Made by a program: the position numbers and the translations under genes. DNA of 36,534 nucleotides from a virus: IMG/VR virus record IMGVR_UViG_3300020192_000037, positions 1 to 36,534 of that record. One strand, given 5' to 3'. This document shows positions 1 through 36,534 of the stretch, one piece after another. Below the pieces are notes generated by a model. That model had not been told where the DNA came from. It saw only the letters and a list, made by a program, of their open reading frames with translations, and did no database searches. Position 1 is the stretch's first letter, and each line of letters begins with the position of its first letter.

Positions 1-116
1 CACGCCACGCAGGCGATCATCAGATCGCCCTGTGCTACGCCTGCGGGTTCCGCAAGTGTGAAGTCCCCAGTCGCGTCAACCAGCGATGCGCCGATCTTTG
101 GTACGCCCCATGCCAT
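1..116 (-). CDS. Phage structural protein, N-terminal part (cut by window edge)
   Basis: The frame opens with ATG at 116 and stays open to the left edge, giving 38 residues beginning MAWGVPKIGASLV and continuing LAEPAGVAQGDLMIACVA. This N-terminus resembles a small-protein family often seen among phage tail and structural genes, with the pattern 'AEP.GV.QGDLM'. It is GC-rich (roughly 60%), unlike the AT-rich remainder, which suggests import from another phage lineage. It lies just downstream of two tiny open frames on the same strand. Family recognition is from memory of the motif; the rest of the protein is not in the window. Confidence 0.55.
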   Translation of the reverse strand, partial: MAWGVPKIGASLVDATGDFTLAEPAGVAQGDLMIACVA

Positions 117-120
117 GAGG

Positions 121-180
121 CTACATCACCTGCGGCGCTGTTGTTGGGCTTGGGCCGTTCCAGATTTTGTAGAGCGCCAT
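121..180 (-). pseudogene. Short 19-residue frame resembling the start of a phage structural protein
   Basis: ATG at 180 begins MALYKIWNGPSPTT, which looks like the start of a common phage protein family (MALYKxWNG...), but a TAG follows after 19 residues. The full family is longer, so this is probably a truncated copy. It shares the high GC content of its neighbours at 1-116 and 184-261. It could instead be a genuine very short gene. Confidence 0.35.
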
Positions 181-183
181 CGG

Positions 184-261
184 TTACAGCCCCCCGTCCG
201 CGACAGTCGCGATTGGGTGCACGGAAGGGTCGTAGTAGAGTCGCCAACCAATTATATTCAT
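184..261 (-). CDS. Small 25-residue hypothetical protein
   Basis: ATG at 261 is preceded by AGGTG at ribosome-binding distance, and the minus-strand promoter motif at 306-314 lies upstream. The product is 25 residues (starting MNIIGWRLYYDP) and ends with TAA. The start signals look real and the junction to AT-rich DNA lies just upstream, but no function is recognised. It may be a truncated gene like its neighbour. Confidence 0.35.
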   Translation of the reverse strand: MNIIGWRLYYDPSVHPIATVADGGL

Positions 262-305
262 TTACACACCTATTTCTTAAAATAAAACTAAACAATATCT
301 ATTTT

Positions 306-314
306 ATTATATCA
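306..314 (-). promoter_or_regulatory. Extended -10 promoter (TGATATAAT)
   Basis: On the minus strand this reads TGATATAAT, an exact match to the extended -10 motif that recurs in front of minus-strand genes in this window. No -35 box is evident. It would drive the GC-rich small genes at the left end. Confidence 0.5.
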
Positions 315-363
315 TAAGTGGAGAAAAATATTATTTAATCTTTTATTTTCGCAAAAGTTAAAC

Positions 364-384
364 AAAAAATTACTTTTTAAGTAA
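364..384 (-). terminator. Rho-independent terminator
   Basis: On the minus strand a 6-bp stem (TTACTT / AAGTAA, loop AAA) is followed directly by six T residues. It lies just downstream of the structural gene ending at 405 and would end that transcript. Confidence 0.55.
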
Positions 385-404
385 CCTTATTCTATGTGAT
401 TCTC

Positions 405-812
405 TCACGAATATTTAACGTCGATCTGAAATGCAATGCTGTCGTTTGTTGAAAGGTTTATTGCCGCGAAATCTCCCTTTACGTACAGGTTACCGCCAGA
501 AGCATTATCAAATGTACCTGCAACTGTAACAGCACCAGCACCTGTTGCTGTTCTTGTTCCTGTTGTTCTAAAGGTATCATTTGTTTGTGTGGTTGTTACT
601 CTTGTTGCAGTACCAACTGTTCTATCTGAAGTTCCATTAGTTGTTAGATCTACTAATTTTTCTACAGTTGTTGGGCCAAGACCAGTATCACTCACTAAAG
701 CTGTTGTTTGTGTTCCTGTTCCCCATGCAATATTTCTTGGTATTGCGGATGTTACACCACTTACTTGTCCTGCTGTTAGTGCGTGTCCTAAGTTTACTAA
801 TACAGTTGCCAT
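405..812 (-). CDS. Phage structural protein (tail-associated, 135 aa)
   Basis: This is a 135-residue protein rich in Thr, Gly, Ala and Asn with alternating beta-like segments. It ends in a pattern (F..I.L...DSI.F.I.V.YS) close to the C-terminus of the 216-residue protein at 3767-4417 (FSVINLANGDSL.STYDLTV). Both also share a G-rich, TxxxxLV stretch followed by 'TFRTTGT' or 'VFRTIGT', so the two are paralogs. The family is a phage surface or tail-associated beta protein; the exact role is not known. ATG at 812 directly follows the stop of the 816-1034 gene, suggesting coupled translation, and AAGGA lies upstream. Confidence 0.7.
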   Translation of the reverse strand: MATVLVNLGHALTAGQVSGVTSAIPRNIAWGTGTQTTALVSDTGLGPTTVEKLVDLTTNGTSDRTVGTATRVTTTQTNDTFRTTGTRTATGAGAVTVAGTFDNASGGNLYVKGDFAAINLSTNDSIAFQIDVKYS

Positions 813-815
813 TTT

Positions 816-1034
816 TTAAAAATCCTTCTTGTCTCTTAATTTGTTTTTTACTTCCCAAATCAGCCTACGAATTGGATTTTTATGATAATAACTAACTACG
901 CCTAAATCTACAGCTTTTGCTCTTGGGCAAGGTTTACCAGAATGTTTCATTTTTTCTGGTTTACAAGTGCATCTTAATATTATTGCTTTAAAAGATGCTT
1001 CTTTTACCCCTTCATTTGCTTTCATTCCCGCCAT
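816..1034 (-). CDS. Small basic Cys-containing hypothetical protein (72 aa)
   Basis: This 72-residue basic protein has three cysteines in a compact segment (LRCTCKPEKMKHSGKPCP) that together with a His could bind a metal. The start at 1034 is supported by AGAGGTGA at normal spacing and by the promoter at 1056-1064. It is followed immediately by the structural gene at 405-812, forming a two-gene unit. I do not recognise the family. The C-terminal half (HKNPIRRLIWEVKNKLRDKK) is strongly basic and may bind nucleic acid; that is inference. Confidence 0.65.
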   Translation of the reverse strand: MAGMKANEGVKEASFKAIILRCTCKPEKMKHSGKPCPRAKAVDLGVVSYYHKNPIRRLIWEVKNKLRDKKDF

Positions 1035-1055
1035 TTAATTATCACCTCTCAATTA

Positions 1056-1064
1056 ATTATATCA
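1056..1064 (-). promoter_or_regulatory. Extended -10 promoter (TGATATAAT)
   Basis: The minus strand reads CGTGATATAAT, followed about 10 nt later by AGAGGTGA and the ATG at 1034. It matches the recurrent motif of this genome. It overlaps the stop codon of the small Cys-rich gene at 1062-1202. Confidence 0.6.
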
Positions 1065-1202
1065 CGAATTATTTGTTGTATTTGTGGTTATGTAACTGTC
1101 TGGAAAACAACTACATGTTTTTCTTGGTGACGGTGGCAGTATACTCCAATACGCCCCACTATCCATTATTATTGGACTGTTACATCTTGGACAAGATCCC
1201 AC
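1062..1202 (-). CDS. Small zinc-ribbon-like protein (46 aa)
   Basis: This is a 46-residue frame with a GTG start at 1202 and a TGA stop at 1062-1064. It has two cysteine pairs, CPRC near residues 4-7 and CSC near 31-33, the layout of a small zinc ribbon. AGGGAG lies upstream but a little far from the GTG, so the start is uncertain. It is back-to-back with the plus-strand operon that starts at 1263 and precedes the other Cys-containing small gene (816-1034). The paired knuckles make it likely to be real; its function is unknown. Confidence 0.45.
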   Translation of the reverse strand: MGSCPRCNSPIIMDSGAYWSILPPSPRKTCSCFPDSYITTNTTNNS

Positions 1203-1227
1203 TACCGTTTTTCTTTCTCCCTAACGC

Positions 1228-1256
1228 TTGACTTTCTTTAGTTCGTGTGTTACCAT
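1228..1256 (+). promoter_or_regulatory. Sigma70-type promoter of the plus-strand operon, leaderless
   Basis: TTGACT (1228-1233), a 17-nt spacer and TACCAT (1251-1256) with a TG dinucleotide in the spacer. The ATG at 1263 begins only 6 nt after the -10 hexamer, so transcription would start at or next to the start codon. The layout matches promoters at 27830-27858 (plus strand) and 36106-36134 (minus strand). Confidence 0.65.
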
Positions 1257-1262
1257 TGTAAC

Positions 1263-1625
1263 ATGACTACAGACAAATATAATATCTTTGTTGATTTTTT
1301 GCAATCTTCTTGGCCTAATGTCATTATAGAAGAGTCTACCTTAGAATCATTTCAAAATATTTATGGAAACGATTTACTTAATTTTATTACTATTTATGCG
1401 AAATTTAAACATTTTCCCAACATATCTTCTGTTATGGGAAAAGTAATAGAAGATAGATATTTTGCTTGGGAAACAAAACAAAAAAAACGTCAAATTGTTT
1501 TCATTCTCGATATAACATGTAGTTTAGAAGATTTCTATAGATTAACAGAAGAAATTTATGATAACTTTTTAGATATTTACCCAAACAATAGTCTAACAAA
1601 TGTTGGTTTAGGAAAAAGACAATGA
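1263..1625 (+). CDS. Unknown protein, paralog 1 of a four-gene tandem family (120 aa)
   Basis: This is the first gene of a plus-strand operon running against the structural genes. I chose ATG 1263 over the upstream in-frame ATG 1245 because the -10 box ends at 1256 and because the paralog starting at 1622 aligns from this Met (MTTDKYNIFVDFLQSSWP versus MTEKYNYLVDFLRSSWP). The core is an N-terminal helix-like KY..(F/L)VDFL.SSWP.VII segment; the remainder is mixed alpha/beta with many aromatic residues. There is no signal peptide or membrane segment. The stop overlaps the next start as ATGA, so translation is coupled. Family and function are not recognised. Confidence 0.75.
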   Translation: MTTDKYNIFVDFLQSSWPNVIIEESTLESFQNIYGNDLLNFITIYAKFKHFPNISSVMGKVIEDRYFAWETKQKKRQIVFILDITCSLEDFYRLTEEIYDNFLDIYPNNSLTNVGLGKRQ

Positions 1626-1957
1626 CTGAAAAGTACAATTATTTAGTTGATTTTTTGCGATCTTCTTGGCCTAAAGTTATAATACACGATACTATATTGG
1701 ATGCTTTGCCTATTGTAGATATGAATATAGTTGAAATATTCATTACTTCTTGGAAAAAACTTAAACCAGTTCCTCTTTTATACTCGATAAAAGGAAAAGA
1801 AATACACTCTGGAATATACAGTTTGGTGTTCGAATTAGATCAAAGAAATATCTATAATGTAAATCTTATTATAGCAAAAGAACTACTTTATATTATTAAA
1901 ACAGAACATCCAGAGTTATTAGCAAAGATGAACGAACAAATAGGAGTGGCGGTATGA
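1622..1957 (+). CDS. Unknown protein, paralog 2 of a four-gene tandem family (111 aa)
   Basis: A 111-residue protein sharing the N-terminal DFL(R/Q)SSWP(K/N)VII block with the preceding gene, then diverging. It is joined to both neighbours by 4-nt ATGA overlaps (1622-1625 and 1954-1957), typical of proteins made in fixed ratio. No catalytic motif is visible. The function is unknown; small early phage proteins encoded this way are often host-takeover or anti-defence factors, but that is only inference here. Confidence 0.75.
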   Translation: MTEKYNYLVDFLRSSWPKVIIHDTILDALPIVDMNIVEIFITSWKKLKPVPLLYSIKGKEIHSGIYSLVFELDQRNIYNVNLIIAKELLYIIKTEHPELLAKMNEQIGVAV

Positions 1958-2346
1958 ATACACTAGAAATAGAACAATGGCCTGAGTTAGTAAAATTGTG
2001 GATGAGTGATTTTTGTACTTTATTAATAAGAGCTTGGCCTGATGCTTATATGTCTGAATCTGTTATTGATTTATGTTTCTCTGTAGATCTTCCCGCGTTA
2101 GAATTAGTAGTTGAGTCTTATATAGAATATGAAAATCCACCAACAATTAATTTCATTGGCGCATTCATAGATAAAGTTAATCCAGACAGAAAAGAGTTGT
2201 TACTCATTGTAGAAAATCCCGGAATATCTGGTAGTAAAGAATGGCTAACTAATGTAAATAAATGCGGGGATATTATGCAAAATGCGATAAACAAAAATCA
2301 AAAACTAGCAGAAACAATTTGCTCACAAATAGGATTTGATCTATAA
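1954..2346 (+). CDS. Unknown protein, paralog 3 of a four-gene tandem family (130 aa)
   Basis: This 130-residue acidic protein is more divergent. It retains the family pattern as DFCTLLIRAWPDAYMSESVID, where WP.(A/V)..(S/D) lines up with SSWP.VII.(E/D)(S/T) of paralogs 1 and 2. It has a short N-terminal extension (MNTLEIEQWPELVKLWMS) that itself looks like a second WP segment. It starts in an ATGA overlap after GGAG-like sequence (AGGAGTGGCGGT). The function is unknown. Confidence 0.7.
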   Translation: MNTLEIEQWPELVKLWMSDFCTLLIRAWPDAYMSESVIDLCFSVDLPALELVVESYIEYENPPTINFIGAFIDKVNPDRKELLLIVENPGISGSKEWLTNVNKCGDIMQNAINKNQKLAETICSQIGFDL

Positions 2347-2697
2347 TTGGAAAATAAATATGAATTATTAATTGCTTGTTTACGAGTTGAGTTTCCTGAT
2401 ATATACATAGATAATACAGTAGAAAAAACCACATCTTTCATTGATATAAAAGCACTAACTTATTTAATTGAAGAGTTGCTAGATTGTTATTTAAACAATA
2501 GACCAAATATCATTTTAGCTAGAGGCACACTACAATCAAACTTGTCTTATAATTTAGTTTTAAGCATGGAAAAATTCAATAATTTAAAATATGATATGCA
2601 TAGAATAATTAAAACAGTATCAAGAATAAAATTAATTCAAAATCAGTCCACTAGTTTTTATGAAAGCATTAAGCACATGGAGATAGAAATAATATAA
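2347..2697 (+). CDS. Unknown protein, paralog 4 of a four-gene tandem family (116 aa)
   Basis: A 116-residue frame that starts with TTG immediately after the TAA of the previous gene (TAATTG). Its N-terminus KYELLIACLRVEFPDIYIDNTVEK aligns with the family block, with FP in place of WP. AGGA lies about 13 nt upstream, which is far, so coupling to the previous gene probably matters. The C-terminus is basic and helical. The function is unknown. Confidence 0.65.
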   Translation: MENKYELLIACLRVEFPDIYIDNTVEKTTSFIDIKALTYLIEELLDCYLNNRPNIILARGTLQSNLSYNLVLSMEKFNNLKYDMHRIIKTVSRIKLIQNQSTSFYESIKHMEIEII

Positions 2698-2698
2698 A

Positions 2699-3079
2699 AT
2701 GATAGAAGCAAAATTCCCATCAAAACTAAGAAATGATGTTACTAAAGATGAATTACTGGAAATAGTTGATTTAAAAATAGAAAACGCAAAAGAACGAGTA
2801 GAACTAAATAATGAAAAATATAAACGCGCATTAGAAGAGTGGAGAGAAACAATTAAAGGCAGATTGTTTGCAATTATACCCTATTTAGAGAACAGAAGTC
2901 TAAATGAAAAAGATGCAGCAATAGGTGGAAATTTAGTTTTTTATGATTTTTTTGCACCATATAATCATAATACTGGTTATGACAATTATTGGGAAAAAAA
3001 GAAAATAATAATAGAAGCATTAAGTGATGGATTTATTTCTATTGAGGTACGAGAAGCCCTAGAATTGGTTGAGTATTAA
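2699..3079 (+). CDS. Hypothetical protein with N-terminal coiled coil (126 aa)
   Basis: A 126-residue protein beginning ATG at 2699, one base after the preceding stop. Residues 15-50 (DELLEIVDLKIENAKERVELNNEKYKRALEEW, in part) are charged and heptad-like, so a coiled coil is likely. The C-terminal half is rich in aromatic and polar residues. It does not share the WP block of the four preceding genes. It belongs to the same plus-strand operon. The function is not recognised. Confidence 0.65.
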   Translation: MIEAKFPSKLRNDVTKDELLEIVDLKIENAKERVELNNEKYKRALEEWRETIKGRLFAIIPYLENRSLNEKDAAIGGNLVFYDFFAPYNHNTGYDNYWEKKKIIIEALSDGFISIEVREALELVEY

Positions 3080-3082
3080 ATA

Positions 3083-3283
3083 ATGCCCAGAGGAAGACAA
3101 TTTGGACACATTGTTTCAGAGGAAACTAGAGAAAAAATAAGACAAAGCTTACTAAAAACATACGAAGAAAAACCGGAACTTAAAACTAATTCTGGGCAAT
3201 TTTCTAAAGGAAAAATTGCATGGAATAAAGGTATTCCTGCAACAGAAGAAATGGCAATTAAGCTAAGAACAGCAAGAATATGA
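3083..3283 (+). pseudogene. Homing endonuclease, N-terminal NUMOD3-type DNA-binding part, cut by TGA
   Basis: ATG at 3083 begins a 66-residue frame ending at an in-frame TGA (3281-3283). The segment HIVSEETREKIRQSL matches the NUMOD3 type of DNA-binding helix found in phage homing endonucleases, and GQFSKGKIAWNKG is a typical linker. The frame continues without another stop to 3742, where the nuclease domain lies. The joined length (about 219 codons) equals that of the intact relative near 28.5 kb. The single TGA is therefore most likely a nonsense mutation. Confidence 0.65.
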
Positions 3284-3310
3284 CTGCCTTCTGCTAATAA
3301 GGAAAAAGCA

Positions 3311-3742
3311 ATGAGTGGTGAACAAAAATTAAAAATTAGTAATAGCAAAAAAGGTATTAAACCAAACTATCCAAATAATGAATTAAGATTACAGCGCATA
3401 AGTGAAGCAAAAAAGAAACATGTAGAAACTAGTGTTGGTTGTTTATGTGCAGCTTGTAAAGTACCAACTAGCCCAACAGTAATAGAAAATATTCTAGTTG
3501 ATATACTTCTTAGAGAATTTCCTTGTGTAGAAAAATATAAGAAATTCGGAAGGTATGAAGTAGATGCATATTTACCTAAATATCATTTAGCTTTTGAGGC
3601 AGATGGAGAAAGGTGGCATCAAAACAAAGATAGAGATATTAAAAGAGATGCTTTTCTTTTAGAGAATTTTAGTTTGCCTGTTATTAGATTTACCGGCAAA
3701 GAATTAGTAGCAATGAAAAAAGCGTACATCAGCACGCCTTAA
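3311..3742 (+). CDS. Homing endonuclease, C-terminal Vsr-like (EDxHD) nuclease part
   Basis: This frame is in phase with 3083-3283 and starts at an internal ATG. It contains another NUMOD3-like repeat (SGEQKLKISNSKKG), a Cys cluster (CLCAAC) and the nuclease core VDAYLPKYHLAFEADG followed by RWHQ and later IRFTGKEL. This core is shared with Vsr/DUF559-type nucleases, and the EDxHD homing endonuclease I-Bth0305I is the known phage example. The same core occurs at 27877-28506 (VDAFLPEYNLAFEADG). It is the last gene of the plus-strand operon and converges on the structural gene at 3767. It may be inactive if the upstream TGA is not read through. Confidence 0.7.
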   Translation: MSGEQKLKISNSKKGIKPNYPNNELRLQRISEAKKKHVETSVGCLCAACKVPTSPTVIENILVDILLREFPCVEKYKKFGRYEVDAYLPKYHLAFEADGERWHQNKDRDIKRDAFLLENFSLPVIRFTGKELVAMKKAYISTP

Positions 3743-3766
3743 TCTTTTAACTACCAGCAGTAACTG

Positions 3767-4417
3767 TCAGCCGCCCGAACTCACCGTGAGATCATAAGTG
3801 CTTGCAAGGCTATCACCATTTGCAAGATTGATTACACTGAATAGACTTCTATCCCAAAGCACACCAGCACCTGAGGTATCAGTACTAAAGATGCCGTGTT
3901 CTGTAACGGCAGCGGAGGCATCAACTGTATTGGTACCTATAGTTCTGAATACTGGTGCAGAGGCTTCTGCTAATGATCCAGTTGCTCTAGTATTATTTAC
4001 TATATATTGAGTTGTTAGTTCTGTTACAAGTGTAGTATCACCTACTGCTTCTACTGTACCACCAGTACCTAAACCATGATATTTCATAATTTCTAATTCT
4101 ACTATATTTTGCCACGCATCTACCAGGAACGCTACTCCAGCATTTGTTACTACTTTTGTACTAACAATACCATAGTCATCTTTTTTGCCTGATTCTCCAT
4201 GTATATGCACTAAAGATAGACTTGATTCTATTACTACTATTTTTGAGAATCTTTCTATTAATTCTGCGGCTAATTCTATAGGTAAATGCTTTTCAGCTAA
4301 AAGTTTAATAAATTGACCTATGTTAGATTTAGGTGTGTAATCTTTGATTTTTTGGGTAACTTCGTCTGGTATCCATAAATCTTTAACTAATACAATAGGT
4401 GATCTTTTAAATAACAT
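3767..4417 (-). CDS. Phage structural protein (tail-associated, 216 aa)
   Basis: The protein has two parts. An alpha-helical N-terminal third (about residues 1-75) is followed by a beta-rich Thr/Ala/Gly domain with motifs such as KYHGLGTGGT, TTLVTELTTQYI and VFRTIGTNT, ending in SLFSVINLANGDSL. The beta domain is paralogous to the 135-residue protein at 405-812. Proteins with this ending are commonly encoded among phage tail or appendage genes. The start overlaps the stop of the next upstream gene (4417), so the two are coupled. Confidence 0.7.
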   Translation of the reverse strand: MLFKRSPIVLVKDLWIPDEVTQKIKDYTPKSNIGQFIKLLAEKHLPIELAAELIERFSKIVVIESSLSLVHIHGESGKKDDYGIVSTKVVTNAGVAFLVDAWQNIVELEIMKYHGLGTGGTVEAVGDTTLVTELTTQYIVNNTRATGSLAEASAPVFRTIGTNTVDASAAVTEHGIFSTDTSGAGVLWDRSLFSVINLANGDSLASTYDLTVSSGG

Positions 4418-4683
4418 TATTCGTTTCTCCGTCTTGCCATAGCTTGCATTTCACCGGCTGTTTCCATTGCTCTTTCCATAAGCTCTTCTTCTTGTTCATC
4501 GAGAATGCTATTAAAAGTAGCTGATAATAATTCTTTAGTATCTGGATCTAAGTTAACAACTATCTCAGAAGATACTGTTCTGTCAGAGTTTTTTCCGAAA
4601 GAAGCTATACCAATAACTTTAACTACTAATTCTCCGTTTTCCATTCTTGCACCTAAGATGCTATGAGAATAATTTAACGCCAT
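4417..4683 (-). CDS. Small hypothetical phage protein (88 aa)
   Basis: An acidic protein starting MALNYSHSILGARMENGELVV, with beta strands first and a charged C-terminal helix (LDEQEEELMERAMETAGEMQ, in part). I prefer ATG 4683, which has GGATGG about 8 nt upstream; an alternative ATG at 4695 has AGG directly adjacent, too close to act. The 40-residue gene at 4674-4796 overlaps its start, and its end overlaps the 216-residue structural gene. It may assist that structural protein, but this rests only on position. Confidence 0.6.
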   Translation of the reverse strand: MALNYSHSILGARMENGELVVKVIGIASFGKNSDRTVSSEIVVNLDPDTKELLSATFNSILDEQEEELMERAMETAGEMQAMARRRNE

Positions 4684-4796
4684 TTCTTTAACCATCCTAT
4701 AGTGCGTGATATTAAATTTCTTTTTTGTTTAGAAGATTTTCTTATTACTGACATGTTAAGCTTTCCAGACATTTTTGTCTTTCCAACATTGTTCAT
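4674..4796 (-). CDS. Small basic protein (40 aa)
   Basis: A 40-residue, strongly basic frame (MNNVGKTKMSGKLNMSV, then RKSSKQKRN, ending WLKKWR). It has GAGAAG at ribosome-binding distance and the TGATATACT promoter element just upstream (4817-4825). Its stop lies inside the start region of the next gene, a typical coupled overlap. The charge suggests nucleic-acid or membrane-surface contact. No family is recognised. Confidence 0.5.
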   Translation of the reverse strand: MNNVGKTKMSGKLNMSVIRKSSKQKRNLISRTIGWLKKWR

Positions 4797-4816
4797 TTAA
4801 GCTGTCTTCTCTTTAA

Positions 4817-4825
4817 AGTATATCA
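4817..4825 (-). promoter_or_regulatory. Extended -10 promoter (TGATATACT)
   Basis: The minus strand reads TGATATACT, one mismatch from the recurrent TGATATAAT element. It sits 21 nt upstream of the ATG at 4796 and just past the end of the amidase gene, so it would restart transcription after lysis genes. Confidence 0.45.
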
Positions 4826-4830
4826 TATCT

Positions 4831-5529
4831 TCATCTATTTTTCATATCATTTAGCCACGGTTTTACGGGACCATCATCTGTGACTTCTCCGGGATCTACT
4901 ATTCCATTGGCTACAGTAAAACCTTTTTCATAATAAGCTTTAATATATGCTGGAAAAAATTTACCCATATTAAGTAAAAATTGCTCTTGGAATTGTTCTG
5001 GTGTCATTTCATCTTCCTTTTCTTGCGTTGCCGCCCATGCATCAGAGTATCTATCCGAAGCACATTCTGTTTGTACAAAATCTTTATGTTGTTTTAATGT
5101 AACTCCTGAAATTGCTTTTTGACCAGACCATGCTTCCCACTCTCTAACTAGTTTAACAAATGTTTTACTAGCAGCAGCAGTTAGTTTTTCCTTATTATTA
5201 GGATAACCACCTTCTGCTTCTATTGCCCATGAATTAGTATTTGCTTCTCTTGTACTACTAGTCCATGTAGATGCTGTAATTGGGTACATTTGAATTAAAT
5301 GCCCGTCTCTATACAATATAAACATTACTGAAGCAGCAGCATCATCTGTAAAAGTACCATCAGACTTACGATTATTACTGAGAAATCGAGGGGGTATGGT
5401 GTGATTAGGTAAATTCCCTACTATACTGTGGACGGTGATCCACTTACCAGAGTTTGGTTGTGTATAGATCTTTGCAGGATGACCATCTACTCTTTCGGCC
5501 CATGTAATCCAGTTGTTAACTATCGCCAT
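4831..5529 (-). CDS. N-acetylmuramoyl-L-alanine amidase (endolysin, Amidase_2/PGRP fold)
   Basis: This enzyme cleaves the bond between muramic acid and L-Ala of peptidoglycan to release virions. Counting from ATG 5529 (232 residues), the zinc ligands fit the Amidase_2 pattern: His34 in VHSIVG, His148 in KQHKDF and Cys156 in TECASDRY, with a SWAIEAEGG strand between. A C-terminal tail of about 65 residues carries no recognised wall-binding domain. A longer TTG start at 5565 is possible, but ATG 5529 overlaps the stop of the small membrane gene upstream, which favours it. There is no signal peptide, consistent with holin-dependent export. Confidence 0.88.
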   Translation of the reverse strand: MAIVNNWITWAERVDGHPAKIYTQPNSGKWITVHSIVGNLPNHTIPPRFLSNNRKSDGTFTDDAAASVMFILYRDGHLIQMYPITASTWTSSTREANTNSWAIEAEGGYPNNKEKLTAAASKTFVKLVREWEAWSGQKAISGVTLKQHKDFVQTECASDRYSDAWAATQEKEDEMTPEQFQEQFLLNMGKFFPAYIKAYYEKGFTVANGIVDPGEVTDDGPVKPWLNDMKNR

Positions 5530-5630
5530 GGGCGCAACCGTCTTGATGATTTTCTTTCGTCCCAAATAACATAAACTGAAATTAAAACAGGGGATAAAAT
5601 AAAACCTAAAATAAAACTAAGTAAGTTCAA
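5520..5630 (-). CDS. Tiny single-span membrane protein, holin candidate (36 aa)
   Basis: A TTG start at 5630 has AAGGA 9 nt upstream. The product begins MNLLSFILGFILSPVLISVY and continues VIW, a single hydrophobic span of about 22 residues, followed by a short basic tail (DERKSSRRLRPWR). It overlaps the end of the upstream gene and the start of the amidase. A small membrane protein with a positive tail just before an endolysin is the classic holin position. It is shorter than most holins, so a pinholin-like or regulatory role is also possible. Confidence 0.5.
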   Translation of the reverse strand: MNLLSFILGFILSPVLISVYVIWDERKSSRRLRPWR

Positions 5631-6495
5631 TGTTATTCATCCTTGCAGATCTTCTTGTAAGAAAATTTGGATCTTCTGGTACATTCCATAGTGACCAAAT
5701 ACCAGTTTCCCAGTTTTCTTTAGTTATTCCAAATTCTTTATATCTTAATCTTCTTCGCTCTACTAATGCTCTTTTTATATTCCAAGGTAATTCATTTAAA
5801 GGAACAGCAGGTAATCTAGTAGACTCATAACTATTTAATGGACTTCTTAATTCTCTATTTAATTCTCTTTGCATTCCCCATATTACTAAATTAATATGAT
5901 CATCTGTTACTGGTTCAATACCCTCATCTACACCCGGATAATAAAGATCTGGATCGTCTAAAGCAAAACACGCCTCACGTATGTCTTCATTTATTTCATA
6001 AGCTAAATCCTGTAAAGCCGTATGTAGTTCTGGATCTCTAGAGTTAGAAGTTAGTTGAATTTCAGTTATTTTTTCTGGAACATTATAAAGTACTATTCTT
6101 AAAGGCAAACAAGATAAAAACTCATATAGTTCCATCATTTTAGGGGATTTTGTTATTGAATTATATAGTTCACTATATGAAATACTTTTATTTAATTTAG
6201 GTAGCGCAGTAAAAAACACACCCTTAGAATATAGTTTTCCATCAACTGTTCTAGCTAATGTAGAAGAAAAAGATCTAATTCTCTTACCTCTAGATATTTC
6301 TGCACTATTAGTTAAATCTACTGGTGTATTAATCAATAGTCTATCTTTAATTGAGTCCTGAATATTATATGCTCTAGCTGTAGTGTCTAGTTTTGTTGAC
6401 GTAGTAGGGGGTATATATTCCCAAAAAAATGGCATATTATTTGTCTCACTTAACCTTAAAACTAATTGTTGTAGTTGATTTAATTCTGCAAACAT
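5617..6495 (-). CDS. Hypothetical phage protein (292 aa)
   Basis: A 292-residue soluble protein with mixed alpha/beta composition, including an Arg-rich C-terminal region (WNIKRALVERRRLRYKEFG) and a final WSLWNVPEDPNFLTRRSARMNN. The ATG at 6495 starts 8 nt after the -10 hexamer at 6504-6509, so its mRNA would have almost no leader. It lies between tail genes and lysis genes, where phages often encode baseplate, appendage or DNA-associated proteins. I do not recognise the family. Confidence 0.7.
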   Translation of the reverse strand: MFAELNQLQQLVLRLSETNNMPFFWEYIPPTTSTKLDTTARAYNIQDSIKDRLLINTPVDLTNSAEISRGKRIRSFSSTLARTVDGKLYSKGVFFTALPKLNKSISYSELYNSITKSPKMMELYEFLSCLPLRIVLYNVPEKITEIQLTSNSRDPELHTALQDLAYEINEDIREACFALDDPDLYYPGVDEGIEPVTDDHINLVIWGMQRELNRELRSPLNSYESTRLPAVPLNELPWNIKRALVERRRLRYKEFGITKENWETGIWSLWNVPEDPNFLTRRSARMNNIELT

Positions 6496-6503
6496 CTATA
6501 TAC

Positions 6504-6522
6504 ATTATATCACACTATATCA
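6504..6522 (-). promoter_or_regulatory. Tandem extended -10 promoters (TGATATAGT and TGATATAAT)
   Basis: Two overlapping-spaced copies of the motif lie on the minus strand: TGATATAGT at 6514-6522 and GTGTGATATAAT ending at 6504. The downstream copy is 8 nt from the ATG at 6495. They would give a leaderless or near-leaderless transcript of the 292-residue gene. Confidence 0.55.
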
Positions 6523-6549
6523 AGAAACACAATAAAAATCTAACCTAAA

Positions 6550-6693
6550 TCACGGCTCCAGATCAGGAGAACCACCTTCGCGGACTTGCTGTGGGCAGAT
6601 CCTGGAGGGGTCTGTGTATCTCTCGTGCCATGGTGCTTCCGACGGTTCAACTCCGGGAGTAGTTTTTACTGGTGTTATTACTGGGTTAGGCAT
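6550..6693 (-). CDS. Small Pro-rich hypothetical protein (47 aa)
   Basis: ATG at 6693 has GGAG 8 nt upstream and overlaps the stop of the 138-residue gene (ATGCCTAA), so it is coupled. The protein starts MPNPVITPVKTTPGVEPSEA and later has RYTDPSRICPQQVREGG. Its DNA is clearly GC-richer than the flanks, with codons such as CCG, TCG and CGC that are rare in neighbours, which suggests separate origin. The function is unknown. Confidence 0.6.
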   Translation of the reverse strand: MPNPVITPVKTTPGVEPSEAPWHERYTDPSRICPQQVREGGSPDLEP

Positions 6694-7102
6694 TTCTTTT
6701 CTCCTCTAATGCTATCATCGCATCCGTTATTTCTTGTTTAGTGAACGTTTGTTCAACTTCTATACTACTATTATACTCTTCTCCGCGTAGTTCTTTTCGT
6801 CCTTTGAATGTTTTTAGTAGTATATTTTTTCCTATTAGTGCTCCATTAGAACTTTTTGCGTCTTGTGGTGTAGTAGAATCTATTGCTAATAGATCTTTTA
6901 TATTTAGTATTAATGCTGCTTCGTCTACTTCATTTTCGTGGCAAAATAATATTGCTGTAGATATAGCTTCATTTAATTCATAATTAAATGGTGGGTTTTT
7001 CATTTGATCTAAATTAGGTAACTCGTGTCTAATACATTTATGAAGTAACCATAATTCTTCTTTTGTAAATACTATGCTTGTGGTGTCTAAGATCTCTATC
7101 AT
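6686..7102 (-). CDS. Hypothetical phage protein (138 aa)
   Basis: A helical, acidic 138-residue protein (TKEELWLLHKCIRHELPNL near the start, TFTKQEITDAMIALEEKRNA at the end). It shows no membrane span or catalytic motif. It is the first gene after the tail-tip genes and is followed by a coupled 47-residue gene. The ATG at 7102 lacks a clear ribosome-binding site; the sequence just upstream is the end of a TnpB relic, so an insertion may have displaced its original start signals. Confidence 0.65.
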   Translation of the reverse strand: MIEILDTTSIVFTKEELWLLHKCIRHELPNLDQMKNPPFNYELNEAISTAILFCHENEVDEAALILNIKDLLAIDSTTPQDAKSSNGALIGKNILLKTFKGRKELRGEEYNSSIEVEQTFTKQEITDAMIALEEKRNA

Positions 7103-7130
7103 GAGCTATAAACTAAGTTGATTTCTTGCT

Positions 7131-7241
7131 TCAATGAATCACTACCCAATTATATATAAATCTAGTACACCCAAAATGCTTACTGAGTAATTCTTTTTGT
7201 TTTTCTGTTGGAGATAGTCTATATTTATATGCTTTAATCAT
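7131..7241 (-). pseudogene. TnpB relic, N-terminal fragment (IS200/IS605-type)
   Basis: The 36-residue frame MIKAYKYRLSPTEKQKELLS followed by KHFGCTRFIYNWVVIH matches the TnpB N-terminus; the intact copy here begins MLKTYKYRIYPNKKQEIILL and has CRFLYN. It stops where family members continue for over 300 residues. Just after the stop, TTGAAGCAAGAA resembles the TTGAAGTCAGAA at the 3' end of the intact element. Both ends therefore seem kept while the middle is deleted, like a small non-autonomous derivative. Promoter and start spacing equal those of the intact copy. Confidence 0.7.
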
Positions 7242-7247
7242 ACTTTC

Positions 7248-7256
7248 ACTATATCA
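7248..7256 (-). promoter_or_regulatory. Extended -10 promoter of the TnpB relic (TGATATAGT)
   Basis: The minus strand reads AGTGTGATATAGT and then six bases before the ATG at 7241. The intact TnpB has AGTGTGATATAAT and six bases before its ATG, so this is conserved element sequence as well as a promoter. Confidence 0.5.
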
Positions 7257-7290
7257 CACTTTTTAGAAATTTATATTATTTTTTATAAAA

Positions 7291-9855
7291 CTAGAGTCCT
7301 TGAGCATAGAAACCATCGCAATAAACTAAAGTAGTATTATATATTAATATTCCAGCATTATTTCCATTTACTGGACTTCCATCTTCATAAGTTATGATTA
7401 ATTTTCCATCTACCCATACTCTAATTAACCCAGCTATTTTAATTACTCTTAGCTCCATTCTTCCATTGGAATTAGGAGTATAGGAAACAAAAGCCGGATA
7501 AGTAGTAGCACCAGCACTTACACGTTGTATATCTATTCTGTTTGTTACATCATCCCAATAAGCATAATAATAATTACTACTATTTAAATAACTAAATGTT
7601 AATCCAACAGTTTCTACTGCGCTCGCACTTAAAGAAGAAAATTTAGCTTCTACTACTTGATTAGATGTACCTAATGTCTGATGAACAACGCTTACACCAG
7701 CAGTATCTGCTTTTATTCTATTTCCAGATACAGACATTGCTGCACCAACAGCCGTCCAGACAGTACCTGTAGGAGGAGTACCAATTGATGCTGCGATGTC
7801 TGGTCTTTTAAAATCATCATATACAATTGCAGTTGGGTTTCTAAAATTATGAGATGGGGTTAATGTGACTTCTGTTTGAAATAATTCTCCTATAGCTATA
7901 TGGTGTTTTATTCCTATTACTCTGTAATATTCATTTATTCCTAATCCGGTTTCTACACCACCAGTATCTTTGTATCTTACCAGTTCTCCTAGCTCCAACG
8001 CAATCATATCAGTAGTAACAGCAGAAGTACTATTATGATAATCACCCCAGAGAAAATCTAAAATTAGATTAGAAGTATAATATCTATGTTTTTTTAATTC
8101 TGATACTGTGTAGTTTCTCATCAACGGAATGTCTCCGTAATAAGAAAAATCATGATCTATTGTTCCTGTTCCAATAAAAGTAATGGGTGTATTTTCTATT
8201 CTTTCTATAGATACTTCTTCATTTGGTTGCACAAGTGGGGTAGTTCCTCTTATTTGAAGCTTAGTGATATAAAAAGGATTAAGAGGATGATAAAAACCAA
8301 TTACTCCTCCATTAGATCCAAAAGCACCAAAGGAAACAGTAATTGGTGCGCCAGGAGGAGTAATTATATAATCTGTACCCGTTCCATTTGCTAGAGAATT
8401 TAATTTATAATCTACATTAGCTACTGGTGTAATAGGAGTAGATAGTGTTTCATAATATATATAAGCTGTATATCCAAATCTTTCTGGAACTAATCTAGAA
8501 TCATTGGTTTCTGCCCCCCTTGGGTCAGACCAAATAACAGCAGTTGCAGATTGAGACGAATCATATTTCATTACTTTTATTTTTGATTTTATTGCCATAT
8601 CTTCTACTCTATATTTCTCATTTGCAGAAATAGGAAGAATAGAGGTTCCTTGTCCCCAAGTTCTACTTACTGTAGAACCCATCATATTAGAGGCTTTTTT
8701 AAAAATAAACTTACTGTCTTTAGATGTATAAAAAAACCCAGCTAGTTCATGATTAGCTACATCATTAGCTTGTTGCCAAACATTTATTTCTGATGATGTG
8801 GTAGTAGAAGACTCACCATACTTACTAGCATAATGAATTCTTATTTGTATACTATCTACACTAATGGTTTGTATAGCAGTATTAGCAGCATTGTCTTCAA
8901 ATATTATATCTACACCAAAAGTATTAGAGTTAATAGATTCATACTGTCCACTATTACTACCAGCTAAACTTTGACTACTACCAAATACATATGCAGTATC
9001 AGAAGTAGTTAAAGGAATTGGAGTTGTAACAAGATTTCCATAACCATATGTACTATATCTTAATTCTACTGATTTTATGTTGGCTTCTGCTGTAGCTTTA
9101 GCTTCTATTGATATTTCTATTCCATGAATATTATTGATAGTAGTAGGAATATTAAACTGAAAATCAGTAGCTCGTAAGGTAGAAGATTGTTCTTTACTGG
9201 TATTGTCAACAGTTGTCCATGTAGCATAAACAGCATCATCTAGTATGGCATTAGTTGGATTAACCCAAGAAGAGCCTTGATCTTCACTTGCACCACATCT
9301 TTTAGTTATAATAATTTCTTTGAAAGAAAAAGAAGGTTGTTCTCCTATCCAAAAATTACTTAATATATTATCTGAAGAATCTAATGTATAATTACTTGCT
9401 GATATTGTTGGTATTTGTCCTAATAGTAATGCCATAGCTGCACTTACACTAGATGTTGTTTGTATTGCTACAGATATGGGAGTACTAAAGTTAGCATATA
9501 AAGAAATATCGTCAGCAGTTATTGACACACTGTTTTGTTTTGATTGAGCATCGTATTGATTAGTATAATTAGAAATAAAGCCTTGCCAAGCTATTGTACC
9601 AGATACCTTTACTCTTAATTTTACGCCCTGTTGAAGTTTTCCATATAAAACAGAAAAACTATTTTCAATAGTAAATACTCTTAAAGGATCTAAAAATTGT
9701 ATTGTTAATTGAGATCCTTGTGGTAAATAGTTTTCGTCTACTCCTCTATCTATATCTATAGATGTACCAGTACCTGTTAGATACCCAGTTAAGTCTGTAG
9801 AATAAGTATTGTTATTGAGAAAGTCTGCTTCTATTAGTATTGTTGGTGTTGCCAT
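7291..9855 (-). CDS. Tail-tip/baseplate protein, paralog C, with beta-sandwich insert and LamG-like C-terminus (854 aa)
   Basis: Residues 1-130 form a conserved N-terminal block (ILIEADFLNNNTY, DIDRGVDENY, VKLRVKVSGTIAWQGFI) shared with the two upstream genes. Residues about 185-345 are a beta-sandwich insert that resembles the insert of paralog A. The core resumes at WQQANDVANHELAGFFY, and the last 190 residues (YDDFKRPDIAAS, then VEAKFSSLSAS, SSNYYYAYWDD) look like a concanavalin/LamG-type carbohydrate-binding fold. All three paralogs end in Y(A/T)QG(L/I). It is probably a tail-tip or receptor-binding component; its position after the tape measure supports this. Confidence 0.75.
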   Translation of the reverse strand: MATPTILIEADFLNNNTYSTDLTGYLTGTGTSIDIDRGVDENYLPQGSQLTIQFLDPLRVFTIENSFSVLYGKLQQGVKLRVKVSGTIAWQGFISNYTNQYDAQSKQNSVSITADDISLYANFSTPISVAIQTTSSVSAAMALLLGQIPTISASNYTLDSSDNILSNFWIGEQPSFSFKEIIITKRCGASEDQGSSWVNPTNAILDDAVYATWTTVDNTSKEQSSTLRATDFQFNIPTTINNIHGIEISIEAKATAEANIKSVELRYSTYGYGNLVTTPIPLTTSDTAYVFGSSQSLAGSNSGQYESINSNTFGVDIIFEDNAANTAIQTISVDSIQIRIHYASKYGESSTTTSSEINVWQQANDVANHELAGFFYTSKDSKFIFKKASNMMGSTVSRTWGQGTSILPISANEKYRVEDMAIKSKIKVMKYDSSQSATAVIWSDPRGAETNDSRLVPERFGYTAYIYYETLSTPITPVANVDYKLNSLANGTGTDYIITPPGAPITVSFGAFGSNGGVIGFYHPLNPFYITKLQIRGTTPLVQPNEEVSIERIENTPITFIGTGTIDHDFSYYGDIPLMRNYTVSELKKHRYYTSNLILDFLWGDYHNSTSAVTTDMIALELGELVRYKDTGGVETGLGINEYYRVIGIKHHIAIGELFQTEVTLTPSHNFRNPTAIVYDDFKRPDIAASIGTPPTGTVWTAVGAAMSVSGNRIKADTAGVSVVHQTLGTSNQVVEAKFSSLSASAVETVGLTFSYLNSSNYYYAYWDDVTNRIDIQRVSAGATTYPAFVSYTPNSNGRMELRVIKIAGLIRVWVDGKLIITYEDGSPVNGNNAGILIYNTTLVYCDGFYAQGL

Positions 9856-9858
9856 TAA

Positions 9859-11889
9859 TTATATTCCTTGTGTATATATATTATCAAATAATGTATTTGA
9901 GTCTGAGATAACACCACAATATGTTCCAGCGGCAGATAAATTAATATGAGATGTTGATAATACTAATTTACCATCTGCAAATATTTTAACTTTATTGCTT
10001 TTTTTAACTACTCTTAATTCTAAAGTATTATTACTTTTTCGTGTATAGGATACTATATCAGTATTTAAGGACACGCCATTGTGACTAAAAGCAATTGTTT
10101 GTCCATTAACGGGATTATATCCATAAGCAGCTTCAAAAACATCATTTAAAAAATTAGTGCCAGAGAAAAGTATCTTTACGAAACCAGAAGAAGTAACTCC
10201 TAGATTACTAAAAAAAACCTCTACTATTTGTTCAACAGATCCTAAATTAAAATAACTTACATTATTAGAAGTATTTGGAGTAGCTGTATTGTTATTTATA
10301 TGAAATCCACCAGCATCATTAGTCCAAATATGACCAGTAGGAGAGGTGTCTAATGATGATGCTGTGTTTGGTCTGTCAAAATCGTCCCAAGCAATATTAC
10401 TTTTATCTCTAAACATATGACTTGGTATTAACTTTACTGTTGTTTCAAACAATTGACCTATTGCTATATTGTGATCTATTGATACAACTCTAAAGTAATC
10501 ATCTACATTGGATCCAGTATTAGTTATAGATTTATAATAAACAAGATCATATAATTCTAATGCAATCATATCGGCAATTATTGCTGTATCTTCTGTTGTT
10601 GTTAATGCACTTCCCCACTTAAATTGTAATTCTAAAGCAGGATTTGAGTATCTATGTATTCTTAATTGTGAATAAATATAATCTCTAACTATATAAGTGT
10701 CTGAAAGAAAATCAAATTTCTTTTTAATAGACCCTATTTGATTATATATTGAGGGAGGAGCTAGTTCTCTAGAAAACACTACTGAACTGGTTGGTGGACT
10801 TGCTGGTACACCTCGTATTTGCATTTTACTGATATAAAAAGGGGTGGCAGAGAAATTGTAAAAGAATACAGTACCATTAGCTCCATTATTAACAAAACTA
10901 AATGTTAAATCTGCTTGTCTATCTCCGCCTGTTCCATTATTACTTGAATTAACTAAATAATCAGTAGTATATGCCGGTGTTGTTATAGAACTAGCTACAT
11001 AATCATAAGTAGCAGTAAATTCATATGTTTCATATGCTTCTACTTTTCTTGCTCCTCCATTTATTAAATCTATAGTCTCTCTATACATTATTACTGTACC
11101 AGCAGGATCTACTTGATAATTTGTTGTTTCTATTTCTGCTTTTTGTGCAATATCTTCAAATTTTATTTCATAATTTTCATATACAGGTAAAACATTTGTT
11201 CCACTTCCCCATAATTTAGGAGAAGCAACACCAAGAATATTTTCTATTTTTTTAAACACCAATGTATTACTTTTATTAACAAATAGTACTCCACCCATAT
11301 CATGATCAGCTAAGTTTTGTAAAGCACCCCAAGCACTTGTTCCTTGTGTATCTATCCTTTGTTCTGCTAAATTAGCTGTTATTCCTGCCCAATAAAAAGG
11401 TAAAGTTGTTGTGGAGGTATCAAAACTTGTAGTAATAGTAGGAAATATTTGATTAGTTATTAGTGTCATAGCTGCATTTACAGTAATTGATCCACTATAT
11501 GCAGCAGAAATATTAGCATATTTATTTATTATTCCACCAATATCTTGTGCATTTATATTACAAATATTTACTTTATTTCTAGCATCAAACTTCCAACCAT
11601 AACTAATAATATGACCTTGCCAAACAATAACAGTATTTATTTTTACTCTTAACTTTACTCCGACTTCTATTTTTCCATATAAAGAGCTGGAACCTAATGT
11701 TTGAGTAAATATTCTAGATTTATTAGTTACTGAGAAATTTATTTCAGAAGTATTATATTGTAAATTATCATCTACTCCTCTAGATATAGAAAAACCACTA
11801 CCAACTCCAATAATATAGTCATGAAGATTAGTGTTCCAAGTAGAGTTCCCTGCAAAATCAGCTTCTATTAATACTGTTGGTCTAGCCAT
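9859..11889 (-). CDS. Tail-tip/baseplate protein, paralog B, minimal form (676 aa)
   Basis: This is the shortest of three tandem paralogs. It has the N-terminal block (MARPTVLIEADFAGNSTWNT, SRGVDDNLQYNTSE, GVKLRVKINTVIVWQGHI), the middle core (ALQNLADHDMGGVLFVNKSN, LVFKK) and the C-terminal LamG-like domain (AWDDFDRPNTASSLD, TGHIWTND), ending YTQGI. It lacks the beta-sandwich insert of paralog C and the propeller of paralog A. Its start follows the stop of paralog A within a few bases, and GGxxGKxV-type enzymatic motifs are absent. A tail-tip hub or fibre role is inferred. Confidence 0.75.
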   Translation of the reverse strand: MARPTVLIEADFAGNSTWNTNLHDYIIGVGSGFSISRGVDDNLQYNTSEINFSVTNKSRIFTQTLGSSSLYGKIEVGVKLRVKINTVIVWQGHIISYGWKFDARNKVNICNINAQDIGGIINKYANISAAYSGSITVNAAMTLITNQIFPTITTSFDTSTTTLPFYWAGITANLAEQRIDTQGTSAWGALQNLADHDMGGVLFVNKSNTLVFKKIENILGVASPKLWGSGTNVLPVYENYEIKFEDIAQKAEIETTNYQVDPAGTVIMYRETIDLINGGARKVEAYETYEFTATYDYVASSITTPAYTTDYLVNSSNNGTGGDRQADLTFSFVNNGANGTVFFYNFSATPFYISKMQIRGVPASPPTSSVVFSRELAPPSIYNQIGSIKKKFDFLSDTYIVRDYIYSQLRIHRYSNPALELQFKWGSALTTTEDTAIIADMIALELYDLVYYKSITNTGSNVDDYFRVVSIDHNIAIGQLFETTVKLIPSHMFRDKSNIAWDDFDRPNTASSLDTSPTGHIWTNDAGGFHINNNTATPNTSNNVSYFNLGSVEQIVEVFFSNLGVTSSGFVKILFSGTNFLNDVFEAAYGYNPVNGQTIAFSHNGVSLNTDIVSYTRKSNNTLELRVVKKSNKVKIFADGKLVLSTSHINLSAAGTYCGVISDSNTLFDNIYTQGI

Positions 11890-11892
11890 TTA

Positions 11893-14800
11893 TCAAAGTC
11901 CTTGAGCGTAAAAATTAGTAAAATCATTTTGTGTTCCACCACTAGATGCTGAATTTTGACTAAGTAAGCCTACTTTTGTGGCTGTATTTAAGAAACTATC
12001 TGTACCAGAATACAATTCTCTATATCCAACGTATGCTTTAATATAGTTATCATAACACATAACCCTTAATCCATTGACTCCTGAGCCTAATGTATACGGA
12101 GTTAATGTTGCTACATGTGTGGTAGCACCGGCTATTACTTTATCTAAATAAACAAACGTAGTTCCAATTATATCCCCAACATATAATGCCCAATAATTAC
12201 TTGAGTCTTGATATCTAAACACCACTCCTCCCTTAGCTGTTCCACCGGAACCAACTATTTCTCCAGCAATTACCTCTACAACTTGTTTAGCTGTAGTTAA
12301 TTCTAAAGTGGCTATTTCTATTGTAAAGATACCAGCACTTCCTTGTGCTTTATTACTTAATATAGACAATCCACTAGACCAAACGTGTCCTGATGGAGAG
12401 TTTCCTAGTGACGAAGAATTTCCTCTTTTAAAATAATCCCAAGCTACTTTATCTACGTTTCTATTAGTCCAAAAAGGCAACGTAGTTAGTGTAGTTTGTA
12501 TTAGTTCACCTATATTTAATTGATGATTTATTCCTACTATTCTTAGTGGATAGTCTATGTTCATACCATCAGATGTTGTTTTGTCTGCATATCTAAATGT
12601 TTGAAATAATTCTGTTTGAACTAAAAATGAATTTTTAGTATTTTCTGTAGATATTGATGAATTCCAATTATATGAAAGATTTAATTTAGGATTAGTATAT
12701 CGTGATGTTTTGAAATTACCAATGGAGAAACCAGTAACTACCTTAGAGTCTGGCAAATAGAGTAGCTCTTCTTCTGTTTGCCCAGTTCCCCAGATAGTAG
12801 TAGTGTTTACAATTAGTGGCTCATTATATTCTGTAAATTTATCATTCAAAGGTAAACTTAACGGTGTTCCTCTTATTTGAAATTTAGTCATATAAATGAT
12901 AGCAGCAGAGTTATTAAATATATAAAGATTGCCCTCTGTTCCTAAATCATAAAAATCTATTATAGCAGCGTTGTTTTGATTATTGGTTCCATTTATTGTT
13001 GATGCAAAAGTGTAATCAACATCAACTAGTAATGGCTCAGTTTTATATACTTGATTTATATTGTATTTAATAGTAGTTTCATAAACACCATATGGTGCAA
13101 TTTCAATACTATCTGATTTAGCAGATCCTTTAGTTTCTACATATACTAAAAGTCCATCTTGTCCAATAACATAAGATTTAGTATTTAATTTATATCTAGT
13201 TTTTCTATCTTCTGCTCTTAATTCATACTCTGCTTCATAAGGAGAAGTATCATTAGCATAATCTGGACCAACAGAATAAGTAGGAGTAGAGTATAAATTA
13301 CTAGATCTCTTTTTAAAAGTTAATTGCCCACTACCACTAATATATAAAAATCCATTTAATTCATGGTATGCTATTTTTTTAATTATTTCCCAAACTGAAC
13401 CGGCATCAGGATCAACAAAGTAAGGAATAATTTGATCTCCAGATTCAAGAGATAATAAACTGTTTCCTTTATATACAAGCAAATAAGGTGATCCACTTGA
13501 TGCTATTGCTAGAGCACCAGTAGAAGTATCAAAAGTTATTCCATTTGTATCACTTGATGAATATGTTAATCCATTAGTTATTTTTTGCCCTATCTCTTTA
13601 TTATTATAATAATACATTAAAACAGAGGTATTAGCAACTGTTCCTATTGCTACTTGTTTATTGTCTAAAGAAAAAGATATTGAATTACCTTGGCCTGGAG
13701 GTAGTGTACTGGGGTCTGCTAATTTAGTTCCGAAAGCAGTTCCAGTCCAATTATAAATAGTAATATAAGGAGAAGAAAGTAAAGATACTCCAATATAATC
13801 TTCTCTTTGAGACCATGCGACCCCTAATGCCGCAGATCCTAAAGCTGTGACAGGATTTGTTATTTTAGTTCCAAAGACATTTTTATTCCAATTATATACA
13901 GACAAATAAGGACTAGTATTATGACCAACAGCTAAATAATTACCAGATGGAGAAAAAGAAACAGATTTTCCATCTCCGGTTGGTATAGTGGTTGGATTTG
14001 CTCTTTTGAGGCCAATAGCTTTTATGTTGTTGTCTTCGTAATATACTGTCATTTTAACATAGTCTATATCTATTAACATACCAGACGCTTGTAAACTAAA
14101 CCCAAACCCAACATCATTAACTATAGAGTATGTTGATGCATATCCCCATTTGTCTGTCGGTCCACCAAAAACAACAGTTTGATTTGCAGACAAAAAAGCA
14201 TTAGGTTCTTTTTTAACTCCTACTACCACTCCCCCATAGTATAGTTGAAGTCCAGCTACTCTGCATCCCCAAGTATTACCAGCTTGTATTTCTATTTCTA
14301 TACCTGAAATAGTAGCGGTTGAAGGAACAGAAAAACTATAATTCCTACAAATTAAAGGAAAATTACTGCTAGAAAAAGTCTGTGAGGCATCAAGTCCGTT
14401 ATCTGTTTTTATATTATCTGGACTAGACCAATTTCCATTGGTAGCAGTTACTGTTACTGGAAAAGCAGTAGTATTAACAGAAATAGGATAAACACTAATA
14501 TAAGGGCTAACCTCATGCGATATAGCTACTAGTTTAGAATCATGACTGAAACTTATGCCTAAACCTTTTCCTGTAGGTGTTGTAGTAGGGTCTGTAAACC
14601 GTGTCCCAATAGCTCCAGAAACAGCGTCAAAGGCATATAAAGAAAAATATGGTGTATTACTATGGGAAATTCCTAAAATGGTTCCATCAGAACTAAATGC
14701 TACTCCATTACCTTGCCCAGCAAGTGCCGGACTAGGGTTTCCTAACTTGGCTCCGATAGTAGTTCCGTTCCAAGGATATACAGAAACAAATGGACTAGTA

Positions 14801-15381
14801 AAGTGTGCAATAGCTACATATTTACCACTTGGATGAAAAGCAACTGCGTTTCCTGTACTTGCTGGTAATGCTGCTGGATCTGTTGCTTTAGAAACAAAAG
14901 AAGTACCGAAATTATAAATATCTGGTATTAAAATAGCTATTCTTCTTATTGCTTCTGATGTTGTAATATTTTGAGCAAAGGGTACTTTTATTTCAGTGTA
15001 TTTATCTAATATATATGATAAATCATTACAAGTAACTGAACATACATATTGTTTTATTTGAAAATCATATTCATAATCTAAATTAGTAATATACCCTGTC
15101 CATAAATTAAATACTACTGCATCTTTTGTTGCATTTACTCTTATTTTTACTCCTATTCCCCATCTTCCCCAAATAGAACTAGAGTAATTATTTAATGTAA
15201 ATATAGATGATCTATTTGTTAATTTAAATGTTACTTCTGATGATTGATATTCTCTATTTTCATCTATTCCTCTTTGAATATTTACATCACTAAACTCAGC
15301 AACCATATAATCTAATAGACTTAAACTAAAGCTATCATTATTATCTATGTCTGCGTCTATATACAACACACTTGCAGTCAT
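11893..15381 (-). CDS. Tail-tip protein, paralog A, with seven-bladed propeller split by a beta-sandwich (1162 aa)
   Basis: The N-terminal block (ADIDNNDSFSLSLLDYMV, IQRGIDENREYQSSEVTF, GVKIRVN) and the C-terminal block (AWDYFKRGNSSSLGNSPSG, ending FYAQGL) match paralogs B and C. Between them lie seven repeats of the pattern GxGVAFSxDGxxLAISHxxSPY(L/I)SVYxWN, at about residues 165-302 (three) and 453-640 (four), consistent with a WD40-like propeller. A domain of about 150 residues (304-451) interrupts it between blades 3 and 4 and resembles the insert of paralog C. Such propellers usually bind ligands or proteins; here host recognition is likely but inferred. The ATG follows GGAAGA at good spacing. 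Confidence 0.78.
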   Translation of the reverse strand: MTASVLYIDADIDNNDSFSLSLLDYMVAEFSDVNIQRGIDENREYQSSEVTFKLTNRSSIFTLNNYSSSIWGRWGIGVKIRVNATKDAVVFNLWTGYITNLDYEYDFQIKQYVCSVTCNDLSYILDKYTEIKVPFAQNITTSEAIRRIAILIPDIYNFGTSFVSKATDPAALPASTGNAVAFHPSGKYVAIAHFTSPFVSVYPWNGTTIGAKLGNPSPALAGQGNGVAFSSDGTILGISHSNTPYFSLYAFDAVSGAIGTRFTDPTTTPTGKGLGISFSHDSKLVAISHEVSPYISVYPISVNTTAFPVTVTATNGNWSSPDNIKTDNGLDASQTFSSSNFPLICRNYSFSVPSTATISGIEIEIQAGNTWGCRVAGLQLYYGGVVVGVKKEPNAFLSANQTVVFGGPTDKWGYASTYSIVNDVGFGFSLQASGMLIDIDYVKMTVYYEDNNIKAIGLKRANPTTIPTGDGKSVSFSPSGNYLAVGHNTSPYLSVYNWNKNVFGTKITNPVTALGSAALGVAWSQREDYIGVSLLSSPYITIYNWTGTAFGTKLADPSTLPPGQGNSISFSLDNKQVAIGTVANTSVLMYYYNNKEIGQKITNGLTYSSSDTNGITFDTSTGALAIASSGSPYLLVYKGNSLLSLESGDQIIPYFVDPDAGSVWEIIKKIAYHELNGFLYISGSGQLTFKKRSSNLYSTPTYSVGPDYANDTSPYEAEYELRAEDRKTRYKLNTKSYVIGQDGLLVYVETKGSAKSDSIEIAPYGVYETTIKYNINQVYKTEPLLVDVDYTFASTINGTNNQNNAAIIDFYDLGTEGNLYIFNNSAAIIYMTKFQIRGTPLSLPLNDKFTEYNEPLIVNTTTIWGTGQTEEELLYLPDSKVVTGFSIGNFKTSRYTNPKLNLSYNWNSSISTENTKNSFLVQTELFQTFRYADKTTSDGMNIDYPLRIVGINHQLNIGELIQTTLTTLPFWTNRNVDKVAWDYFKRGNSSSLGNSPSGHVWSSGLSILSNKAQGSAGIFTIEIATLELTTAKQVVEVIAGEIVGSGGTAKGGVVFRYQDSSNYWALYVGDIIGTTFVYLDKVIAGATTHVATLTPYTLGSGVNGLRVMCYDNYIKAYVGYRELYSGTDSFLNTATKVGLLSQNSASSGGTQNDFTNFYAQGL

Positions 15382-15384
15382 AGT

Positions 15385-18300
15385 TTATCTTCCCTTATAT
15401 CTTCTTATTTCTTCTGATATTTGAGGTATAGCTCTTCTTAATGATTGTACATCTGTAATAGGGGAATTTATTATTAGTTGAACATTTACTCCACCCATAC
15501 CTTTTGATTGACTATTAGAATATACATCAGATCCTCTTGGTAATCTAACTAATTCTGGCCCTCTCTCTCCAACTACCGCCATTCCACCCATGAAGTTTCT
15601 TACACCACCAGCAAAACCAGATATTTTTCCTACACCATTAAATCCATCTTGGCTTACATTACTAAAACCAGCACCAGTTAGACCATCTCTAGCTTTATCT
15701 AATTTATTTTTCCAGTCTTTTAATTGAGCTTTAAGAAGAGCTAATGCATCAGAAGAGAAAGTACCACTATTTATTTGTTTAGTTATTTCTACTATATGTG
15801 GTAGTATTTCTCTTACTCTTGCTCTATACTCGTCCATTTTTGCTTTATCTAAAGCTTCTTTTTTTGCTTTTTGTGCAGCAGAATTTCTACTTTGTGTGTC
15901 AAATTCTGCTTGGGCTATAGCGTTAGGGTCGTAACTAGCACGAGCCGCAACAGAGGCTTCTATATCAGAATTTAATTCATCCTTCATACTATCTAGACTA
16001 GTTAATCCCCCAACTAAACCAGCAGCTAGTGATTGAGGAACAGGCACACCAGCCAAAGTTAATCCATGGCTTTGCCCCATTAATAGGTCTACTTTTTCTT
16101 GTAAAATTCTTATTTGTTCAATCTGATAAGGTATAGATCCAACTATAGTCTTAGGATCTACTTTACTACCGCCACCGCCACCGCCACCGCCTGGTCCAGT
16201 GCCACTCTGTAATGGACTAGTAGCAGAAGCGCCTTTTACAATTGCATTCCAAATTTCTGTAACTGCTTGTCCAATTGTTAATTTACCTGCTTTAAGTTGG
16301 TCTAATGTTTTTTCAATAGCGTCTTTTGTGGCAGGAGTTAGATCTTTTAGTGTATCAAGAATCTTAAATAATCCCGTATTAACAAAGAAATCTATGTTTT
16401 TTATTATATCGTCTGCACTTAGACCGAGATTAGATGCAAGTTTTTTAATATCTTCTGCCATAACAAGAGTATTAGAGGATACAGCTAAAGCGCCTCCGTC
16501 CATTATTATTTTTATTTGTGCCATTGCTTCTTGGAATTTAGCTATATTTGCCGGTGTAGCATTATTTATTACGTCATTAAGTGCATTAGTAAAGTTAGTT
16601 TTTAATTGAGCAAAAGCATCAGCACCAATATCTTTTTTCTGTAGGGTAGCAAGCATATCAGCAGCGTTTTCAGCAAATCTACGAATGTTATCTCCTCCAC
16701 CTTCATTTACTGCTTTCCAGAAAGACTCCATTAGTTTTGTACCAGCAGAACCAATTTTTGCTTCCATTTTGGCATCTGCAAAAGCTTTCGCAAAAGTATC
16801 AGCAAAAGTACCAGCAGTTAATTTCATATTTTTGTCTGCATTAAATACCTCATTTGCGTCTTTCATCAGTTTCTCTAGTGCAGCTTTTGCTTCTGGTGTA
16901 TTTTCTATAATAGCTGCTGTTCCTGCTTCTACTATTCTTCTTCCCCAATCTGCTGCGTTTGGTACATTAGATCTTATTGCATCATTTATCCAAGAATCTA
17001 TAGAGTTAGCAAAATTTGCACCGGCTGATTCAGCATCATCTACACCAGCAGTAATTGCCTTATTAAATGCTTCCATTATTTTTGCTCCGCCATCGCCAAA
17101 TTTTTTTACCATTTCTCTAAAGTTGGCTTTTTCTGCTATTGTTTTATTAAAACTATCTATTAATGATAATACTTCTTTAATTTCTTTTGCTGCTCCTCCT
17201 CCGCCACCTCCTCCTCCGCTATTCTTTTCTTCTGTTCTCTTAGTAGTCTTACCCGCATTGAATTCCTCTAAAAAGTCCTGAATTGTTTTCGCTCTTGTTA
17301 TAAAAGAAGATGGGGTAATTCCGCCTTCTGGGAAATCACCATTTAATGAAGTTAAAATAACACCAGTAATTACTCTAGCAGCACTACCAGCATATCTTAT
17401 TACTCCATCAAGAACATTTCCTATAGGATTAGCTATTCCACTCATTGCACCAGCAGAAACTACTGCGGCACCATTCCCTAGTCCCACACCCACACCTAAA
17501 CTAACTAGACCACCAGAAGCCTCTGCTAATACTGCACCCTGCTGTCCTAACATTTCAAGTATATCCATAGGATGATCGAATAGGAATTCCATAAATTGCT
17601 GTACAGCTAGTGGTCCTCCTCTTCTTAGTCCATCTATTATCTGATCTACTCCTCTAATTCCAGCAGCAGTTAGTACATTCCATATATCATCTATGTTTTT
17701 AGCTTGATTGTTAAATGCCTCAAAGAAAATATCCATTTCTTTTTTCCACTCTTTAAATGGTTGACCAATTTTAGGCAAGAAATCATCAACAGCTCCTTCT
17801 ACTTCTTTCAATGCTTCTTTCGCAGCAGCTACTTGTTCTTTAGTTGGGGGAAATGTAAATGTTGAGGTTCCTTCTATATTTTTAAAAGCGTTATTTACTA
17901 AAGCAAGACCTTCTTCCATCTCTCTAGCTTGCTCTTGCATAGCCCTGCCCCAACCTGCTTTAACAGCCTTCTCATCTAGGTCAAATACATGTGCGATAAT
18001 TTTTATGAATTCGGGATTTAAATTAGATCCAAACGTAAGTGCTACTTCTGAGGCACTAAGATCCAGTTTTTTAAGCATTTCTATACGACCTTGAATTGCC
18101 GAATTGTCAAACACAACTCTAGGCGGACTTTCATCGCCAGTTCTATTTTCTGCTCTTTTAATGTCTGCTCTTATTTGAAGTTGCTGTCTTAAAATAGCAT
18201 TTATTTCTAGCAATATTTGCGGTACCCGTGCGCTTGTATCCAACTCTTGCATTCGCCCTATTATTTCGTTTAATAATTTAACATTAGTTTTTGCTATTTG

Positions 18301-19827
18301 TTCATCTCCAAATATTCTTGCAAATAAACCTTTTCCTGTAAATATTTGTAAAGCCAGATCTAAAGCAAATACTGCAGCTATGATAATTAGTAGTTTTCCT
18401 TGAGTAGAAACAATAGCAGACTTTAAGGAAAGTAATTTAACCTCAAAAGCTGACATAGGAACTATTGCTCCACTAATAGAAGGACTAAGAGTAATAAAAG
18501 CCATAGTTAACTTTATTATTGAAACTACACTTTCTCCTACGCGAAGAAGAAAAGCTGCTCCAAAAGTTAAAACTAACAAAGCAATAATTTCTGGAAGAAC
18601 CTGAGCAATAACAACAAATAGCGGTTCTAAGGGGCGTAAATGTTCTATAAAGGCAGTAAAAGCAGATGCAACAGAGAGAACAGTTGGCATTAATCCTGTT
18701 CCAATTTCAATCATTACATCATGTATTTGATTTTTTAGTGTTGCTAATTTACTAGCAGTAGTTTCTGCCTTATCACCAAAAGCTTGATTTAGTGCTGTTC
18801 CTTCAGCATACGCTGTTCTACCGTCATTTAGTGCTTTAGTAAGAATATCACTAGTTGCTGCGGTCTGAAGAAGTGTAGCCCTAAGTCTAATACCATCTTG
18901 TCCTAACTCACGTAATACTGCGAAAGTATTCATTCCAGCATCAGATACACTTCTTAATCCAACAATGAATTTAACCAGTGCCGCTGCTGAGTCTTCTTTG
19001 AATAATTTACTAAATTCTGCCGATGTCATTTTAGATATTTCTGCAAATTGTTCTAGCTCTACACCACCATTAAACACCGCTTCTGAAACATCCATCATTA
19101 CTTTACTCATTGCAGATCCACCCATTTCTGCTCTAAGACCAGCACTGGACAAAGCGGCAGAGAAAGCAAGAACATCTTGACCAGACATTTTAATAAGTTG
19201 ACCAGCACCAGCTAATCTAATAGCCATAGTAAGAATTTCAGTTTCAGTAGCTGCTGATTTTCTACCTAAATCAAGAAGTGCCGCTCCGAATTTATCTATA
19301 TCTCCGAAAGATGCTTGCATAATGTTCATAAATCTAGCAAGCTGAGCAGCACCAGATTCCCCTACAATATTTGTAGTAGCAGATAATTTACCCATGACTT
19401 CTGTGAATTTTGTTATATCTTTTGAGGCTACACCGATTTGTCCAGCTACCATAGCAATTTTAGCTAACTCATTCGCAGTAACTGGCATTTCTTTTGCCAT
19501 ATTACGCAATTCTGTGCCAATCTTAGCTATTTGTTCTGGAGTGCCTTCTACAGTACGCTTGATATTAGCCATATTGACTTCCCAATCAATACCGGCTTTA
19601 ATTGTTTCTTCTATTGCAGTTTTAACTCCGCGTATAACAGAATGAAAAGCGTTCCAGACTATAGTACCTTCAATAACTCGACGAGTAAGATCACTATATT
19701 GCTGACCTGATCTTTGTGAAGCGTCGCCTAAGCCTAGAACATCAGCAATAACTCTTGTCATTGCTGATCCAGTGCTGTTGGTTGCCTTTACATTGATGTT
19801 TAGGTTAGCGGTCGATCCCCGTCCCAA
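15385..19827 (-). CDS. Tail tape measure protein (1480 aa)
   Basis: It sets tail length and is the scaffold for tail-tube assembly. The N-terminal region (ITKFTEVMGKLSATTNIVGE, ARFMNIMQASFGDIDKFGAA, in parts) matches the TP901/PhageMin_Tail family. Hydrophobic segments occur mid-protein (FVVIAQVLPEIIALLVLTFG; KLLIIIAAVFALDLALQIF), which may act in DNA entry. Two glycine runs (about 17193-17219 and 16171-16195) separate helical domains. The start is TTG at 19827, overlapping the end of the chaperone T frame by 23 nt. At about 1.5 angstrom per residue the length predicts a tail near 220 nm. Confidence 0.92.
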   Translation of the reverse strand: MGRGSTANLNINVKATNSTGSAMTRVIADVLGLGDASQRSGQQYSDLTRRVIEGTIVWNAFHSVIRGVKTAIEETIKAGIDWEVNMANIKRTVEGTPEQIAKIGTELRNMAKEMPVTANELAKIAMVAGQIGVASKDITKFTEVMGKLSATTNIVGESGAAQLARFMNIMQASFGDIDKFGAALLDLGRKSAATETEILTMAIRLAGAGQLIKMSGQDVLAFSAALSSAGLRAEMGGSAMSKVMMDVSEAVFNGGVELEQFAEISKMTSAEFSKLFKEDSAAALVKFIVGLRSVSDAGMNTFAVLRELGQDGIRLRATLLQTAATSDILTKALNDGRTAYAEGTALNQAFGDKAETTASKLATLKNQIHDVMIEIGTGLMPTVLSVASAFTAFIEHLRPLEPLFVVIAQVLPEIIALLVLTFGAAFLLRVGESVVSIIKLTMAFITLSPSISGAIVPMSAFEVKLLSLKSAIVSTQGKLLIIIAAVFALDLALQIFTGKGLFARIFGDEQIAKTNVKLLNEIIGRMQELDTSARVPQILLEINAILRQQLQIRADIKRAENRTGDESPPRVVFDNSAIQGRIEMLKKLDLSASEVALTFGSNLNPEFIKIIAHVFDLDEKAVKAGWGRAMQEQAREMEEGLALVNNAFKNIEGTSTFTFPPTKEQVAAAKEALKEVEGAVDDFLPKIGQPFKEWKKEMDIFFEAFNNQAKNIDDIWNVLTAAGIRGVDQIIDGLRRGGPLAVQQFMEFLFDHPMDILEMLGQQGAVLAEASGGLVSLGVGVGLGNGAAVVSAGAMSGIANPIGNVLDGVIRYAGSAARVITGVILTSLNGDFPEGGITPSSFITRAKTIQDFLEEFNAGKTTKRTEEKNSGGGGGGGGAAKEIKEVLSLIDSFNKTIAEKANFREMVKKFGDGGAKIMEAFNKAITAGVDDAESAGANFANSIDSWINDAIRSNVPNAADWGRRIVEAGTAAIIENTPEAKAALEKLMKDANEVFNADKNMKLTAGTFADTFAKAFADAKMEAKIGSAGTKLMESFWKAVNEGGGDNIRRFAENAADMLATLQKKDIGADAFAQLKTNFTNALNDVINNATPANIAKFQEAMAQIKIIMDGGALAVSSNTLVMAEDIKKLASNLGLSADDIIKNIDFFVNTGLFKILDTLKDLTPATKDAIEKTLDQLKAGKLTIGQAVTEIWNAIVKGASATSPLQSGTGPGGGGGGGGSKVDPKTIVGSIPYQIEQIRILQEKVDLLMGQSHGLTLAGVPVPQSLAAGLVGGLTSLDSMKDELNSDIEASVAARASYDPNAIAQAEFDTQSRNSAAQKAKKEALDKAKMDEYRARVREILPHIVEITKQINSGTFSSDALALLKAQLKDWKNKLDKARDGLTGAGFSNVSQDGFNGVGKISGFAGGVRNFMGGMAVVGERGPELVRLPRGSDVYSNSQSKGMGGVNVQLIINSPITDVQSLRRAIPQISEEIRRYKGR

Positions 19828-20176
19828 AAGTACTCTCTTCTCTATTTCCTTCTTGGAAAGTTAATCTATCAGATTCATCCTTAGACATTCTTTTTTTAAT
19901 TATTTCCATTGCTTTTTCTGCGTCTGTAAATATTAAATAAGTGGCTTCTTCTTTAGTTTTTTCGTCTATTGTTTCCATATCGCCATTGTTATCAATAATA
20001 TCTTTAGCTCTATGAAATCTTCTATACTCCATTATTTTCTGTAGTGTTTCTGAATCTTCTTGTTTTATTTGACTTGGTAGTGCATGAAACTCTTCACATA
20101 ATATACCTAAATACCATTCGGGAGGAGGACTAGCCTCCTCCTTATCATTTAGGTAGTCGAAGAAGTTTCGGAGTCG
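19805..20176 (-). CDS. Tail assembly chaperone, GT frameshift extension
   Basis: This frame has no good start codon at its beginning and lies in the -1 frame relative to the gene ending at 20149. It is open from the slippery site: after a -1 slip at A AAA AAC the reading continues CGA CTC CGA AAC TTC TTC..., giving RLRNFFDYLNDKEEASPPPE and on through WYLGILCEEFHALPSQI to 19805, 123 residues in all. The fusion would have 261 residues. This is the lambda G/GT arrangement used by most siphophages, directly upstream of the tape measure it chaperones. An internal ATG at 20032 exists but is probably not the main start. Confidence 0.82.
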   Translation of the reverse strand, partial: RLRNFFDYLNDKEEASPPPEWYLGILCEEFHALPSQIKQEDSETLQKIMEYRRFHRAKDIIDNNGDMETIDEKTKEEATYLIFTDAEKAMEIIKKRMSKDESDRLTFQEGNREESTFGTGIDR

Positions 20177-20182
20177 TTTTTT
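20121..20182 (-). promoter_or_regulatory. Programmed -1 frameshift signal (A AAA AAC) with downstream hairpin
   Basis: The heptamer AAAAAAC lies at 20176-20182 on the minus strand and is in the correct phase (AG[A AAA AAC]) of the upstream gene. A perfect 8-bp stem (GGAGGAGG / CCTCCTCC, 5-nt loop) lies at 20121-20141, about 35 nt downstream; it may stimulate slipping, although the distance is longer than usual. Confidence 0.78.
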
Positions 20183-20589
20183 CTTTCATCAATCGATTCT
20201 GCTGGCTTAGTAGCACCTTGATTAGAAAGTAGCCAACCAATTTCTGTAAATTCTAGACTTCTGATTGTTTTAACATCTGGTGGACTTAAATATAAGTCCC
20301 CATTATCGTCTGTCCATGTCCATGCAGAAATATTTGAAGATAAATGTTCAATAACTTGATCAAATACCCCGCCTTCTTCCATAGATTTAACTGCCTCAGT
20401 GTTTTCTAATGAACTTAGTCCATATAGTCTCATAGAAAGCATCATGTGTTCTATATTTCCTCTAGATCTGAATGTTACAGTTTCATCAGAGTGTGGGTGA
20501 TATGTTTCTCCATCTATCTCTACTGTATATGTACCAGAATCTACTGGCTTAATAGGTGGTTTCTTGTTCACTATCTTAGTTTTTGCCAT
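20149..20589 (-). CDS. Tail assembly chaperone, G form (146 aa)
   Basis: The 146-residue product of normal termination is the short form of the tail chaperone pair, which coats the tape measure during assembly. Recognition is by position (between tail-tube genes and tape measure) and by the in-phase slippery heptamer at residues 136-138 feeding the -1 frame. Middle segments such as YHPHSDETVTFRSRGNIEHM and WTWTDDNGDLYLSPPDV resemble chaperone proteins that contain tube-like strands. It is preceded by a terminator at 20605-20642, so it may be expressed at lower level than the tube genes. Confidence 0.82.
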   Translation of the reverse strand: MAKTKIVNKKPPIKPVDSGTYTVEIDGETYHPHSDETVTFRSRGNIEHMMLSMRLYGLSSLENTEAVKSMEEGGVFDQVIEHLSSNISAWTWTDDNGDLYLSPPDVKTIRSLEFTEIGWLLSNQGATKPAESIDERKNDSETSSTT

Positions 20590-20604
20590 TTCTTTCTTAC
20601 CTCC

Positions 20605-20642
20605 AAAAATTGAAAAGAGTCGAATTAAGTTATTCGACTCTT
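20605..20642 (-). terminator. Rho-independent terminator between tail-tube and chaperone genes
   Basis: On the minus strand a perfect 11-bp stem (AAGAGTCGAAT / ATTCGACTCTT, 6-nt loop) is followed by TTTTCAATTTTT. It would reduce read-through from the abundant tail-tube genes into the chaperone and tape-measure genes. Confidence 0.75.
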
Positions 20643-20655
20643 AAGTTCTTATTCA

Positions 20656-21081
20656 TTATATATCTTCAGTAACAGCACCAGTGGGAGCTAATACTACTTC
20701 AAACATAGTTAGTGCTCCTCTTGATGGAAGTCTATTAAAGGATTTAATTATTGTTTCTACAGAAGTATTTTTTATAGAACCCCAAGTTATTTTAAATGTT
20801 CTTAAAATACCAGTTGTAAGATTACCTACATCATTAAAAATAGCATTAGGTCCAGTTACAGCAGTATCGTCATAAAAACCCTTTAGTGTTATTTCTTCTA
20901 CTGTTCTTAGACCAGCAAATAGCTTTTCTACCCAAGAGTCTCCAAAAGTATGACTGTCTTCTAATGAAGCAGTAATATTTATTCCATTACACTCAGTAAT
21001 ATAAGCAGACATGTTTTGTAAAGTAGAACCATCAGATCTATCGAAATCTATTCTAACACTAGCAGAATTATAGTAAGCCAT
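20656..21081 (-). CDS. Tail-tube-like protein, paralog 4 (141 aa)
   Basis: It begins MAYYNSASVRIDFDRSDGST and contains HTFGDSWVEKLFAG, LKGFYDDTAVTGPNAIFNDV, then GSIKNTSVETIIKSFNRLPS, all shared in order with the genes at 21094 and 21508. These motifs match the N-terminal domain of the larger tube protein at 21933. Proteins of this type form the stacked rings of siphophage tails. This copy is the most 3' of the four and lies directly before the terminator. It may be a minor tube or tail-terminator-proximal protein rather than the bulk tube. Confidence 0.75.
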   Translation of the reverse strand: MAYYNSASVRIDFDRSDGSTLQNMSAYITECNGINITASLEDSHTFGDSWVEKLFAGLRTVEEITLKGFYDDTAVTGPNAIFNDVGNLTTGILRTFKITWGSIKNTSVETIIKSFNRLPSRGALTMFEVVLAPTGAVTEDI

Positions 21082-21093
21082 ATTGTATTATCC

Positions 21094-21504
21094 TTAAGCT
21101 TCTGTTACTGTCCCAGACAAAAGGACAATCACTACTTCAAATTTTGTTAATTGTCCTCTTCCTGGTATTCTATTGTAACTCTTAATTGTTGTTTCAAAAG
21201 ATGTAGTCTTTGAACCACCCCAAGTAATAGTTAAAGTGCCATTTGTAGAATTTCCTACTCTGTTAAAAACAGCATCTGGTCCATTAGTAACATCATCGAA
21301 AAAACCCTTAAACGAGACTTCTCCGATGTCTTTTACTCCAGCATAAGTTCTTTCTACCCACTGATCTCCAAACGTATGAGTTTCTTCTATCATAGCGTTA
21401 ATAGGTATCCCATTGAATTCTGTGATAAATCCCTTCATTTCTATTGGGGTTCCAGCAGAATTGTCGTACATTATGGATATGTTAGCACTAGTATATGTAG
21501 CCAT
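21094..21504 (-). CDS. Tail-tube-like protein, paralog 3 (136 aa)
   Basis: A paralog of the neighbours on both sides: MATYTSANISIMYDNSAGTP, HTFGDQWVERTYAG, KGFFDDVTNGPDAVFNRVGN, WGGSKTTSFETTIKSYNRIP. It is slightly shorter, having lost residues in the loop after FNRVGN. Close tandem spacing (12 and 3 nt to the neighbours) shows a single transcription unit. The function is the same family role as paralogs 2 and 4; which copy builds the tube cannot be decided from sequence. Confidence 0.75.
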   Translation of the reverse strand: MATYTSANISIMYDNSAGTPIEMKGFITEFNGIPINAMIEETHTFGDQWVERTYAGVKDIGEVSFKGFFDDVTNGPDAVFNRVGNSTNGTLTITWGGSKTTSFETTIKSYNRIPGRGQLTKFEVVIVLLSGTVTEA

Positions 21505-21507
21505 TTA

Positions 21508-21933
21508 TCAAACCTCTGTTACTGTTCCAGTGGTACTTAACACCACTTCAAATTTTGTTATTTCTCCACGAGAAGGCAATGATTTATAGGACTTAATATA
21601 AGTCTCTACAGTACTTGTTTTTGAACCACCCCAAGTTATTTTTAGTGTTCTTGTTCCAGCAGCGGTTGTTTTAAGATTAAGAATATCGTTAAATATAATA
21701 TTAGGTCCAGAAGGAGAAGCGTCGTCATAAAGTCCAGATAAAGTTATGTCTCCAAATCTAAACGTTCCTTTAGTTACTCTCTCCACCCACGAATCTCCGA
21801 ATGCATGAATCTCGTCTAAATCCATAGTAGCGCTTAATCCGCTAGTAGAAATAATATAATTACTCATATCAACTAAAGTTCCAGTAGCGTTATCAAATTC
21901 TATTTTTAAATTAGCACTAGTATATGTAGCCAT
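21508..21933 (-). CDS. Tail-tube-like protein, paralog 2 (141 aa)
   Basis: Shares the block order of the family: MATYTSANLKIEFDNATGT, HAFGDSWVERVTKG, LSGLYDDASPSGPNIIFND, WGGSKTSTVETYIKSYKSLP, and ends in TTGTVTEV. Its first base overlaps the last base of the larger tube gene at 21933. It is a single-domain form without the C-terminal domain of that gene. Confidence 0.75.
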   Translation of the reverse strand: MATYTSANLKIEFDNATGTLVDMSNYIISTSGLSATMDLDEIHAFGDSWVERVTKGTFRFGDITLSGLYDDASPSGPNIIFNDILNLKTTAAGTRTLKITWGGSKTSTVETYIKSYKSLPSRGEITKFEVVLSTTGTVTEV

Positions 21934-22703
21934 TAATTTCTAGCAAACCCTACCATTCCTGTAAAACTTGAACTACCAGAACCTCCTGTAAATGTCCAAA
22001 GACACCTAACCCATATATTTACCTGAGTGCCAGCAACAACCGCTACTCTAACAGCAATTGGGGCAGTTGTAACAGTAGTAAAAGTAGCTAAATCCGCATA
22101 ACTGCCGTCTGTTGCTGAGTGTTGTATTTTCATTACTAAACCAGAAGCGCCGCCTGCTGTATATGAATTAACTTGAAAATATCCAACTCCGCCATTTGAT
22201 GTCAGTGCTCCGTTGTCCGCGCCTAATCCATTACCAGTTGCTCCAGGATTAACACTATTAGCTAATAATAAGTCACCTTGATCTACTGTTCCGCTACCAG
22301 CATAATTTGCCGTTACTTTATGCAGTGCTCCCCTTGATACTTTTCTATCATAGTTTCCTTCAAACGGACCCTCAAAACCAATAAAACCTTTATGTGCGCC
22401 TGTTGTAACTGTTGGACTTGTGTTTGTTTCTAAACCAATACATATTATTCTTGATATACCAATTTGTGTTGTTGTACTTACTAAAGCTGCATTAGTTGCT
22501 AATGCAGCATCATCATAAAAAGCATCTTGAGATAAATTAAATTGTCTTAAACCAACAGGTAGAATCTTTGCATAAGTATCTCCTAATGCAGTAGTGTCTT
22601 CTACCATACCCTCTACGTTTATATCAACCTTAGTTGTAAGCCCTCTAAGCTCGTATCCACTAACATAGAAAAAACCTACATCAGCGCCTGTATATCTAGT
22701 CAT
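21933..22703 (-). CDS. Major tail protein, two-domain form (256 aa)
   Basis: The N-terminal 130 residues (DVGFFYVSGYELRGLTTKVD, ALGDTYAKILPVGLRQFNLS, AFYDDAALATNAAL) fit the tube fold shared with the three downstream genes. The C-terminal part (ALHKVTANYAGSGTVDQGDL, then MKIQHSATDGSYADLATFT, ending GGSGSSSFTGMVGFARN) is typical of siphophage major tail proteins. Of the four paralogs this is the best candidate for the main tube subunit. Its start overlaps the end of the 86-residue gene upstream. Confidence 0.8.
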   Translation of the reverse strand: MTRYTGADVGFFYVSGYELRGLTTKVDINVEGMVEDTTALGDTYAKILPVGLRQFNLSQDAFYDDAALATNAALVSTTTQIGISRIICIGLETNTSPTVTTGAHKGFIGFEGPFEGNYDRKVSRGALHKVTANYAGSGTVDQGDLLLANSVNPGATGNGLGADNGALTSNGGVGYFQVNSYTAGGASGLVMKIQHSATDGSYADLATFTTVTTAPIAVRVAVVAGTQVNIWVRCLWTFTGGSGSSSFTGMVGFARN

Positions 22704-22956
22704 TTATGTCTTCCTTAATAGGAACCTCTATTTTAATAGAGACTTCTTTTTTAGTATCAACCAGAATTAAATAGTTTTGAGATAAAAGATCTACTAAAAT
22801 AGAAGCAGGAATTTTATTCTCTTCTATAATATCTCCTTCTTCATATCTAACTTCATTTCTTTCTTCTGGATACACGTCTTCTCCTGCTGCCATCCTTTGT
22901 AATACTTTGATATCAGTTGGAAAATTCATGCCTACAGTAGCGCGAAATAATTTCAT
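22696..22956 (-). CDS. Hypothetical phage protein in the connector/tail cluster (86 aa)
   Basis: An 86-residue acidic protein starting MKLFRATVGMNFPTDIKVL. ATG 22956 has AGGAG about 12 nt upstream and the promoter element TGATACAAT at 22981-22989. Small proteins of this kind are common between tail-completion and major tail genes. It overlaps the major tail gene by 8 nt. The function is unknown. Confidence 0.65.
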   Translation of the reverse strand: MKLFRATVGMNFPTDIKVLQRMAAGEDVYPEERNEVRYEEGDIIEENKIPASILVDLLSQNYLILVDTKKEVSIKIEVPIKEDIND

Positions 22957-22980
22957 ATATATATTTTAACTCCTAATTTT

Positions 22981-22989
22981 ATTGTATCA
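22981..22989 (-). promoter_or_regulatory. Extended -10 promoter (TGATACAAT)
   Basis: The minus strand reads TGATACAAT, one base from the recurrent element, in the 36-nt gap before the 86-residue gene. It would drive the highly expressed tail-tube genes. Confidence 0.5.
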
Positions 22990-22992
22990 TAC

Positions 22993-23442
22993 TTAAATAG
23001 GATTAGTTACAAGAAATTGTACTCTAATTGCTTGACCTAGAAAAAAAGTTCTACCTAATGTATGTCTTGATGGTGGACTCCACTCCACATGATATATTTC
23101 ACCGTATCCATTTAGATTTCCGACATCTCTTATCTTATCTAATACGTCTTTTTTGTGTATTTCTAGTCTCTCTAATCCAGATTCTATATTTTGATCAGTA
23201 ATCATAACTTTAAGATATTCTTCGTGATGTTCTTCTCCGGTTACTGTATTACCAAAAGTAAAATCAAATCTACCGCCGTCTCCAAAAAAAATTACTGCTG
23301 GTGTATCACTTAATGTATCTGGGGGTCTAATATATACTCTTAATAAAGCAGTTTCCAAATCAGGAGGATCTGTTACTAATTTATTTATTTCATCATAAAT
23401 TGCGTCTCTGGCTTGAATATAAGTCACCCTAAACTTGTCCAT
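22993..23442 (-). CDS. Tail terminator/completion-like protein (149 aa)
   Basis: Residues 1-30 (TYIQARDAIYDEINKLVTD) and the overall size fit the gpU-like or HK97 gp10-neighbour tail-completion proteins that cap the tail and join it to the head. The gene order (adaptor, gp10-like, this gene, major tail) is the conserved siphophage order. The start overlaps the upstream gene by 19 nt. The family assignment rests mainly on synteny. Confidence 0.6.
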   Translation of the reverse strand: MDKFRVTYIQARDAIYDEINKLVTDPPDLETALLRVYIRPPDTLSDTPAVIFFGDGGRFDFTFGNTVTGEEHHEEYLKVMITDQNIESGLERLEIHKKDVLDKIRDVGNLNGYGEIYHVEWSPPSRHTLGRTFFLGQAIRVQFLVTNPI

Positions 23443-23909
23443 CTCTGTTCTAAGTTAGTAGACCAATTACTATATTCTACTTCTGCGTGTTGAGATCCGA
23501 TATCATATGCTGTTTCAAAGAAATACAACCCGTCTGTTCCCTCTTCTCCAATGGCCCTGGCTATAGCAAATGGATTATCTAATCCATGTCTGTCTGCCCA
23601 CTCTCTAATTTCATCTAAAGGCGGTGCTGTGCTTCCTGCATCTCTACCATATTCAGCAGCAGCTACATGAGCATCAGGTAAAGTTGAATAAAGTGTTCCC
23701 ATATCTCCAGAAATAGTATAATGCAGAGAGTTTGCTAATTCTCCTGAATCACTATCATGTGGTCTAGCTGCTTTTTTAGCTTCTCTTTGCATCACTCTAA
23801 AAATACCTATTAATGTATATTTTTTAACATGCGGTATTCCTTTTTCTACTTCTAAAAAACCAACCATTCTGTGTAATTCAGCCATGTCTATTAGTTCGAA
23901 AGTAGCCAT
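23424..23909 (-). CDS. HK97 gp10-like neck/tail-completion protein (161 aa)
   Basis: The segments REAKKAARPHDSDSGELANS and LHYTISGDMGTLYSTLPDAH, followed by AAAEYGRDAGSTAPP, match the HK97 gp10 family pattern (RP.DTG.L..S, then ...VEYG). These proteins act at the head-tail joint. The gene overlaps both neighbours by a few bases. It starts with ATG at 23909. Confidence 0.75.
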   Translation of the reverse strand: MATFELIDMAELHRMVGFLEVEKGIPHVKKYTLIGIFRVMQREAKKAARPHDSDSGELANSLHYTISGDMGTLYSTLPDAHVAAAEYGRDAGSTAPPLDEIREWADRHGLDNPFAIARAIGEEGTDGLYFFETAYDIGSQHAEVEYSNWSTNLEQRWTSLG

Positions 23910-24583
23910 TAAACGAACAACTTTACTTTTCTTTTATATTCTTCTACTAATTTATCAACAATAGCAGCAGTTCTTCTTTGAATAGGCAAAGCAGCATCTA
24001 CCAAGTTTAATGCTTGTGTAACACCACCTGTTTGAAGATCTATTATCTCTCTTGTTAAAATTAAACAAGCTTCCTTAATAGTATCAGGAATATTAACCCA
24101 TCCAAATTTTGCAGTAATAGAGATAGATCGCATATGATTAGGCCAAACTGGGGTAACATTATTAGTAGGAATTAATCTTAACCACGTATATGGTTCAGTT
24201 TCTGATAAAGAAGTATTATATGGACCTACCCAATAATCAGTATTTAATGTTAAGGTAGCTTCTGGTATGTAATCTCCATCATTATCAATAGTTACAACCA
24301 AACCTACTATAGTACTTATATCGTCCTGAAGAAGTAGCATAGAAGAACCACTTACATATCTTCCGTCTTCTCTTACAAAACCACGAGCTAAGTTAGATCC
24401 ATCTCCGTCATATATTCGTGTTGTTACATTTTCATCTTGTGAAAAATGTCTTCTACATATTTTATCTATATATCTACACGACGCATTTATTACTTGCTGA
24501 ATATGCAAATCATTACCAGAGGTTTTAGTATTAGTTGCTTGTTTATACTCCGCAACGGTTAGGTATGTATCACTTATGGCCAT
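23909..24583 (-). CDS. Head-tail connector/adaptor protein (gp6-like, 224 aa)
   Basis: The sequence MAISDTYLTVAEYKQATNTK, then QQVINASCRYIDKICRRHFS, fits gp6-like connector proteins, which form the ring below the portal. I chose ATG 24583, two bases after the stop of the small RHH gene; a GTG at 24595 would overlap that gene. Its C-terminal helix (KEACLILTREIIDLQTG) is also typical of the family. Confidence 0.75.
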   Translation of the reverse strand: MAISDTYLTVAEYKQATNTKTSGNDLHIQQVINASCRYIDKICRRHFSQDENVTTRIYDGDGSNLARGFVREDGRYVSGSSMLLLQDDISTIVGLVVTIDNDGDYIPEATLTLNTDYWVGPYNTSLSETEPYTWLRLIPTNNVTPVWPNHMRSISITAKFGWVNIPDTIKEACLILTREIIDLQTGGVTQALNLVDAALPIQRRTAAIVDKLVEEYKRKVKLFV

Positions 24584-24585
24584 AA

Positions 24586-24750
24586 TCAAAAACACCCATC
24601 AGATGAATTAATTTTATGTGATTTTAAAATAGTTATAAGCATATTATTAAAACTTCTATTTTCTTTTTTTGCTAAAATTTCTATTTCCTTTTTTAATTCT
24701 TTTGGAATAGTAATTAGTGTTCTTGTGTTGCTATCTGATATTGTTTTCAT
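24586..24750 (-). CDS. Ribbon-helix-helix (CopG/Arc-type) DNA-binding protein (54 aa)
   Basis: A 54-residue frame: MKTISDSNTRTLITIPKELK, KEIEILAKKENRSFNNMLIT, ILKSHK. The pattern of a beta strand (TLITIP) followed by two helices with NRSFNNML in the turn is typical of Arc/CopG repressors. AGAGGTAA lies 5 nt upstream of ATG 24750 and TGATATAAT at 24771-24779. It is divergent from the TnpB gene, with the two promoters about 30 bp apart, so it may control both TnpB and the connector genes downstream. Confidence 0.75.
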   Translation of the reverse strand: MKTISDSNTRTLITIPKELKKEIEILAKKENRSFNNMLITILKSHKINSSDGCF

Positions 24751-24770
24751 TCTATTTACCTCTTATTTGT

Positions 24771-24779
24771 ATTATATCA
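24771..24779 (-). promoter_or_regulatory. Extended -10 promoter of the RHH/connector unit
   Basis: The minus strand reads TGATATAAT, 20 nt upstream of the RHH start. Together with the plus-strand copy at 24810-24818 it forms a perfect inverted repeat across the divergent promoter region, which might also serve as an operator. Confidence 0.55.
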
Positions 24780-24809
24780 TAAAACATGTTATCTATACTG
24801 CTTATAGTG

Positions 24810-24818
24810 TGATATAAT
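24810..24818 (+). promoter_or_regulatory. Extended -10 promoter of tnpB, leaderless
   Basis: TGATATAAT on the plus strand ends 6 nt before the ATG at 24825. No ribosome-binding site fits in that space. The TnpB relic at 7241 has the same arrangement. Confidence 0.55.
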
Positions 24819-24824
24819 TAAGAT

Positions 24825-25934
24825 ATGCTAAAAACCTATAAATACAGAATCTATCCAAACAAAAAACAAGAAATAATATTACTTTCTACTTTAAATTCTT
24901 GTAGATTTTTGTATAATAGTGCTTTAGAACAAAGAAAGACTACTTACACTCAACACAAAAAATCTCTTAATTACTATGGACAGTCTGGAGAGTTACCCTA
25001 TATAAAAGAACTATTACCAGAATACTCTCTTATTTATTCTCAGGTGTTACAAAATGTTCTTAGGAGAGTAGATAAAAGTTTTCAGAACTTCTTTCGTAGA
25101 TTAAAAACAAAAGAGAAAGCTGGTTATCCACGATTTCAAAACATTGATAGATACAATAGTTTTACTTATCCACAAAACGGATTTTCACTTCTTTCTAATA
25201 AACTAAAGTTATCTAAAATAGGCACCATTAATATAAAGCTTCATAGAGAAATACAAGGTGTAATAAAAACTTGTACTATCAAACGAGAAGTAAATAAATG
25301 GTATGTCTGTTTTTCTTGTGAAGTAGAGACAAAAGAATTACCTAAAACACAAGAAATTATTGGTGTAGATGTTGGTCTTGAGAAATTTGCTACTTTATCA
25401 AACGGTATTCAAATTGATAATCCTAGATTTTTTAGAAAATCAGAGAAGAAACTAGCTCACGAACAACATATTTTATCTAGAAAAAAGAAAGGTTCTAATT
25501 CTAGAGCTAAACAAAAGAATAAAGTAGCTGTTATATATATTAAAGTTAAAAATCAAAGAAAAGATTTCTTACACAAAACAAGTAGAAACATTGTTAACAA
25601 TTACGATTTAATTGTATTTGAAAAACTAAATATTAATAATATGATCAAAAATCATCATTTAGCAAAATCTATTAGCGATGCTGGTTGGTCAACATTTATG
25701 AATTTCACTTCTTACAAGGCAGAATGCGCTGGTAAAAAAGTATTATTCGTGAATCCTAAAAACACATCTCAAATATGTTCGGGTTGTGGTTTAATAGTTA
25801 AGAAAAACCTTTCTGTCAGAATGCATAACTGCTTAGGTTGTGGTCTAAATATAAATAGAGATGTAAATGCAGCAATTAATATTTTAAGACTAGGAACTAG
25901 TCATGATGGAGCTATGGCATTAGCCAAGCGTTGA
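24825..25934 (+). CDS. tnpB: TnpB RNA-guided nuclease (369 aa)
   Basis: The protein is full length with every key residue in place: an N-terminal MLKTYKYRIYPNKKQ segment, RuvC Asp182 in IGVDVGLEKFATLS, Glu266 in LIVFEKLNI, a zinc ribbon (Cys318, Cys321, Cys336, Cys339) and Asp346 in INRDVNAAINIL. TnpB cuts DNA guided by an RNA made from the element's 3' end. No TnpA is present, so movement would need a partner in trans. The C-terminal end may be frameshifted: in the next frame after KR the DNA reads PSVEVRSS, like the usual TnpB ending. It is inserted opposite to the head/connector operon. Confidence 0.92.
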   Translation: MLKTYKYRIYPNKKQEIILLSTLNSCRFLYNSALEQRKTTYTQHKKSLNYYGQSGELPYIKELLPEYSLIYSQVLQNVLRRVDKSFQNFFRRLKTKEKAGYPRFQNIDRYNSFTYPQNGFSLLSNKLKLSKIGTINIKLHREIQGVIKTCTIKREVNKWYVCFSCEVETKELPKTQEIIGVDVGLEKFATLSNGIQIDNPRFFRKSEKKLAHEQHILSRKKKGSNSRAKQKNKVAVIYIKVKNQRKDFLHKTSRNIVNNYDLIVFEKLNINNMIKNHHLAKSISDAGWSTFMNFTSYKAECAGKKVLFVNPKNTSQICSGCGLIVKKNLSVRMHNCLGCGLNINRDVNAAINILRLGTSHDGAMALAKR

Positions 25935-25957
25935 AGTCAGAAGCTCACATTGTGAGC
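25928..25957 (+). ncRNA. 3' end of the TnpB guide RNA scaffold (omega/reRNA)
   Basis: AGCGTTGAAGTCAGAAGC overlaps the tnpB stop and is followed by a 6-bp hairpin with a 3-nt loop. This resembles the conserved 3' end that gives the TnpB guide RNA its scaffold. The guide would be read from phage sequence beyond about 25958. The 5' extent of the RNA inside tnpB cannot be seen. Confidence 0.5.
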
Positions 25958-25964
25958 AGTTCAC

Positions 25965-26276
25965 TTAGCCTTTCTTAGAACGTGTACCTTTTGGTGCATC
26001 CTCTACTATTTCTATTTCTGCTGTAGTATCTACGAAAACAGGATCAGCAACATCTAGTTTTACTTCACTAAAGGCTGGATCTTTCGCAGGAGTAAACTCT
26101 TCTATCTCTTCTAAGACAGTGGTATCTTCTACTACAGGTAGACCTTTAGCGTCTACCTCTACAGCATAATTTCCTTCAACAAAGTCTCTTCCTACAGAGT
26201 CTTCTACTATATAGTACTTATCTGGAAAAAGAACTCCATTACTACTTGCCGCTCGTGTTTTCATTAAAATTCGCAT
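25965..26276 (-). CDS. Hypothetical phage head-region protein (103 aa)
   Basis: The N-terminus MRILMKTRAASSNGVLFPDK followed by YYIVEDSVGRDFVEGNYAVE resembles small phage head-cluster proteins that begin with a short beta domain. The last 60 residues are acidic and low in complexity with a basic end (GTRSKKG). GGGAG precedes the ATG at 26276. The TnpB element ends just after its stop codon. The function is unknown. Confidence 0.65.
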   Translation of the reverse strand: MRILMKTRAASSNGVLFPDKYYIVEDSVGRDFVEGNYAVEVDAKGLPVVEDTTVLEEIEEFTPAKDPAFSEVKLDVADPVFVDTTAEIEIVEDAPKGTRSKKG

Positions 26277-26287
26277 TTCTATCTCCC

Positions 26288-26659
26288 TTAACTAATTATG
26301 AATGTAATAGCTCCGGTAGTTGTTGCACCACCTTGAGCTACTACTATTTTTATTCTGCCTGTTATAGCAATTTTATCTTCTACTGCTGCTAGTGCTTCTA
26401 TTGCATATAGTGATGCTACACCAGTAATATCATGTGTTGCGCCCCTTGGTCTAAAAGTACCTGTATTTATATTGGTTAATGTTACTATTGGAGCGCCTGT
26501 AGCATCATCTGTAATAGTAAGATCAGTACCAGCATCTAAAGAGCCTGTAATGGTTAATGATTCAACATAACCACCATTAAGCACATCATCAGTATAGACT
26601 GTAGCTGCGCCACCAGCAGTTGTTGTTATTGTTGCTGATATTGATCTCATGAAACTCAT
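26288..26659 (-). CDS. Phage structural protein, beta-rich (123 aa)
   Basis: A Thr/Ala/Gly-rich protein (RSISATITTTAGGAATVYTD, ITGSLDAGTDLTITDDATGA) ending ITGRIKIVVAQGGATTTGAI. The final pattern (I.GRIK(I/V)VVAQGG) is typical of phage head-cluster structural proteins of unknown detail. It lies in a tight run of decoration-like genes after the capsid gene. The stop of the upstream gene and this start are 3 nt apart. Confidence 0.7.
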   Translation of the reverse strand: MSFMRSISATITTTAGGAATVYTDDVLNGGYVESLTITGSLDAGTDLTITDDATGAPIVTLTNINTGTFRPRGATHDITGVASLYAIEALAAVEDKIAITGRIKIVVAQGGATTTGAITFIIS

Positions 26660-26662
26660 ATC

Positions 26663-27127
26663 TTATGCACTCACTGCCTTAAAAACGCAGAAATTTATGA
26701 GAATAGCGCCTGTTTCTGCTACGCCAGCAGCAACATTACCATTCATTACTGCAATAGTGAATGAACCGGATGCTACAGCTATAACTTCTACTGTAGTCAT
26801 TACACCTACAGCGCCTGATTGCTGAGAGAGTAAAATAACATCACCAATAGCTACTGCTGAATTTGTAACAACAAAGGAAGCAGCGAGCTCAGCGGCTAAT
26901 GATGCATTGTGTGTTGTAATTGTTCCAGAAACAGCATTTATTGTTACACCAGTTGTTCTGTTTGTTGCCTGTGTTACTGCTAGACCAGCACCAGTACTAT
27001 ATCCTAATTTAACAAGGGGGGCAATAGAATTAAGTGCTCCACCTACTCTAATTTCAATAGAACCACCTGATTCTACTACTAATTTATCTCCGCCTTGTTC
27101 TCTATAAACTTTAGAAACATATGTCAT
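26663..27127 (-). CDS. Phage head-cluster structural protein (154 aa)
   Basis: Starts MTYVSKVYREQGGDKLVVES, GGSIEIRVG, a form seen in phage head decoration or stabilising proteins; the rest is Ala/Thr/Val-rich with beta periodicity (NASLAAELAASFVVTNSAVA). AAGGAT precedes the ATG at 27127. Its position two genes after the capsid supports a capsid-surface role, but this is inferred. Confidence 0.7.
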   Translation of the reverse strand: MTYVSKVYREQGGDKLVVESGGSIEIRVGGALNSIAPLVKLGYSTGAGLAVTQATNRTTGVTINAVSGTITTHNASLAAELAASFVVTNSAVAIGDVILLSQQSGAVGVMTTVEVIAVASGSFTIAVMNGNVAAGVAETGAILINFCVFKAVSA

Positions 27128-27296
27128 AATATTTTATCCTTCTCCGTTAGCTGCGACGATTTTGCTTTTCCCATCGTCTAGTGTCTATGCACACGGCCTA
27201 CTATTTGTTAGGTGCCAGAGGGGTAGGGGAGGCTACTACCCCTAACTGGCGTTTTTAAGTTATACTATTATATTAAATAGTAGTCTGTCAGATTGA
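27128..27296. other. Gap between head genes with no long frame
   Basis: No convincing gene is seen. A 16-residue frame (MGKAKSSQLTEKDKIL) overlaps the start of the 154-residue gene by ATGA but is too short to judge. The stretch is GC-richer than its flanks and contains the strong hairpin listed separately. Confidence 0.5.
27214..27256 (+). terminator. Strong hairpin with T-run on the plus strand (antisense terminator?)
   Basis: GCCAG/CTGGC (5 bp) and AGGGGTAG/CTACCCCT (8 bp) stack with only a 2-nt bulge and a 9-nt loop, followed by GTTTTT on the plus strand. All nearby genes are on the minus strand, so it would stop antisense transcription, for example read-through from tnpB. On the minus strand there is no T-run, so there it could act as a processing or attenuating hairpin. 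Confidence 0.6.
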
Positions 27297-27737
27297 TTAA
27301 GCTGTACCAGCTATTGGCGAAACGTTAATTTTTTGTCCAGAAATGCTTGCATCTTTTACAACAGGAAGTTTACCTGGTCCATAAAGTTCATGAACACCAA
27401 GGTTGATTACTGCGTTTGCTGTTGCTATGCTAATATAGCACCCAATATATCTTGTGGCTGGGCGATAAAGATCAAGAATAACTGCTTTATCATCTGCTGT
27501 ATCAGCAACCGCTACGCTTGTACCAAGAAGGTCTACCGGGTTTGTACCAGAAGCATCGTCTGCTGATTGAAGTTTAACACTTACAACAGTACCAGAGGTT
27601 AGTGCTCCAAAAGAAACCATAAATCTAATGCCGTCATATCCAGCAGTGTCTACATACCAACTCTTGGCTGTTGTTCCTGCAGCAACTGGAGCTTGTCCAA
27701 TTACCATTTTCGTTTTGTTTGTTAATGAGGTCGCCAT
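27297..27737 (-). CDS. Head decoration-like structural protein (146 aa)
   Basis: The protein has patterns such as WYVDTAGYDGIRFMVSFGAL, SVKLQSADDASG and VILDLYRPATRYIGCYIS, ending in a short extended tail. This is common for phage head-associated beta proteins encoded just after the capsid gene. It is separated from the capsid gene by the homing endonuclease and has its own promoter at 27802-27810. A capsid-surface role is probable, not proven. Confidence 0.7.
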   Translation of the reverse strand: MATSLTNKTKMVIGQAPVAAGTTAKSWYVDTAGYDGIRFMVSFGALTSGTVVSVKLQSADDASGTNPVDLLGTSVAVADTADDKAVILDLYRPATRYIGCYISIATANAVINLGVHELYGPGKLPVVKDASISGQKINVSPIAGTA

Positions 27738-27801
27738 AATAGCGTTTTTCCCTTTCCATTACGTAGACCACATATTAATATAGTTTTGTAGTCATAATCT
27801 A

Positions 27802-27810
27802 ATTATATCA
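27802..27810 (-). promoter_or_regulatory. Extended -10 promoter (TGTGATATAAT)
   Basis: The minus strand reads TGTGATATAAT about 65 nt upstream of the 146-residue gene. It restarts transcription after the hairpin terminator that follows the capsid gene. Confidence 0.55.
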
Positions 27811-27829
27811 CATGTTTTTATTTATTTTG

Positions 27830-27858
27830 TTGACATGTTTTGACTTTTGTGTTACATT
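27830..27858 (+). promoter_or_regulatory. Sigma70-type promoter of the homing endonuclease
   Basis: A consensus TTGACA, 17-nt spacer, TGTGT-TACATT (27853-27858). It resembles the promoter at 1228-1256 (shared GTGTTAC(C)ATTGTA). A 4-codon frame (ATG AAG AGA AAA TGA) begins 7 nt after the -10 box and overlaps the endonuclease start. Confidence 0.65.
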
Positions 27859-27876
27859 GTAGTCTATGAAGAGAAA

Positions 27877-28506
27877 ATGACTAATTATTCAGTGAAGTCT
27901 TGTGGTAATTCTCATAAATCCTGTATTAAATGTACAACAAGAATAATCACAGATGAATTTCGTGAAAAAATGCGAACTAAAATGACTTTACAGAAATTAG
28001 ATCCAGAATACATAAAGAAACTAAGTATGTCGCAGACTGGAAGAAAACATTCTCAAAAATTAATAGATAAACGGATATTATCTAGACAAGTTGGGAAAGG
28101 CTGGGCAAGTACGTCGGAAGAAACTAGACAAAAACTAAGAATTAGTAGAATAAAGCATATGGAATTAATTCTACCAGATTGTAAGTGTGTAGCACATAAC
28201 CCAAGATCGCATGGTAAAAAGAAAATTACAAAAATAGAATTAATTCTTATTGATTTTTTGCAAAATGCCGGATTTAAGATAGAAACACAAGCAAGTTTTG
28301 GTCTATTTCATGTTGATGCGTTTTTGCCAGAATATAATCTGGCTTTCGAGGCCGATGGCACTTACTGGCACCAGAGGAAAGAAGTAAGAGAACGAGATAT
28401 CAGAAGAGATAAAGAGTTATTAGAAAAATATGGAATTATTACTATTAGATTGACTGAAAAAGAATTAGAGAAAATGGAAAAGGAGAGAATTTCTTCTCTC
28501 CTTTAG
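27877..28506 (+). CDS. Homing endonuclease, NUMOD3 plus Vsr-like (EDxHD) nuclease (209 aa)
   Basis: I chose ATG 27877 rather than 27847, because the latter lies inside the promoter. The N-terminal half holds NUMOD3-like repeats (ITDEFREKMRTKMTLQKLD, MSQTGRKHSQ, STSEETRQKLRISR) with Cys/His clusters (near residues 9-19 and 102-112). The nuclease core is VDAFLPEYNLAFEADG (Asp147, Glu158, Asp160) with WH at 164-165, then RDIRRD-like residues and ITIRLTEKEL. It is homologous to the broken copy at 3083-3742. It sits beside the capsid gene on the opposite strand, a position from which it could spread by cutting a phage that lacks it. Confidence 0.82.
   Translation: MTNYSVKSCGNSHKSCIKCTTRIITDEFREKMRTKMTLQKLDPEYIKKLSMSQTGRKHSQKLIDKRILSRQVGKGWASTSEETRQKLRISRIKHMELILPDCKCVAHNPRSHGKKKITKIELILIDFLQNAGFKIETQASFGLFHVDAFLPEYNLAFEADGTYWHQRKEVRERDIRRDKELLEKYGIITIRLTEKELEKMEKERISSLL
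28470..28503 (-). terminator. Terminator after the capsid gene, inside the endonuclease 3' end
   Basis: A perfect 10-bp stem (AAGGAGAGAA / TTCTCTCCTT, 4-nt loop) spans 28480-28503. On the minus strand it is followed by TTTTCCATTTT. It ends capsid transcription and also encodes the last residues of the endonuclease. On the plus strand it is followed by TAGGTTTT, so it may work both ways. A weaker 7-bp hairpin lies at 28517-28534. Confidence 0.65.
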
Positions 28507-28554
28507 GTTTTGTGCTCTAACTATATTTAGTTAGTGTTGCGTGAATAGTTAACG

Positions 28555-29784
28555 TTACGCTAACTTAACTCTGATAAAACTTTCTGCAAGAATTGGCATT
28601 CCGTCTGCTTCTGCCCGCCCTATGAAGCCAACTTCATCAGTCTCAGCGTAGAGTTCATCTACTCTTCTTACAGACATTGCAAGAGAATCTACAATCCAGT
28701 ATTTCTTGAAATCTCCAATAATACCGACATATTGACCTGTGGTGAATGTATTTGGAGCATATTCGCTTAATACATAAGGGTTGTCCAGAATTGTGCTTGG
28801 CACTCCACCGGAAATACCGGCCTGCCATAGATATTGTCCATTACCGTCTTTGAGTAATCTAATTTTCTTAAATACGTCTCTGTGGAATAGCCAAGTTGCA
28901 TCGTTCCAGTATGGGGTCTTAAGAGAGTGCTTTGCTTCAATTAGACCATCGGCTGTAGGCGAAGAAGTTGTGTTAGAAGTAGATACGTCTCTTGATGTAT
29001 CAATTCCTTGTGCTGATGCGGTGAATACACCTAATGCTTGTCCAGCGCCCGAACCAAGAAGGAAACCTAGTTCCTCGGTAACAGCGAACTTATAAGCTAA
29101 TCTAGCTCTTAAGAGTGCATCTGGGTCCATCATAGACTTTCTAATAAGTGTATTAGAGAGCTTCACTCTCTTGGCGAAAGGATGAGGAGTAAGAGCACGT
29201 CTACCGAAACGCATAGCGTTGTCAATTTGACCTGTTTGTAGTTCTGTAGTCCAGTCGGCATCGTTTAGATCTGTATCTAAGCTAGGAGCACCAATAGATT
29301 CTGCGTTAGGCATTGTAAACACTGTGCAGAGACCTCTCATTGATACCGCATTGTCAACAAATTTAATAAACTCATTAACAACCATCATAGGCATTACTAA
29401 GTAACCACCACTTGTGTCTAAATCGGCCTGAAGACCTTTTAGTTCTGTTGCGCCCTTAATATAAGCGGTAGATTTTTCTCCCCACTTAAGATATTCTCTG
29501 AAAATAGACATTTGCTTTGTAGCAATTTCTTTCTCATTCTTATCACCTTGATCTGGAAAGAGCATAGGAGCATCAATAGTAGCAGTTAGTTGTTGAAAAC
29601 TAATAGCTTTCTTCTCTCTCACAATTTCTTCATCAAGCCCGTCTGCTACAACCATAGCTGCATCAAATCTAGTAGCGTCATCATCAGACATGTTTTCCGA
29701 TGAATTTTCGTATTGTTTTCTAATAGCTACTGCTTCACCAGTTGCTGTTTTTAACTTTTCTTGTAAAGAACTTAATCTATCCAA
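28555..29784 (-). CDS. Major capsid protein, HK97 fold (409 aa)
   Basis: It builds the icosahedral shell. The N-terminal 100 residues are a helical, charged delta-like region (MDRLSSLQEKLKTATGEAVA ...) likely removed by the protease. Then come typical PF05065 patterns: GGYLVMPMMVVNEFIKFVDN, APSLDTDL, LSNTLIRKSMMDPDALLRAR, FLLGSGAGQALGVFT and a C-terminal RVDELYAETDEVGF, ESFIRVKLA. The start is TTG at 29784 with AAGGA about 9 nt upstream, an unusual start for an abundant protein. It lies 4 nt after the protease gene. Confidence 0.92.
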   Translation of the reverse strand: MDRLSSLQEKLKTATGEAVAIRKQYENSSENMSDDDATRFDAAMVVADGLDEEIVREKKAISFQQLTATIDAPMLFPDQGDKNEKEIATKQMSIFREYLKWGEKSTAYIKGATELKGLQADLDTSGGYLVMPMMVVNEFIKFVDNAVSMRGLCTVFTMPNAESIGAPSLDTDLNDADWTTELQTGQIDNAMRFGRRALTPHPFAKRVKLSNTLIRKSMMDPDALLRARLAYKFAVTEELGFLLGSGAGQALGVFTASAQGIDTSRDVSTSNTTSSPTADGLIEAKHSLKTPYWNDATWLFHRDVFKKIRLLKDGNGQYLWQAGISGGVPSTILDNPYVLSEYAPNTFTTGQYVGIIGDFKKYWIVDSLAMSVRRVDELYAETDEVGFIGRAEADGMPILAESFIRVKLA

Positions 29785-29788
29785 TTTT

Positions 29789-31078
29789 TTATCCTTCTAT
29801 TTTACTTATTAATCTGTCCAGTTTAGAAAATCTATTTTTTGTGTTATTAATAACAATAGTTTCTTCTATCTCTTCTGGTGTTTCAGATTTAGTTTCGTCA
29901 ATTTGCTCTTCTTCCGTAACAATTATCTGTTGCGTGTTGATTAACAAATCCTCAATGTCACTTGTAGCTGTCTTAAGCGAGTCCAAAAGCGAAGTAAGCC
30001 GCTTTCTATTCGTATCTGACAGCTCTCTGCCTTCTTTTGCTCTAAGATCAGCAAGCGACCGTGAGCGACCAACATAGTTAAATATACTCTTAAGAAGAAG
30101 TTCTCCCTGCTCTGCATAGCGAATATTTTTTTCTTCTCTATCAATAGCTATCTCTTCTGTATATCTTTCATTAATAATATCATATAACATCGTAGAATAT
30201 GATTTAATTATAGAATTTTTCTTTTCTTTCATACTTTCCATGGTATTCATTGCTGCATCCCATGCTTCTTCACTAATTATGTAATTAATAGTAGTAATAC
30301 TTGAAAGTATTTCACTTAATTTATAAGAATCCATGTTTTCTTTTTGAAGAAAAAGTATAGCTAGTTGTTTTAATAAATCAACTACTTGCTTAGATAGTGT
30401 AGTTACTGTTGTATCTACTTGCGTCTTTTCGTCCATTGCTTTTGTTTCTGTACATATTCCGTCTTCACAAACACAATCTGGATCAACACAAGCACAGTCT
30501 GGATTTAAGCACTTAATTTCTATAACTTCTTCTATCTCTAGTAAAAGTTCGTCGTCTGATTTTTCTTCTATTGCAATAACAAGAGTTTTTTCTACAACTT
30601 CTTCTTGAGTTTCATCTACGCTTTTAATATCTATTGTTCTCGTTTCTTGATTTGCTCCTACTAATACAGGAGATACTTCAAATGCTTCTACTGATGTAAA
30701 GTACTTTACTTTTTTTCCCTTTATGGTTTTAATTTCAATCCCGTCTTCAAGAGGAGAGAACCCCCATGACCACTCTCCTAAATCGCCTAATGACTTGACT
30801 GTCTCATATGTTTCTCTACCAGCTTCTGTGTTGAGAAAAAAACTACCTTCGAAAATTAATTCTTTTCCATTATTTTTAAGAATTCCTTTTCCTACTGGCA
30901 ACTCTCCCCATTTATGTCCCCACGAACATAGTCTGATTGGTGTGCCATCTTTAACCGCAGATGGAGCAATCATATCCCCATCTCTATCAATAATATCAAA
31001 CGTCGATATTACTGCACTTAAGTAGCCTTTATCGTCTGTATCAAAAGCTCCTTTGTGTACTTTCCTGAGAATTTCCAT
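29789..31078 (-). CDS. Prohead protease fused to Cys-rich and scaffold-like regions (429 aa)
   Basis: Residues 1-155 are an HK97-type (S78) prohead protease: His55 in SWGHKWGELPVGKG and the presumed Ser104 in GEWSWGFSPL, with EAFEVSPVLVGAN at the end of the domain. A segment at 190-209 holds six Cys in a regular pattern (C-x4-C-x-C-x4-C-x-C-x4-C). The remaining 210 residues are helical and highly charged, like a scaffold that is degraded at maturation. No separate scaffold gene is seen, so this fusion probably supplies it. GGAG precedes the ATG. Confidence 0.88.
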   Translation of the reverse strand: MEILRKVHKGAFDTDDKGYLSAVISTFDIIDRDGDMIAPSAVKDGTPIRLCSWGHKWGELPVGKGILKNNGKELIFEGSFFLNTEAGRETYETVKSLGDLGEWSWGFSPLEDGIEIKTIKGKKVKYFTSVEAFEVSPVLVGANQETRTIDIKSVDETQEEVVEKTLVIAIEEKSDDELLLEIEEVIEIKCLNPDCACVDPDCVCEDGICTETKAMDEKTQVDTTVTTLSKQVVDLLKQLAILFLQKENMDSYKLSEILSSITTINYIISEEAWDAAMNTMESMKEKKNSIIKSYSTMLYDIINERYTEEIAIDREEKNIRYAEQGELLLKSIFNYVGRSRSLADLRAKEGRELSDTNRKRLTSLLDSLKTATSDIEDLLINTQQIIVTEEEQIDETKSETPEEIEETIVINNTKNRFSKLDRLISKIEG

Positions 31079-31080
31079 AT

Positions 31081-34000
31081 TTACTCCAATTCTGTGTTCA
31101 GTACTGGCAAATAAATGCTATCAGTACGATTGTTTATTTCTGCTACAGGTACAACATATTTACCATAAGCATCAATAGCAGCATTAACTCCGACTTCTCT
31201 ATAAATATATTTAAGAATAGAATTTAAGAGTAAAGTTAATATATCTTTAGTGTCTATAAAATTCACTAAATCAATCTTCATAACTTTATTATATGTCATA
31301 TATTGAGTTAAATGATCAATTATTTTTTCAGAAAGCCCATTAATAATATAATTTAACTCTATTTCTGTTAATAATACGTCTTTTTTAACAGAAAAGGTGG
31401 TAGTATAGTAAATTAAAGTAAGATCATTCATTTCTTTGGCGTATGGATAAAGAGTTTTAGTTAATAAATTTCTATCTATTGAATTTAATGTTTTATGTTC
31501 TCTTTCGTCAAGTTTTCTATTAGTTGCTCTAGAAAAAAGCTTAAATTTTTGATAAGCAGTTGAGTATGTTTTCTTAATGTATATTTCCATACTATCAGAA
31601 TACTCTTTTCCAGCGGCAGGTACTTTTTTAGGAGTATCTATGACAGGAACAGCTACTGGAATAGGAATTTCTCCCTGTTGACTAGCTGGGTTAGTACTAC
31701 CAAAAATGTCTCTAGGTTCAGCCGGTAGAGGTACCAAGTCTGCGCCAGATCCACCAATACCACGGCTTGTATTGGGAATGGCTTGTAGTGGTAGGTCTCT
31801 TGCTTTCTCTGGAGGAACAGCTACAACTCTCCAGTTTCTTAAATAAACATTATGTGTTTCATCAACAAATAATCCAACCATTTTTCTTGCTTCTGCTACA
31901 GTCATCCACCCAGAATTCATACCCATATCTGCTCTTTTGAATATCTCTGTCATGTCTGTCATTAAAGCACGTACATTTGTTAGATCAAAATGTACTATAA
32001 TACTATCTAGTTTTTCTTCTGACTCAAAATCTCTTAGTAATTGTAAATGAAGCTCTTCTGATAATAATTTTTGTGTAGGAATAATGTTATTTTCATACGC
32101 TGCTTCTTTTGCACTTTGCATGTTAGTAAATGAATTTTTTACTAAAAAGCCATTAGCTATAAAATTATGTGCTTGATCTACCTCAATATCGTATACATCT
32201 TCCTCCCCTATTTCAGTTATAGAAGAAATTGTATAAAAACCTAACTCTTTTGGTAGTCCAACACTTTCAGCATGAAATTCTATGTTTTTATATCTATTTA
32301 AATTATTATTTACTTTTTCTCTATAAGAAATATCCTCAAACGGTATTTCTGATAGTAGTTTTGCACTAGAAACAGCAAAAGCCCAAGCGTAATACCACTC
32401 TTTAGAGCCTGAATTTGGTAACTGGGAAACATGAATTTCCTTTTTATGCACATTAGAACTGGGTATTCCACAGCTTAAAAATAAATCCTTAAGATCATGT
32501 ACTAAATTTTCATTTGCTTGACAAATAGTTGCTACTCCCCTTTTGTCAATTGTTCCATCTGAATCAATTAATCCGGCCAAATAAGCAAGGCGTAATTCTT
32601 TTGACAAACCAAAAACCCAAGAAGGAATTCTTTTAGTTACAGAATACCCATTTAATTCTAAATTAATACATTTATCTACAAGACTTCTAGATTTAAAAGA
32701 AAAACCAGATCTACTATCAGTGAATTTTGGTTGTATTGTTCCGTCTCTCCTAGTGAAATTATTATCCTTTATTACATTTCTAATAATAATCTCATATTGA
32801 TCTCTTACATTATCTTTTTTTGGTAAACATACTTGAATATACCCTAGTTTTTCCCCAATGTATCCATCCCCAAGAAGCATCCCCGCAAATTTCATGAAAT
32901 CAACAGACGCTAAACTACCATCTGGAAGATAAATATTTCCTAAATCTGGAGTTTCTTGAAGTTGAACTATTTTATCTCCAACTTTTAGGTTTTCTAAATA
33001 TCTTGGTTCTACTCTTGCTTTTCTTTGAGAATTACCTACTTTACTACCAACACCACCTAATCCATTTTGTCTTACAAAGAAGGGATGATTAGCTGTCGCT
33101 CTGATAGTTCTGTTTTTTGTTCTAATTTCATATATTTTCTTTTTTCCAGTTAACCAGTGTGCATTAACATCATGATATTCAACTTTTCCATTATTTAGAG
33201 ATAAAACCTTATCTCCTTTTTGAATATCTTTAATTTCTACTATTCCATTTTGTGTCCATATTCTTGTATAACCAGGAAGACAAGAGTGCTCCAAACCAGC
33301 ACCTAAACCAAGAACCATAGCAGGTATTCCAAGAACCGCAGATACTCGCTCTTCTGGCAATCTTCTAAGTCCAGTTAGATTCATTTCTTGTGGGGTCCAT
33401 GTTAATGTAGTTACAGAAGTTGGAGAAGTAAATACTAATGGTTCTCCTCTCTTATCTCCCGTAAATCTATCAGAGAAATCTCTTTTAATTTTTTCTGCGT
33501 CTGTAGTTATTTGAGATGGGTTTCCAGTCATATTTGCTGGACTAATAATTACTCCTGGAACACCTAAGTTGGTAACAATAGATGCCGAGAAGTTAGAGGC
33601 TTCATCGTCTGTATATATTTCTCGCAAAAGAGAAGCTAATGGACTTAACCCTTTTGCCATATTATTTGGATCTATTCCAAATCTAAAATGAACTACGTCT
33701 TCTGTTGTGTATTCTACGCCTTTATTTAATCTACCATCTGGAGAATACAAATATCCAGAAATAAATTCAGTTGTGTTGCTTATAGGGGTCATTAAATGTT
33801 GTGGGCAATACCACAACTCAACTACTTCACCTATCTTATTACGAACTTTAATCCAGTATGCATTTCCTGCAATTGTTAAATCTGTTAATGTCGCTCCCCA
33901 CAATAAAGTTCCGCTATAAAATCTATTAGGTCTAGATATCAATTTAAGCATGGGATGAGCTGTGATGGTTATTGTTTCATTAGTTTTTTTATCTGTATCT

Positions 34001-34209
34001 AAGAGTATTAATGGTGCTTCAGGAAAATTTCTTGCTATCCAGTTAACAGCAGACACTACAATACTATTGTTTAATCCACTTCCCACTTCTCTAGCATAAT
34101 TTCTCTGAGATCTTGGCATCATTGACCAAGAAGTAGACATATTAGCAGCAGGATATTGAATTAAATTTTTAAAAACAGAAGAAACAAAGGAAAGTGCCTT
34201 GTTTGCCAT
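31081..34209 (-). CDS. Portal protein interrupted by an intein (1042 aa precursor)
   Basis: The portal forms the ring through which DNA enters the head. Exteins 1-309 and 693-1042 make a 659-residue portal: YWIKVRNKIGEVVELWYCPQ, DVVHFRFGIDP, GLSPLASLLREIY and LRRLPEERVSAVLGIPAMVL are typical of HK97/SPP1-type portals. The intein lies after GLGAGLEHS, a conserved part of the fold. After residue 860 the protein continues with a helical extension of about 170 residues beyond the usual family length; its role is unknown. AGAGGTAT precedes the ATG. Confidence 0.9.
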   Translation of the reverse strand: MANKALSFVSSVFKNLIQYPAANMSTSWSMMPRSQRNYAREVGSGLNNSIVVSAVNWIARNFPEAPLILLDTDKKTNETITITAHPMLKLISRPNRFYSGTLLWGATLTDLTIAGNAYWIKVRNKIGEVVELWYCPQHLMTPISNTTEFISGYLYSPDGRLNKGVEYTTEDVVHFRFGIDPNNMAKGLSPLASLLREIYTDDEASNFSASIVTNLGVPGVIISPANMTGNPSQITTDAEKIKRDFSDRFTGDKRGEPLVFTSPTSVTTLTWTPQEMNLTGLRRLPEERVSAVLGIPAMVLGLGAGLEHSCLPGYTRIWTQNGIVEIKDIQKGDKVLSLNNGKVEYHDVNAHWLTGKKKIYEIRTKNRTIRATANHPFFVRQNGLGGVGSKVGNSQRKARVEPRYLENLKVGDKIVQLQETPDLGNIYLPDGSLASVDFMKFAGMLLGDGYIGEKLGYIQVCLPKKDNVRDQYEIIIRNVIKDNNFTRRDGTIQPKFTDSRSGFSFKSRSLVDKCINLELNGYSVTKRIPSWVFGLSKELRLAYLAGLIDSDGTIDKRGVATICQANENLVHDLKDLFLSCGIPSSNVHKKEIHVSQLPNSGSKEWYYAWAFAVSSAKLLSEIPFEDISYREKVNNNLNRYKNIEFHAESVGLPKELGFYTISSITEIGEEDVYDIEVDQAHNFIANGFLVKNSFTNMQSAKEAAYENNIIPTQKLLSEELHLQLLRDFESEEKLDSIIVHFDLTNVRALMTDMTEIFKRADMGMNSGWMTVAEARKMVGLFVDETHNVYLRNWRVVAVPPEKARDLPLQAIPNTSRGIGGSGADLVPLPAEPRDIFGSTNPASQQGEIPIPVAVPVIDTPKKVPAAGKEYSDSMEIYIKKTYSTAYQKFKLFSRATNRKLDEREHKTLNSIDRNLLTKTLYPYAKEMNDLTLIYYTTTFSVKKDVLLTEIELNYIINGLSEKIIDHLTQYMTYNKVMKIDLVNFIDTKDILTLLLNSILKYIYREVGVNAAIDAYGKYVVPVAEINNRTDSIYLPVLNTELE
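32134..33282 (-). other. Intein with LAGLIDADG homing endonuclease in the portal (383 aa)
   Basis: It begins with Cys (residue 310, CLPGYTRIWTQNG, block A), has block B (RATANHPFFV), two LAGLIDADG motifs (FAGMLLGDGYI and YLAGLIDSDGTID), and ends IEVDQAHNFIANGFLVKN before Ser693, which is the required +1 nucleophile. The penultimate residue is Lys rather than the usual His. Splicing and homing residues look intact. It inserts in a conserved part of the portal, a common strategy of inteins. Confidence 0.9.
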
Positions 34210-34222
34210 ATACCTCTACACA

Positions 34223-34254
34223 CAAAAAAAGAGTAGCAATCTCTTGCTACTCTT
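34223..34254 (-). terminator. Rho-independent terminator before the portal gene
   Basis: A perfect 11-bp stem (AAGAGTAGCAA / TTGCTACTCTT, 4-nt loop) followed by seven T residues on the minus strand. It would end transcripts from the methyltransferase unit. The promoter at 34255-34263 lies at its upstream edge. Confidence 0.8.
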
Positions 34255-34263
34255 ATTGTATCA
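34255..34263 (-). promoter_or_regulatory. Extended -10 promoter of the portal (TGATACAAT)
   Basis: The minus strand reads TATGATACAAT. A transcript starting about 7 nt downstream would begin inside the terminator stem, lacking half of it, so it would not form the terminator. Read-through RNA would form it. Confidence 0.5.
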
Positions 34264-34279
34264 TAAGCTAATTGTTAGT

Positions 34280-34504
34280 CTAAAACATTAAATTACTAGA
34301 ATCAGGACTTAGTGCGAACCATGCATAATCAAAGGATCTTTTGACTAGTTCTGTAACTAGTTTACTTGGTAACGCATTTGGTTTTTCTGACGCTACTCTA
34401 AAGCTTTCTTTTGCTGCTTCAGTTGCCGATTTAATGTTATCAAGTATTTCTTCTTTAGTGAGTTGTTTACTAGCTTCTTCCATTGCTTTATTCAATTCTT
34501 CCAT
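34280..34504 (-). CDS. Small helical hypothetical protein (74 aa)
   Basis: A 74-residue helical protein (MEELNKAMEEASKQLTKEEI, SATEAAKESFRVASEKPNAL, PSKLVTELVKRSFDYAWFAL). GGAG lies about 12 nt upstream of ATG 34504. It is the last gene before the terminator at 34223-34254. In other phages this place, upstream of the portal, holds terminase genes, but it has no terminase features. The function is unknown. Confidence 0.6.
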   Translation of the reverse strand: MEELNKAMEEASKQLTKEEILDNIKSATEAAKESFRVASEKPNALPSKLVTELVKRSFDYAWFALSPDSSNLMF

Positions 34505-34560
34505 TCTTATTACTTAACTCCATTTTTATTTTGCTGCAAAAAATACTAAAATAAAACCAC

Positions 34561-35571
34561 TTAATGACATATTTTTATATCCAAATTAAATCTACTCTTA
34601 AATCTCTCCTTGATTATATCACAATATGTCTCGCTTGTCTCTATTAAAATGAATTTACGACCATTCTTGTGTGCCATAATCCCAGTAGTTCCTGACCCAG
34701 CTAGGCAATCCATCACAACATCATCAGAATTACTCCAAGAGAGTATGTGGTCTTCTGCTAGTTTTTCGGGGAAGATTGCTGGGTGGTTGATTTTTTTGTT
34801 TGTATTTGTGTAACCCCACACATTGGTTTTTATTTTTGTGGGATTTGTAGTTGTATATTCTTCTCTGCTTCTAAAGGCTGAACCGCCTTCTTTATTAGAC
34901 TTTCTCCTGGTTCTAGTTTGAATACAGGTGGACACTTCCCTAATGTGATTTACTGTATTGGGTTTACCTTTTGATAAAATAAACATAAACTCAAAACCTT
35001 GTTCATAACGATTGTGTGTAAGTGGAACTGGGTTTATTTTATTCCAAATCATCGTATCGTGCAGATTAAATCCTATCTCCTTAAAGTACAGAGCTTGTTT
35101 GAAAGATGTTCCTGTTTCACTTCCTTTGATTGTTGCATCTCCTACTACCCAAACCACTACTCCACCTTGCTTGGTTACTCTGAATAATTCTTTGGCAATT
35201 CCCTCAAAGTCAAAAGTGTAGCCATTGTATTTTCTTAAATTATCGTATGGAGGCGATGTAACAGTTAAATCAATAGAATTATCTTCTAGTGTTTTCATTA
35301 CTTCTAAACAGTCACCTTGTATAACTTGGTTCATACTAAGTATTAAATCATTTTTTAAATACGAACTGTGTGCTGTCTTTAAGCAGTCTTCTTTTGTATT
35401 TATAGTAGTATTAAACCAAATGTCTGTTCCGTCTTCTGTTTTAATAGGGAAATATCTTCCATCTAAAGAAAAAGGCGCAGAAATTTTATAAAGAAAATGT
35501 TTACTATCAACACTAGAGATATAGTAATCATCATTAAGTTTTTCTAACTCTATACCATTAGGTAGTTTCAA
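34561..35571 (-). CDS. DNA methyltransferase (N4-cytosine/N6-adenine, beta-type order) with N-terminal extra domain (336 aa)
   Basis: Motif IV TSPPY (residues 105-109) precedes motif I DCLAGSGTTG (288-297), the beta-class order used by enzymes that methylate exocyclic amines of A or C. Residues 80-336 match a complete catalytic unit (IQGDCLEVMKTLEDNSIDL). Residues 1-79 are an added domain (DGRYFPIKTEDGTDIWFNTT) that resembles the two small proteins encoded just upstream. The start is TTG at 35571, overlapping the previous gene. No matching restriction enzyme is visible; protection of phage DNA against host restriction is likely. Confidence 0.85.
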   Translation of the reverse strand: MKLPNGIELEKLNDDYYISSVDSKHFLYKISAPFSLDGRYFPIKTEDGTDIWFNTTINTKEDCLKTAHSSYLKNDLILSMNQVIQGDCLEVMKTLEDNSIDLTVTSPPYDNLRKYNGYTFDFEGIAKELFRVTKQGGVVVWVVGDATIKGSETGTSFKQALYFKEIGFNLHDTMIWNKINPVPLTHNRYEQGFEFMFILSKGKPNTVNHIREVSTCIQTRTRRKSNKEGGSAFRSREEYTTTNPTKIKTNVWGYTNTNKKINHPAIFPEKLAEDHILSWSNSDDVVMDCLAGSGTTGIMAHKNGRKFILIETSETYCDIIKERFKSRFNLDIKICH

Positions 35572-35797
35572 GAAATTCCTCTATTTCTTTATAAGTAGAA
35601 AATAATATACTCCAAGCCATAAAACCACCATTATCGGTATAGACTTCTTCTAAACACCACTCTTCTTCATTTACAGGTGCTGCAAAAGCCCATAAATAAT
35701 AAAAAATTGGCAAAGAATTATTAAAAAAAGCACGATGTTCGCAAAAGCCATATCCGTTTTTAATAGTAGTAATACTATTCTTACCACAAGATAACAT
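35558..35797 (-). CDS. Small hypothetical protein upstream of the methyltransferase (79 aa)
   Basis: A 79-residue acidic, aromatic-rich protein (FYYLWAFAAPVNEEEW, YTDNGGFMAWSILFSTYKEI, EEFLETT). The block 'D.GGF..W...FSTYKEIEEFLE' resembles 'KHGYYRIFTTFNRAKEFIF' in the next upstream gene and 'DGTDIWFNTTINTKEDCLK' at the start of the methyltransferase. Translation is coupled to both neighbours (TAATG overlap at 35797). The function is unknown. Confidence 0.6.
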   Translation of the reverse strand: MLSCGKNSITTIKNGYGFCEHRAFFNNSLPIFYYLWAFAAPVNEEEWCLEEVYTDNGGFMAWSILFSTYKEIEEFLETT

Positions 35798-36099
35798 TAT
35801 TGAATTAACATCCTTGATATCTCAACTTCTTCATTATAATTATCACTAATATGTTTTCTTTCATCGGTAATATCAGAAAAAATAAACTCTTTAGCACGAT
35901 TAAAAGTTGTAAAAATACGATAATATCCATGTTTATCATGATACCACGATTTAATAAATATAGGTTTATTCAATTTCCAAGAAATATATCTGGTATAAGA
36001 ATCAGGTAAAACATCCATGCAAATAAGATAACCCTCAAATATAATCCAAGCAGGGTGTTTGGTTTCAGAATTAGGGCAAACAGTATCAAAGTCTTTCAT
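35797..36099 (-). CDS. Small hypothetical protein, first gene of the methyltransferase unit (100 aa)
   Basis: I chose ATG 36099 because the -10 box at 36106-36111 lies just upstream; a longer TTG start at 36114 would fall inside the promoter. The protein starts MKDFDTVCPNSETKHPAWII and contains WYHDKHGYYRIFTTFNRAKE, then FIFSDITDERKHISDNYNEE. It shares a strand-helix block with the two downstream proteins. The mRNA would be leaderless. The function is not recognised. Confidence 0.65.
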   Translation of the reverse strand: MKDFDTVCPNSETKHPAWIIFEGYLICMDVLPDSYTRYISWKLNKPIFIKSWYHDKHGYYRIFTTFNRAKEFIFSDITDERKHISDNYNEEVEISRMLIQ

Positions 36100-36105
36100 G
36101 TAGCA

Positions 36106-36134
36106 AGCATACAACCAAACGAAGCAAAAGTCAA
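36106..36134 (-). promoter_or_regulatory. Sigma70-type promoter of the methyltransferase unit, leaderless
   Basis: Minus strand: TTGACT (36129-36134), 17-nt spacer, TATGCT (36106-36111), then six bases and ATG 36099. The box type and the start spacing are the same as at 1228-1263 on the other strand. Confidence 0.65.
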
Positions 36135-36435
36135 TAGGCCAAAATTAATTTTGATAAAAATTTTTTATATAGTGTATAAACCTATATAGAATATATAGAA
36201 AAGATAGAAAAAGTAATGAAAACTTAAATCTCAAACTTACAACCCGAACAGACTACTTTTTCCCAAATCAACTTGTAGATAGTTGACCTAAATTTTGTAT
36301 ACAGACGATTTTTACCTCTGGTTGTGGTGTCGGGATTTTTTTAGAGATTTCTGATGTAATCTGAATTTGTAATAAGACATGGCTGATAGGCCGGTCGCCT
36401 ACCATATTCGATTTTGCTATTCTATTTTGCAATAG
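36135..36435. other. Gene-free stretch, AT-rich
   Basis: No supported gene is seen. On the minus strand a frame without a start codon reads KLIWEKVVCSGCKFEI and may be a decayed remnant. AT-rich sequence near 36160-36210 could hold a promoter. A short repeat (GCAAAAT) occurs twice near 36410-36433. Confidence 0.4.
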
Positions 36436-36534
36436 TGAGGGTGAGGGTGAGGGTGAGAGGGCAAGGGCGACCTGAGGGCGAGAGGGCGAGAGGGTGAGGG
36501 TGAGAGGGCGAGAGGGTGAGGGTGAGAGGGCAAG
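36436..36534 (+). repeat. G-rich tandem repeat at the window end
   Basis: GGG tracts spaced by 3-5 bases (GTGAGG, then GAGGGC units) run to the end. Two exact 22-nt units (GAGAGGGCGAGAGGGTGAGG plus GT) lie at 36480-36501 and 36502-36523, with a partial third. One strand is almost free of C. The first four GGG tracts fit a G-quadruplex. It may be a real terminal repeat or an assembly artefact. Confidence 0.8.

Follow-up and report, generated by a model that had tools for sequence, protein, structure and literature searches.

Within the window analysed here, by which we mean the whole stretch of 36,534 nt at positions 1 to 36,534 of IMG/VR virus record IMGVR_UViG_3300020192_000037, four small genes lie end to end on the plus strand inside a late gene cluster that is read on the minus strand, raising the question of what such an array might do for the phage that carries it. 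The preliminary description of this DNA had taken them for four paralogs that were duplicated repeatedly and diverged quickly, as proteins countering a varying target such as a host defence might. The record (36.5 kb, classed as linear, 34% GC) is probably a fragment of a virus genome. Read from right to left, its minus strand encodes a methyltransferase, a portal protein with an intein, a prohead protease and the major capsid protein, and continues leftward with tail-tube genes, the tape measure gene, tail-tip genes and an amidase endolysin; the genome is that of a siphovirus-like phage, a virus of bacteria. Its capsid protein is 42% identical to that of Streptomyces phage Chymera, and its portal protein has at most about 53% identity to those of other IMG/VR contigs, except for one identical 5.1-kb fragment (L032), which does not span the array. 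The intein, which has a LAGLIDADG domain, is inserted after about residue 306 of the portal gene (31081–34209, minus strand). The left end of the record (1–250) is visibly richer in GC and contains the start of a minus-strand ORF (MAWGVPKIGASLVDATGDFTL...) that is cut off at the contig end. An Rfam search gave no match.

Three plus-strand stretches interrupt the late genes: the array with the two genes that follow it (1263–3742), a TnpB (IS605 OrfB) gene (24825–25934), and an intact homing endonuclease gene of the DUF559/MTES_1575 type (27847–28506). The closest relatives of TnpB (about 50–60%) came from Methanoperedens, Patescibacteria and Syntrophomonas, a mixture of anaerobic and archaeal taxa; the search assigned no host. 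The features of the first stretch are as follows.

1228–1256, plus strand: promoter-like site TTGACT-17-TACCAT, with TG before the second hexamer
1263–1625, plus strand: gene 1 (protein p1), 120 aa, pI 4.9
1622–1957, plus strand: gene 2 (p2), 111 aa, start overlapping the gene 1 stop (ATGA)
1954–2346, plus strand: gene 3 (p3), 130 aa, pI 4.2, net charge about -12 (-11.7), ATGA overlap with gene 2
2347–2697, plus strand: gene 4 (p4), 116 aa, TTG start directly after the gene 3 stop
2699–3079, plus strand: gene 5, 126 aa, coiled-coil-like N-terminal half, no family match
3083–3742, plus strand: homing endonuclease with a DUF559/REase_MTES_1575 domain, weak NUMOD3 and an in-frame TGA at 3281–3283
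3719–3740, no strand assigned (scored on the minus strand): terminator-like hairpin lying between two convergent genes, the endonuclease gene and late gene 3767–4417

The four ORFs of the array are real: four plus-strand ORFs of at least 100 aa occur in this region, compared with a mean of 0.003 and a maximum of 1 in 1000 dinucleotide shuffles. Their coordinates and their coupling were as first described, with ATGA overlaps at 1622–1625 (genes 1 and 2) and 1954–1957 (genes 2 and 3) and a direct adjacency of genes 3 and 4, where the TAA at 2344–2346 is followed by the TTG start at 2347. Their orientation opposite to the structural genes was likewise confirmed, with late genes on the minus strand on either side. 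These flanking late genes, 405–812 and 3767–4417 (both minus strand), have a C-terminal domain in common (40% identity over 57 aa). The second of them is 47–64% identical to genes of higher-GC phages that are otherwise little related, which gives it the look of a mobile domain of the tail or decoration type. Divergent from the array, with about 60 bp between, lies an unlisted 46-aa gene (1062–1202, minus strand) with a GTG start and zinc-ribbon-like CxxC..CxC cysteines.

The array had also been credited with its own leaderless promoter. The promoter-like site would place the transcript start near the gene 1 ATG, making the transcript leaderless or nearly so, and a Shine-Dalgarno sequence is absent before gene 1 (1263) and present for genes 2 and 3; however, such promoter-like matches were no commoner in the region than expected by chance (38, compared with 35.8 in shuffled sequences). 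Together with the orientation and the 3' hairpin, a promoter-like site without a Shine-Dalgarno sequence at gene 1 fits a self-contained accessory unit. Third-position GC was 0.15–0.22 in the operon and 0.11–0.29 in the late genes, which suggests that the low GC of the operon reflects amino-acid composition and gives no sign of recent foreign origin.

A coiled-coil gene and a broken homing endonuclease do follow the array, as the preliminary description had stated. Gene 5 showed no relationship to genes 1–4 by alignment or profile. When the endonuclease was read through its stop codon, PF04480 (a Vsr-like catalytic domain) matched it with 24.7 bits, above the cut-off of 20.6, and its catalytic part is 43% identical to the intact gene at 27847–28506. 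We regard it as a homing endonuclease in decay, provided that the TGA does not stem from a sequencing error. Recoding of TGA was considered as the cause of the break and rejected, as many genes in the window end in TGA beside the next gene. The catalytic domain is the same as in homing endonucleases of the EDxHD/DUF559 type with NUMOD3, of which the genome holds the related intact copy elsewhere; the copy in the operon differs from these in its in-frame stop, and there was no sign that it mobilises the array.

How far the four genes are paralogs depends on the pair compared. Genes 1 and 2 are certainly paralogs by sequence comparison, with 38% identity over 76 aa (E 2e-14) and 75% nucleotide identity over 77 nt. 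Across the array, the proteins have two elements in common: a block near the N-terminus, 'KY..L...L...WP...I', and the motif 'P.i..i.G'. For genes 3 and 4, pairwise local alignment gave Z values of 1.8–4.6 and shuffle p values of 0.001–0.06. A profile of genes 1 and 2 placed gene 4 above 3000 decoys (E 0.003) and did not separate gene 3 from them, and a profile of genes 1, 2 and 4 then recovered gene 3 at E 2.6e-4, exceeding all 3000 decoys. In global alignment, the pairs 2–3 and 2–4 outscored all 500 shuffles. Gene 4 opens with 'ENKYELLIACLRVEFPDIYID', which lines up with 'TEKYNYLVDFLRSSWPKVIIH' in gene 2, and '..QIG..' terminates both the gene 2 and gene 3 proteins. The description of four paralogs is thus secure for genes 1 and 2, while genes 3 and 4 are probable, although marginal and as yet unproven, distant paralogs of this pair.

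The divergence of genes 1 and 2 did not bear out the proposal of quick divergence. Identity between their proteins falls from 62% (residues 3–28) to 31% (29–60), 16% (61–79) and 10% beyond. Synonymous change is near saturation, with pS 0.62, dS 1.30 and dN 0.53 over the aligned part, and in the conserved N-terminal block dN was 0.22 compared with a dS of 0.86 (dN/dS about 0.26). This combination of a nearly saturated dS and a dN below it suggests that the duplicates are old, that the N-terminal block is under purifying selection and that the C-terminal halves are drifting, with no sign of rapid adaptive change. Duplication itself had been read as a sign of a varying host target, but tandem paralogs also occur among the tail genes of the same phage: in an all-against-all comparison of the window's proteins, the tail-tube genes at 20656, 21094 and 21508 were 46–52% identical, with 21933 more distant, and the tail-tip genes at 7291, 9859 and 11893 (7291–15381, minus strand) were tandem paralogs at 28–34% identity. 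Duplication of the array therefore says little about its function and is no pointer to a varying host target. The tail-tube (major tail protein-like) paralogs, at 20656–22703 on the minus strand, are unusually many; the three large consecutive genes at 7291–15381 (minus strand) have a C-terminal region of about 400–500 aa in common and similar N-termini.

The statement that no family is recognisable was borne out, as the array proteins had no match that stands up in Pfam, PHROGs, NCBIfam or PADLOC, and none to structural or replication families in the first three of these. The proposed HMM search found no relatives and no related arrays, when a four-protein profile was run against 24 other virus records and six genomes, and against about 1500 genomes from groups to which the TnpB relatives pointed. 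No relatives were detected in IMG/VR (single proteins and two alignments), GTDB representatives (one alignment), phage and plasmid records (single proteins), or the ten phages that share gene 3767–4417 (single-protein search); the pattern-based scans reach close relatives only, and distant ones may have escaped. A literature search returned nothing bearing directly on the array. Lack of relatives is usual for accessory phage genes.

Three matches were examined and set aside. The first (E 0.9) pairs p1 with a protein of phage nd4 that has 201 aa and lies in a different setting; the less conserved portion of p1 aligned with its central part, the pairwise E of 4e-8 comes from a single comparison only, and we took the match as chance. 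Matches of p1 to Cas8 (PADLOC and NCBIfam, E 0.003–0.04) involved only the final 44 positions of a protein that is far larger, and the less conserved half of p1, with no such match in p2–p4; they were rejected. A profile match to 4mbr (E 0.01), a serine-rich repeat adhesin, had no other support.

Structures of p2 and p3 were predicted from the four-sequence alignment. The p2 model (mean pLDDT 78, pTM 0.67) is ordered as a helix, short strand, short helix, helix, beta hairpin and two helices, and the p3 model (pLDDT 67) has this order with one extra strand and an uncertain C-terminus. The suggested comparison of predicted structures thus gave agreement in element order; however, both models were built from one four-way alignment, so that their likeness is no independent proof of paralogy. 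Foldseek searches of the PDB (p2 and p3) and a viral library (p2) gave nothing with E below 0.1 (best E values of 0.17–0.23 and 0.30, respectively; TM-scores mostly below 0.45), suggesting that the models, as predicted, match no known fold.

Our favoured reading, held tentatively, is that the array is a moron-like accessory operon of small protein-binding factors. It would be an autonomous unit set among the late genes of this siphovirus-like phage. Its four small acidic, probably cytoplasmic proteins would be products of old tandem duplications that have retained one N-terminal module in common and diverged in their C-terminal halves; gene 5 and the degraded homing endonuclease would belong to the same operon. 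The likeliest mode of action of the four would be binding to other proteins, with a separate partner for each copy, which could be a factor of the host, a defence protein or a competing phage. All four proteins carry a negative net charge (-1.5 to -11.7), a property more in keeping with protein partners than with DNA. Expression would be early or independent; we infer this, as we do the protein-binding mode and the inhibitor role, the last of these (anti-defence or superinfection) being one possibility only.

The accessory reading draws on the opposite orientation with late genes on both sides, the promoter-like site and hairpin at the ends, the purifying selection on the N-terminal block with little similarity between the C-terminal halves of genes 1 and 2, and the lack of matches to structural or replication families. 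Against it stand the third-position GC, which is as in the late genes, and the tandem duplication of tail genes. Phage morons resemble the array in lying on the opposite strand amid late genes; its promoter-like site, of a type no commoner here than in shuffled sequences, and its terminator-like hairpin, scored on the minus strand, would fit the comparison. The array differs from morons in that its third-position GC is no different from that of the rest of the genome, and in that the unit comprises several genes as well as a homing endonuclease. The searches brought up no close relative that would show the unit present in some phages and absent from others; the array is missing from those portal relatives that were searched, the nearest of which share about 53% or less and are too distant for such a comparison. 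No positive sign of any target of the proteins was found.

Two alternatives, both rather unlikely and to the same degree, are specific forms of such protein-binding accessory factors. The four paralogs might be subunits of a hetero-oligomer with a single job, formed when an ancestral homo-oligomer became hetero-oligomeric after duplication, with coupling keeping the amounts equal. The ATGA coupling of genes 1, 2 and 3, the adjacency of genes 3 and 4, and the shared N-terminal and divergent C-terminal halves are consistent with this, but coupling is also common among unrelated phage genes. Alternatively, the array might act in counter-defence (anti-CRISPR-like or anti-abortive-infection), with each copy inhibiting a different variant of the host's defence. 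The array has the general look of such genes, being an accessory unit whose coupled products are small and acidic and lack relatives; p3 is very acidic, and multi-gene anti-CRISPR and anti-defence operons are likewise runs of small acidic orphan genes. The array differs from those operons in lacking an Aca-type regulator, a known anti-defence family and positional evidence: searches of Pfam, PHROGs and NCBIfam found no Aca-type HTH gene or anti-defence family in genes 1–5, where the PADLOC matches were weak and partial, and no defence marker was present next to the array. The near-saturated dS, the purifying selection on the conserved block, the duplicated structural genes and the lack of related arrays also weigh against this role, and the original argument for it from rapid divergence is unsupported.

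A more ambitious version, which we consider improbable, is that the proteins form a new inhibitor family with a new fold, in which the shared N-terminal half would dock and the divergent halves would be target-specific, so that one operon might neutralise several host-defence variants or several competitors.

It is less probable still that the proteins are winged-helix-like regulators of phage or host transcription. The models do have their elements in the order of a winged helix (helix, short strand, helix, helix, strand, strand), but no winged-helix protein appeared among the best Foldseek matches listed (all E > 0.1), the models are of moderate confidence, Pfam gives no HTH family, and the net charge is negative, the third helix of p3 and p4 being hydrophobic or acidic. 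An accessory role in replication, like that of the helicase loader/inhibitor G39P, was suggested by eye by the 'W..L...(helix)..PPt' spacing of p3; it is mostly refuted and very improbable, as PF11417 had no match at E<=10 in the window or E<=1 in the proteins, and the models place a beta hairpin where the G39P domain is all-helical.

If the array did encode a multi-target inhibitor, it would found a new family of anti-defence proteins and offer a compact example of tandem duplication as a route to diversity. As things stand, it adds one more set of orphan accessory genes, probably an ordinary one, in a phage without close sequenced relatives.
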